NCBI GenBank assembly: GCA_900095095.1
Contig: FMBT01000344.1
Location: forward strand, 124,001 to 188,000
Source of the DNA: Fragilariopsis cylindrus CCMP1102
Lineage: Eukaryota > Bacillariophyta > Bacillariophyceae > Bacillariales > Bacillariaceae
DNA: 64,000 nt
Direction: 5' to 3'
Every line of letters begins with the position of its first letter. The stretch's first letter is position 1. Position numbers and translations under genes: made by a program. The notes beneath the pieces were generated by a model, which saw only the letters and a list, made by a program, of their open reading frames with translations, searched no databases and had not been told where the DNA came from. Below are positions 1 through 64,000 of this stretch, in pieces.

Positions 1-2766
1 ATAATAGTTTTTGAACATAGCATAATATATACGGTCATCATCAATGCTTCTCTTTAGGACGTAACACTTGGCAATATTTATCTCTCTTTCTCTCTCTTCT
101 ATGCTATCTCATAACGATTCATACCATGATTCTACCTTTGTGTACCTTTGAGTGTGATCTCAGATAATATGGAGGATTCAGGGACAGTATGAGCAGATTG
201 AAGGACTTCAAGACTAACTTCTTTTATGTCATCTGGATTTAGGAGAAAGGACTGGTCTCAATACTGTTCCCTTTTACTGAGTTTGAGTCGTGGGAAATTA
301 CTGAGTTTGAGTTGTGGGAAATTCTCCAAGCAACCACAATAACTCAAGAATGGCTGTGAGTGGCAAGTTGATTGTTGTCTTGCTAGCTAGCCTTTCTAGG
401 GCTGCAAGGAGCAAAGCTGCCTTCATATTTTAGTCACAAGCAATGGCTTGTAACTAACGCATTACAATACACTATAGCTCACAATTATATTCTATTGCAA
501 TACCAAAGTCCTATCTATCTATCCTATACATAGTCTAGAAGTAGGCATGGCAGAAGTGGCAGCTACTATGATAAATATAAGTTATGTAGGAACAGCATGG
601 AGTCTATGTGTCTCCTTCCAATTGGATTACTTCATCAAGATGAACAATTTGCTGTCTTGATCTATAGAAAAATCTTGTGAAGCCTGACGAAGATGTGTGA
701 AGTTTTAAGACTTGTTATCAAAGAAAATAACAAGACTCAGAAGCAAGCATCCTGCAGCTTAGGAGAGCAGAAGTCTGAAGCTGGAACAACAACTAGGCAA
801 GGAGAGAATGATTCATTCTTCATTATTGTTGGAAAAGAGACTGACAGGGTCCAGCGCTAGGTAAAAGATCTCCTAATATTTTCGATCGTGTGCAATAAAT
901 CACTTTAGGGTCCTTTTGTGGTGTATCTCCCTCAAAAAGGACTTAGCGCCCCATCTTGAGAGACAGTACATCTTCATTCAAAAAATTACATGCTACTAAG
1001 ATAAAATACACCCTGATTGCTTTGTATATGCCCAACAGACTGCTTCATATGCACACCTGTACGTACTTAAAATTGCCCTAAACCTATTGAATGTTAGCGG
1101 TTAACATGAGAAATGTGAAACACTGTGTTAATTTTTCAATTAAAGATTGAAAAAGCTTGTGGCTACAACAATAGCCAAAGCAAGCCTATTAACTTTCTAG
1201 ACATGCTATTAGTAGAAGGTATTCTACTCAACCGCAACAATGTTCATTGCAATAATAGATAATTTGTTATCATAAATTTCATTCATAATTTTGGTTTCCT
1301 GTTTCAAACCAGACTACCTACCATCATAATTACAGTAATAACAGGGATAATTCTATATTATATACTACTTTAGTTGAACTGCTGGCTGAGCTTCAACAGG
1401 GCCTAGGCAGAGAGTACAATCTGGTAGACAATAAAAAGTAAAAACCTAGCTATGTTTGTGTGCTGTACTACAATTGTACTGACCTTTACACGTAGATGAC
1501 ACGTGTGGTGTAGAACGCGTCTCATTTTTTCTAAATTGAATCCCGTAAACAATACGGTACAAACGACAAATTTATTTTTTATTTTGTCTTATACGACATA
1601 CTGTGTCTCATGGACGACGCGCACTTAGAAGAAAAGCATACAAAAGAAAATGCAGTAAAAACAATAAAGTAAAAAAGTGTATGATGCGTGAAGAGAGAGA
1701 AACAAGTTTTTCCTTTTGTTCTCCTTGATTTTACCTAGTGGTATGAGAGAAATTGACAGTCAAAACTTTTTAACGCACAAACCCACGCGCTTTTGAACCA
1801 CACACGATAAACACCATTCCTGGTACAAATTCTACGTACGACTAGGACATCAAACTCGTTTTGACACGGTGTTGTTAGTCTTATCTCGCTTTGTAATGCC
1901 GATGAAAGGGTATTTCTTTGACATCGATCAATCAATATAAGGTAAGCCGATACGATGTTGACCATGGCGAAGTTGATTATTCTCTCGATTTTCTGTATTC
2001 GTCTTATTTTCGTTGGAAAATCATTTAGTGTGTAAAATTACTACGTGCAGTCTGTCTGTATGTTCACGTTTGAAATTTTGAAGGGCGGTGATGTGTGTGC
2101 ATAATAGTTGTTTTGTTTGCGCATCGGAAAATAAAAAGATAAGATGTGATGGATGGGGAAAAAAATAAATTATTGAGTGTAGATGTGATAGGATATCTTC
2201 CACGAAGACTAATTTTCGGAAAGGAAAGATCAACATCGTTTACCACTAGTTCAATCACATGGGTAGAACTGCGGAGTGTGGTTAGCAGTACGTTCTACGG
2301 ACACCAAATATTTTGTTTTATCGCCGCACTCTCCTTCCATTTTATCTCGTCTGTTTTGAGTATGTAAATTTTCATTTATTTCCTCCTTGTGACACCACTA
2401 CCCTATTGATTGTATCAACAAAAAAAATTATAAACCAATTCTTAGAATATCATTGTAATCGACTCACATTCATCCGTTTTTTCCTGTCGTTTTTCTTCTC
2501 CATTAGCTTTTCGAAGTTCAAATTTTGACTGAATTTATTTTGTTTTCGATTGGGATACGGTACGGTAATATCAAAAAAGAGTGTACGAGTGCGAGAACAA
2601 CTGCGCCTGCGTTTCTATTAGCTTCATCCCTTGACGGGTGATAAGAAGGTATTTATCTTAGACAGAAATACAGGTTGTAGGGAAGGATAAAAAAATTGAA
2701 TTGAATTGAAAAACGACGATTATTGAAGTTAAGAACAACAAATATATATATAAATAAATAGTACCC
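1..2766. other. Intergenic, no recognised gene
   Basis: AT-rich sequence upstream of the acetyltransferase gene. Short open frames occur on both strands (for example around 1735-1965 and 2146-2528), but none shows a domain, signal peptide or sensible composition. A 24-bp direct duplication lies at 274-321. The last few hundred bases presumably hold the promoter and 5' leader of the gene at 2767. No clear core promoter motif can be singled out. Confidence 0.6.
274..321. repeat. 24-bp direct duplication
   Basis: Two adjacent 24-bp copies, 274-297 and 298-321, differ at one base (c versus t in the middle). It is a simple tandem duplication in non-coding DNA, and no function is suggested. Confidence 0.8.
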
Positions 2767-5700
2767 ATGCAAACTCCACAGGCACCGCCTCATCCTCCCC
2801 AGATGCTTCCTGCTGCACCAGGTGCTCCACAACCCGCTCCTCCAGCTCCAGTGCAAACTCAAATGATGCCATCGGCTCCGGTTCCTGCGGCTCCTGGACC
2901 ACCTTCGATACCAATGCAACACACTCAATATGCACCGCAACAGCAAAATCACGTGCAAGGGACGACGTATCAACCCCAACAGCAACAACAACAGCCACAG
3001 CAGCAGCAGCAACAACAACATCAACAATATGCTAGTGCACCTGCCGCTCCAGGATCGATGCCACAGCAGCAACAAACGCAGCAAGTCGCACAACAACCAG
3101 TCGTCGCTCCACAGCAGCAGCAGCAGCAGCAGACAACAACCATATATGCTAATCAAGGTCTGAATGGTGGGTGGCAGAGTGATCAAGACTATAATGAACG
3201 AAGGAAGATGATTGCAAAGATGTAAGTTTCTAATAATTTTATGCGGTATAGATAGGTGTCGTTGACGGTTGACGTTGACGTTAAGTACTGATTTACTACG
3301 TACATACATACGATGGTATCTTGTCAATCGTTTGCTTATAATGTCATAATATTTATATGTTCTTATTTCTATTTATTTACAAAACAAAAATAGCGTCCAT
3401 CTGTTGAAACAACGAAAGCCAAATGCTCCGCAAGATTGGTTGAAGAAATTGCCGCAGATGGCCAAACGACTAGAGGAGTCCTTGTATCGATCTGCGAAGT
3501 CCTTTGATGAATACAATGATGCATCTACTCTCAAACAGAGGCTGCAGCAGTTAGCTCACAATATTGGTATGAAGACGAAAAGAATCCAACAAGCTCAAAT
3601 GCAAGCCAGAGCTCAGCAGCAGCAGCAACCGCAGCAACAGCAACAAATGGGACAACAGGGGGTGCAATATCGAACGGTCCCGCAGCAGCAGCAACAGCAA
3701 CAAGGAGTACCGCAGCAGCAACCGATAGCGCCATTACAGCAACAGCAACAACAGGCACCCGTACAGCAATTGCAACAGGCACCGATAGCACAGAGACAAC
3801 ATCAGCCAATGCAACAGCCACCGCCAGTGCAGCAGCCACAGGGGAATAATAGCCGAATCGTAAATGTGGCAGAAATCAATCCAATTATGAGTCAACCATC
3901 GGCGAAACCTACTCACGCTCCAGTACAGCCGGCACCGATTCAATATCTGGCGCAACCACAGCCACCAGTAGCTGCACAGCCACAACAAGCGCCAGGTTCA
4001 GTACAAGCTCCACCTCCTCCACAAAATGGACGAACACCTGCTGGTGCTGGTAGTGGTAATCGCCAAGTATCAGATCGACAGCAGGTACTACGTCATCAAC
4101 AACAACGCTTGTTGCTCTTGAGGCATGCTGCCAAATGTCAGCATGACGACGGACGATGTCCTGTGACTCCGCATTGCGCGGGTATGAAACGATTGTGGAA
4201 GCACATTGCCGAATGCAAAGATCAAAAGTGTTTAGTTCCTCATTGTGTTAGTTCACGGTATGTTCTTAGTCACTATCATCGATGTAAGGATGTTCGTTGT
4301 CCGGTGTGCGGTCCCGTAAGAGAGGCTATACATCGAAGTCACGAGAAGCAGAAGCAAATGCAAGCATTGAAACAACGACATCAACAGGCCGTCCAGCAAA
4401 ATCAAAATGAAGAAAAAATACCAGCAGGAGCAGCCTTAGCACCTCCTCCAGTACAACATCAAGTGCAATCTCAAGCTCCGATAGCATCGCAGGGAGGTAT
4501 TCCTATACAGCAACAGCAACAGCAGCCAATGCAGCAACAACAACACCAACCACTGCACCAACAGCCACTACAATATCCTCCACAGCCTAATGCAACGATG
4601 AGTGCTTTGCCAGGAGAACCTCCATCGAAACGACAACGTACTTCTGGAGTGCCTATGACGTATCAACAACAACCTGTTGCGCCTGCTCCAGGACAACCAA
4701 TTGCACCACAAATATCTATCAACCTCCACCGGTGGCAGCACCGCCTCCTGGAGGTCCTCAACCAATCTCATCACAGCCTCCTACGGTGAAGCAGGGGTTT
4801 GGATATCCTTCAAAACCACAACCGATGTCTCAACAGCCCGGAGTTCCTTCTACGGCATCAGTACCACCGAAGATCACCGTCCCTCCTATCGCTGGTGTCA
4901 AGTTTGCTAACGGGCAAGTTATTACTCCGAAGTTTACTGGTCCGAAACCACAGGAAGATCATACTCTTATCAATTGTTTTTCGGTCGAACAGATCGAAAC
5001 GCACATTAAGTCTTTGAATAAGGGTTTGCAACTTCCACCCCTAAAACTGAAGGTAAAATGTCTCGAGGTACTCAAAGTCCTTCAAGGTCACCAGCATGGT
5101 TGGGTGTTTAATAGTCCCGTGGATCCTATTGAACTCGGTCTACCTGATTACTTCGAAGTTATTAAGATTCCAATGGATCTTGGAACGATTCGAAAGAAAT
5201 TAGAGAATGGATGCTATCATTCTTTGGATTCCTTTCATACCCATGTTCATACAACATTTGATAATGCAATGCTGTATAATCCCGAAGGGTCAGTTGTTTA
5301 CAATATGGCGAATGAAATGAAGACCAAGTTTAAACAAGATTTTGAAATCCTCATGAAGCAACTGAATGCCGATGAGGATGTAAAGCGTCGAAATGGCGAG
5401 GCATGTTCGTTGTGTGGATGTGAAAAACTCTTGTTTGAGCCACCGGTATTTTATTGCAACGGTCTCAGTTGTCCCTCGAAACGTATTCGACGAAATAGCT
5501 ATTATTATGTGGGGGGAAACAATCAATATCATTGGTGCCATCAATGTTTTCAAGAACTTAAGGACAATCAACTACTCGAACTTGCAGATGTTTCGATTCG
5601 GAAGGAGCAACTCACGAAGAAAAAGAACGACGAAACACACGAAGAAAGTTGGGTCCAATGCGATCGTTGCGAGCGATGGGTCCATCAGATTTGTGCTCTT

Positions 5701-8700
5701 TTCAACACTCGTCAGAACAAAGACCAGCGGTCAGAATTTGCTTGTCCCCGGTGTACAATTGAGGAACGCAAGAAGACAGGAAGGCTGGAAGCAACTTCCT
5801 CCACTCCAATGGCTGAAGATCTTCAACGTACAAAACTCTCTGAATACGTTGAAACCCATGTTCGCGTCAAGATGGCTGAACATCTGAAGGAACTTGCAGA
5901 AGAGAAAGTACTAAAGGAAGGTATGGACCTCGAGGAAGCTAAAGCTTCTGTTACAATGGGTGGTACTATCACAATCCGTCAAGTTACTTCTATGGATCGT
6001 AAACTCGAAGTGAGAGAACGTATGAAGAAGCGCTACGCCTTTAAGAATTATCCTGACGAATTTACCTATCGGTGCAAGTGTTTTGTAGTTTTCCAAAATC
6101 TTGACGGTGTAGATGTGATTCTATTTGGACTTTACGTCTACGAACACGACGAGAAGAATCCTGCGCCGAACCAGCGAGCTGTATATGTATCGTATCTCGA
6201 TAGTGTTCATTACATGCGACCAAGATCTATGAGAACGTTCATTTATCACGAGATTCTGATATCATACCTTGATTATGTTCGACGACGTGGGTTTTCTACA
6301 GCTCATATCTGGGCCTGTCCGCCACTGAAAGGTGATGATTATATTCTATATGCTAAACCAGAAGATCAAAAAACACCGAAGGATGATCGACTTCGTCAAT
6401 GGTACATTGATATGCTAATTGACTGTCAAAAACGCGGCATTGTTGGTAGACTTACTAACATGTACGACCTATACTTCTCGAGCAAAGAAAATAACGCAAC
6501 GATCGTTCCATATATGGAAGGTGACTATTTCCCAGCCGAGGTTGAAAATATCATCAAGGACATCGAAGAAGGAAAAGTTGGCAAGAAGACTGGAGGAAAG
6601 GAAGGAAAGAAAAAGAAAGGAGATAAGAAACAGAAGAAGAAGGGCGGACGAGGTGGAACGCGATCAAGTGGAATCGACGAAGATGCCCTCAAAGCTAGTG
6701 GTATTCAATTCCCAGGTAAAGACCAAAAGAGTCTAGAAGAGGGAGGTCGAGACTATGTAATGGTAAAGTTGGGGGAAACTATTCAACCTATGAAGGAGAG
6801 TTTTATCGTTGCCCATTTAGCCTGGAAGGGTGCTAAAAAGGAAAATATGGTTGTGCCCAGAGCTATTCAAGAATACAGGGAAAAACATAATATCAAGATT
6901 GAAGATGGTCCTGACGACGATTTCGATTCCGAAGAAAATATAGAGGAGAAGAGTGATGGAAAGACTTCCGATACATCGCAAAAGGAATCAAATGGCAAGA
7001 ATAAAGACGCCGTCGTTGGAGTTGTGGATGGAGAACAGCCCGAAAAAGTTGAAACCAAAGAAGTTGCTGTGAAAGTCGAAGATACCGAAATGAAAGACGC
7101 AGAGAAGTCCGATGGTACAGTGATGAAAGAAACATCCGATGATACTGTTATGAAAGACGCAGAAAAAATAAATGGCGGTGAAAAGTCTGAGGATGCTGCC
7201 ATTACGAAAGATGCAGAAAAGTCCGTGGACGTCAATGCAAAAGATGCAGAAAAGTCTATGGACGACAATGCAAAAGATGCAGAAAAGTTTACGGACGACA
7301 ATGTAAAAGAATCAAAGGACACAGAAAAACCAAAGGGTGCCAACACGGAAGACGTGGTTGTCAATTCCGAAGATACTGATATGATGGATACAGATGAGTC
7401 AAAGGATTCGAGTAAAGCTGATGCCGTCGAAGGGGACAAATCTGACAAGCTTGATGAGTCGGCGAAGGACGACAATGCAGAAAAGACGGATCCAGCCACG
7501 GAAAAAGGAAATACTGAGGAGAAAACTTCGCAGGAGAATAACGAAGCAGTAGAGGATGCTAATTCATCATCAACCGACGAAAATATCAAAAAGGAGTCCA
7601 ATGTTGCGGCTGTCGCCAATACAGATGATAAATCAGAGAAGAAAACGGCTGATGGCAAGTCCGAGAAGAAAACAGAAGATAATAAGTCAGAGAAGAAAAC
7701 TGATGATGATAAGTCGGAGAAGAAAATGAATGATGGCAAGTCGGAGAAGAAAACGGATGATGCTTCCGCTGCCTCTACTAACGGTGATAAAAACGAAGAG
7801 AAGAAAACGGGTGATGCTGCCGCTGCCTCTACTAACGGTGATAAGAACGAAGAGGAGAAATCGGATGATGCTGCCGCTGCCGCTGCCTCTACTAACGGTG
7901 ATAAAAACGAAGAGGAGAAAACGGATGATGCTGCCGCTGCCTCTACTAACGGTGATAAAAACGAAGAGAAGAAAACGGATGATGCTGCCGCTGCCTCTAC
8001 TAACGGTGATAAAAACGAAGAGAAGAAAGCGGATGATACTACTGATGCTAAAGCAGATCAAGTTGAAGTGCAACCAGACACTACAGCTGCCGATACTAAA
8101 CTAGTTGAAGGAAAGAACGATACGATACCCGCGACTCCGGGGATCACTGAAATTGATGCAGCAAGCAAAGCAGCAGCAGAAAACAAAGCAGCGTCATCTA
8201 ATAACACTGATGCTGTAGGCGAGACTGTAGGTGATGAATCCGTTTCGACATCAACTTCTGAAAAGGGAGAAGGAGCGAAGTCCACTCTGTCCATGGTAGA
8301 ACGATCAGGGAAATTTGCTTCTATGGCAAAGAAACGGGGATTGCCCGCAGAAGTGCAGAGTGAGAACGACGAAAAGAGCATGGAGAAAGAGAAGGAGAAA
8401 GAAACGGAAGCCGAACCTGCACCAGTTATTTACGTCTTGGACAGCAAGGGAAGACGAGTGAAGGTTATCGACGATGATGCAGAAGAGATGGACTGTGAAT
8501 TTCTCAACAATCGTCAAGCATTTTTGAATTTATGCCAAGGAAATCACTATCAGTACGATCATTTAAGAAGGGCGAAGCATTCTTCAATGATGGTTCTTTG
8601 GCATCTACACAATCGGGATGCACCGAAGTTTGTCCAACAATGTACAACTTGTTCCAGAGAGATTTTGCAGGGCTATCGCTTCCATTGTCCAATCTGTGCT

Positions 8701-9150
8701 GACTTTGATCAATGTCAAGATTGTGTACAGAATCCTAATACTCCTCGGCATCCTCATCAGTTGAAACCTATTGCAGTAGCAGGTCAACAAACTGAGTTGA
8801 CAGAAGCTCAACGCAAGGAACGCCAACGAAGTATACAGTTACATATGACTCTTTTGCAGCACGCCGCGACCTGTAACTCAACAAAGTGTCCATCCGCCAA
8901 TTGTACCAAAATGAAGGGCCTTTTGAAGCACGGTTCACAGTGTACTGTTAAGGCCACGGGTGGCTGTAATGTATGCAAAAGGATATGGGCTCTTCTCCAG
9001 ATCCACGCTCGTCAGTGTAAGGCACAGCAATGTCCTGTCCCTAATTGTATGGCGATCCGAGAACGGGTACGCCAGTTGAAGAAACAGCAACAGGCAATGG
9101 ACGACCGTCGTCGTCAAGAAATGAACAGAGTTTATAGAGGAGCGCGATAG
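2767..9150 (+). CDS. CBP/p300-type (KAT3) histone acetyltransferase
   Basis: Nuclear transcription coactivator that acetylates histones from acetyl-CoA. Exon 1 is 2767-3221. An intron (GTAAGT...TAG) runs 3222-3393, and coding resumes at 3394. Domains in order: Pro/Gln-rich N-terminus; a KIX domain split by the intron (about 3190-3580); long polyGln; TAZ1 zinc finger with its Cys/His triplets (about 4070-4345); bromodomain (about 5050-5370); Cys-rich PHD-type zinc region (about 5400-5775); KAT11 acetyltransferase (about 5800-6500); an acidic Lys/Glu/Asp repeat region (6950-8040); ZZ finger (about 8625-8770); TAZ2 (about 8800-9080). The catalytic HIWACPP tryptophan and the RLRQWY tyrosine match the key Trp and Tyr of p300. 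The whole protein is about 2060 residues, typical of plant and algal members. Near 4705-4731 the reading frame changes by one base, as if a base were lost, in Pro/Gln-rich sequence. No convincing intron explains it, so sequence error is likely. The family call is very secure. Confidence 0.93.
7627..7761 (+). repeat. Coding minisatellite, 27 bp x 5
   Basis: Five tandem 27-bp units encode a nine-residue unit of the form xKSEKKTxD inside the acidic linker of the acetyltransferase, between its catalytic domain and ZZ finger. The frame is kept because the unit length is a multiple of three. Confidence 0.85.
7762..8037 (+). repeat. Coding minisatellite, 54-60 bp x 5
   Basis: Directly follows the 27-bp array. 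Units of 54, 54, 60, 54 and 54 bp encode [22 protein letters not shown] blocks. The third unit has two extra Ala codons. The copies are almost identical at the DNA level, so copy number has probably changed recently by slippage or unequal exchange. The antisense open frame here is only a shadow of the repeat. Confidence 0.85.
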
Positions 9151-9749
9151 CTCAACAATAATGGAGAATTGATATAATTTGCATCACGGGGTTTTTCAGA
9201 TGGAATAAAATGTTCTACTAGTAGTAAACGTCCTTAATGTAGGACGATATAATATAATTTTGAAAAATGATTATCCAAAAATCAAGTCTTTTTTGTTTTG
9301 TTTTTGTTACTACCTGTATTATTTGCTTTGTGGGAACTATGTATTGTTAGCATTTTTTTTTAAGCACCTACTCATCATCTATTATCCTCGATTTATCCGA
9401 CAGATCATCTGATCAGAACCAGAGAGGCTATTGAAAGTGCTGCGCCACAGTAGAATAGTTAGTACAAAATTCGAACCAATTTATTTTGGAATATTCATGT
9501 AAAGGGCATTTAAAGAATAGCTAGTGATGCACAATAAAGGATACAACCTAATATTTTGGTAACAGAAGAAATTTCTAAGCCAGGTTCTTCTTATTAGCAA
9601 TATCTGTTTGACTGCTAATTTCCTCCTAGTATAGTTCAAAATGTGTACTATACGGATTTAAATAGAAACATTTATCATAATATATATATATATATGTATT
9701 ATAGTAGTACATATAATGCATCTACCGACAGCATACTACTGTCTCTAAT
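9151..9749. other. Convergent intergenic spacer
   Basis: AT-rich sequence between the stop of the acetyltransferase (+) and the stop of the SET gene (-). It contains a short AT microsatellite near 9680-9696 and presumably the 3' ends of both transcripts. No gene or structured RNA is seen. Confidence 0.6.
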
Positions 9750-10434
9750 TTAGGCTAAACCCATAGCTTGCCATCCATGAGGTTCAGCAAAATCACCATA
9801 ATCAGCACGGATTTCCTCATCTGCCTTTATGTCTCGGATGGCAAAGAATCTTAAATCGCATCCGTACCATGTCACTTTTTCGTCGTCATCTTCTTTCAGT
9901 AACCCATCCTTTGTTCCGAGCTCCATATTACATTCAAGTTTGCTATGATGAGCTGAGTTCACGAAGGATCCCTCATCAAGATCTACACATGCGATAAATT
10001 CCTTCTCTTTCTCCACCGATACCATCCGCGAAAAGGCCCATATAATGACATCACATGCTAAAGCTTGCGGTAGCTGTTTTAAGAAGTTTCGATACTCTTG
10101 CGCTGTTTGAAACTGTGCATTGTTTGTTGATATATATATCAAATCACCTTTTTTAATGTCAACTTTAGTGAAAACACCACGGCCAACATCTTTACTATAT
10201 TTAATTTCTATCGGTATTTGGAATCCTGATAGATCATATTTAGGTGGGATAGAAGATTTATCTAAGCCAACAGCTTCATTATATATGCGATTGAAGGTAG
10301 TCCAAGCATCCTGTTGATGTACTTCCTTCGATTCCCATTCACAGTCAAGATGATCGGTTATTTCACTAATCGTCCCAATTTTCCAGACATCATTATCGTC
10401 GTAGCCATCATCATCATTGTCATCATCGTCATCG

Positions 10435-10467
<33 letters not shown>

Positions 10468-10701
10468 CGTCACGACATCGTCATCGTCATCGTCATGATT
10501 TATTTCCATATCTACGTTTTTACATTGACCTTCGTTGTCCAGTACACATTCTTGCTCAGACGTTGATGTCGCAGATTTTGATTTTTGACTTTCATCTATT
10601 TCTTCTTGGCTATCAGCAGCAGCAGCAGCAGCAGCAGTCGCAACGGTAGCTACAAGTATTATTAGTAGTATAGTGATAAATTTCGTCATCGTCATCGCCA
10701 T
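9750..10701 (-). CDS. Secreted SET-domain methyltransferase-like protein
   Basis: Probably a protein lysine (or amine) methyltransferase that enters the secretory pathway. The start at 10701 gives MAMTMTKF followed by a strong hydrophobic core ending in polyAla, a clear signal peptide. A polyAsp stretch (about 10400-10490) follows, then a complete small SET domain. The SET N-terminal turn GRGVFTKVDIKKGD lies at about 10150-10190, an asparagine/histidine motif NSAHHS near 9945, and the C-terminal DYGDF tyrosine motif near 9790. The frame changes by one base inside the polyAsp simple repeat (about 10470-10480), as if one base were gained. No good intron fits, so repeat-length error is likely. 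Its secretory signal matches the larger SET fusion at 28550-32511. The substrate is unknown. Confidence 0.72.
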
Positions 10702-11403
10702 TGTAGACTTGTCTTGTTAGGTGAGAGGAGATATCTTGTCAGTAGCTGTTTACGGCATTGTGTTCGTGAATGAATTCAATCGTAACTAAAATCAATGAAA
10801 TAAGACCCGCAATAATAAGATACACACAAAACCAGGGCACAAAACTAACTTTTCGAATATTCAAAAAACATATTAAATATCATATTTCTTGTTGTACGAT
10901 GATGAGGATGATGATGATGACGGAGGTGGAAATAAGGACCAACCATCAACCATGGTGTATTCGCAACATCATGTCAACCATCTTTAATCAGGAGGATGAT
11001 TTTCCTCATTCTCGCAAAACCAAGTTTTGAGTTTTAGTATAGTATCAAGTTAGCGATGATTTGGCATTGGTTATTGGTTTTCGATCACAGGTTTCAGGTT
11101 TATGCGTCCATTATCCATGCTACCAATTACCTATAAGAGAAAAACCAGCCGATGATAACCAATATCGAAAACCAATTCGCAAAGAATAACTTATGGAATC
11201 ACACTCGACAATACGAAAAGAATCCTCGTAGTTTTACTAAGATCTAACGTGCTATGACAGTACAAATCAGAAGAATTGTTTTCCAACCTTTTCGACGCGA
11301 AGGAAATGCTCACAAAAAAATTTGAACAAGTATTACAAAAAGACTTAATCCGAGAAAACAATCCTCCTTTTACTCTTCAAAAATACAATAAACAATAATC
11401 ACC
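10702..11403. other. Divergent intergenic region
   Basis: About 700 bp between the SET gene (-) and the membrane-protein gene (+), so it must hold both promoters. Short Asp/Met-type triplet repeats occur near 10900-10925. No defined regulatory motif can be supported. Confidence 0.55.
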
Positions 11404-13704
11404 ATGATGAAAAAAGCTACCTTCAAGGCAATCACTTTAGCTGGCGTCCTTTTTAACATTGCCTCCATCATCACCACCGTCGATGCTGCTACTTGCCAAC
11501 CAGGAACCTATACGTTCACCCTAAATGGTTCTGATTGTCAAGTTTGTCCTCCTAGTACGTACACCGACTTGCCGGGATCTTTTTACTGCAAGCCGTGTCT
11601 CGACACTATGTTCCAGTATGAGGGTGCAAACTCCGCGGAGCTATGGAATGGCGATCTGTATTGTGTCTATCTAGGAGATGACGACGATGACATCTTTAAC
11701 ATCGAAACGATGGACCCTACTACAACGTATCCTCCAAGCAGTATTCAAGTTGCCGAAGGTGTTTTTTCGGACGCTCCCTCTCAGGTTCCATCTCCTATCC
11801 CATCTACCATGCCAACAAAGGTTTCATCTGCAGCTCCGTCGAGCAGCCCAAGTAATGAACCTTCGAGCAGTCCAAGTTCTGCATCAAGCGATTCGCCAAG
11901 TAGTGAACCTTCGAATAGTCCAACCACCAGTCCCTCAAGCAGTCCAACCGCCAGTAGCCTACAACCAACAGAAAGTGTATCATCATCAGAAACTGAAAAC
12001 GATACGACTTCTGTACTTGAGCTTGCAACCGAAGAATCGATCGTCTGTGACGAAGATGGTAACTTTGATTGGCACGGTCAGTGCAAACAGTGTCCTACCG
12101 ACTACGAAGCAATCCTTTATCCATTCTTGGTACTATTTCTTCTGGCCTTCATTGTTCTACTACTCCAGTACCTACTACCATCGTGCTTTACACCACTCGT
12201 TTGGTGGGGATTGGAGTACCTACAGATGCTCTATTTGATTGGAATTTCACCCATTACATGGTCCCCAATTGCAGATATCGTATTTGGAAAATTCCTTCCT
12301 CTCTTCGCTCTCGATTTGAATGCATCTTTCAACGTGCAATGCGTCATGGGTGATAATTGGAAACGAGAAGCAGATATGCTATTGGTACTTTCATTTCCTG
12401 TCATTGCCTTGATCTTGTTGACTTTCCTTTCCAAGATCTCTAGCGGTCGGATTATTCGGGATGAAACTGTATCACGATGGATGTCCATAGTTCTATACAT
12501 GGGGTACTTGAAGTTGATCCTTACCTCTCTCGAGGTTCTTGATTTTCCCACATCGTGGTCCGCGGATGATTTATCTTCCTGGGTAAACTCTGATCCATTC
12601 TACAGTACTCTAGGAGGATTTGCCGGTCTCTTGTTTTATGGCGTGGCATTCCCTTTCTGGTTTCTTCAGAATATTGGTCGCTACTATAGTCTAGCTCATA
12701 CCGATGCTCAACAAAAGGATGAACCTGCAATACAAGACGAAGAAATAGCGAGCGAAGTAAACGATCTTCGATCAGAAAACAAGCCAAGAAAAAGAAGGAC
12801 CTTTTTATGATGTTGGGAGTCTTCCCAACAACTCTCCGACCCAGTGCTTGGTGGTGGCCTGGACTTATGATGCTTCGAAAGTTTATCTTTGCGGTGTTGT
12901 TGGTGATCTTTGACGATTCAACATTTCTGTTGTTGGTGATTTTCCTTGCGACTCATCTTTTAGGCTTTATTGCTCAGCGATGCTGCTCGCCACTTGGTGC
13001 AGAAAGTCGCAAGAAGTGGTACCATACAGCTACGGTTGACACAGTGCTACAACTCTGCTTGATAGTAATGGTTGGCGTAGCATTCTTATCCTTTTGGTCT
13101 ATTAACGAGGATGGAATGAAGGAGAATTTTCAAAAGTGGACGGAAGATATTCTTGTGCTATGTATTTTTACTCCAAGTTTGATATATCTGGGTGTTGCCA
13201 TTGGAGTTTCTTGCGCTCAACCCGAACCCTGTTTCGAGGCAGCTGCATCCGAAATTCTCATTATATACCTCTACTAAAGGGGACGATGCATCCGACGCTA
13301 ATGGTGGTGGCCTGTCCATCATGCAATCTTTCGATACGCAATCCGCCTCCTCACAGAGCTACGACGAAGCGTCTCTTTCGCAAAATGAGATTCAGTTTTT
13401 TGGTGACGTAGATGGAGCTGATGAATGGAAAGAAACTGCTGACTATGATGACTGGATCGCAACGGGAGCACCATCTGCCGTGATGCAGGAGGATGGCGAG
13501 GAGGTTGCCCAAGGACGCGGAGATTCCACCATTGCGACAAATGATTTGGAAATTGACATCGAAGGCTTTGATGATGATGATATGGCAACTGTATATGAGG
13601 AGGTTTGGGTTGACGAGGCTACCGGTGAAGAAATTTCTGATCCAAAGAATGGCAACTGGATGGATCCAGAGACTGGTATGCGAGCCATTCCCCTTGATAA
13701 TTAA
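11404..13704 (+). CDS. Multi-span membrane protein with Cys-rich ectodomain
   Basis: Probable surface or endomembrane receptor-like protein of unknown function. It begins with a signal peptide (cleavage near VDAAT-C). A cysteine-rich module of the ephrin-receptor/TNFR-like type follows (CQPGTY, CQVCPPSTYTD, CKPC; about 11490-11670), then a Ser/Pro-rich linker (about 11780-11960) and a short CxxC element. About seven hydrophobic segments come next (about 12110-13220), then an acidic cytosolic tail of about 150 residues. This layout is common among large diatom and oomycete protein families. Two one-base frame changes interrupt an otherwise coherent protein. One is in a T5 run at 12802-12806 (base lost) and one is near 13250-13262 (base gained). 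They compensate each other, so consensus error is more likely than decay. No catalytic domain is recognised. Confidence 0.7.
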
Positions 13705-14286
13705 TGATACCTATACCCAATATAATATCAGGCAGCCCCCTTTAGAGAAAAATAACGATACTGTAATATCTTTTGATTAAAAAAAGATATAAAAATCATA
13801 TTAATAAAAGACTTTATCTATTGAAAATTTCATATTACTAATAGCTATTAGTAAAACTATATATCTAATTCTTCATATATTAGAATTGAATTCGTAGAAT
13901 CAGGACACTATATATAGCTCTTTTTTCTTGTTCGATTGGTGTCGATACGTATGCAAAGTAAAACAATGCATCTTCTCAGAACCCAAATATTCATCACTTC
14001 ATTAATTGTTATAGAATCGAGAAAAGATGAGATGCCCCAAGAAATGGTCAGTCGAGAAGTGTTAGTCCTTCCCCCATCATATACACTTGTATGTACTTAC
14101 GATCGATTTACATAACCGAATATTTCTAAAGGGCGGCAATGCTGTTATTCCTATTTATAATTTCTTTTTCTCTTCTCTCTTGTCTAGTCGATAAAGCGAT
14201 AATTTTTGTTACCAGATGGTTTCTATACGTCTACCTCGACCAAAACATATTGGTATACACGACTGATTTTGTTGTTTCTTCTTCTT
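13705..14286. other. Convergent intergenic spacer
   Basis: AT-rich sequence between two convergent genes. Nothing beyond short direct AT-rich words is seen, and no RNA gene is recognised. Confidence 0.55.
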
Positions 14287-15757
14287 CTAGAGGACCTTTG
14301 CCCGTTTTGATACTTGGTGGTTATCATTGTCATTGTCACCATCAACTTCTTTATGTTGTTGTTGTAATTTTTTGTCACTACTTTTCTTTTCCTCGTCAGC
14401 TTTGTCGACTTGAATTGCATCTCTCTTCTTCAAAAAGTAAGAGTCTTCATATCTATGTTCTCCAGCTGCTAATGTGATTGGAGTGATAGTATCAGCATTA
14501 ACATTAGCAACAGCAGTCAAAATTCCATTCGCTATTGTTTCAGTTGATGATGTTGTATTAGTATTAGTAACAGAAGCAAAAGCATCGGATAATTAACATT
14601 CCAAACTTGACACATAGTTTGCATATCATGACTGTTACATGTTTTTGCGATCGTTTGTCCACCCGGAAAATTTATTGGTAGATACGGAACTCGTCCCGTT
14701 GGTGTACGTCGATGTCCCATCATTTCACAAACAACATACTTTGCATTTTTATAGTGTACATCATATCGTACAGATTTTCGTAAATATTCTTGTACGACAG
14801 TCGTCTTATCGACCAATGGTTGTTGTTGTTGTGCTTCTACTATTGTTGATCCTGTCGCTGTTGCTGTTGTTGTTAGAGGTAAAAATATGCTAGTATTGTA
14901 CAGTGCTGGTCGACCTAACAATACACCATCAACTTTAGTTCTTTGTACAAATTCTATACGTTCCTTCCGATCATAAAAGTCTCCATTGACTAAGAAATTA
15001 ATAGTCGGATACTTTGGCCGTAATAAACTTAAAACTTCTTCTAATGTATCCCAATCGGCTGCATTTATTTGATCATGACCGGGTCGTCGACCATGAATAG
15101 CAACAGCATCAGCACCTGCATTAATCATTCCCTCTACAAAGTCTACTGTTTTTTGTGTATTTTCTAATAGCCGTATCTTGCACGATAGGGGTTTATTTAA
15201 TGGTTTCAATAAATCATTTTTCAATTTTTTAAGAATCCGTGCAGCGCGATCATGATCTTCTAATAATGCTGCTCCCATCCCACCAGAAATACTAAATTTA
15301 CGTGGACAACCCATATTGATATCAATTGCTGATACGTCACGAATCACATGTGCTGCTGCTTGGAATGCTAATTCTGGTTCACCCGTACCTAATTGACATA
15401 CTAATTTGTTCCTTTCTTGTTCTGGATCAATTCGTAATATTAAACAAGGACGATTATTTTCAGATTCTAATCTTTTACGTGTCTTTTTGGATAGTGTTGA
15501 TGGATCCTTACGTAATCAATTGTATTTAAATGTTTATTTTCAACACGGATTGTTTGAGAGATTGATCGATCGACTAATTCTTCTGTATATGTAAAGTCTG
15601 CACCGTATTGTAAAGCTAATATACGTAATGGTGTTGTTGATGCTCTGACCATCGGAGCAAGAGCAAGACCACGATATAAAGATCGGGCAGCATCACTACA
15701 GCAATTGTGCATATTATTGCTGCAATCGTCGTTATTATTGCTACTGTTGGTCGTCAT
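14287..15757 (-). CDS. tRNA-dihydrouridine synthase, Dus2-like
   Basis: FMN enzyme that reduces uridine to dihydrouridine in tRNA D-loops. From the start at 15757, an Asn-rich leader is followed by the TIM-barrel signature GLALAPMVRASTTPLR (about 15690-15645) and TYTEELVD. The catalytic-cysteine motif DINMGCPRKFS sits near 15300, with GGMGAALL after it, then AIHGRRPG and the phosphate-binding VDGVLLGRPALYN (about 14920). These fit the eukaryotic Dus2 group. No double-stranded-RNA-binding domain is seen. The C-terminus is Lys/Asp-rich and ends at 14287. The protein would be about 490 residues. Two one-base slips are seen, near 15508 and near 14588. Each acts like a lost base next to a GAT triplet, and the sequence on both sides is well conserved. 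The gene is divergent from the channel gene at 16273. Confidence 0.85.
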
Positions 15758-16272
15758 CGTTTGTCGTCGTTCTCTACCTCTTCTTCTGATTTTTGTCTAC
15801 CCGGAGCGTAGCGCATCCAATAACAAAGTTTATTACTATTATTATTGCTGTCTCGACTTCATACAGTATGTCAGATCTGTTTGGTGTTTGAAGTGATTGA
15901 GTAATTATTTCAGATTCCATGCAGTTTATCACTTTTTCTTCGATTTTTCTTGGTATTGTGATCAGCGGACGGAGGGCAGGCAAAACTTCGCGCCATTCCT
16001 CGCATTGAACTAACATAATTTCAAAAGTCAAAAAGTGATACAAAAGATACCATGCAAAAATAATAAAGGCATGCAAGTTCGAAAGTGCAACAATCCCAAG
16101 ATTAACAAAATTTCAAATCTACAGCACGCTATTAGTGGTATATTGTATGTCAATAAGGGCAGAACAGAATTAAAAAATTGCTTGTCGTTGGGTTCATTCG
16201 AGTGTAAGCTAAGCTACTTACCTAGCTATTATGCGATAATCAAATTCAATTACGAAGCCAAGCAAATGAAAA
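15758..16272. other. Divergent intergenic region
   Basis: About 515 bp between the start codons of the dihydrouridine synthase (-) and the channel (+). The open frame on the minus strand at 15774-16076 has no recognisable domain. The region presumably holds two promoters. Confidence 0.5.
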
Positions 16273-17178
16273 ATGCATCATATTCTATCATCCACGACGA
16301 CGTTCATCATTATTTGTATTTATTGTATATTGTTGTTGTTATGCAACTATTGTTGTACAACAATAATAATTCATGATGTTACAGCGGTATCATCGGCATC
16401 AGCGGCAATAATCAGGACTGCTCATCATCGGCGAATGGGAAAATCATCACTTTTTAGGATATACCAATTCAGAGGAGGAGCATCAAAGATAGAAGACAGT
16501 AATAATATTAATAATAAGAATAATAACAACAACAACAACAACAGTAAAAGTAAAAGCAATAATAGCAGCAGTAGCAATAACATCAATAATAAAAATAATA
16601 ATACAAGTCAACTCTCTTCTTCTCTTCGACAATTTTGGAAAATTGGAAAGAAAAGTTGGAAATTTGCAGTAGAAAGAGTATCACCGTCATGGCGACTACC
16701 ATCCTGGCGACCATTAGCCTTTCGCAGCGATAATAGCAATGATAACGACAACATCAGCAGCAACATCAACGAAAGTGGTGTTGCTACAAGTAATACTACT
16801 ACTGGTATCACTACCGCTATTACTACTACTGCTACGACTAACGAACAACAATACGGTGACGATAGTGGTGATGATGATGATAATACCGCGAAAATCATGA
16901 CATCAACATTGTCATTAAAATCATCACGACCATCCTATTATAGTCCATTCCGTATGTACTTATCTTGTATGGGGATTGTATCATTATGGATATTAACAGG
17001 AACATTATTCTATTCCTATTATAATGAATGGCCGATACCACAATCATTTTTTTATGGTACGGTAAATACTCATAAGAGTTGGTGTGGTGTGGTGTGGTGT
17101 GGTGTGGTGTGGTGTGATCGGTTGTTTTGCTTTTGTTTTTGTTTTTGTGACCAAATTATATATTTTTTAATTCTCACA

Positions 17179-17218
<40 letters not shown>

Positions 17219-18771
17219 TGATCACCTCACTCCACACTCACTTCGTACAGCTGTCGATGCTGGAATGTCAATTGGATTTTGTACAGATGTCGCCGAAACC
17301 AAACTTGGTAGTAAGGCATTCACTGTTATTTATATATTATTGGGTGCATCTGTTGTTGGTGGTGCACTTGCATTATTTATACAAGATATCGTTGAGGGTG
17401 TTTTTGATAGAGAAACGCAACTACCAAGTAGAGGCGATAATAATGGCAATGATGCAACTACTTCCAATCATTATATTAAAGGATATAACCTTTCATTGGA
17501 AAAAGAAGTTTTTGAAAAGTTCGATGTATCACAAACGGGTACATTAAGTAAAGAAGAATTTAGACAATTATTACAATCTACAATTAAAACAACAACACGG
17601 CCCTTGTCTGAGGATGATATTGATATACTTTGGACAAAATTTGATCGAATTAAAGACGGTACTATCCATTTTGAAGAATTCGTTGGATCGTTCCGCAAAA
17701 TCGATAGATTGATTGCTTCGTTACACAGTGATAATGAAAATAATAATACCATGACTAAAAACCAAAACGACAATGATGACGATAATGATGATGTGAACTG
17801 TTCGAAATGGTGTTGGACAATAACAAATAGTATACATTCCAAAATATTATCTACTACAAGTTCGATATATTCTTCTATAATATCGACGTGGAATAATGAA
17901 AATAGGATTTATGGTGTCTTCATTGCTTGGGTATTACTCGGTATTGCATGGGGGATGATTGATCAAGGATGGGATCCTATAACATCTACCCATTTTGCTG
18001 TCAGTGCTTTAGCAACAGGTGGATTAACAGCTCCTCCCGTTAATAGTGATGGGTAAGTAGTATTTCCAACATCCACTCATTACACAGTGTATTAATGAGT
18101 CATCCTTGTGCTGAGTTGACCGTTGCTACGATATTGTCCGTTACAATGTTGCAATTATCTCACCCAATATCATATCTATTACATCCTGATATATGCCGTC
18201 GTACTTTTTATACCTCTAAAAAAATAGGATCTTACCTGCTCGACCTTCTATCTTTTGTGGATGCTATTGTCTATTTGGTATACCCCTAATGGCCATCACG
18301 CTCGGACATTTTGCACGTGTATTGGTTTCGGATCACGTTGCTGCTATGGAAGAATGGGCATTGACTCGTCCAATGACAGCAACTGAATATCAAATTGCCA
18401 AAAAGTACCTAACGAAGGCATCAACTTCGTCACCACCACCAATGACAATGACAACAACGACAACTTACTCATCAAAATTAACAAAAGAAGGACGATCGCA
18501 AAGATCTCTATCTCCTCCTCCTCCTCCTCCATCCACCGCCTCGAGAGGATTATGTTTGAGCGATTTTATTGTATTGCAACTGCTTCGACAGGGAAGAATA
18601 TCTGCAGGAACTATGAATATCTTAAAAAAGGAATTTGACGTATTAGATAAGGACAGAACCGGTGTGTTAACGCTCGAAGAAGCAACCAATTGGTGTAGTA
18701 TACCCAAGGTAGACGAAGACGATGATGTAGTATCACTACCATCATCATCATCATCATCATTGGAACGCTAA
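16273..18771 (+). CDS. Two-pore-domain channel with EF-hands
   Basis: Ion channel subunit of the tandem-pore (K2P-like) type, probably calcium-gated. Exons are 16273-17056, 17251-18052 and 18228-18771; introns GTACGG...CAG and GTAAGT...TAG keep the frame. Order: signal peptide or first hydrophobic segment, a long Asn/Thr-rich region, a membrane segment near 16950-17010, first pore loop (17251-17290), second membrane helix, two EF-hand loops (DVSQTGTLSKEE near 17523 and DRIKDGTIHFEE near 17642), third helix, second pore loop (about 17980-18050), fourth helix, and a third EF-hand (DKDRTGVLTLEE near 18646). The pore filters are odd. The first reads SIGFCTD and the second ATGGLTA, so neither has the K+ signature TxGYG. 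Potassium selectivity should not be assumed. Channel architecture is well supported; the ion is not. Confidence 0.8.
17081..17215 (+). repeat. Intronic (GGTGT)n and (TC)n microsatellites
   Basis: Inside the first intron of the channel gene. Seven copies of GGTGT occupy 17081-17115 and a TC run 17181-17215. The TC run lies 35 bases before the acceptor at 17250 and may serve as its polypyrimidine tract. Confidence 0.85.
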
Positions 18772-19437
18772 GATATTTTGATATCAGCCATCATCCAAAT
18801 TTCATGCAAAAAAAAGTTCCAACCTTTTGAACGGTCTATTGTGTCCTATGATGCAGAATTCGATAGTTCTTTATTATTATTAGTACAGTATAGTAGTCAA
18901 CAACAATTCGTCAAATCCATCAGGCTCCGACATTGTGGACAGAAATCACAATATTACATGAACCCTTCTTGCCATAATTCCTATTATATACATCCATGTT
19001 CAATGTAGCTACAAATATACTTCTATCAGTATGCTTTTCTGTAAAATTGATAAGGCCACTGGAGCAGGTCGGGAAAAAATTGTTATTGCGGGGTCAGAGA
19101 AAACATAAAACGTTAGTGTTTTTGCCATTTTACCATTATTTTTGCTGAATTTTTTATCTCCACGTATACAGTATCGGTAGACTTACTGTACTTTCACTTC
19201 TTACTACAATAATATGTATGTAAAGTACTACTGTACTACAGTATTGAATAGAGCTACTAGTAGCATGAATAATATGACTAGCAAGTATATAGATAATATA
19301 TATATGCCAGTTGCATATGTTTTCATTTTTGTTGGTATAAAACAATCTCATATTAGGATCATACTAAATACCATACGTTTTCCGTTCTTTTGACTACTGA
19401 ATATACGGTATGATAATCATATTTATTTTGTCATAAT
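18772..19437. other. Convergent intergenic spacer
   Basis: AT-rich spacer between the channel (+) and HAD phosphatase (-) stops. No gene is recognised; small open frames lack any support. Confidence 0.55.
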
Positions 19438-20568
19438 TTAACATGCTAATTTTCCTTTCAATCGAAGATCCTCTAATGTTTTCATTACACCATGTTCATC
19501 ATTGGTCCATTCTGATGTATAGTTTGCAACTTTCTGTAGACTTTCATGTGCATTATTCATTGCAATTCCTAGACCTGACATCTGTAGAAATTCAATATCG
19601 TTAGTGCCATCACCCATAGCAACGACATCATCCAAAGAAATCTTCAATTCCTTACACATATTATTTAATCCACGTCCTTTATTAACATCAGGATGTAAGA
19701 TTTCTAAAAACCAATCGATGTCATTATTAAATGCTTTTACAATATGCGCCAATCGAGCATCATCATCATCATCATTGTCATTGTCGTTGTCAGTTTTTGT
19801 GGGACAGAGCAAATCAAAGAATGATTGAGAACAGGCAGGGAATTCATCCTTCTCACATCGAACTAATAATTTTGATGGTAATTGATCATCTTGTTGTGTT
19901 CCAAGAAATTGTTCAAATTCATCATCAACTGTTACAATATGACTGTCCGTTAGGTACTCATATTCCTTTATCATTTGACGATGACTTGAAGTTCGTGGAT
20001 TAGCATAAATTCCATCATCGATATAATATTGGACAAAATAACCAAATTTTTTAGCGAGTTGGATCGTATTTGTCACAGCATTTCGTGAGAGTGGTGTGTA
20101 GAATAATTCCTTTTGACACTTCTTGTTGTCGACATCGGCATCGTCAGTTTCGTCATTATTGTACGCCAACAAGAACCCCCGAGCTCCATTAGAACACACT
20201 ACTGGTAATGATGTGGGTAGAGCAAGCTTCTTAACAATTTCGTATGTAGACGGAGCCGCTCGACCGGTTGCGATGCAAATTTTGATTCCTTTTTTATGTA
20301 GATTTCGTAAATATTCGGCTTGTTCGTCGGCCAACTTATGACTTGAATTAAGTAGCGTTCCATCCAGGTCCAATGCAACCATCGAAAAAGAAGAACTAGC
20401 ATCATCAGCACATGGATCATCATTATTGTTATTTTGATCCTGTGTGGATACGATGGGTTTGATTTCACTTGCATTCGTCATCGTCATCTTTCGTTTGAAG
20501 AAGTGAAAGTACGGTACTGTACTAGTAAGTCTATCGATACTGTACAATGCGAAGTCGTAAAGAGACAC
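19438..20568 (-). CDS. Cof-type HAD phosphatase
   Basis: Haloacid-dehalogenase hydrolase of the Cof/YbiV-like sugar-phosphate phosphatase group; the exact substrate is unknown. It is a single exon of 376 residues. Motif I with the nucleophile is ALDLDGTLLNS (near residue 65), motif II is IATGRAAPS, and the lysine-bearing motif III lies near NKGRGLNNMCKEL. Motif IV is MGDGTNDIEF (near residue 310), and a C2-type cap lies between II and III. The start at 20568 adds 27 residues with several aromatics before a second Met at 20487. That extension may be a targeting peptide or untranslated, so the second Met is a real alternative start. A polyAsp/Asn microsatellite-coded stretch sits at about 19760-19795. 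The gene is divergent from the Lys-rich protein at 21143. Confidence 0.85.
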   Translation of the reverse strand: MSLYDFALYSIDRLTSTVPYFHFFKRKMTMTNASEIKPIVSTQDQNNNNDDPCADDASSSFSMVALDLDGTLLNSSHKLADEQAEYLRNLHKKGIKICIATGRAAPSTYEIVKKLALPTSLPVVCSNGARGFLLAYNNDETDDADVDNKKCQKELFYTPLSRNAVTNTIQLAKKFGYFVQYYIDDGIYANPRTSSHRQMIKEYEYLTDSHIVTVDDEFEQFLGTQQDDQLPSKLLVRCEKDEFPACSQSFFDLLCPTKTDNDNDNDDDDDARLAHIVKAFNNDIDWFLEILHPDVNKGRGLNNMCKELKISLDDVVAMGDGTNDIEFLQMSGLGIAMNNAHESLQKVANYTSEWTNDEHGVMKTLEDLRLKGKLAC

Positions 20569-21142
20569 ACTTCCAGTGACTAGATAGATCGTGACTTAGG
20601 ACCTAATTTACTTTTATGGGGGATGTATCTCTTATAGGGACTATCCTCTCTCTGCCCCCGAATATCGCACACGTGGGATGATGACGCACGCATCAATCCA
20701 AAGAATGAAATGATGACTCATCAATCCATTGTGGATGAAATTCTTCGTCCACAAACTTCTCATACGTTTTGAGAAAAGTCTGAAAAGTGAACAAAGGGTA
20801 AATTGCAATTCTTCAGGCTGTTCAGGTGTGATGATGGAGGCAATTTGGATCAGCACTTAACGTAACGCACGTAAAGAACGGAGTATTGTTTCGAATAGTT
20901 CGTATGTAATACTATTCGTACGTCTTTGGTACGATTCTGATTCAACACAATGCAGCTGGAATCTGAACAACGTCGGATGCAACACTTTCTTCCACACACG
21001 CATGGCCCTTGAATTCAGGACGTGGTCGCGGAATTTGAAAATGATATCTGAAATTGGTTTTTCTAATTTGCATGCAGATGCTCTCATAAAATCAAATTCT
21101 TTAAAACATTCAACTCGACAACGACAACAAAAATCATTCATC
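20569..21142. other. Divergent intergenic region
   Basis: About 570 bp between two divergent start codons. Weak open frames at 20641-20856 and 20857-21216 on the minus strand show no family features. It presumably contains both promoters. Confidence 0.5.
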
Positions 21143-21688
21143 ATGTTCGCTAAACTCGCACTCCTTTTCGTTGTCATCGTTGTTGTTTCTGTGCAAGGAT
21201 TCGCTCCACCTGCCATGCAGTCGCGTGTTGCTTATAATACCGAACTCAATGGCGCATTCGACTTCCTCACAAAAGAAAAGGCAGCGGTAGTAGAAGCACC
21301 TGTCAAAGCAGTTAAGAAGAATCCATTCGCAAAGAAAGTAAAGGAAGCAGCACCTGTCAAGAAAGAAGCCAAGAAGAATCCATTCGCAGCATTCGCCAAG
21401 AAGGAAGCACCTGCCAAGAAGGCCTCCCCAGTTAAGAAGGTTGTTGTTAAGAAGGTTGTCGCCAAGAAGGCCGCCCCAGTTAAGAAGGTTGTCGCCAAGA
21501 AGGCCGCCCCAGTGAAGAAGGTTGTTGCCAAGAAGGCCGCCCCAGTGAAGAAGGTTGTTGCCAAGAAAGCCGCGCCAGTTAAGAAGGTTGCTGCTAAGAA
21601 ACCTGTCTCAAAAAAGTTCACTAGTCTTAATAATGGATCGAAGAAAACCAAGCTCACTATCTACGAACGTACATGCCACATCAATTAA
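21143..21688 (+). CDS. Lys/Ala-rich, H1-like protein, probably plastid-targeted
   Basis: Encodes 181 residues from the ATG at 21143. The open frame extends 5', but this Met begins a clean signal peptide. The hydrophobic core ends SVQG-FAPP, with Phe at +1, the diatom signature for import through the complex plastid. The mature part is strongly basic. KKNPFAKK-like blocks occur three times and are followed by an 11-residue repeat of the type VVAKKAAPVKK, as in histone H1 tails and bacterial H1-like proteins. No globular domain is seen. A role in compacting plastid DNA is an inference from composition and targeting only. It could instead bind silica, RNA or polyanions. Confidence 0.7.
   Translation: MFAKLALLFVVIVVVSVQGFAPPAMQSRVAYNTELNGAFDFLTKEKAAVVEAPVKAVKKNPFAKKVKEAAPVKKEAKKNPFAAFAKKEAPAKKASPVKKVVVKKVVAKKAAPVKKVVAKKAAPVKKVVAKKAAPVKKVVAKKAAPVKKVAAKKPVSKKFTSLNNGSKKTKLTIYERTCHIN
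21455..21586 (+). repeat. Coding minisatellite, 33 bp x 4
   Basis: Four near-identical 33-bp units (21455, 21488, 21521, 21554) each encode VVAKKAAPVKK. A related partial unit precedes them and a diverged one follows. In-frame expansion keeps the basic tail intact. Confidence 0.88.
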
Positions 21689-21816
21689 TTTCCTTTCACG
21701 AGTAATAGAATATAATGTGTAACCTTAGCTATTGTTTTAACTATTTAATTTGCTCTCTTATATACGTTGTAGACTTACTAGTTTTGTCGTTATCGCCGTG
21801 AGGTAAACTTGTATAT

Positions 21817-22324
21817 TTATATCATAATTATATTGTAACTCAAATCAGCTATCACTATGTTCATCATCACAACTTTCATTATGTCGAAATATCTTTGTTG
21901 TCCTGCTCCGTCATTTTCAATCTTTTGTTTTCTACGAATGAGTAGGTTTGACGCCTTTTTTCTCTTTCCTTTCCTTGACATTCCAAGATTATAAATAGTT
22001 AGACCAGTCTGGTTCTGTCCCTTTCGATTCGATGTTAACTTTTTTCCATTATCACTTTCTCTTGTTTCTGATAATAACACTCGAAGATTCCCTTCAATAA
22101 TTTTAATCATATCTGTAGCCGACGGTTGTAAATAACGAATGAAAAAGGTATATTACAAATTGCCTATCTTTCGCAGTATAGGTTGTGATGCCGAGGTTAT
22201 GGCTGTTTGTTCTGCCATTATCACCACTTGTGCCACTATTATTACTATAGTTACTACTAGACCTCCCAGCTCGTCCACAACGATGAATATATATGTTGTT
22301 CCTAATTTCATGACAGAATGACAA
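21817..22324 (-). pseudogene. DEAD-box RNA helicase C-terminal fragment
   Basis: The minus strand reads EIRNNIYIHRCGRAGRSS at the start of this stretch, a good match to helicase motif VI (Y-I-H-R-x-G-R-A-G-R). The following GITTYTAKDRQFV resembles the post-motif-VI strand. One frame over, FIRYLQPSATDMIKIIEG and a Lys/Arg-rich tail resemble the C-terminus of nucleolar DEAD-box proteins. Motifs Q, I, II, III, IV and V are absent: the sequence just upstream (22325-22489) has stops in all useful frames and then the next gene ends. It looks like a truncated relic. A frame change lies near 22130-22150. The remaining sequence of 21689-22489 shows nothing else. Confidence 0.5.
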
Positions 22325-22489
22325 GATTTTAGTCTAATTTGTAGGTGCGTTGAAAATCTATCTTGTTCCAGGCTAAACTTGACAATTACTGTCGAGACTA
22401 CATATTAATAGTGGCAGGCTAAGTTTGATCACATAATTGTACTAGTTGATTTATATTATTTTTTCACCTATTGTCAATATTCATACTCC

Positions 22490-25400
22490 TTACTCCTCCG
22501 GATAGAATGGTACAAATTCTCCGTTCTCAAGTTTTCTCATTTTACGTGGTGGCTTACTGCTTCTACCCTGCTGAGAAAGAGGTGTAGATGGAGGAGTATG
22601 AGGAACCATATCACTGGGGAAATTGATGACATGATTGATTCCCCTCGGTTGGTCATCACGTAGACCAACTTGCAATGTCTGTTCAGATTGGGTCAAAAAA
22701 GCACTGATGAACTTCTCAGGCGTGCCAACTTGTTCTTCTGTAGTGAAGAAGTTGACACTGATATGCTCACGTCCGTCCCACACTAGAATTGCGCTACCCA
22801 TCGGTGATAGAACCAAAATCATACCACCGTCACCGACATCAGTATATTGTCTAGTCAAGGTTGTTACCATGTCTACAGCCTTCAACGATTCGTCGAGGTA
22901 CTTCGAGATCTTCTCTATAGTCAAATCCAAGTCTCCCTCAACTGTTCCAGCCTTGACAAGCTGGTAGATATTCTGACGGCCAAATGCCTTTTGATTTTTA
23001 AACTGTTCTCTACCAGGTTCGCTGTCGTAGTCTTCGTGTTTGAATACAGTTGGATCCCATTTCGGGTTAAATCTGAACAACGCTCCGTGAATTTTCCTCA
23101 GTTCTATGTTCACATCAGCTGAATCCGATAGACGCTTCTTAATTCGACCTTCAAGCTCCTCTAAGTTGTAACTAACTCTCAAGTCGTTGGTACAGAGAAT
23201 ACCCATTTCATAGGTCTTGCCTCCTGCCTGGAAAACAATTTCGGCACGAGACGCAGGTTCGAAATGAACTTGCTTACGGTACCGATCAAGGAACTCTCTA
23301 CGGAAAGTTTCTTCGACATTATCATTCATCCAGGTAATGACAACATTATGTTCCTCGAATATTAACTGACGGGTTTCTCTGTCGCCCAAAACGCTATTCA
23401 TGATTTGGTGCATTCCAAAGGATGCCGAATTGTCCATGACAAGTAGATTCATTTTCCCACTCTTTCCAGCTCCCAAGGTTGACTTTGATAGAATCTCCAA
23501 AACGCTAGCTTCGCATTCGAAATCGTCGACTGCGGCGCATTCGTAAATAGGAATAAGCTCCTTGATACTATCATGCTCTTTCAAAACATTGTAGCCGACA
23601 CATTCGTCGCCTTCCTTTCCACAAACAACAACAGCCTTGACGCCCTTAGCCATATACAGCGTGAGTGGTACAGCTTCTTCAATTGAGACTGCACTGGCCG
23701 CCTTAGCATCTAGACTCCCCTCTTTCACAATATCCTCCTCGCAATTTCGTAGCTGCTTCATCTTAGGGCCCTGAATCTTTTGATCCTCCAACCAAGTACT
23801 AGAACCGTACATTCCACCAACAACAACCTTATAAGAAGACAAATCTGAGCTTCCGACCGCCTTTGCAAGAGCTTTGCGAAGAATTTGATCTTGGAGGAGC
23901 TGCCCCAAAGATTAATGTCAAAGGCGACGTACTTATCAGCTGGATAAATACGGGCGCTAATGAAACCTTCTTTCATGGCTACAACCCCAACGCCAACATT
24001 AACATCAAAAACAGGGTCTGCAATCAAAGTGAAACCCTCCTTTTCAGCAACGTCCTTCACGATAGTCGTAATACTTTCATCAAGGGCAATAGAAACACTT
24101 TCTGCATTCATAATTTCTACGATTCCAGCAGCTGTACCTTGTGTAGTCAACTTTTCAGGAGGGACGAAGTTGCATTTCTCTTCGGGAGCAATATTCTTGC
24201 GATATCCGTGTAGAAGATCATAACGAGTTTTAGGTGTGTACATATCTGCCATGAGAAGAGTTTCAACACCATGGTCATAAGTAGGACTTCGGAAAAAGTC
24301 AACGTTGTTACTACCGAATACCATGACTTGGTTGCAAATGACTGGGCTTTCGTAGTTTAATTCAGCGCTGTAGTCAAAGAGCGCACTGAACTTTTCATGA
24401 TAATGTTCATTCTTCACCATCACCCCGACCGGGTTAAGCAAAAGTGATAATGCATCAAAGACGTCAAGCTCCGCAGTGACAGAAAATGACATCACTGTCT
24501 CCGATAGATCAACCAGAACCAAGTCAAAAGAACCCCAATAGTCTTCTGGCAATAAGAGTAAACTCTTCGTAGCATCCCCAAACCACCACTCGACTCTTTC
24601 GTCTTCAAAGTGTGGGCTAGTCTGAAAGTGCTTGAACGACTTTCTTACAACAGATTGATCGATCTCAAGTCCTACCACTAACTCTAAGTCAGGGTATTTG
24701 AGAGCCTCGTGCAAAAGCATGGAATCTCCTCCACCGATAAAGATGATACGGCGAACATCCTTGACAAATCTACCCGCACCGTGCGCCGAGTACTCGTGGT
24801 ATTGAGGACGGTAGTTAGAACAAATCTGAACAATATTATCCAAATCCATGCACATATCATCCGTACTTTCTTTCTTCATGAAATTCAAGTCTTGGTAATG
24901 AGTTTTGAGAAATTCGATATCTTTAAAGTCGTTGAATTTCATAAGTGCTCTGTTATTACAGGTTGGAACTTGATAATCCAAGTCATCGAATTCCCATTCA
25001 AGCGTGTCATAATGGCTTGAATTTGCAATTAGTGGAGCAATATCGATTGGTTCCATACATCCACCGAAATCTTCATCCTTTTTACATGTGCCTTCGGTGT
25101 CCTCTTCCTCTTCTTTTTCTTCGTCGTCGTCGTCCTCCCCGTGAGAATCTGCTTTTGTGGTAAGGACTGTTCCTTGAAGTGGGGACGGTCCCAGACTCTC
25201 CAATGCTGCTGTCATGGCAACAATATTGGCATCAATGAACGAAAAAATTGCATCCAGCTCGGGTTGGGAAATTCCATGGTCTTTACCTTTATAACCAATA
25301 TTCCACTCAATATTTTTGATTCTTTTAAGTCTACGAATTTCCCAACGGAACCAAACTCGAGTTTGTTCCATAAGTTTTCCATCTCCCTTATCGGGACGAT

Positions 25401-26437
25401 CTTCTTCGTCCCAAGTAACGATTAACTTTCCATCTTCGATTTCGTCCAAGTCAAATTGAAAATCTTCCTCCATGTAATGCCATCTTTGTGGCATGTATTC
25501 GACAAAGCCGTAATCACGAAGAATTTCTTTTATTGGAGAGAAGGAGAAAAAGAGATTAATGACGCGACGGAAGAAACAACCAGTAATGTTAGACATAATC
25601 TTATCTTTGGGTTGCGTGTCACTGTACAGAAATCTTAAGAGTAATTATTGATTATTTTCTATTTATTTTCGCAAACTTAAACTTACCTGCAGTACCATAA
25701 CCGGATTGACGTCCTCCACATTCTTCGCACATATTATAGGAAATGTAAATTTGTTCTCCCGCTTCGATAGTCTTTGTGGCAGTCGTCGTATGATAATGAC
25801 CTGCATCAATTTCTGTATTCGTGTTAGTCCAGTTCCCGTTCCGATGATTTAAATTATCATACGCTGGAATCAAGATTGAGTCGTCGGAACGTTGGATGAC
25901 CATCAATGCCGCCTTGACACCAAATGCATCATTCGGATCTCCTTGACAACGACCGAACCAATCATCTTCAATCCAATCGGTTGGATCCTCGGGAGGAATT
26001 GATGCATTATCCAAAACTTCCATTAAGAAATCTTGAGCAGCCTTTGACCATGTCGATGGAATTTGAGCATCAGCTTCTGCATTAAGATATTCAACGTAGG
26101 GTGCATACTCTGATTCACTACCCAAACGCATTTCGTTCGCAAGACTACGAACCGTCCCACAAGACATCTGGGAGGATCGTTCATTAGGATCATCCGACTT
26201 GATGATCACACTCCAGGGTATACGAACAATCGGCTCGTCAACTTCTATGGCTTTTTTAGCATACACTCCCATGGGACTTTTCGGATCGTTCGGATTCTCA
26301 CGACGTAATTCAAGTTTGGGTGTTATGTATCCATCTTGTGCTTCAGAAACCCAATCGAAGATAGCTTGTGCCTCATTCAAATGTTGGTCAATAACATTTT
26401 TTTCTGCCGCTACAACTACCACCCGCCGCCACCACAA
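22490..26437 (-). CDS. SET / aminopropyltransferase / dead AdoMetDC fusion, copy A
   Basis: Multi-domain protein of about 1250 residues, probably acting on long-chain polyamines or polyamine-bearing proteins. Exon 1 runs from about 26437 to 25687. An intron (GTAAGT...AAG, 25686-25527) follows, and exon 2 starts at 25526. Domains: a RuBisCO-methyltransferase-like SET domain (GVYAKKAIEVDE, NLNHRNGNW, EQIYISYN; about 26330-25700); a spermidine-synthase-like fold (YHEYSAHG, IGGGDSMLLHE, GLEIDQSVV, GDATKSLLL, VDLSETV; about 24810-24270); an AdoMet-decarboxylase-like domain (about 24130-23900); and a C-terminal region of about 450 residues. The decarboxylase Ser, His and Cys are replaced (EGF, AR and LWG where ESH, THTW and TCG are expected). 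A one-base slip in the G4 run at 23903-23906 divides the gene into two frames. There is no in-frame ATG at the 5' end: the frame opens after a stop at 26465-26467. A short first exon with the signal peptide may lie upstream or be lost. Confidence 0.78.
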
Positions 26438-26711
26438 GGAACGATATGACCGATAACTTACACATCATCATTTTTGTGCCGTTGACTGTTGTTGTCGTCG
26501 TCGTCGTTGTCGTCGTTGTCAAGTTATTAAATTTACTTCTTGTTCGAACTTTTCAGTTTAATTACTTGACTGTGTACTGCTACGTTGGAACACTGCAAGT
26601 AACCCAATGCTTATTTATCAGATATGTTTACGTTTAGTTTTTCACTATCAAGTAATTATTTTATGATACAGCAGTTCTCGTCATTAAAACGAGCCGAAAT
26701 ATGATACCACT

Positions 26712-26843
26712 GGGAGGCGCACTGTGAAGACGAGTTTTTCGCCAAAAAAAAAAATCGCCACCCGCCAACTCTTTTTTGGAGGATGCGATGCAAGTGAAAA
26801 AAATGAATCACAAATAATTTTGAATCACAAATAATTTCGCGCA
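26712..26843 (+). repeat. Left terminal inverted repeat
   Basis: The first ~95 bases match the complement of 28068-28163 with few differences. A weaker match continues to a shared TTCGCGCA word near 26836-26843. An A-run of variable length separates the conserved blocks. Confidence 0.8.
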
Positions 26844-26870
26844 CAGAAACAAAATGCAAATATTTATTTT

Positions 26871-27310
26871 CGCTGTACACAATGAACTGAGATTAACACG
26901 AGCCCCTAAGTAAAAAAATCACTTAGGAAAATTCCGAAAAATAAATAAATTTTCGCTGTACACAATGAACTGAGATTAACAAGAGCCCCTAAGTAAAAAA
27001 AATCACTTTTGAAAAGTCCGAATTTTGGACCAAAAAAATAAATTTTTGCTGTACACAATGAACTGAGATTAACAGGAGCCCCTAAGTAAAAAAAAACAAT
27101 TAGGAAAATTCCGAAAAATAAATAAATTTTCGCTGTACACAATAGACTGAGATTAACACGAGCCCCTAAGTAAAAAAAAATCACTTTTGAAAAGTACGAA
27201 TTTTGGACCAAAATAATAAATTTTCGCTGTACACATTGAACTGAGATTAACACGAGCCCCTAAGTAAAAAAAATCACTTTTGCTAAGTAAAAAAAAATCG
27301 CTTTTGAAAA
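26871..27310 (+). repeat. Alternating 83/94-bp tandem repeat
   Basis: The word CGCTGTACACA recurs at 26871, 26954, 27047 (one change), 27131 and 27225, so unit lengths are 83, 93, 84 and 94. Odd units carry a CTTAGGAAAATTCCG block and even units CTTTTGAAAAGT with an extra TTTTGGACC, which makes an A-B-A-B higher-order repeat of about 177 bp. The last unit decays into short CTAAGTTAAA-like words to about 27415. All units contain GAGCCCCTAAGTAAAA. Confidence 0.85.
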
Positions 27311-27453
27311 GTGCTAAGTTGAAAGTGCTTTATTCGCTAAGTTAAAAAAATCACTTTTGAACTGCATTTTTCGCTAAGTTAAAATGTGTTTCATTAGCTA
27401 AGTTAAGTTAAAGTATAATAATAATAATTTAATCAATGTATTCATAATTTTCA

Positions 27454-27828
27454 TCATCTATTACTTGGTGAACCATATGGAGCTAGTCTTTTGTACTTTT
27501 TCTTCTTTTCAATTGCTGGTAGTGACACAAATTCATTGTGTTTTCTTTCTATTTTCTTAGTACTACTATTGTTGGTATATCTGTACAGTTCTTCTCTCAT
27601 AGCACTAAAATGTTGATTAGCAATTGCCAAACCACCTTGATTAGTGACCAATCTGGCACACTCTGAAAATACTGGTTGGATTGCTGTATATGCATTGGAA
27701 ACAGCTTCATTAGGATCAAATTCAAAACTTGCATCATCACCAGCATCATCATAACCACCATCATCATCCTCTTGAATTTTTGTTGTTGAAAAAAAATCCG
27801 ACTGTTGTGTTTGAGGTAAAATTGCGAC
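27454..27828 (-). other. Open coding-like stretch within the TIR element
   Basis: 125 codons without a stop, beginning just after a stop at 27829-27831. There is no Met before SAMREELYRY. The translation has an acidic stretch (QEDDDGGYDDAGDD), then a likely helical part, and ends with a basic KKKKYKRLAPYGSPSNR. This sort of basic tail occurs at the ends of transposases, so it may be the C-terminal end of a lost transposase. The family cannot be named. Confidence 0.35.
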
Positions 27829-28030
27829 CTAAATGGTAGCTCCTGCACCAAAACGGATGGAAGATTCAGATCAAGCGTTCAATTCTACTTTAGAACAGTG
27901 TTTCAGCTTTAGAATTATATCCTTGGTATTGAGTAACAGTATCAGCAAGTCAGGAGAAGAAGGTGTACAGTAGTACAGTTGTGATGTTAATGGGATTTTA
28001 GATTTTATGATGAGAGGAAAAAAGAAAAAT

Positions 28031-28163
28031 AATGCGCGAAGTCATTTTTTTTCACTTCCATCGCATCATCATTTTTTTCACTTGCATTGCATCCTCCAAA
28101 AAAGAGTTGGCGCGCGGCTACTTTCTTTTTTGGCGAAAAACTCGTCTTCACAGTGCGCCTCCC
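28031..28163 (-). repeat. Right terminal inverted repeat
   Basis: Complementary partner of 26712-26843. It includes the shared block that reads AAGAGTTGGCG on this side. A TTTTTTTCACTT word near its inner edge is repeated in direct orientation 32-40 bases further in (28046-28056). Confidence 0.8.
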
Positions 28164-28549
28164 GCAATAAAATCTCAACGGTAGGATTTATTGTTTTCAC
28201 GAACAGGAAAGATTTTTCTTGAGGCACGCTTTGGCATTGGCTCATGCGCGCACTGCTACTTCGAAAAACATTCAAAATCTTTGGGGGTGCAAACCAGGGG
28301 TAATAATTTATAACCCCTGCTGGTGCAAACAATATATTCTCATCGCTTCTGTTTAGAAATGAAAATGTTATGCTCTACATATATTACTTCTAAAATATTG
28401 TATTATTATTATTATTATTATTCTTGGATGGCTTTTTATGAATGATAGAGTAGTTATTGTATTGTCGCACAATAATGTTTTTTGTGCAAGTAAAAAAACC
28501 TTATAATTTCGTCACATAGATAAATAAATAAAGCAATTAGTTTTATTCT
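28164..28549. other. Spacer with ATT microsatellite and small hairpin
   Basis: Contains a short inverted repeat around CAGGGGT...AACCCCTG (about 28291-28318), flanked by two GGTGCAAAC words, and an (ATT)n run near 28399-28422. It ends at the stop of fusion copy B. No gene is seen. Confidence 0.5.
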
Positions 28550-31500
28550 TTATTCGTTATCCTCGTCGTCATCATCGTCATCTCCCTGGTCGACGTAAGG
28601 TTCAAGATCCCAGATCGATTCAAACCCCTTGTACGACATATCCTCTCGGAAGTTCATAACACGACCAATCCCACGTGGGAAATCATCACGAAGAGTCATC
28701 TTCAATTTCTTTCCAGCAAGTCTTGTAAATCCTGACATGAAATCTTTAGCATCATATTCGCTGTCGTCGTAAAGGAAAATATTAAGATCAACGTGTTCAC
28801 GACCATCCCATAATACTATGAGAGTACCCAGTTTGAAATCCGTTACGATTAAAACGCCATCACCGATATCGGTATAAACTTCGAATTCATAAAGTCCATA
28901 TCCCGTAACGGTCGAATCAATAAGACGAACAAGACCGACCAAGTCTGGCATACGATTGTGCCCCTTATCCTTGTTCAATTCATACTGGACGACGATTTTT
29001 CGGCCTAATGATTGCTGTTCGGACCATTGTTTATCACCAGGTGCGACGGGATAGTCACTCTGTACATATTCATGGGGATTATAATCATGCATGAATGGAA
29101 ACAAAGCACCGGTGATAGATATAACTTCAGCACTGGACGCTACACCCTTACGTGTTGGGAGACGTTCACTAAGTTTTTGTTCCAATTCTTTAAAGTTTGC
29201 GAAATCTGTGAAGTCGTTGTTAGATACAATACCAAGTTCCATTGCAGCTCCACCGACGTTGATGTTGATTTCAACTCTTTTAGCTGGATCCCAGTATAAC
29301 TCTTTGCGGTAACGTTCCAATAAATTCCTCTGCCACGTATCTGATAATGGTTTGTTCGATAATGCTAAGATAAAGTGACTCTCGCTACTGAATAACATTT
29401 CTCTGTACGAGATCACAGTCAAGATACTGTGGAAGATTTGTCCCATTATATTAGAAGTACTACCATCAATAACAACCATCCCAATACCACCATCACCAGT
29501 ACTGACAACTTCCATAAGGTCACTTAAAATTTTCTCTTCGCAATTATTCATTTTCATAAATTTATCAGGGTCGTCATCGTCCATTTTCGATAATTCAGGA
29601 CAGGTCCAAATGGGAATAACCTTGCTGATCGTTGCATGTTGCTCAAGTACATCTAGACTAGGGCACTTGTCTACATTTTCGACACCACAAATAACTGCGG
29701 CAATAGTTTCTCGACTTCCAACAAGGTTAATAGCTTCGTCCAAAACAACCTTCTTTGCCAACTTATCGGTAAACTCGACGTCCTTTACATTTGATTCTTC
29801 ACAATTGCGATTTTGAACAATTTGTGGTCCAATCAAATCCGTGTCTTCTTGCCAGGTCGATGATCCATACATACCACCAACGACGACCCGGAAATATGAC
29901 GCGGTCTTAGCCTTCAATTCTTCTCCAATACGTTTGCGGAGCTCGTCACCCTTTTGATATGAACCCCAAACTCCGACATCTACTGCGCAATACTTAGATT
30001 TTGGCCAATATCGAACAGAAACATAACCTTCTTTGAAGACGACAGTAAATAAACTGCTTTTAATGTCATCTGAACGATCTGCTATATACTGAACTGTGGC
30101 ATACTTCTTATCATCATCGGCAGAAATAGGTGTAAATCCTTCCTCTTTTGCTGCCGATAGAATAATTTTCTCGATAGACTCTTTGTCAAGCGTAATTGCC
30201 ACATCTTCAGCATCCAATATATGCAGTAAACCAGCACTCTTTGTCTGTGTGGTGTTGCCATCTTCCTTTTTCTCGGTATCTACATCACATTTACCTTGTT
30301 TCACGGCATCATTCTTCCTGAAGTCGTGAAAGTATTCATATCCAGTCTCTAAGGATTCCACGTTTGGCAACAAAAGGGTTTCGACGTTGTGATCGACTAA
30401 TGGTCGGCGGAAGAAATCAGCCTTGTTACTTCCAAAAATCATGCATTGGGAGCATATCTTTGGATTTTGATCGAGGTAAACTTGAAGAGTGTAATCAAAG
30501 GCTTCACTCATCGTCTCCATGTAATGTTCATTTTTGACCATTACACCGTCTTGGTTCAAAAGCAGGGCAAGAGCAGCGAAAACATCAAGTTTCTCCGTTA
30601 CTGAGAAGGCCATGACTGTTTCTGATAGATCAATAATCACTAGGTCGAAGGAGCCCCAGTAGTCTTCCGGTAGTAATAACAAACTCTTTGTGGCATCCCC
30701 AAACCACCATTCTACTCTATCATCGTCGAAATGCGCTTGAGTTCGAAAGTATTTGAATGACTTTCTGACAACAGTTTGATCTAATTCAAGTCCAATAACC
30801 TTTTCAAGGGATGGATACTTGAGAACTTCGTGCAACATCATTGAATCTCCACCACCAACAAATACCACGCGCTTAATATCATCAACAAACCGAGCTGCAA
30901 AGTGAGAAGAAAACTCATGATAATGTGGTCGGTACGAGGAACATATCTGCACGGTATCTTCGAGATCCATGCAAATATCTTCTGGAACATTTTCAGTACC
31001 TAAACGGAATGCAAAATTCAATTCTTGGTAGTGAGTCTTAAGACCCTCCAACATATGATAATCAGGAAATCGCATGATTTCTTTATTTTCGCAAGTTTGT
31101 TGGTTGTACTTCAACTCATCTTCTTCCCATTCTAATGTGTCAAAATAGTCAGCACCACAGAACGTAGAAGTACAAGTTTCGTCGTTACCAACAGGAACCT
31201 TTTGACTTTCGTCTTCAACGATATCATTATATGCGTAGGATAAGGCATTGATCAATGTCTGGTGATATTTCCATAGGTTGTTCCATTCGTTCTCTGGGAT
31301 GGAACTTTTGCCATCCTTCCAATCTGATTGCCAAAGCAAGTGTCGCATCTTCCTCAAACGCTTTAGTTCCTTGAGTATAAGACGTTTGGTACTTGATATA
31401 TCCTCTTCTTTTGTTGGTTTGTCTCTTTTTGCCCAAATTATTTCAATGGATCCGTCTTCCTCAGACTCAGACAGATCAAACATAAACTCAAATTCCTCAA

Positions 31501-32511
31501 AGTTCCATCGCTGTGGGAAATTTTCAACGAAGCCATAATCTCTAAATATTTCTGGTGTTCCATATCCGTCCTTCCTCCCGCCACAATTATCACACATATT
31601 GTAAGAGTTATAGATTTGTTCTCCTGGTTGAATGTCCTTCCTGGCAGTAACTTGATAGTTAACTTCACGATCGACCTTCATATGTGTGTTGTACCATTTA
31701 CCGTTTCTATGATTGTACATGTCATATACAGGAACCAACAAATCATCATCACCACGGGAGACAACCAGCATGGCTGCTTTGGCGGCAACCGCATCTTTAG
31801 TATCTCCACTACAATCCTCGTACCAGTCCTCTTCTAGCCACGTTGACGCATAGTTTGGAGGTACAGTTTGACGTTTCCCACCCAATACATCCTCTAGCAT
31901 AACTCTTCCTTTCGCGCTCCATTCGCTTGGAATTACACCGAGTGGTTGATTCATCAAGTATTGAATGTACGGTCCATACTTAGAAGCGGAATTAGGATCT
32001 TTGATGTATTTGCCCAAGGTTTGCACCTGTTTCATTTCTCTGGCAAGATTTCTCGCCGTACCGCATTTCAATACAGCTTCCTCAAAGTCATTTCGAGAAA
32101 GATTTTTATCGGTTTCTTCGTCTGTGATATATATTCCCACGGAATTTGACTTAGTAGATCACCTTTGGCAATAAATTCCTTTGCAAATATACCATGGAAT
32201 ACTCTTCCACCGTCGTCGCTGCTATCTCCGACGGCACGAATTTCTTGCTTGGGATTAAAAAATCCACCTTCGACATTAGCCAACCATTTAGTTAATTGGA
32301 CAGGGAATGAGCCCTTCTCCTCACTACCATCCGAAGAGTTATTATCATTCGTTTGTTGATGTTCACTGGTAAGATCAGCAGCATCATTATCAGCGACAAC
32401 CCGTTTCCGTTCGGGGTCATCTGCAACGGCAACCAAACTGCCACCGACGACGACGAATGCAGCAGCAACAACAAGACAGATAGGAATCTTTTTCCAGCCT
32501 GCAACAACCAT
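28550..32511 (-). CDS. SET / aminopropyltransferase / dead AdoMetDC fusion, copy B
   Basis: Close paralogue of copy A with the same domain order, about 1320 residues and no intron at the site used by copy A. The start at 32511 gives a clear signal peptide (MVVAGWKKIPICLVVAAAFV). The SET domain runs about 32240-31540 (GIFAKEFIAKGD, NHRNGKWYN, EQIYNSYNMC). The aminopropyltransferase-like domain is at about 30930-30400 (YHEFSSHF, VGGGDSMMLHE, GLELDQTVV, GDATKSLLL, IDLSETV). The AdoMetDC-like domain is at about 30230-29950, where EGYVSVRYWP and GVWG replace the catalytic Ser, His and Cys motifs. A C-terminal half (about 29890-28560) includes a second strand pattern WDGREHVDLNIF, possibly another decayed AdoMetDC-like unit, and an acidic tail. 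A one-base slip lies in the ATATAT run near 32127-32136. Secretory targeting plus SAM-linked domains suggests work on polyamines or polyamine-modified proteins in the silica-forming compartment. This role is inferred. Confidence 0.8.
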
Positions 32512-33886
32512 CCTTTTCTCTTCCTCTGATTTTCAAAATATTATGTATGAATTTATAATGTTTCTGGTATGCTTCTACTATAATTAATTGGTTATTTCTA
32601 AACAGGTCCTTGTTATAAGCAGTTGTAAGAATAATATTAAATGACTATCAAACTAACGAGAAATTGACAACAATGATGAATCAATCAAGCAATCTCCTCG
32701 GTTCAACACTTTCAACTTACATCCTTCCTCCGCGCAACGCATAGTAATTCTCACATTCACTTACTAACGGTAATAACTGCACTGTAATCTAATCTTTTAT
32801 CGCGCACCGCAGAAGTGTGATAGAAGATATCTTTTTGACACGTGACGTGTTAAGTGTGCATGTGCTAAGGATGAATCTAAAAGCGAATTGTTAGGGCCCG
32901 CCGAACAATATATTGATTGGTCGAGAACAATGATGTTATAACCGTGTATGTGTGTATGTTCTGTTATGTTGAATACAGTAGAGCATACTATGTGAGTAGC
33001 ATATAATGCATATCAATATTCTTTGTGCCATCCTATACTTACTTTGTGGCATTAATTATTTTGTAAAGCTACAAGCAATCAGCCACCAATTCCAATCTCA
33101 ATGTTGGACAGTTTAGCGTAGGCAACATTATTAACATTTTCTTTGATCTGATCAATCACATGGAAATATCCAATGAGTGGCAATGTGACAGGTGAGCTTG
33201 GTGCTATATCTCTTCTTATTCAGCTCCACCTGTTTGATACTTGTGTTATATTGAAAGATTATGTTCTTCTCTCCAAGTTGCTTTAATGTGTGATATACAG
33301 TACTTATGATGATATGCTGTTTCATACGTTACTTAAGAATAGGTATGCTGAAGCTAACGGTTCTCATAAGGATCATGCCAGCACCTAGTATCATACAAAA
33401 AATGATATTATCTTCATTCAGCTCCACCTGGATCGGATGTGTGATAGTTAGGATATTGGTCTCCATAAAATACACACACACACACACCAAGCAACAATGG
33501 TGTGACCATCCTCCAGTTAAGTTCTATAAGTTCCAATTCCATAGTAGAGCTTTTGGTGTTGGTATTTTGTTTGTGCATGCACAGCTGAATGTCAGAGCTA
33601 TATGTCCAAGTGTTAGAGAAATGTTGGTATATGGCTCATGTCACACAGGGCTAGTAAAAACGGCCAAGCAATATTTCCGGAAAGTTCTTGAATAAATATG
33701 GCAATGATCCAGACAGAAAGCAGGCCATCATCTGGGAATAATCAAATCATATTATGTTATATTATGTGCAGCTCTATGCTTTAAAACTATGGAGCGGACA
33801 GTATAATTTTACACGTTAGTTAGTGCCTTTAAACATAGCCGAAGTTGGTGTCGTTTTAAAGGATGATATGTTGTGTTCTTCTTCTT
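32512..33886. other. Intergenic with possible decayed sequence
   Basis: About 1.37 kb. The stretch 33180-33700 has a repeated TTCAGCTCCACCTG word (33219 and 33418) and broken coding-like pieces in several frames, including a 129-codon open frame at 33306-33695. None matches a family I can name. A short CA run lies at 33471-33487. The upstream part (32512-33000) presumably includes the promoter of fusion copy B. Confidence 0.45.
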
Positions 33887-36490
33887 TTAATACATGCTCT
33901 CGTCGTTCAAACAATCCAAATAGTAACCATATCCACTATCACTATGCCAATCATCGGATGGTTCGATAGATGTACCCTGTGCAGCTTCGTTGAAACTAAC
34001 AATCATTTGCCATTGTTCATTACTATCAATCATACCTTGGACGTGTTCACACCATTCTCCTTGACTTAATCGTTCCAGGACTGGTTGTCGTCGTCCAGAT
34101 AGCCATTCACCTGGTGCAATATTATGATACAATCCTTCTTTGATATCAATCCCATCGTTACCATCATTTGCACTTTGATCATGCCAAGAGTCGGGTTGGT
34201 ATTCACAATCGTCGTACCCATCAAATATTCGAAGTACAACATACCAATCATTTGATGCATCATTCCACCGTTCAGTAACGTCACAACCATCATCGTTGTT
34301 GACAAATATAACAGGTTTACCATCAATATGTGCCCAACTTTCTTTCCATGCAAACCACTTTTGTAAATATTCTAAATCAGTTCGAATTTCATCTGCATCC
34401 GGTCGACCCCTGCGTTCTGATTCATGACAGATAGACCATTTCAAATATTCAGTATTCTGTTCGGTCGTTTCATCTAATAGCATTGTCATTCGTGATCGAT
34501 CAAAATTCGTATCAGGTCCTTCCCATGAAGCAATCCCGAGATTGATTTTACCGTATTCCATTGCTTCGACGTGTGCCTTTGCGACCATCGGATCACTGGA
34601 TGAATACCATCCCAATGCTGGTTCATGCATAGGCAAACGACCATAAAGATTTTCCCATGATTCTGCCGTACTATCAAATGTTGGAAAATAAAATGTACCT
34701 CTCACGGGGAATTCCAAATTCTCGTTGTTATTATTGTTACTAGTATTGGGCGAACCATCCATCCAATAAGTAGACGGTGTTTTGCTTTTTTCGTTACCAC
34801 TTGTAGTAGCTGGTATTTGCTGAATTGCAATAATCCCTTCGTTGTTATTCCAAAATACTAATTGACGATCGAGATTGAAATTAAAAAATGCACTATCACC
34901 ATTGTTGTTGGTTGGGATTGATTCAGTTTTCCAAATAATAAGTCTATTATCATCTACTATGATAAGAGAACCATCTGCTCGCAGGATAGTTCGGATACCA
35001 TCTGCAACACCCGCAGACCAAACAGTTTCATTCGTGTTGACATTAATTATAGATAAATCACCATCTAACATACCAATCATATACATTTTAGATTGTGAAC
35101 AATAATATTCTCCAGATTCAATTGCCTGGTTGGTACTTAAGATAACACCATCATCATCTACCGTAACACCATCTTCATTACAGAGTAACAGCAATTCAGA
35201 GTCATTCTCGTTCTCTTTATTATCGTTGCTACCATTACTAGATGCTTCTTCGTCTCCGTTATTATTATCGATCGTGGTGGTTGCTGTTGTGGTATTATCG
35301 ATGGTGTCAAAAATACCGTTATTATTGATATTACCGTCGCTTACTAATTCTGCTGCTGCACCATCGACGCCGGTATTAGCAACATTGCTGTTTTTATTAA
35401 TTCCTTTGAATCGTGCAGCAAGACAGATTACAACAATTAATGCAATCAAGTTAATACAGATTAATAAGATCAATCGATAAGAAATACCAAATAATTTCTT
35501 TTCACTCATAGTTTTCCACCATAGAGACGATATCGATTGTTGTTTTTTATCGTCACCGCCCTTCTTATTAAGTTTAACACCATTCTTTTCTACATCATGA
35601 TCACGATTAAGAACATGATCCCCATCCTCGTCAATCATCATAGAATGTTGAATAACAGTATCACGAGAACGAGCAGCACAACTAATAGTATCCTTATCCT
35701 TATCGTAAGCGGTTGATGCAACTGCAACAATATTGAAAGCGTCGTCACCTTTCACTTCATTTTGGCTCTTCATCACCTCCAAGTTATCGTTACCAATGTT
35801 ATTGTTGATTTTACGGTTGGCTTTGTCTTTGTCTTTGCCGTTCGAGTAGTCATAGACGTTAGCAATATTTGCTGTGACTGTGATATTTGGCTGTGTCTTT
35901 CGTGGTGCTTGTGCTTGGTCTGGTTCCTTGTCTTGTAAGCACAACTCATCCTGAAGTTCTTCGTATTGTTTGATCTTCATCATACTTCCCAATCGATTCC
36001 ACCATTTTTTCGTAGTAGTAGTTGTGGTAGAATAATCTCCAATACCAATACCAATACCACTACTAGGACTACTACCACTACCAACTCCACAGAAAAAGGA
36101 CGATATCACACGTTCCAATTCAATTTCTTCACCATCTGTTACGGTCGTTGTATCATTTCCGGTCAAATTACTATTTAAAGTATCATTATAACTACTAGAA
36201 TCGTGCTGGTTGCGAGGTGCTCTTGACAATAATGCCGGGGGAAATGGTCGTGCCTCGAAATCTCCCGCAGAAGCACCGATAGTAGTAGTAGTAGTAGTAG
36301 TAGTAGGTGGTGGTGGTAGTGGTGGCGGAGGAGGAGGAGGAGGAATCTCAATTTCATCTTCTATATTATAATCGATAGCATCGATACCTGCATCGAGACC
36401 ATCAAATATATCGTAGTCGTCGTCAGCAGCAACAGTAGATGGAGTTGATGGTTCCTGATTAGTAGTGTATCTGTTTCGTCTCGTCATCAT
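33887..36490 (-). CDS. Type II membrane protein with lectin and GH99-like domains
   Basis: Single exon of 867 residues. A cytosolic N-terminal part of about 340 residues carries Pro and Thr runs. One transmembrane helix follows (LILLICINLIALIVVICLAA, about 35490-35420), then an Asn/Thr-rich lumenal stem. The lumenal part has a B-lectin-like beta repeat (CNEDGVTVDDDGVIL, RADGSLIIVDDNRLIIWKT, LDRQLVFWNNNEG; about 35190-34830). The C-terminal catalytic-like domain (about 34690-33890) contains GTFYFPTFDSTAESW, LGWYSSSDP, IASWEGPD, GKPVIFVNN and SFNEAAQG. It resembles the glycoside hydrolase 99 (endo-alpha-mannosidase) type barrel seen in many stramenopile proteins. A Golgi role in glycan trimming is plausible, but the substrate is not shown. 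The short trinucleotide-coded Pro/Thr runs near 36290-36350 are expanded. Confidence 0.72.
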   Translation of the reverse strand: MMTRRNRYTTNQEPSTPSTVAADDDYDIFDGLDAGIDAIDYNIEDEIEIPPPPPPPPLPPPPTTTTTTTTIGASAGDFEARPFPPALLSRAPRNQHDSSSYNDTLNSNLTGNDTTTVTDGEEIELERVISSFFCGVGSGSSPSSGIGIGIGDYSTTTTTTKKWWNRLGSMMKIKQYEELQDELCLQDKEPDQAQAPRKTQPNITVTANIANVYDYSNGKDKDKANRKINNNIGNDNLEVMKSQNEVKGDDAFNIVAVASTAYDKDKDTISCAARSRDTVIQHSMMIDEDGDHVLNRDHDVEKNGVKLNKKGGDDKKQQSISSLWWKTMSEKKLFGISYRLILLICINLIALIVVICLAARFKGINKNSNVANTGVDGAAAELVSDGNINNNGIFDTIDNTTTATTTIDNNNGDEEASSNGSNDNKENENDSELLLLCNEDGVTVDDDGVILSTNQAIESGEYYCSQSKMYMIGMLDGDLSIINVNTNETVWSAGVADGIRTILRADGSLIIVDDNRLIIWKTESIPTNNNGDSAFFNFNLDRQLVFWNNNEGIIAIQQIPATTSGNEKSKTPSTYWMDGSPNTSNNNNNENLEFPVRGTFYFPTFDSTAESWENLYGRLPMHEPALGWYSSSDPMVAKAHVEAMEYGKINLGIASWEGPDTNFDRSRMTMLLDETTEQNTEYLKWSICHESERRGRPDADEIRTDLEYLQKWFAWKESWAHIDGKPVIFVNNDDGCDVTERWNDASNDWYVVLRIFDGYDDCEYQPDSWHDQSANDGNDGIDIKEGLYHNIAPGEWLSGRRQPVLERLSQGEWCEHVQGMIDSNEQWQMIVSFNEAAQGTSIEPSDDWHSDSGYGYYLDCLNDESMY

Positions 36491-37276
36491 TGTTATATTT
36501 TGATTTTGGTTATACTTTGATATACTAAGTATGCTTTGTTTTGTGCTTTACTCGTCTCGTCTCTTTCGAAAAGCTTTTTGATTTTAAACTAAAAAACTTG
36601 TGACACGGAAATATCGATACTAGATGTTCTTCTTCGCTCTCAAAATTCAAAAATTATCTTTGTGTGTGAACGAACAAGCCTGCCGTATCGATCGACGTTA
36701 GTGTTGAGTCTTGACAAAATTCGCAGGGGAACCTATTTTTCGCGCGCCAAAATAATGTTAGTATTGTTAGTGTTTACGGCATTTTTCATTACTACTTCAA
36801 GTACTTGTACATGATGTCTTTGTTCTTCGTATTGGTTGATGATAAGTAAGTATTTGTCAACAGAAGGTGCTATATTCGAAGCAAATCTCATGAAATACGC
36901 AACAAATCGGTCACCTCAAGCAAATAATATTAAAACGCTGTTATTTGACGATGACAAAAGATCCGACAATAAAGAGTTAAGGAATGTAATCATGGGCCAC
37001 TACCGAGCTGATTACGAACACCCTGTGATGAATTTAAAAAAGCCTCAGTATGGGGGATGATATTTGAGATAGTTGTATCCTATACTTTTGCATCTAATTA
37101 TATACTTTATTGTATGTAGTAGAAAGCGACAACGAAATACGTCTTCACATTTCTTTTTTAATTTCGAAATTGAACCGACTCAGATCTCGATATTATTACA
37201 GAACTAAATAACAATTAGTCTTAGCAGATCTCTACTGATTCAATCTTCCTTCCTGCCCTTATCGCATTAAACGCAT
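36491..37276. other. Intergenic
   Basis: About 790 bp between the start of the GH99-like gene and the stop of the SPX-EXS gene. A 74-codon open frame on the plus strand (36836-37060) has no recognisable features. No RNA gene is seen. Confidence 0.5.
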
Positions 37277-40200
37277 TCATAAATCGCCAGCTAGAGCTGT
37301 AGATGCTCTAGTTGCACGTTGTGCGGCAATAACGCTGGCGATACAAAAGGTTGACACGACAAGCATCACCAACACAACCTCACTCAAAACAGAAGATCCT
37401 GATTTTTCCTTCTTATCTACATACTTATGCTTATGACCTGTATCAAAATGCAGAGGTACGAAGTCGACGCGACGGTAACCTGAGACGTTGCATCGGTGCT
37501 CGTTTTCAAGTCTGAAAAAACCCCACACTGTACGGCGAAAGAGCTCAAGTACAATTTGGAGTGCAGAGAGATATTGGGGAATTGCAAAGACGGCACCCAT
37601 AGAAGGTGGCACAAAGGACAACACCCACAAGGATCGTAAGACCAAATCCATGGCGATGACACAATAATAAAGAGACTTTTTTGGATACATTAAGCGTGGA
37701 CCCAAAAATCCATATTCTTTCCTTCCCAGCCCCCAGTCCTATTTTTCAAAGGTGTTATGACAAAATTTGGTGAGGTGAAAGAAGTATCCATGTCTTTAAG
37801 GTAGCTAAATATCATCATAGTAGATCAATATACGATATTGATGTCTATGGCAACGATTAAATAGAACAACAGTATACACCTCTTACCATGTAGACATCCC
37901 ACGAAAAAGAATAAAGTGCTGATACAACATAAAGAATTGTCCAGCAGACTTGATAGACTGGAATTCGATGATGCTTTCCTGCGTTTAATCCAAGATATAG
38001 AGGATGAAATGCTCCGGTAAGACTAACCATCTGACCTAGGGCGTACTTTCCAGCATTAGCCAAATGAGGGAGCCGATCTCCACTATCGGTGAATTTTCTT
38101 AAACATTGATTGAAGCGGATTACGAGAGGGAGCAAAGTAACAATTGGGATGAGGATATTTTTATACCAAAGCTGATTTGCCCAATCCCCCAAATGACCCG
38201 ATTTACCGCCCTCATTTACTATAAAGTCTCCAGAAAATATCCAAAAAAAACTACGGTACGACAATATGAGAAAAAGGCAATAATGAGGAGAAAGCCCATT
38301 GAAATAGTTTGATTTTGCAAAATAGAGGTAACATTTCCAAAAAACTTACGTCCATGCAAAATCTTGGAAGACTTTGACAAGACTTGTTAAGATATCACCA
38401 ACATAGGTTTCTGCATGTGTGTGTGTGTGTACGATTTGTATAAACAATAACCAACTAGGTGAGATAAATTCGATTCGAAGACATTGTTTAAGCAAGCAAC
38501 ATATATTACGGCTCATCACGACTACTTCATGTGTCTGATGCGTAATACAACAAAAATTTATTGAGAAAAGCCAAAACTCACCGAAAAATGTAGGTGAATG
38601 GCATGGCGCTGTTACAACTCTGAATATGCTAATCCACATTGGACGTCTCGTTTTCAAAGGAAAAATCAGTTTCAACGAGGTAGCAAAAACAAGAATCAAT
38701 GGGTAGCTTCCTGCGGGGATCCAAAGTGGTATATCATGTGTACCTGCCTGTTATGACAAAACCAAAAACACATGAGAGTAGAAAACCAAAGAATCGATTG
38801 TTTGGGGGTGGTATTAGTTACTTTAACAGCATAATATATTGCATTGACTTGGCTATATAAAAGTTGTATCAATCACAGGATTTACAACTAAGAATTTTGT
38901 CTCGATTACATACGTACCTTGTAATACAGTAACATCAGACTCATATATAGAAGAGTATTATCCACGGCATCCTTGACAATCCCTACCGGTGTGGAAACTA
39001 TTCGAGGATTAAAATCAAATAAGAAAATGTAATTGACTCGATATCTGTTCCACATAAAAACACTGAAACCCCAAAACCATTGGAGTAATAATAGACCACC
39101 GCACGCTCTAAACACTGCGAACGCTGGCCTCGACCCGATCGTGGATTTACCCTTTGCAATCAAACCCCAAATACAGTCCCAAGCGACCCAAAGCGCAAGG
39201 ATGGCACACATCCCCAACCGGTATCCAAGTTGAAGTTGACTCCAATCCATATCCAGCCCATCACCTCTTTTTGTTAGCATCTGTGCCTTAGCCTCGATCT
39301 TGTCACCATCACAAAACCAATTGGCGTAATATGTTTCATAGTTGCGACAAAGAATATCAACAGCCTTACCATCGTTTAACATGTTCCGTGTAATGAGCGC
39401 ATCCTTGAATCGTCCCTTCTCTGATGGGATCGTTTTGTCAAATTTCTTAATGATCTTAACAAAACCGGTTATATTCATCATAGCATAATTGTGCAAGAGT
39501 TTTGAAACACGATACTGATCAACTAACGACCGCTTAATCGATTCCGCCTCTGCAGTACGTTTTTTATCCCGTTCGGGATCATTTTCGTATTCTTCTTCAT
39601 CATCATCTTCCGAACATTGAAAACTCATTGTGCTGTTTTTGTTTTTGTTCTTATCGGTAGCGGAAATTTTTCCCATTCGCATATTACGAACACGACGTTT
39701 TGTTTTCATATTAATTTCTGTCTCGTTATTTTGATTTTGATTTTCATTGTTACTATCATTCGATCTGACACTATCAGTTAGATGAAGGATCAGCTCTTCA
39801 ACTTTCTGACCCATAGACGAAAGTTGTTTCCGATGTTTTGGAAACGGTGAAACGATCTTTCCGTTATTATTGTTGCTTGTATCGGTTCCACCACCACCAC
39901 CACCACCACCACCGAACTCTTCAGAAATAATACCATCGTCATAGTGATTTCCGCTACCTTGTGATCGAGCGACGGAACCAACCATAAATTCTAATCGACT
40001 TTGTAATTCTTGTAATTGTGAATAATAAAATGAAACAACCTTTTTCTGTTGCTTGTAAAACATTCTATCAAAGGACTTTGCTTGTTCATCTATATCAACA
40101 AGTGAATTTCTTATCTTTCGTTCAAGACTAATTTACTCTTTTCTTGTTGGATGTAGAAAATATATGATCCGATATAGTAGAAAGGGCTAGATAACTATTC

Positions 40201-40604
40201 GAAGGTTTGATGTTTTTAGTTGCAGCAGTATCAAGTGATTTGTTTGAATCTTGGCGTTTCAATAGAGTAGTGTATTCTGTTGATACTCCTACTTCCTCAT
40301 CATCGGCTAGGATCTTGTTGTTGTTGGTTTACCCCTGTTGTTGTTTACCCCTGACCCACCTTCGCATGTTGGAAAAATCTTGCATAGATGAAGAAGAATC
40401 TATTGTAACATGTGTTTTATCTCCCGAACGAAACGCTTTCGTCACAGCTTCCGCTTCAATCGGATTTTGTTGACACAATTCTTCATATTTCTTTTGACTT
40501 TTTTTAGCTGTTTTCAATATCTTTTTGAGTGCTTCATAATCTAAATAAAGTTCACTCCACTCACTAACCTTATTGTCGTCTAACTTAAGGCCGAATTCTA
40601 CCAT
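37277..40604 (-). CDS. SPX-EXS phosphate exporter (XPR1/PHO1 family)
   Basis: Membrane phosphate exporter with a cytosolic SPX sensor for inositol pyrophosphates. Six exons join in frame: 40604-40333, 40127-38918, 38747-38582, 38410-38351/38350, 38250-37887 and 37738-37277. All introns are GT-AG (99-205 bp). The SPX domain starts MVEFGLKLDD with EWSELYLDYEALKKILK and continues across intron 1 (SLVDIDEQAKSFDRMFYKQQ). An acidic insertion and a polyGly stretch follow. The EXS domain begins LGYRLGMCAILALWVAWD and includes the hydrophobic helices, NRYRVNYIFLFDFNPR, VTAPCHSPTF and, in exon 5, GKYALGQMVSLTGAFHP. The last exon holds DWGLGRKEYGFLGPRLMYP and the FRRTVWGFFRLENEH motif typical of the family. 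The length of about 835 residues is normal. The acceptor of intron 1 was chosen because it alone keeps the frame. Confidence 0.88.
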
Positions 40605-41730
40605 TTTTTTCCCTCTTCTTTTTACCGAAACACAGTTACAAGAAGATGCGTCGCAGACTACAAGTACAGCGAAGATTATCGTCCTGCTACTAGTAGCGAG
40701 TCTAAAGTACTGCTGTATCTTATTCCAACAACATTTGATTCTCTATTACGCAAACTGATACAATCTTCTCACTTCGGTGCAAGTACAATTTATAAGTGGA
40801 TCAAAGGATGTTTTTTATCTGCTTGTTTTTATCATGCATCCGTCATTCATTTTTGGCGCGATGAAAAGTACCGCGTAGGAGTGAATCCATGGATGGCAAA
40901 TATACACCAGTAACGGTAGAGGCGCAGATCCCTACTACAGTGGCCAGAAGTATATATATCGGTCGATTTCTCGACAAAATTCTTCGGACACCTACAAAAA
41001 ATCTTTTTTCTTTTTGTTGCTCTATTATTTCTTATAACTATACATATGTAAAAAAGATCGATAAAATGATAATACATTAGAATATAATAATATTTTAGAT
41101 CTAGTTCCCTCGATATATATGTTATGTATCTTATTGGTAATGGTTATAATTTTCACCAGAAATAGTTCATCATTTTTGTTTGGCAGTGCTCTTACTTTCT
41201 TACAGCAAACTATAGAATGGAAAGTAAACGCAATAGAAGAAAGAAAAGGTAATGAATGAGGAAGGCGAAGAATTATTGTATGCGGTAAATTGCTGAGCTC
41301 AGAACACAATCTTTCCATCAGGCTGAACTTGATGTGTATATTCGTCATTATAGATCAGAGAATGTAGATAAGTAAAGAAAACAATCATTGGAAAGATGGC
41401 TAATCGTATGTGTACAGATACACAGAAGGTATGGCAAAACGACAAACATCTCGTACATGCCGCATCGCAATTTCATTTTTCTCAGATCTAAATAGTTTGT
41501 ACACTGTTGCGTCGAATCAACATCAACGCATATCACTCCTTATCGGAATATTATGCATTTTTAGTCCGCCCGACGGCATTATCCTCACTGAAAATGAAAT
41601 TACGATCAACAGCAAACACGAGTTCAAACATAACGGTAAATTTCTTACCTTCAGCCAACTCGAATGGAAAACCGCATTTGCTTTATTTCTGACAAGATCA
41701 GTGAGAGGACAATATTATTTCTTAAACAAA
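40605..41730. other. Intergenic
   Basis: About 1.1 kb upstream of the SPX-EXS start and downstream of the Misato gene stop. Open frames here (for example 41410-41760 plus) overlap or oppose the Misato 3' end and have no domain. No repeat or RNA gene is recognised. Confidence 0.5.
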
Positions 41731-44127
41731 TCAGTAGTCTCCATCGTCTTCAGCAACTAGGCCAGAGCCTTGTGGAGGGTGATAAATATCACGCTTGTTC
41801 AAACATGCCTCCATAGCTTCCTCGCAATCTTCAACTTCAGGAAGCACTCCATTCAAGATATCACGATTAAAGTACCCTCGAAAACGAGGAGCTCTCATGG
41901 CGTCTTTCATATCTGTCGCGATTCCGTTCAGTGACGAATATGCTCGTGTTGTATTCCCCAATACCGCCAAGATAGGAGCATCAACCTCGGGCAGTAAGTG
42001 TTTCCAATAAATGCCTGCTCCATAATTGCCACCGCCATCTTTGCATGTTAACTGTCCTATGGATTGATCCAAGACAGTAGCCATAGATCTTTCAGGACGA
42101 TATTGAATACCCATACTTTGAACCAAACAGGTGAGATAATTCGACATTGTTATGCCATCATTATCATTTGTAGATGGCAACAATATCGGTCGAACCGATG
42201 TACTCAATGCAAAGTGATGATTTAAAGACCGATCTAAATTTGGGGCGGGACATTTCGTAGAATTTATATAGGAAAGAGAGGTAAGCAGACCTCCACGACG
42301 ACAAGTGCTACTAGTAGTAGAGTCTAGTGGAGGGGAGTCGTGCAACCAAGATCCTGGAGGGGTTTCTCGAGGACGACTTCGATAATTGGATCCATCATTC
42401 CGTCTTGTACGATGGTCGCGTTCGACACTGGTCCCCTGCCGAATCGAATCATAAAGTTTTTGATTGGTAATCATTCTCTTCTTGTCTATACTTTGCGAAA
42501 GAATGTCTAATTCTAGCATAGAATGTGAACTTGAGGGTTGCAGAATATTTAGGTATTCAGAGAAAGTAAGGCGTGTCGCGGTACTCCCCCAAGATGTATC
42601 GGATCCTCCTTGTGCCAAAAAGGGAGCATTTTGGAGTCCCATTTGATATTCTGGCATACTTGTACGTCCCTCACCAGTAGAGGTCGTCGTTGCTTGTCCG
42701 TTAAATCGAAAGGGGAGCGTGCAAGATTCCAAAGCCATAGCAATTTGGGCAGTAGCACGAAACCACGATAAAGAAGATGATGATGTCTTCATGTCTTTAG
42801 CGGACAATCGCAACGGTAAAATAGCATGCGCCTTTTCTGTGAAGTCATACAAAGCTAGACCTGAAGATATATGATTCCGGACTCGATTAACTTGAGCCTC
42901 CTGCCATGTCGAAGTATCGGGAGGAGAAGAGGAGGCTAAATCTTTTGTCGATGTGGATGTACCTGGTTTTGTATTCGTCATGACGTCGTTGTTATTCTCA
43001 TCTGTTACGTGATAGATTAAACGACCAGCACTCTTACATTCTTGTTGTAATTCTTCTAGCAGACATGTAGCTAATGATGCATAAATCCCATGACCCTCCG
43101 TGGCAATCGAGACACCCTGAATCCCATAATCACAAGCCTCTAGCATATGTCGTAATCTTTCAAATAATACATCTTCTTTCCATTCTTCCAAGAAAGGTGT
43201 ACTGTTTGTACCACCACTATGCCTACCATCATTTTGTTGATACGATACATTCCAATGAGGAACAAATTGTGATTGTGACGAATATGGAAGAATGCATTTC
43301 GATTTTTCATCTCGAGGTGGCATCCATATATCTGACCAATGATTGAAATGAAATCCCTGTTGTTGCTGTGGTTGTGTCGACGTAACCAACGATTCTTCTT
43401 CTTGTACCTCCTGAAGTTGCTGCTGCTGCTGTTGTTGTTGTCCCGCCGCAACTTGACGATCCAGATCTTGTCCGAGTTGGACAGCAGTTTCTGTCTTCCA
43501 ACGCCGTTCGGCACGTTCTTGACGCTGAGTACGTTCGTATGGATCTTCCTCATCTGATTCTTCTTCGTCTTCATTGTCATCCCAGACCACATGTCTAGAA
43601 TTTTCTGGATCAGCACGGTATTGATTTCCTACATGATCATTCGAGTTCAACGATGACGAAACAGGACGATGATATCGAGAGTGTGGAGAATACGCTAGGG
43701 CAGATGCTGTATTCCAAAATGGATTATTTGATATATCATGATGACCATCACCGAGAACTTGAATTTGACCATTCCAACAATGATCCGTAGATAAACCTGA
43801 AAACGATAATGCAGATGAGTCGATGTGGTGCGTGCCTTCACCTCCTCCTGATGTGCTTACATTTTCTCCTACTGTCGGAGGGGGAGCTGTTGATGTAATA
43901 GGAACCCGATGGGTGGCTTCATCAATCATTAAAACGCGGGGTACTAACGCACCACCACCACCACCACCACCTTGTACATAGTGAGTAATATTTGGATCGC
44001 AGTAGGATGACGACGATGATGATGTTGCCGCCAGTCCCTGGAGATTTAATAAATGGGCTGTAACAGCATTTGCGGACGGTCCCAAAGATATTTGAATTAT
44101 CTCTCTTGGAGATGATGATGTAATCAT
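41731..44127 (-). CDS. Misato/DML1 family protein
   Basis: Tubulin-fold-related protein; family members are needed for mitochondrial distribution and cell division. Single exon of 798 residues. The N-terminus EIIQISLGPSANAVTAHLLN matches the family's start, which resembles the tubulin GTP-binding N-terminus (normally EI..Q.G..ANyvG.hfWN). The Misato segment II hallmark follows: FHFNHWSDIWMPPRD and, later, the tubulin-like core QGVSIATEGHGIYASLATCLLEEL (here split: QGVSIATEGHG near 43095, then YASLATCLLEEL). The C-terminal part contains LTCLVQSMGIQYRPERSM and a conserved LPEVDAPILAVLGNTTRAYS. Inserted low-complexity blocks (polyGly, Ser, Gln, acidic) make it longer than animal members. The gene has its own spacer and no shared promoter. 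Confidence 0.78.
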   Translation of the reverse strand: MITSSSPREIIQISLGPSANAVTAHLLNLQGLAATSSSSSSYCDPNITHYVQGGGGGGGALVPRVLMIDEATHRVPITSTAPPPTVGENVSTSGGGEGTHHIDSSALSFSGLSTDHCWNGQIQVLGDGHHDISNNPFWNTASALAYSPHSRYHRPVSSSLNSNDHVGNQYRADPENSRHVVWDDNEDEEESDEEDPYERTQRQERAERRWKTETAVQLGQDLDRQVAAGQQQQQQQQLQEVQEEESLVTSTQPQQQQGFHFNHWSDIWMPPRDEKSKCILPYSSQSQFVPHWNVSYQQNDGRHSGGTNSTPFLEEWKEDVLFERLRHMLEACDYGIQGVSIATEGHGIYASLATCLLEELQQECKSAGRLIYHVTDENNNDVMTNTKPGTSTSTKDLASSSPPDTSTWQEAQVNRVRNHISSGLALYDFTEKAHAILPLRLSAKDMKTSSSSLSWFRATAQIAMALESCTLPFRFNGQATTTSTGEGRTSMPEYQMGLQNAPFLAQGGSDTSWGSTATRLTFSEYLNILQPSSSHSMLELDILSQSIDKKRMITNQKLYDSIRQGTSVERDHRTRRNDGSNYRSRPRETPPGSWLHDSPPLDSTTSSTCRRGGLLTSLSYINSTKCPAPNLDRSLNHHFALSTSVRPILLPSTNDNDGITMSNYLTCLVQSMGIQYRPERSMATVLDQSIGQLTCKDGGGNYGAGIYWKHLLPEVDAPILAVLGNTTRAYSSLNGIATDMKDAMRAPRFRGYFNRDILNGVLPEVEDCEEAMEACLNKRDIYHPPQGSGLVAEDDGDY

Positions 44128-44595
44128 GATTTATATGAACTATAATTTAGTCCTATATCGTTCCTTCGTAGAAATATAATAGACTATGAACAAGATAGAT
44201 TATTCATACATTACATATTATAGTGTAAGATGACACAAGTAGTTGATTGTTTGTTGATTTCGATCACGACGAAAATATAACATGCTATTTAATTACTTGA
44301 TCATTATTGACGCACTTCGTTCTTGCTGCTTCTCTATAAGAGCTGCTCTAATAGAAATGTATGTACTCGTACTGCTTTGATAGAACGAGTACAGGTATGA
44401 GTGGAAGAAATTGGGTGTTTTTGTTAAATTATCTGATGTACGTTTCGAGTTTCGACAACGGTTGATGGCTGAGGCGATTTTAGTAAAAGATTCAGAAAGA
44501 TTTGTGTGGCTGAGCTGTTTTGGTTCAGTCTTGGTTCAGTCCCATAAAGTCATGATTGATTTTCAGATTTCTCAACATTTTTTATTATTTCGTTG
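44128..44595. other. Flank of the Ty1/copia insertion
   Basis: Promoter side of the Misato gene and the left genomic flank of the retroelement. The five bases GGGCT at 44596-44600 are repeated at 52132-52136 as the target-site duplication. No gene is supported in this stretch. Confidence 0.55.
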
Positions 44596-44600
44596 GGGCT

Positions 44601-44829
44601 GTATCAGAGTAATCGAGTTAATCAACTCTTAAGATGACTTTAGATTTTGATGACACGTATGAATTAGCGAGACTGTATCGCTAATTCACCAACTAATAAC
44701 TAGTAACTGATAAGTCGGACTTATTCCGACGTATCACTGTAATCATAATTTCAAATAACTAAATTCTAAAACAGAAAACTATTGCTTCTACTTACTTAGT
44801 TTCTTTACTTAACTACGAAGCAAATCGTT
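44601..44829 (+). repeat. 5' LTR
   Basis: 229 bp, identical by eye to 51903-52131. The ends are GTATCAGAG...AAATCGTT if the 5-bp duplication is taken as GGGCT; this is not the usual TG...CA pair. The right boundary could shift by one or two bases because both flanks continue with G. Confidence 0.88.
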
Positions 44830-44841
44830 GGTTATGAGCCC
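44830..44841 (+). promoter_or_regulatory. Primer-binding site, internal Met-tRNA type
   Basis: Immediately after the 5' LTR lies GGTTATGAGCCC. Its complement, GGGCTCATAACC, contains CTCATAA, the anticodon loop of an elongator tRNA-Met. Priming from an internal tRNA site is known in copia-type elements. The tRNA assignment is inferred from this 12-base match. Confidence 0.6.
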
Positions 44842-45001
44842 AAATACACTCTAAATCCTCTGACAACCACTGATTTCAGACCTACACCTACACTCTTAGC
44901 GATATCATTCGCTCCAGCAAGCCATTAAGCGAACCTATAACGACCCGTGTCTCAATTTACTTAGGTCTCGTGTTTCAACTCACTTAAGTAAATCAGCGAG
45001 C

Positions 45002-46912
45002 ATGATGAACCAAACATACCGTTACCTCGCTCACTTTTTATTACTACTCATTTTAACAACCAAAGCAACCTCTTTCGTTACTACTACCTACAGCCTTCAG
45101 CCTTCTTACTCCATAACAGCCATATCGAACAAGCAAAAAGCCTACTTTAACCTCATGTCCGATACCTTAAGCCTCGATTCAAAACACTCGCCTATCGCCT
45201 CCTTATCTCAATCCACTCTATTATCACCAGCTTTCAACTTTCCGCTTCCTCCTAAACGAATATCTATTCCTAGTCCCATCAAATCACCCACCATGACAAC
45301 TACAAAGCAAATCACTGTCGGTGGAATCAAGATGAGTGTCGAAATCGGCACCGAACAAGCTCGCACTTCTTCGGGAGCCATTTACCTCAAAGCTGATAGA
45401 GCAAACTTAAGCGAGCGCGATAAGATTGATCTTCTCAAGCTTATCAGCTCCAAGCAACAGCAACTCTTTGCCAGTGTCACTATCTCTATCAACGACCCAC
45501 AGAAACTGGTCAACAACCATTCTACCTCCAAACTCCTTGAGGAATGTGACCGTAACCTTTCTAAGTTCGACCTACGTGGAGTCTTCACCATCGTCATGCC
45601 TACTCTTGAAGGCACTGATGCTGGAAACTTAAAAGAAGATGCCAAAGGAGCTGCAATCACCTTTGATCTCTTCACTGATCACCTCCGCTTAACCGCCCAG
45701 CAAGTTGCCGACTCCTCTCGATGGTACTCGGGTTTCCCACCTACTTCCTTGCGCCTACAGGAAGATCTAGAATGGTCACTCTCCTACTTTGAAAAGAACT
45801 GCGATCCTGCACTCTATTCTAGAGTTCATTCCAAGTTGATGAGCTATGATAAGCACAGCCAAGGAGGACCTCTCCTCCTGAAACTAATCCTTGACGAAAC
45901 TACAACCACTGCTGATTCGAACTTAAAAGCCCTTCTCACTATTGTCGAAACTTACAAGATCAAAACAAGCATTAAAGGCGAAAGAATCTCTGACGTAGTT
46001 GATCTTTTCCGATCAATCTCCTTGACCGTCTATGCCCTCAACAACGACAAGCTCCCTTCAGACTTTGTCAAGCACTACATTCACATCTTCACCTCCTCAA
46101 GTGTTACTATCTTTAACGACCTCTTTGAAGACCTCAAGAAGCAACTTATGGCATCTAGACTCCAAGCTTCAATTTCTAAGTTCAAACTCGCACCTGCTGG
46201 TTCAAACCTTCTCTCAAATGATATGAATACTGTCGAATTTGTCCTTGAATATGCAAACAGAGCCTATCTTGATCTCTTTCAAAGCGGTGAATGGGACGCT
46301 ATCATTAACGCCACTCCCGGTGCTTCATCTCATCATACTCCAGCCACTGGAGTACCTCCTCCTGCAACTACTCGACGCCCGTTAAAGTGCTTCAATTGTG
46401 ATGAGTTGGGTCATCATATCCGTGAATGTCCACTCCCTCGCAATGAAGCCAAGATCTCAGCAGCTCGAACAGCCCATCCTAACGGCAGCCGAGACAGACA
46501 ACCAACCTCATTTCAGCGCCCTGTCAACAGGAAATGGCGACCTCCTGAAGCCGGTGAAAACAACAAACGGATTATTGACAATCACCCTTATACCTACAAC
46601 CCAGCTACTCGTGGTTGGGATAAAGACAACACACCCCCAAGTGGAGTACCAACTGTCGCTCCACCAGTTCCACCAGTTCCTGCAACAAATTTGACGCCAT
46701 TAATCCTTCCACCAGCCTTCCCATCAACACCCACTCCTGCTACACCTACTCCAGATGATGCTGCAAAGGCCGGTTTCTTCGCTGGGCAAAACCCTTTCGG
46801 TCTATCTTATAGTGCGGCCGCTCAACCAGCAACTGACCCCCACCATCGTAAACTTCAACTTCAACAAGCCATGATCGCCCTCACCGCCGAGTGGAAGGCA
46901 CTACCACCCTGA
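45002..46912 (+). mobile_element. Ty1/copia gag region
   Basis: 636-codon gag part of the element. The body (about 45290-46300) is the copia-type gag polypeptide. A CCHC zinc knuckle (CFNCDELGHHIRECP) sits near 46390. A Pro-rich C-terminal tail follows. The first ~25 residues are strongly hydrophobic and look like a signal peptide or membrane anchor, unusual for a gag. Codon use and GC content are higher than in neighbouring host genes. Confidence 0.85.
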
Positions 46913-47279
46913 AATGTATGGTATAGTTTCCTGTGGAATGCTTGGGCCTCTATTTGGTCCACATTCTGCATTATCGATATGATTTTATTCACACTTTTTC
47001 AATATGCTATCTGTAAATGCTTCTCTTCTATTCGAAATTTCTTTTACAATTTTCTTTTCAATCCAATTGAGAAGCATCTTTCCGTCAACTTCTTCATTTA
47101 CAATATTTTTATGCCTATTGCTACCGTTCCTATCACCATCCTTAATGCTGGTTACTATACTTTGCCAAAACTATTCCGAACTCGTCGTAAACGACGTCGT
47201 TTCTCCACCAAATCCAACTCCAGACCTTCGATTGGCTGCAGTCAAGCACGCTATCAATCCTCTCTCCGTCGTTGACGAA

Positions 47280-50200
47280 ATGTCATCATATTTAACAGGG
47301 AGGATCATCAAGCACATCTACTTAAATATGACTCTCTTCGTCGTCAGAAGAAGAAACATAAAGCTACCTCCCTACCCTCATCACTTCCAGAGGGAGGAGC
47401 TTCTTTTGAATCTCCTTCACTGCTCTACTATCAGTCCTATCTCATCGAATGCTTTCACTACTGGAAGAGCCGTCGACAACCGTCCGTCTACTCCACAGAC
47501 GACGTCAACAGCTTTCTATCATCCTTTAATGTACTACAACATTATCATACCTTCACCAATCTCTCTACGTCCACGATGCCTAAACACTACAGTTTTCTAT
47601 CACCATCATCCTCTTTACATCACCGAATCCTCCTCGAAGCACGTGGTCTACAAACCACACTTGGACGTTACAATGAAACTCTTCCTTTAATATCACCTTC
47701 CATCTTTACCTCATCAGCAAAAGGTGAACTACCCATCGTGATCGACACAGGAGCGTCCTGTTCCATTACTCCACTACTTTCAGATTTTACCTCGTCCCCT
47801 ACAACAGCCGACACTAAATCACTTGGAAGCCTTACATCAGCAAGCACCACCGTCACAGGACAAGGACCGATCGAATGGAAGATTGAAGATATGAACGGAG
47901 TGTGTCGCCCACTACCTACGACTGCCTACTTGGTACCAGAAGCAACAGTGCGACTATTTTCACCTCAAATCTACATTAAAGAAAATCCTCATACTGCAAG
48001 CCTCTATTTAAATGCCACAGACATCACATTAACCATGGCATGTGGAACACTACTAAAATTCCCTATACAAGAAGGAAGTAACCTTCCTATTATGCTAACG
48101 CGTGACGCCTTATCCCAAAGTCGTCTGTCAGATTGCAAGCCTGTTCATGTCGCCTCTCGTCTATCATACATGAACGTAATGTCATTCATCTGCACATCAA
48201 CCTACGACATCTTTACTCGAGATGCAAACTTCTCTTTGTCAAATGAATGTGTCTTTCAATCTCCACTTGACGATGCAGTTTTCAAGAAGTCAAATCATAA
48301 TTTGTCTACTGCGCAACAAGAACTTTTACTTTGGCACTATCGACTAGGCCATATCAACCTTCCTCATGTTCAGTCTTTGTTACAGAAACCTCGACCAGTG
48401 ACCTCTCTCACAGAACCACTGTTTCGAATTATACAACCAAGTAACAATAAAAGCTCTCATTGCCCCTTACCTCTCTGTTCATCCTGTCAATACGCAAAAC
48501 AGAAACGGACCAAACCTCCTTCTCACACCACCTCAAAACCATCAATCGCAGGTGGACTTAGTGACAACATGACTGACCCTGGACAGCGCGTCTCAGTCGA
48601 TCTATACGTCTCAGCCACTAAAGGTCGACTCCTTCACACTTTTGGTAAAGAAAAGTTTGATGATCAGTATTCGGGAGGAGCTATTTTCGTTGATCACGCA
48701 TCTAAATTCATCTACAACAACCATCAGCTCTCTACCACTACTGCAGAATCAGTCATGTCAAAACATCTCTTTGAGACCTATTGTGACTCAGTTGGCGTGA
48801 AGATAAAGGAATATATGACAGACAACAATCCATTTCATGGAGACGACTGGAAAGTAGATTGTCAGAATCAAGGACAAACACGTTTCTTCTCCGGAGTAGG
48901 AGCTCACCATCAAAATTATGCAGAAAGAAACATTCAAACAATCTTCAATATGGCAAGAGCAATGATGATACACTTCGCTATGCACTGGCCTCAAGCAGCT
49001 GAGACTAATCTCTGGCCATTTGCAGTGGATCACGCCGTTTACCTCTGGAATAGAATTCCCAATAAATCAACCAAGCTCGCACCAATTGATATCTTTACTA
49101 CTCTTCTTCATTTTGGTAACAATGACCTTCAACGTCTCCACGTATTCGGTTGCCCAGTATATGTCCTAGATCCTTCCTTACAAGATGCAAAGAAACTACC
49201 TAAATGGTCTCGTCGCAGTCGAAGAGGCATCTACCTTGGCCTCAGCAAACTTCACTCATCTAATGTGCATCTCGTCCTTCACCCAGAAACAGGACATATA
49301 TCTCCTCAGCATCATCTAGTCTTTGACGACACCTTCTCTACTGTTTACTCAGATGGACAATTCAACGCGGATGTTTGGGATTCCTTAGTCACTTCAAATT
49401 TGGAAAAGCATTGTGATGTGGACATACCATCGAATCATATCCATAATGATTTTTTTCGACGCGCGACTCAAAATGAAAACCATATTTTTTTTTCCTTGTC
49501 GCGAGGAATTGCGCATTATTTTTTGAACTAAAAAAAAATAAGTCCCGCGTGGTCAAAAAAGTTAACACGCCTAAAACACTAGTAAAATGAAAACCACCGG
49601 TGGTTTTCATTTTTTTTAAAACCCGTATTTGAGTTTTAAAAATCACTATGGATATAGGAAACAATTCCACTACTTTCAACGATGGTCAAATCATCCCTCA
49701 ATCACAACTAAAACCTGAAACAACTGCTGCATCTTCGGCGCCGACTGCGGATAAGATAGAAGGCGATCTTCAACAGCTATTTGATAAGCTCAACGTCCCT
49801 GAGGATCTTCGCCCCTCCTCCCCAGCTCCAAACTCACCATTACCATCTCGTGACCTTTTCCGTCCTCCAACCTTGACATCTCCATTCTCCTTTCCAGAGG
49901 GAGATTCTCTCAAGCAAGAACCTCAATCACCTCCTGAAGAACCAAGCATTTCATCATCACCAGCTCCTTCGACCCTTCGTCGCTCTCATAGAACTCGACG
50001 TCCGATTGATCGCTTAAACTTCAACAATAGCAAAGAACCCGTCGATCCCTCCTATTTCGACATGTTTGATCAAACACCCAATCCAAGCGGACCTCGACAA
50101 GTGATGTTTAAAGGCACAGATAAACCTCATCGCCTAACCAGAGAATCACTGAACCAACAGTTCCTATCTGAACTCAATTGGGCGAAAAATGCTCTACACG

Positions 50201-51883
50201 TGCAAATCATCCTACTCTTCACTTGGTGCCTTCATGACAGAACACAAGAAATCTCTATCGTATGATAATCTAGTTGATTATTTAAATCCAGCTTTGTTCA
50301 TCACACTAGCTAATAAAGACGACAACCCTACATTCAAAGAAGCTATGTGCGGGCCTGACGCTGCCGGCTTCATTGAAGCAATGGAAACTGAAATAATCAC
50401 CTTGATTGAGTTAGGAGTCTTCGATATCCTTGAAAGAAAGCCCGGAATGAAAGTTATCTCCGGAGTCTGGGCTCTTAAGCGGAAACGCTACCCAGACGGA
50501 AGAGTACGAAAATTAAAAGGAAGATACTGTGCTCGTGGTTTCGAGCAAGTGGAAGGAGTTGACTACTTCGAAACATTCAGCCCTGTTGTTATGCTACTGA
50601 TCATGAGCATACTACTGAATCTCGACACAACTCAAATTGACTATACAGCTGCCTTCGTACATGCTCCTATCGATTGTCTAGTTTACGTTGATATGCCACC
50701 TGGTTTCAAGATAGAAGGACATGTCTGGAGACTAAACAAATCTCTCTATGGCCTAGCACAATCACCAAGAAACTACTTTCTATATACTAAGGAAAAGCTA
50801 CTAAAAATGGGTTTCTATCAATCCGATTCAGATCCTTGCCTCTTCATCTCAGATGATATTATTTGTCTTATCTACGTCGATGACGCACTACTCTTCCACA
50901 AAAACAAACTTGCAATGTCAGCTCTAGTAGACAAAATGAAGATAGAAGGCATGCTTTTCAGAGAAGAAGAAAGTGTTGCAGGATATTTAGGCGTTCACAT
51001 AGACAGAAAAGACGACGGCACAATCCATCTTACACAACAAGGTCTCGCCGAAAGAATCGTTGAATCATTACATCTTACTGACAAGACCATCACACCTGTT
51101 GACACCCCCTGCACCAAGTACCTTCCAATCGATTCGGATGGTGAACCTGCTCACGGCGAATTCAGTTACGCTTCCGTCGTTGGTCAACTAAATTACTTGC
51201 AGGGTCATTCTCGATCCGACACCACCCTAGCTACCTCTCAAGTAGCCCGTTTTGTTCATTCTCCTAAAAGATCTCATGAACTTGCTCTAATTAGAATTGG
51301 TAGATATCTCAAGGGTACTGCTGACAAGGGCCTCATACTTCGCCCTACTGATGCCGAATCATTAAAAGTTGATATCTATGTTGACGCTGCCTTCGCTTGC
51401 GGCTGGGGAACCGAACTCGGTTCTAATCCAGACTCAGTCAAATCACGAACTGGCTACATTATCGAAATAGCAAACTGTCCAGTACTCTGGGTATCAAAAT
51501 TACAATCTACAGTAGCAACTAGTACAATGGAATCAGAATATACAGCCCTCTCAATGGCTCTTCGTGCCGCCATTCCTCTCCTTGCAGTCATTGATTCTGC
51601 CACCAAAGGCCTCAAGTTCACAAAACACAAGCTTCTCACATTCAAGGCTACCGTGCATGAAGACAATCAGGGAGCTCTTATTCTTGCAAACTTAGAACCT
51701 GGTCGTCATACTCCTAGATCAAAATTCTACGCTCTGCGTTTGCACTGGTTTCGATCCTGGCTAATTCCAAAGAGTATCGAAATTCAGTTCATCTCAACTC
51801 ACTTTCAAAAGGCTGACTACCTAACGAAGCCACTTAATCCAGTACATTTCCAACGCAATAGGAAGCTTTCAATGGGCTGGTAA
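47280..51883 (+). mobile_element. Ty1/copia pol region
   Basis: Parts in order: aspartic protease (VIDTGASCSITP, about 47735-47775); integrase with the GAG-pre HHCC region (about 48300-48500) and catalytic core (about 48590-49110); a Ser/Pro-rich linker (about 49660-50100); reverse transcriptase (about 50420-51100) with the YVDDALLF box near 50875; and RNase H (about 51360-51830). The region starts downstream of gag after a gap of several hundred bases without a single clear frame. It is broken at about two or three places, one of them a nested insertion. Confidence 0.85.
49436..49656. mobile_element. Nested MITE-like insertion in the Ty1/copia element
   Basis: A ~220-bp AT-rich block between the integrase and linker parts. 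Its left end ATATCCATAATGAT and right end ATCACTATGGATAT are inverted copies with one mismatch. Inside, ACTCAAA and AAAATGAAAACCA words recur in inverted order. A perfect 30-bp palindrome is centred between 49598 and 49599 (49584-49613). Composition differs sharply from the surrounding pol. No target duplication is clear. Confidence 0.5.
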
Positions 51884-51890
51884 GATCATT

Positions 51891-51902
51891 GAAACAGAGG
51901 GA
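51891..51902 (+). promoter_or_regulatory. Polypurine tract
   Basis: GAAACAGAGGGA directly precedes the 3' LTR, the expected position and composition for the plus-strand primer. Confidence 0.7.
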
Positions 51903-52131
51903 GTATCAGAGTAATCGAGTTAATCAACTCTTAAGATGACTTTAGATTTTGATGACACGTATGAATTAGCGAGACTGTATCGCTAATTCACCAACTAATA
52001 ACTAGTAACTGATAAGTCGGACTTATTCCGACGTATCACTGTAATCATAATTTCAAATAACTAAATTCTAAAACAGAAAACTATTGCTTCTACTTACTTA
52101 GTTTCTTTACTTAACTACGAAGCAAATCGTT
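51903..52131 (+). repeat. 3' LTR
   Basis: 229 bp, identical by eye to the 5' LTR. It is followed by GGGCT at 52132-52136, matching the bases just left of the 5' LTR. Confidence 0.88.
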
Positions 52132-52136
52132 GGGCT

Positions 52137-52797
52137 GCAATTATTTAAATATTTTGTACAAACTTTTATCCACGTTTGAACGGAAGTAGTAAAGTAGCAA
52201 TCGCTACAAATTGTTTTATGAACTTGATTTCACTCGTGCGAATGAACTTTATATAAGCCTTTGGCGTTCAAAAAGTTATATTTAAATGATAAACATGCGG
52301 CATTTCATTTTAATTAGAGATCAGAAAAACAAGCCAATACACACAACGCCAAATGACAAGAAAAACATGAAGAGACACGAAAATACATTCAACGATTTAT
52401 GTGTACTAAAACCGCGGTTGATGCAACATACATCCTTCGTTTTTGCGGGGGATCAAGGAGCGAACGTGGTAATTAGCAGGGTCAAAAAATTTATTACCCT
52501 GGTTATTAGTAGAAGTAAAGTTGTCGGTAATACCTAATCGCTACAATTGCTGTAGAACCTTGAGCAAGAGTGTGCCACAACAGATGTCACAACTTTGCTT
52601 ACAAGAAGGGTAGTACCGGTAGTAGATCATAAAGCTTCCGAAGCAGAGATCATGAAGCCTAGTCTATTAACAGAGTCCGATGAGAGTTCTACCTTGAATG
52701 TTCAGCATCACGAAGGCCAACACAACAGCAACAGCAACAGCGACAGCAACAACAACCACGACAAGTACAAAATCTAAATCCTCGTGTTGGTGGTACA
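52137..52797. other. Right flank of the retroelement and kinase upstream region
   Basis: Contains two small open frames (52286-52537 and 52595-52777) without support. From 52684 the frame of the kinase is open and encodes a Gln-rich stretch up to its first ATG at 52798, with an in-frame stop at 52681. An upstream exon therefore cannot be excluded. Confidence 0.5.
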
Positions 52798-54605
52798 ATG
52801 GCGGGTGGCGGTGGTATGAATTCTTCCAATAATCTTATCCATACTATCGATCAAAAAAGTAACAAGAAACAAGCATGGTTCCATCAGCCAAATAATCGTA
52901 GTTCTAACAGTGCTATATATCCAGGTAATGAAGCATTTATTGAGGCACAGGTTTTGCGATTGACAGATGAATGTAGATTATTCAAAGAACAAGAACAAGA
53001 CAACAATAACAGCAATAGCAAAACAACAACAGATAATCCAACAGTAGACAAAAACAATAACAGCAGTACTAGCAGTTTGGCTTTATTCCATCGCCATGAA
53101 ATCCAAACCTCATGGAATATGTTGGGGAATGGTGCGTTTTCAGAAGTGTACACTATTCAGAAGTTCTATCTACTAGACGAAGGATTTGTTGATGTAGAAC
53201 AGCGAGAAGCCCGGGAAAAGCTTCGAAATAATACTACCTCAACGGTAGGGGGGATTATTGGACAACAATGTTTACAGTTAGAAGGTACCCGAAAAAGCAG
53301 CAGAATCAGAATCAGATACAGCGGACGAACAACAGAAACCAAAAACAACAAAAATGCCAACAATACGTTGTTAAACATTTAAGACGAGATTTGTTAACAG
53401 ATCGTAAAAAGTTCATCCATGCAGCAGGTGATTTAGTCATGGAGGCGATGTATTTATCCAAATTGAATCATCCAAATATAATTAAACTTCGGGGTTGTGC
53501 TGTGGGGGGCTCTTCTGCATACTCAGATGGCAAACACGATGGATTTTTCATTGTTCTGGATCGATTAGATTCAACATTATCACAAAAAATACAAGAATGG
53601 AAACAATATGGACATCAGCAACAACATCAGCAGCAACTTATATATTCGAATCGTCTCATTGACTTTCGAGATAAATTAGATATCGCATATCAAATTGCAT
53701 CAGCATTAGAATATCTCCATGGGAAAGATATTGTATACCGCGACTTGAAGCCGGACAATATTGGACTTGTTATACAGGGTTCTAAAACCACCGTACAATT
53801 GTTTGATTTTGGTTTGTGTCGTGAAATCCCCGAAGCAAACCCATCCGAAGATAAAGTATTTCACATGTCTGGAGTCGGTACGCGTCGGTACATGTCACCA
53901 GAGGTATACCTAGGACAATATTACAATGTCAAAGCCGATGTTTATTCATGGTCGATGGTTTTTCATTCTATGATAACTTTGCAACGACCATTTGAAATGT
54001 ACGATTCGAAATTGCACAAATTATTAGTCTGTCAAGAGGGGATCCGACCGACGATATATAAAGAATGGCCCCAACCAATTCAACTACTTCTGAGACAAGG
54101 ATGGGCTGCACAGTCCAGTGATCGTCCAAGTACGAAAGAGATTTGTTCTACCATTGAAAATCTGTTCGTAGATATTGGATATCAATATCAATATCACAAC
54201 ACCAACGTCACTCCTGGTACTGATACTACTAATACCACTACTAGTCCTACTTCTCGCATCACTACTTCTAGTAGTATTGATGATGACGAAATTCGGGATT
54301 TTCCATCATCATCATCCAGAGAGTCATTCCCAACCCGTGCTACTGTTGAAAAGTCTATCACCGATTTTGTTGAATCATGGACTCAACACCTATGCTCAGG
54401 TAGTAGTAATGAGAATAATGATGGAAAGAAAAAGCGCTCTAGTAAGAAAAGTTTGTTACGGACTCTCGAGGCCCATTTGATGGCTGATACAGCGGGAGGA
54501 CAGTTAGTTATGTTAAAAGATCACCATCATCCTTATTATCATGATAGGTTAGGTGGTGGAACGGACTATCCTCATGTACAGCACTTGCGATCAAGTTTTC
54601 TATAA
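52798..54605 (+). CDS. Protein kinase, Ser/Thr type
   Basis: Eukaryotic protein kinase of about 600 residues with low-complexity insertions. Kinase parts: Gly loop LGNGAFSEVYTI (near 53128), beta-3 lysine in YVVKHLRRD (near 53365), LNHPNIIKLRG, catalytic loop VYRDLKPDNIGL (near 53740), LFDFGLCRE, activation-segment end GTRRYMSPEVYLG, and KADVYSWSMVFHSM. The APE-type motif is SPE. The arrangement resembles the TKL or plant/oomycete-like kinases. N- and C-terminal extensions are Asn, Gln, Thr and Ser-rich. Between the Gly loop and the lysine the frame changes by one base, most simply in the A5 run near 53290, as if a base were lost. Both sides are conserved, so error or a polymorphic run is likely. 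The start at 52798 is the first ATG in frame. Confidence 0.78.
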
Positions 54606-55127
54606 GCGAATAACATAATGATAAAATGAAAAATTGTCAAAACAAGCTGATTGAATGATCGAAAATAACAAAAGCCGCCGCCAGTAGACAATACAAAGAG
54701 CCGTTCTGCAAGTATGGCTGTAGAATATATATGTATATCGAAACTAACTATAGCTGATTATAAAAGGTATGGAAATGATATGTCTCTTATGTAAAATAAA
54801 TAATTAAATACATATATCAAATATAGTCTCATGAATTTATTTATTTTCAAAAATTCGTATTATCGGTTGTAGTAAAAAAAACGAAATTTAGTTAGCTGTT
54901 TCTATCTTTAATTGATAGGTTTGAAACCGTAATCTAAAAAAAAATATAAAAAAATAATAGCAAACAGGAAAATGAAGAAAAGAAGTAAAAAGAAGGACTG
55001 TGAGATAGAAAACGAAGTCAGGATATAATACTGGTATAGCATTACCTGCTACACGATACACGCCAGAGAGGGGAAGAAGATGAAATTTCCCCCTCGTTAA
55101 GCGCTCCATCAATAGTACACACTATTA
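54606..55127. other. Convergent intergenic spacer
   Basis: AT-rich spacer between the kinase (+) and the sugar transporter (-) stops. Nothing is recognised in it. Confidence 0.55.
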
Positions 55128-57472
55128 TTACAACTCACCGAAAGTTCCTTCTTTCATTTGTGACTTTTCCTCTTCCATGAGCTGTTCCATGGCCTTTTTC
55201 CATTCTTCATTAATTGCACCTGCTTCTTCTTCATTAACCTCATACACCATCTATATAAATACATACATACATACATATGTGTGTTATCGCAGAAATCATT
55301 GTAGGTTAAAAAGAAACATTCAAAAAATGATTGAGGGATGGGATGAGTTCACAACAAACACGGCACGACGAAACCACACGATGGCGATGAGATCTCAACA
55401 GAAACTTACGCTTTGTGAATTTGTTCTGATCATTTCGGCGACTAAGTCTTCCGGTGTCTTTCCTTGTGTTTCGGGTAGATAAAAAAGAGTATAGACGAAC
55501 GTACAGGCCAAGACGGAGGCAAACGGAACGAAAGAGTATGGTCCCAAGTATTTGTTCATGTAAGGAAAAACCGAACCAACAATAACGTTGCAAACCCAAT
55601 TCAATTGACTACACATACTCATTGCCATTGCCACATATTTACCTGCAACCATTGTATTCATTACGTTTTGTTTATTGGAAACGCTTTGTTAATAAAAGCG
55701 GAATTTAAAAGGTACCAAATATACGAGAAATGAGCGCGTTTAATAATCAAAACTTACCATCAAACATTTCAGCAACGATTAACCATGGGATTGGCCCTAA
55801 GCCAATCTCAAAGAAGAACACAAAAGCATTAACTGCCAAAACGGCAAACATATTGTTCACTAGGCCCAAAAGAGCCACAACTACTACAATACAGGACAAA
55901 AACATCCCAGCTGAAGAGCACAAGATCAACGTTTTGCGACCCGTTTTGTCCATGACTAGAAGAGCCACGTATGTAGCAATAACGCTTTTTTATTTTTGTT
56001 ATAAGAAAGGAAGAAATAAAGATGAAAAAAAAGCATTCAGCATCAATTTTGTAAGCAAGCAAGTTTGACTACATGTGCACAATTACTAGAAATGTAGCAA
56101 CTTACTTCACTCCACCAACAATGGTCGTTCCGACCAATGGATCGTCAATAATTCCATCGAAGAAAGAATTAGAATAATAGAAGACAGCGTTTATGCCTGA
56201 TAGCTGCTGAGCCATCTGTAGAATTAAACACGACATTAATAAGTTACGGCGTTTGGGATGCGACCATAGCTCTTTCAGCGTATTCTTCTCGCCTCCTTCA
56301 TCTTGGTGTTGGGCAGATTCACCAAAGATGAAATTGCCAACCTCTCGTTCTACTTCTTGTTCACTTCGTAGACCTCGAAGGCGCTTAATGATGTATCGAG
56401 CCCGCAGGGAATTCGGATCTTTATTCAGTAGCCATCTTGGACTTTCTAATAAGAAAGCAGAGATAAGAAGCTGACCCGCAGCAATTACTGCAGTTACAGA
56501 AAACATGGCTCTCCAACTGTTTTTTAATGGGAATGCGATAAGATTTGAAAAAAAGATACCACAAACCATAGCGAATTGTGTCATGGTGCCCAAGGTACCA
56601 CGGAGGCTCGGGGGAGCCATTTCCCCCAAATAGATTGGCACCAGTACAGTAGAAGAGCCACAGGCAAATCCAATGATTAAACGAGCAAAGATGATTGTCA
56701 ACATGTCCTGTGCAAGGGTTTGAATGATCCCGCCTACTAGGAAAGTCCAGATTAAAATTAGCATGGCACCTCTTCGACCTCTATTCTCTGCAAGCTTTCC
56801 TCCCAGTGCTGATCCGAACGGTCCACCAATGGGTAGTGCTGTCACAGCCATAGTCCACATTAATGTACTGTGTCCAGGAAACACAACTTTTTCAGGTGCG
56901 TTCATTACTCCAGCATTGTATCCTGCTAAAAACATTGACGTTGAAGCTACGATGACGGCAAAAATTAGTGGTGCCGTAACCACTTTAGCGTCTTCCATTT
57001 CATCTAAAATAAGCATACTAGAGCTCGCATGTCGGACCTCCTTGTCCAATGCTGATAGGCCAGTAGTCGATGCTACATCCAAGTCAGCAGCATATGAGGC
57101 AAAAGCGTTGGCACATTCTCGTTCCTTTCTTTGTAAACCAAACATAGCATGGAAGGGAACCTGCATATACATTTGTTGTCTACCCATTTCGGAGGGTGTT
57201 AATGTAGCTGCACTGCCATCAACAATAGCAGCACTATACGATCTTGGTAACGCCTCTGATAATTCTTCATTTACAATATTCATTCGGAAATTTCCCATAC
57301 TTGATGAACCACCAAGTTTTCCCTCCACATTTGATCGTACACTACGAGTGTATTCAGAATCGTTTCCCATCAATTTAACTATTTTAGAACGTCTACGAGT
57401 AATTGGGATCGAACGCTTTGTGTTTTTTTTTTCCCAAAACGAACAGTCGTTGCGCAGGCAAGAATTCAACAT
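55128..57472 (-). CDS. Sugar porter, major facilitator superfamily
   Basis: Twelve-span hexose-type transporter of about 650 residues. Four exons join in frame: 57472-56106, 55984-55758, 55642-55410 and 55250-55128, with GT-AG introns of 115-159 bp. A cytosolic N-terminus of about 130 residues precedes helix 1. Family motifs: NRGRRGAMLI after helix 2, LIIGFACGSS, GEMAPPSLRGTLG, LLESPRWLL after helix 6, QQLSGINAVFYYS in helix 7, DKTGRKTL, EIGLGPIPWLIVAEMF in helix 10, and LPETQGKT at the end. The last exon encodes a short acidic and charged tail (MVYEVNEEEAG...GTFGEL). Substrate specificity cannot be read from the sequence, though QQLSGIN is usual for hexose carriers. The N-terminal Met at 57472 is the first in frame, but the long leader makes later Met codons possible. 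Confidence 0.88.
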
Positions 57473-58106
57473 GTGACAGTACCATTTTTGTTAGAAAGAC
57501 GACGGTAACAACGGTAACGTAAACGATAAATAGCGACGGCAACAGCGACGACAAGCAACCAACTTACACCTACACCACCTTGCTGATTGGGATCATTCTT
57601 ATCCAGCAGCATGGACTTCTCATCAGTCCCCATATTGAACTATTTTTCCGATTCCAGAGAATATTTTACAGTTTTCGCTCTTCAGACTTCAGAGATTGCT
57701 TGATGAGTGATTTCCTCAATGCTAAAAAAAATCCTTCAGAAGTAAGAGTGTATGAATTATTTGCTCCAGTGATGCTTTCTTCCGTCATGCATGTTTTGAA
57801 CTCCAGATTTTTGATGGTTTTTTCGCCCCTTGTTCCAGAATGATACCTGTAGCACAAAATTGTACGGATCTTTGCAATTTCAAAAATCAGAAAGTTTGAT
57901 TGATTGATTCATTCACAGGGCCGTCCCCCAAAAATCTTTCAGAGAAAGCAATCGTTCCACGACTCATAAATTAGAGAGTCGTACGTCATACCAGAAATGA
58001 ATCATCAAAAAGTAATCATCAGATCTTTTTACAAGCTGACAAAATTCATAAAATTCACAAACAACATCGACACAAACAATATAAAAGAAGGATCAGTCAA
58101 TACACG
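57473..58106. other. Divergent intergenic region
   Basis: Presumably holds promoters of the sugar transporter (-) and the PDZ protein (+). An 87-codon frame at 57580-57843 has no features. A short AT-rich leader with ACAA words precedes the PDZ start. Confidence 0.5.
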
Positions 58107-58991
58107 ATGACAACGACAACAAGAACGACAACAAGAACGACGACGGCGACAACAACGAAGAGTTTCAATATGATATCTGCTCGATTCTTCATTCTCGCCA
58201 TTATATCTTGCGGCATTTCGGGCGTTGCTGGCTTCATTTCGCAGGTTCCATCTTCTTCCTATTTGTCGACGTCGTCGTCGTCATCATCATCATCATCATC
58301 ATCAATCACATCATCCAGGTTATCTATGGCTGTTATTAGTTTCGATCAATTAGTTTCTAAAGTAGACTGTTATGAAGTTACGGTACCCAAACCTCTTGGT
58401 GTTGTTTTTGGTGAGAATCCTGACCCATTTTTTGGTTTAGTCGTCGACGATGTGTCTGAGGGATTGAATGGCGGCCGTGCTGGTCTTCGAAAAGGAGATA
58501 ATTTGCTGGCAGTGAATGAACAAATAGTAGTGGGCAAAGAATTTGACACCATTATGGGATTATTACAAGATGAACCAAAAAGTTTGAATCTAGTTTTTTT
58601 TAGTGGTCCTGTCTCTCAGTTATATACTATCCTAAACAATCAACTTGACGAGGGAGAAACTGTTTTCGATGACGAAGATGATTATGACGATGAAGACTCA
58701 AAACCGGTTGTTATGGATGAAAATTACGAAACTTCTGTCTATGTGGAAATTAAGGAACAGAAACCATTAACGCTTGGAGACTTTGGGAAAGCATTCAAAA
58801 AAGTTGCGAGTAATTTTTCAGAAACTATGAAGTCCGATCCGGCGGAAGATACCACAAGTACTGATGTTGCCGCCTCTACACAACCCAAGAAGAAAAAAGG
58901 ATTTTTTGGTATTGGTGGAGAATCTGTTCAACTTGACGGACAAGATGCTCAGGGATATAGGCGAGAAAAGAACGAGCCTGATGAATACTAG
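58107..58991 (+). CDS. Plastid-targeted PDZ-domain protein
   Basis: Encodes 294 residues, or 273 from a second Met at 58170, which begins a cleaner signal peptide. The hydrophobic core (FFILAIISCGISG) ends VAG-F, with Phe at +1, and a Ser-rich transit-like stretch follows, as in diatom plastid preproteins. The PDZ core (about 58375-58620) contains KPLGVVFGE, GLVVDDVSEGLNGGRAGLRKGDNLLAVN and LLQDEPKSLNLVFF (each quoted as separate strands of one domain: GLVVDDVSEG, GRAGLRKGDNLLAVN). The C-terminal third is acidic, then Lys-rich. No protease or other catalytic domain is attached. A scaffold role in the plastid is inferred. Confidence 0.75.
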   Translation: MTTTTRTTTRTTTATTTKSFNMISARFFILAIISCGISGVAGFISQVPSSSYLSTSSSSSSSSSSSITSSRLSMAVISFDQLVSKVDCYEVTVPKPLGVVFGENPDPFFGLVVDDVSEGLNGGRAGLRKGDNLLAVNEQIVVGKEFDTIMGLLQDEPKSLNLVFFSGPVSQLYTILNNQLDEGETVFDDEDDYDDEDSKPVVMDENYETSVYVEIKEQKPLTLGDFGKAFKKVASNFSETMKSDPAEDTTSTDVAASTQPKKKKGFFGIGGESVQLDGQDAQGYRREKNEPDEY

Positions 58992-59266
58992 TATCAAGTT
59001 CTCATTTATAAAAACAAATATGAACATTGTTTTTCGGTTCATTTTATATATTTTGTTCTATTTATTCTGATGGAGGGAGGAGTTCGGACGCCATTATGTA
59101 TCAAAATAACATTTATAGCTTTTCCTTTTTCCACTCCATCAACACTACATTAGGAAGTAGACCAGTCGAAATAGCAATTAGCATAGCGGGACATTTGTTT
59201 CGTCGGGATGATTATTCATTCAATTCGACTACATTATCATTTAGTGGAAATAAAAGATGGAAAATA
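58992..59266. other. Short convergent spacer
   Basis: About 275 bp between the PDZ protein (+) and EFL1-like gene (-) stops. Nothing is recognised. Confidence 0.55.
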
Positions 59267-62200
59267 CTATCGTTTTATCGTTCTCTGTTTTTCGGCCGCA
59301 ATGACTGTCCTACTCGAGTCAACTAGCAGCCCTTTGCGTTCCCGAACCTTTCGAATATAGTGTAATGCTGTATTGTCCATTCCCGTACTAACGTCTCCGC
59401 TGGATTGAATCTCCCCAAAGTCTTCGCGTTCTTCGAGTGATGTTGGGATCCAGAATGGATCTTGTTCTAGAATATCCCAATGCGAAAATATCATTTCCGG
59501 GGCGGTTACCTCTCCACTGGATAGACGGAAGAGTTCGGGGGCCAGTCCAAAAGACTCCGCGTGAGGAAGATTCGCAGAAATTAACAACAAATCCGTTCCA
59601 TCAACCATAGAATCTTCCAACACTTTCCCCCTCCTCTTGAATAAAACTGGATATAGAGACCCAAGACCGGCAAAAGATGAATTGAGAGTCAATTTCAGGT
59701 GGCATTCGACCAATCGTGCTGGTCTCGATCTAACAACACGATGCAAGCAAATACAAAAAGGTTAAAGATAAAAATTAGACATGTGTGGGGCGATATTGAA
59801 CATATACATGTGATATTGTAGGACTATCGTCAAGTTTACAAGATTGAATGATCAAATCAAGACTCACAATAAGGCACTACGAATCCCTATCCGAAGGGCG
59901 GCAGCCATCATCCCACCACTCAGCGGACTGGCAGTTTTGAATTCGTTCTCTGACCTCTTGTCTTCTTTCAGCGCCACTTCTAAACCTTCCAATATTACTA
60001 GTACACTCCGAACTGGTTCTTCGCAGATAGGTCCGGCACGCATCGCCATTTGAAATCCTGCAATGAGAGAACCCTTCATTTGGCTTCTCCAGATTTCAAG
60101 AGCAGCTGTATCGACAGAAGTTATTTTTCTTTTTTCGGCATCATTTAATAGGAAACCATTATCACGTATTTCTCTCTGAACCATTTCATATTCCAATAGA
60201 CCACAAACATCACTTTTGGATTCGCCATTATCTTCTTCGAGACTTTGAGCACTAGCGCCCAATTCGAGTTTGTTCGGCACATATATCTCATCTTTTTCAG
60301 AAATCACTCCTGCAACTGTTGTTCCACTTTCAAGCGCAGAGCTTGCAACAATAGCATTTCCACTATCGTCTACTGAAATAACTGTGTCTGCTAGGACTTT
60401 TAAGATAGACTCCGCATTTTGATCCTTTGGAAATCCTAACGCTCGACCTAGTTTGTTTATAGCGTCACTGCAATCTTCGTCGACATCTCCTCCCTTAAGA
60501 GCTTCATAGATCATTGGATCGAGCGGGACAACCCTCATGCTAACGGCACCAACGCGTCCTGAAACAATACTTCGTGCACGACCCCTTTGGGAAAATTCTA
60601 TTCCCTCTTCTTCGTTATAGGGAGGGATCGTCAATTGCCGTAATGGTGGAACTTGTTTCCTACTTTCTGACAAGAATCCTTCAAAGTCCAATTCATTATC
60701 ATCGAACCAAGCGGTTGTTTCTCCAAATTCCACGATGGGTTCCGATATCCGCAACTGTACACCCTTCTTATCACAATAAATATTCTGTAGGTCTAGTATT
60801 GACTGTTCTAAATGCAGCTCACCAAGACATGCTACAATTCGCTCACCCTTCGCAGTGGCCGTTACTTCAACAGCTGCATCGGCTAGACTCAATTTCACGA
60901 GACCCCTTTCAAGGGTGTAAGTATCGGCAGGGTCTATTGCCTCGACATTGACCTTGACTAGGGGACGTTGTATCATATCCGCAAATCCGAGGAGAGGCAT
61001 TCCGTATGGACTATCACTGATAGTTGCTGTCTTGTATTGTACATCTTCCAAATTTTGGATTGCACAGAGATGACCAGCAGGAACTTCATCTACTAGTACG
61101 AATGAGGATCCCATGAGCAAAAAGAGTCGGATAGGACGACTACGTATTATGTTTGGATCATTAAATTTGTGTTTGGGGCCCATAACATGGTAAGTACTTG
61201 ACGTCTTTAGTCGACCACTCAAGACACGTGCCAATCCCAAAATGACGGTAGATGAAGTTTCGTCATTTTCATCATCGATCCTACCAGGATCTCGAATTTG
61301 TGACCGATCAGCCGCCATAAATTTACACACGTACGCAACAGCCGGGGCATCATTTGAAACATCACAAGAGCGAATAGCCACTTTTATTCGTGTGAATTCT
61401 TCCTCGTAATTGTTTTCGTCGGCGCACCCTACGAGTTCTTTTTCTTTTCTTCGTCGTCATCGTTCTTCCTATCGTCGTCACTTTCCTTAGAATCCATTAT
61501 TGCCAATGCTCGTGGTCGTACGTCCTCAGCGGCTTGGATGGGAGAGGGACATATTTCGTAAACGGAATTCAAGACAATATCGCTTAATGGACGATACCGC
61601 CGAAGCAAAGACCGTAACACAGCTTCTTCGGACGTAGAGGAGCCCGTTCGGGTCATAACTTGTTGCAAATTATCTAGTGATGTAATATCAGCAGCGCTCG
61701 TAGCAGATTCGGGCATGGTACTACCCGCTTGCATGGCCTGCAGTACTTGGTCCATACCAGGTGTAGTTGCTTTGATTTCAATCTTTCCTTTGCTTTTGTT
61801 GTTAAATGTCGCGGTAGCAGGGATTCTTCCATCGGAAAATATGTTTGATCCAAGACCACAATATGCCGCTGCCGCAGCAACACCCTCATATATTTCCCAC
61901 AATGGTTGTAATCCATATTCGGCAAAAAGTGGTAGCTGGTTCTGATTTTCTACAGTGACCTTCAGTTTCATCATCTTCCCTGTATTGCTATCTGTATTGC
62001 TATTACTACCATTTGATGGTTGTTGTTTGAAATAGAAATCTCCAAATAGATATTGTTTCAACATAATAGGCTTAATAGGTAGGATTTTGTTGCGAAAAAG
62101 AGATCGGGCAAGAGACGGGACACTAAATCCCCAACCAAATAAAGCACTCGCAAAAACAACATTACCCCGTTGAGCATCAAACGTCCAATTATTACTATCC

Positions 62201-62888
62201 CCCTTGGATAATAATCCACTTTTCTTATTCAATACTCTTTCGTCTTCTCTTCTTTTAGCTCGTTTTGATACGAGCATAGCGGCACATGCTGCATTTACCG
62301 ATTCAATTAGGGATCGTAATCGTATATAAGCTTCGGTAGGTGTTAAACATAGGTCCGTACATAGTCGATCCACTTTATTGATAATCAATATTGGGACGAG
62401 CTGATGAGAATGTGCCTCTCGAACTACTTGATGCGTCCGTGCACACATTCCCTCAACGGCATCAACTACAAGCAAACAACCATCACAACATTGTAATGAA
62501 CTACTAACTTCGGTTGAAAAGTCAGTGTGACCAGGAGAATCAAGTAGATGAACAATTATAGGAGACGACGACGACGACGACGACGATGACGATGACGACG
62601 AAGATCCTCCTTCTGTTGTTGTTGCTGCTGTTCCTGTTGCTTTTTCGCAGCACCCGCATTCGATGGTGTGTACCGATGTCGAAGACCAATCGCTGATGCT
62701 CTCATAGTTATTCCCCGTCGCTGCTCTTCCTCTGTCGAATCAAGATATCGAAGTGTTCCAGCATGGCGTTCTGAAATAATTCCATTCGATTCAATCAAAT
62801 TATCAGCCAGGGTTGTTTTTCCATGATCGACATGTGCACAAATTGTAACAAGCCGCGTCTTATCGGGAGGAAGAAATACTGATGACAT
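59267..62888 (-). CDS. EFL1-like GTPase, 60S ribosome maturation
   Basis: EF-2-related GTPase. In yeast and animals EFL1 works with SBDS to release eIF6 from pre-60S subunits. The start at 62888 gives [20 protein letters not shown] with the P-loop [10 protein letters not shown], the G2 threonine in [18 protein letters not shown] (near 62530) and NKVDRLC (near 62370). The EF-2-like domain II follows, then [12 protein letters not shown] (near 60820) and domains IV-V. A Gln/Ser-rich insertion lies in the G domain. Exon 1 is 62888-59868; an intron (GTGAGT...TAG, 59867-59730) precedes exon 2, 59729-59267. The order and the large insertions suit EFL1 better than EF-2, which lacks them. Two one-base slips are seen, near 62600 (start of the Ser run) and near 61435 (A5 run). 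Each acts like a lost base. Confidence 0.82.
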
Positions 62889-63529
62889 TATCAATGTTCC
62901 AATTACTGCACTTTCTTTCCAACAATGACATGTGTTTGCCTTACATCTACCTAACAACGTAGAGATAATTTTCCAATTACCTGTAGTACAGTAGTATCTT
63001 TCTAACAAGCGAGATGCTACGGTAACGGTATGACGGTATTCAGTGTAACAGTACATGTTTCGAATATTATTGATGTGTACAGTTTTTGTTGATCATAGAT
63101 TAATCATAATCACGACTGGATGAAAATCTAATTCTTAGCGAAGGACGGACGAGACGATTTTTCAAAATAATTTGTTTTTGTTTTTTTGTCGTGAGGCAAA
63201 CTGCCTGATTTTGAATTTTAACGTCTTTCGAATTTGAATCTCTTCGTCTGCTACATACATCACATACTACTACCATATACCGTAATCATTGCATTTTATT
63301 AAAAAGAAAGTGAATAAAAGACTCTGTTGTGTGCACTGTTTTGTACAAGGACTACTGTTACGTTAATCAAGTCTTGTCCTTTTTGCCTCCACCCTTACCG
63401 GTACAGCATATATACATACAAATATATATATATATATATATATATATTCTTTACTGCTTGAGACTGCACTTCGCTTTGTGTTTATCGAAACGCACCGCCT
63501 ACCTTTTTATCATAATCAACATTAAAACA
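62889..63529. other. Divergent intergenic region with TA microsatellite
   Basis: Lies between the EFL1-like start (-) and the last gene (+). A (TA)n run occupies about 63422-63447, some 80 bp before the downstream ATG. Both promoters should be here. Confidence 0.55.
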
Positions 63530-64000
63530 ATGACAACGACGATAAGCTCGTTGGCGTTCGTAGCAGTAAGGAAATCGAATCCTCGTCGACGCCAAAATCT
63601 TCTGATAAAACCGACGCTGTTTCTTCTCGTAATCACTTCTTTTCTGCTATTAGAATATGGTATCACTAGTATAAGTACCAGGAGCAGAAGCAATATATAT
63701 ATTGTACACGCCTTTGATATTCATCAGTCGCGTGGTCGGCATTATCCACCTCCAAGATCTACCACGGCCACTGAACCTCATACTGAAACGATTTTTCCTA
63801 AAACGTCGACACCCGCTGATCTCGAAGAAGAGAACGATGGTATGTTTTCACCGATGCGTCAGAATGAGAAGAGGAAGAAAAAAAGGAAACAAAAGACTCG
63901 ATCACAAGTGAAAAAAATAAAGAGTATATGGGACTCTTCCAGCCCTGTCTTAGTTCAATCTTCATCTCTAAAAACATTCAATTTTGAAACTCCCACAGTA
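63530..64000 (+). CDS. Signal-bearing protein, partial (runs off window)
   Basis: An open frame from the ATG at 63530 to the window edge, 157 codons with no stop. The N-terminus MTTTISSLAFVAVRKSNPRR leads to a hydrophobic core (LFLLVITSFLLLEYGI, about residues 30-45). A segment ending IVHA-FD follows, with Phe placed as in diatom plastid signal cleavage sites, although the distance from the core is long. The remainder is polar, rich in Arg, Lys and Ser, with a basic run (KRKKKRKQKTR). No domain is recognised in the visible part. It may be plastid or secretory; the rest of the gene is outside the window. Confidence 0.6.
   Translation, partial: MTTTISSLAFVAVRKSNPRRRQNLLIKPTLFLLVITSFLLLEYGITSISTRSRSNIYIVHAFDIHQSRGRHYPPPRSTTATEPHTETIFPKTSTPADLEEENDGMFSPMRQNEKRKKKRKQKTRSQVKKIKSIWDSSSPVLVQSSSLKTFNFETPTV

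Follow-up and report, generated by a model that had tools for sequence, protein, structure and literature searches.

Tandem SET-aminopropyltransferase-AdoMetDC-like fusion genes in the diatom Fragilariopsis cylindrus

Diatom fusion proteins and the layout of the pair

Methylated long-chain polyamines (LCPAs) are the amines that precipitate diatom silica. Diatom fusions of an AdoMet decarboxylase (AdoMetDC) and an aminopropyltransferase (APT) reportedly include members with signal peptides and a subgroup in which the AdoMetDC is dead. As related in passages of the papers citing the description of this class (Michael 2011, FEBS Lett 585:2627; via PMC3820600, PMC12029483, PMC6356823, and PMC12803844), such fusions sometimes also carry a histone methyltransferase and are proposed to act in LCPA synthesis and N-methylation; the same passages bear out an earlier note on this DNA, which held that fusions of this kind are known from diatom genomes. 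In one diatom, Nitzschia inconspicua, 32 APT-containing fusion proteins are reportedly encoded. Diatom-specific SET methyltransferases have been linked to silica wall formation and LCPAs (Nemoto 2020, as cited in passages of PMC11554505 and PMC11151724) and, as described there, have the SET domain in common with the proteins reported here. In the relevant passages, what the diatom fusions do biochemically is described as still to be characterised (PMC6356823), and a 2025 paper on eukaryotic APTs names them as an area needing more study (PMC12803844).

Our analysis covered a window of 64,000 nucleotides from F. cylindrus (contig FMBT01000344.1, positions 124,001 to 188,000). As the earlier note had proposed, the window holds two adjacent paralogues on the same (minus) strand, copies A and B, each combining SET, APT, and AdoMetDC-like domains. 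Copy A occupies 22490-26471, with a possible ATG at 26471 and a stop at 22490, while copy B occupies 28550-32511 (ATG at 32511, stop at 28550), has one frame change near 32127, and needs no intron. The distance between them, put earlier at about 2 kb, is 2.08 kb (26472-28549), and most of this spacer is taken up by an unstranded element (26712-28163) with 95-nt inverted ends (26712-26806 and 28069-28163, 94% identity). Copies A and B are a new tandem pair within the known diatom fusion class. Like the class of Michael 2011, both have APT, SET, and AdoMetDC-like domains in one chain; relative to that class, as it appears in the passages of the citing papers, what differs here is the tandem arrangement, the unequal introns, a probable second dead AdoMetDC, and an alpha/beta block between the two AdoMetDC-like domains. 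A tandem-module layout with a probable second AdoMetDC-like tail would possibly be unreported. Bacterial AdoMetDC-APT fusions, in which both families share one open reading frame at 13 of 80 loci (the best 80 of 561), put the AdoMetDC first, whereas in A and B the APT precedes the dead AdoMetDC-like domain.

The two proteins align with 511 identities over 1,194 columns (43%), and synonymous sites are saturated in six of the seven computed rows; on these two grounds, we judge the duplication to be old. The intron content differs as had been noted: copy A has a single 160-nt GT-AG intron (25527-25686, minus strand; GTAAG...AAAG) at a GYGTA^EIL junction, absent from copy B, which reads GYGTPEIF ungapped. 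The earlier note took this difference to bear on how the pair arose; the difference is real, and its direction could be read only with an outgroup. A scan of viral contigs with copy B gave three pattern matches, and one of genome contigs with the alignment of the first APT domain (APT1) gave 41; none was a relative, so neither scan supplied the third fusion member needed to polarise the intron difference. The 64-kb window gave no Rfam or tRNA hits. A plastid-type leader was observed on a neighbouring gene.

SET, aminopropyltransferase, and first AdoMetDC-like domains

The N-terminus of copy B is signal-peptide-like over 30 residues ending in AVA|DD (32422-32511, minus strand; hydropathy peak 3.25, cleavage site placed by eye). 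In copy A, a signal-like start (MMMCKLSVISFLVVAA; 26418-26471, minus strand) is in a different frame from the SET reading. A spliced start for copy A, built by eye on GTAAGT near 26461, was rejected, as one acceptor leads to a stop and the other gives a 46-nt intron and no signal peptide. The SET domains, at 25733-26272 in A and 31598-32193 in B (both minus strand), exceed the Pfam cut-off of 22.4 bits in both copies, with 34.0 bits in A and 38.7 bits in B when read across the frame change with X; the main open reading frame of B alone gives 21.8 bits. The SET motifs NHRNG and GEQIYxSYNMC are identical in A and B and show a weak alignment to SETD3 (E 0.02); the SET domain of copy A alone gave no match to the PDB up to E 1.

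APT1 spans 24190-24897 in copy A and 30308-31030 in copy B (both minus strand), with 64% identity between the copies in this block. Pfam Spermine_synth matched above its cut-off in both, with E 1.2e-14 in A and 5.2e-20 in B, and copy B also matched spermidine synthases in the PDB (E 1.3e-12). NCBIfam APT and AdoMetDC matches are found in both copies, all under NCBIfam's own cut-offs. In comparisons of A with B, non-synonymous change is well under synonymous change in every block, and APT1 is the most constrained (dN 0.28, against 0.52 for SET and 0.64-0.71 elsewhere). We compared APT1 with 35 reference columns at which at least 93% of 56 bacterial APTs agree. Seventeen are identical in both copies, including Q41, Y71, H72, G93, G95, D96, E116, D118, and D165, and we take several of these (the set of Q41, Y71, GxGD, E116, D118, and D165) to form the side that binds decarboxylated AdoMet (dcAdoMet). 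In the other 18, at least one copy has a different residue or a gap; three of these columns lie outside the aligned block in both, and the substitutions near the nucleotide and catalytic loops include D168 to E, P169 to T, and G97 to S. A YPSG-type motif, presumably on the acceptor side of APTs, was unmatched in the aligned APT1 region of A and B. Given these 18 changed or gapped columns and the unmatched YPSG stretch, the residues do not assure that APT1 is active.

The first AdoMetDC-like domain (AdoMetDC1) lies at 23893-24123 in copy A and 29903-30244 in copy B (both minus strand). Profile searches divided here: Pfam AdoMet_dc reached 20.9 and 20.7 bits (E about 5e-4 in both copies), under its cut-off of 25, while hhalign against 66 bacterial AdoMetDCs gave 44.7 (P 92.7%), compared with 19.4 for the best of 39 column shuffles. 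The pyruvoyl serine S63 and the residues H68 and C83 are essential in Thermotoga maritima AdoMetDC, according to a passage in PMC10407285. All three are present in 66 of 66 standalone bacterial AdoMetDCs, a near-invariance that is partly selected, as the loci are the best 80 of 561 by query likeness and H68 lies within the scan pattern. Both copies have G, R, and W at these positions, in a stretch that aligns without gaps. Since S63, H68, and C83 are absent, the first domain should not produce dcAdoMet, and aminopropyl transfer, not dcAdoMet supply, is the likely role of the fusion. The earlier proposal that such proteins make, methylate, or transfer LCPAs is accordingly weakened in its "make" part.

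The C-terminal region

For the C-terminal ~400 residues of each protein, there was no Pfam match under E 0.1, and six pieces of the region gave one Pfam match, T2SSF at E 0.13. A PDB profile search with the region returned prion chains alone (E 0.21-0.45), and phmmer with copy A returned one match (E 0.59); both were taken as chance. Profile comparison with hhalign points to a probable second AdoMetDC-like domain at 22607-23110 in A and 28637-29137 in B (both minus strand; SLGRKIVVQ...WDGREH... in B). Compared with standalone bacterial AdoMetDCs it scored 34.1, against 11.0 when reversed and 24.96 for the best of 39 plus 160 shuffles, although one control shuffle from another pair reached 32.4 (APT1 columns versus APTs), so that 34.1 is only slightly over general noise. 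The comparison with 13 bacterial fusions (15.8) gave no support, that with AdoMetDC1 of the same proteins scored 11.9, with shuffles up to 18.4, and the model of copy B has pLDDT below 50 across the domain. H68 is replaced by V in B and L in A, the C83 position is Y or T, and at the S63 position B has F (or L in an ungapped reading) and A has serine or methionine, depending on the alignment. On the strength of these profiles, each protein probably ends in a further AdoMetDC-like domain, likewise inactive.

Between the two AdoMetDC-like domains lies a middle block, at 29144-29893 in B, where a weak AF2 model and Foldseek indicate an alpha/beta structure, and at the aligned equivalent 23117-23833 in A (both minus strand). 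With the C-terminal model of copy B (mean pLDDT 48), 11 of 12 Foldseek matches with E ≤0.001 were APTs and one was METTL16; their rmsd and TM-scores are poor, and AdoMetDC1 may contribute to the spermine synthase match. The replicate fold of copy A has a mean pLDDT of 32. By profile, the middle block scored 17.4 against 56 bacterial APTs, inside its own controls (22.1), and 16.2 against APT1 of the same proteins (shuffles up to 20.8), and AdoMetDC1 plus the middle block aligned with 13 bacterial fusions over 64 columns, in the AdoMetDC part only. As modelled, the block may be a degenerate second APT.

Human spermine synthase has a single APT and no SET domain, and its inactive AdoMetDC-derived domain serves dimer formation. 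It accounts for the best five Foldseek matches of the C-terminal model of B (E 1.3e-6 to 1.1e-5), with low TM-scores (0.27-0.32 by target) from a weak model. In the human enzyme (3c6k, 3c6m), an inactive AdoMetDC-like domain precedes the APT fold, as it may in the model. Sequence homology is negligible (APT1-AdoMetDC1 profile against the PDB, E 0.71), and the likeness would be one of fold, seen in a low-confidence model.

Proposed role and competing explanations

With moderate confidence, we read A and B as an old tandem pair of paralogues in the diatom SET-APT-(dead AdoMetDC) class with a secreted, transferring, and methylating mechanism. The signal-like start in B suggests that the protein would enter the secretory pathway. 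There, the APT, if active, would take aminopropyl from decarboxylated AdoMet made by another enzyme and pass it to an acceptor amine, which could be a lysine side chain or a growing polyamine of a silica-forming protein. The SET domain would methylate the same or an adjacent amine. The AdoMetDC-like parts would now be structural or regulatory, as in human spermine synthase. We infer the silica link of A and B.

A tentative extension, which we think somewhat doubtful, is that each protein is a single-chain pseudo-dimer, with SET followed by an active APT1, a dead AdoMetDC1, a dead second APT, and a dead second AdoMetDC. Two class 1b units pair within the eukaryotic AdoMetDC. If the pseudo-dimer holds, the dead AdoMetDCs would pair in-chain and keep the two APTs, one active and one inactive, together as an internal dimer beside SET, making a secreted machine that would aminopropylate and then methylate one tethered acceptor in turn. 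The small margin over noise and the copy A serine make this arrangement slightly less probable.

The changed APT1 residues (D168 to E, P169 to T) and the unmatched YPSG stretch would also suit a fusion that is mainly a SET protein methyltransferase, its APT1 and AdoMetDC-like blocks binding a polyamine or amine-bearing substrate with no transfer. The invariance of the two SET motifs between the copies and their weak SETD3 alignment point the same way, but a mere binding module would not be expected to be the best-conserved block or to keep Q41, Y71, E116, D118, and D165, and we consider this unlikely. Far less probable is an LCPA synthase that draws dcAdoMet from its own AdoMetDC-like domain, a reading that the earlier note allowed. 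According to a passage in PMC6356823, diatom fusions that combine the two domains are believed to work directly from AdoMet, and a gapped profile alignment places a serine at the S63 position of the second domain in copy A; against this stand the loss of all three residues from the first domain of both copies, of H68 and C83 from the second, and the F (or L) of copy B at S63.

The frame changes raise a separate alternative, which we also regard as improbable, namely that A, B, or both are pseudogenes, with the protein ending inside SET in B or just past the first AdoMetDC-like domain in A. Copy B changes frame at 32118-32130 (near 32127, within a stretch of (AT)n) and copy A at 23885-23897 (near 23893), both on the minus strand, with no intron signals seen by eye at either site; a second change in A, near 26430, falls between the signal-like ATG reading (26471) and the SET frame. 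Long unbroken frames in other genes of the window (a HAD hydrolase of 385 aa and a GH99-like gene of 886 aa) indicate that error is not everywhere. However, the readings of A and B (1,271 and 1,320 residues) contain no further stops, the copies can be aligned across the changes near 23893 and 32127, and the low non-synonymous change extends to every block. Two further genes that we inspected change frame in a similar way, one p300-like (near 4720) and one EFL1-like (near 61440, perhaps also near 62570), and three of the six frame-change sites (32127, 61440, and 62570) lie in simple repeats. Since two other genes in the window are affected similarly, sequence or assembly error appears likelier than pseudogenes, and the frame changes may still leave room for one or both copies being broken.

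Judged by its residues, the pair narrows the role of these fusions, as the recognised AdoMetDC-like domain would supply no dcAdoMet while the donor-side APT residues and SET appear to be kept. Our analysis also suggests that Pfam-only annotation of the fusion class overlooks roughly one-third of the protein length, and the pair defines exact blocks for expression and testing.

Gene pair and its surroundings

Both genes are read from the minus strand. Copy B extends from an ATG at 32511 to a stop at 28550; copy A ends at a stop at 22490 and may start at an ATG at 26471. With frame changes bridged by X, copy B comprises 1320 residues and copy A 1271, the latter taken from the opening of its SET frame at 26464, and the two align with 43% identity (511 of 1194 columns). 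The profile searches proposed in the earlier note, for SET, spermidine synthase, and AdoMetDC, find all three domains in each copy: Pfam reports SET (A, 34.0 bits; B, read across its frame change, 38.7 bits), Spermine_synth (E values of 1.2e-14 in A and 5.2e-20 in B), and AdoMet_dc (E of ~5e-4, under the curated cut-off). NCBIfam again indicates aminopropyltransferase (APT) and AdoMetDC families, under its cut-offs. In a profile comparison with 66 bacterial AdoMetDCs, the first AdoMetDC-like domain scores 44.7 (P 92.7%), the best of 39 column shuffles reaching 19.4. Given these matches and a score above its shuffles, the description of two minus-strand paralogues, each joining SET, APT, and AdoMetDC-like domains, is correct, and the pair is genuine rather than a product of chance.

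Copy A carries a 160-nt intron (25686-25527, GTAAG...AAAG) at GYGTA^EIL, where copy B reads GYGTPEIF uninterrupted. The difference in intron content stands as first described; on a comparison of these two copies it may reflect either gain in A or loss in B. In six of the seven rows computed for the A/B comparison, synonymous sites have reached saturation, so on this sequence measure the duplication is old.

Copy B changes frame near 32127, within an (AT)n run, and copy A near 23893 and near 26430, the latter between the SET frame and a signal-like reading that begins at ATG 26471. The flanks at 32127 and 23893 both align with the opposite copy, and neither bridged reading contains additional stops. 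Two other genes in the window were examined closely, and both change frame. A CBP/p300-like acetyltransferase gene (3353-9147, plus strand; HAT, bromodomain, PHD, ZZ, and two TAZ fingers) does so near 4720, with no intron seen by eye. An EF-G/EF-Tu-type GTPase gene, identified by domain match over three ORFs (59867-63092, minus strand) and presumably EFL1-like, does so near 61440 in an A-rich run, again with no intron seen by eye, and near 62570 in a triplet repeat, where the change may be an intron. Some other window genes keep long unbroken frames (385 and 886 amino acids). We infer that the frame changes in A and B more likely stem from errors in the sequence or its assembly.

The spacer between the copies is occupied mostly by an element of ~1.45 kb (26712-28163) with 95-nt inverted ends that are 94% alike (26712-26806 and 28069-28163). 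It contains a 93-nt tandem array and a 124-amino-acid ORF without a Pfam match, and no target-site duplication is visible by eye. In a neighbouring gene, a lysine/alanine repeat protein (20861-21688, plus strand) has a weak, sub-cut-off HC2 histone-H1-like match and a hydrophobic signal-like leader ending in GFAPP. A leader followed by FAPP is the pattern of plastid proteins in diatoms and other red-plastid algae, and the product is possibly a plastid nucleoid protein. This leader and the fusion class are the two features here that point to the origin of the DNA. The window also holds a Copia-type retroelement over several ORFs (44900-51880, plus strand; zinc knuckle, GAG-pre-integrase, RVT_2), an SPX-EXS (XPR1-like) gene fragment with later parts in different frames or exons (38909-40132, minus strand), and a gene for a large protein (33890-36547, minus strand) in which a single hydrophobic stretch is visible by eye and GH99 matches at 32.3 bits, just under the cut-off of 33.

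Active-site residues of the recognised domains

The Thermotoga maritima AdoMetDC is described as forming its pyruvoyl cofactor from S63, with H68 and C83 likewise essential and catalytic (PMC10407285). All three are present in 66/66 standalone bacterial AdoMetDCs, a count that partly reflects selection, since these sequences rank highest among 561 candidates in similarity to the query and a scan pattern includes H68. In A and B alike, G, R, and W occupy these positions of the first AdoMetDC-like domain, which, judged by sequence, should not make decarboxylated AdoMet (dcAdoMet).

Between the copies, conservation is highest in the recognised APT domain, APT1 (64% identity), which has a dN of 0.28, compared with 0.52 for SET and 0.64-0.71 for the other blocks. 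An alignment of 56 bacterial APTs has 35 columns in which at least 93% of the sequences agree. Both copies keep 17 of these, including Q41, Y71, H72, GxGD, E116, D118, and D165. The other 18, three of which lie outside the block, are changed or gapped in A, in B, or in both; D168 is replaced by E and P169 by T, and in the same comparison the YPSG stretch finds no match in either APT1. On the roles that we take these residues to have on the donor or acceptor side, the pattern suggests that donor binding is retained and that the acceptor side has changed.

NHRNG and GEQIYxSYNMC are identical in the two SET domains. The closest solved sequence is SETD3, an actin-histidine methyltransferase, in a weak match (E of 0.02) that hints at a domain of this type rather than a histone methyltransferase; copy A SET, searched alone in PDB, finds nothing up to an E of 1. 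The fused domain is named a histone methyltransferase in papers citing Michael 2011.

C-terminal third

For the final ~400 residues, Pfam gives nothing below an E of 0.1, and sequence searches of the PDB give only chance-level matches. Against the 66 AdoMetDCs, the final block scores 34.1 (P 60.9%, E of 8e-5) in an alignment of 110 columns; the best of its 199 shuffles (39 + 160) reaches 24.96, and, as a gauge of noise, a shuffle made for a different pair scored 32.4 in that run. The match takes in a WDGREH strand pair and, at the N-terminus, an LGRH-like strand that reads SLGRKIVVQ in B and AFGRQNIYQ in A. The final block is probably a second AdoMetDC-like domain, a grade set by comparisons with 13 bacterial AdoMetDC-APT fusions and with the first AdoMetDC-like domain of A and B, neither above noise, and by a predicted model with pLDDT below 50. 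The H68 position holds V (B) or L (A) and the C83 position Y or T, while the S63 position reads F (B) or S (A) in the gapped profile alignment and L (B) or M (A) when counted gap-free from the tryptophan. We found no description of a second such domain in these fusions among the open-access papers and listings searched, which is weak evidence of absence.

For the middle block, an AlphaFold model from a three-row alignment has a mean pLDDT of 48, with block means of 57-84 at residues 161-300. With this poor model, Foldseek places human spermine synthase at the top (E of 1.3e-6), and aminopropyltransferases make up 11 of the 12 matches at an E of 0.001 or lower, with low TM-scores. Profile tests for APT are negative and the copy A model fails as a replicate, so a degenerate second APT is a possibility here.

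Relation to known fusions and proposed function

Michael's 2011 account of diatom fusions reportedly includes signal peptides and a dead-AdoMetDC subgroup. The A/B pair belongs to this published class (Michael 2011, as cited in PMC6356823, PMC12029483, PMC3820600, PMC4742977, PMC4483651, PMC12533330, and PMC12803844), and many copies per genome are ordinary, since 32 APT-domain fusion proteins are counted in Nitzschia inconspicua (PMC12803844). AdoMetDC and APT also occur in one ORF at 13 of 80 bacterial AdoMetDC loci (L020, L028, L034, L035, L043, L045, L046, L068, L070, L072, L075, L076, and L078), and many remaining loci have a nearby APT ORF. What is new here is the tandem pair, the residue-level argument against AdoMet decarboxylation in A and B, and the probable second AdoMetDC-like domain.

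We propose that the products would act as secreted transferase-methylases using dcAdoMet made elsewhere, with a silaffin lysine or a free polyamine as candidate acceptors. The AdoMetDC-like parts may be structural, by analogy with human spermine synthase, where an inactive AdoMetDC-derived domain is described as essential through dimer formation (PMC12803844); in trypanosomes, a catalytically dead AdoMetDC paralogue is retained as the partner of the active enzyme (PMC6221367). Eukaryotic AdoMetDC, a single chain with two fused class 1b units (PMC10407285), offers a model for a bolder reading, in which each copy would be a single-chain pseudo-dimer of two APT-AdoMetDC-like modules behind the SET domain.
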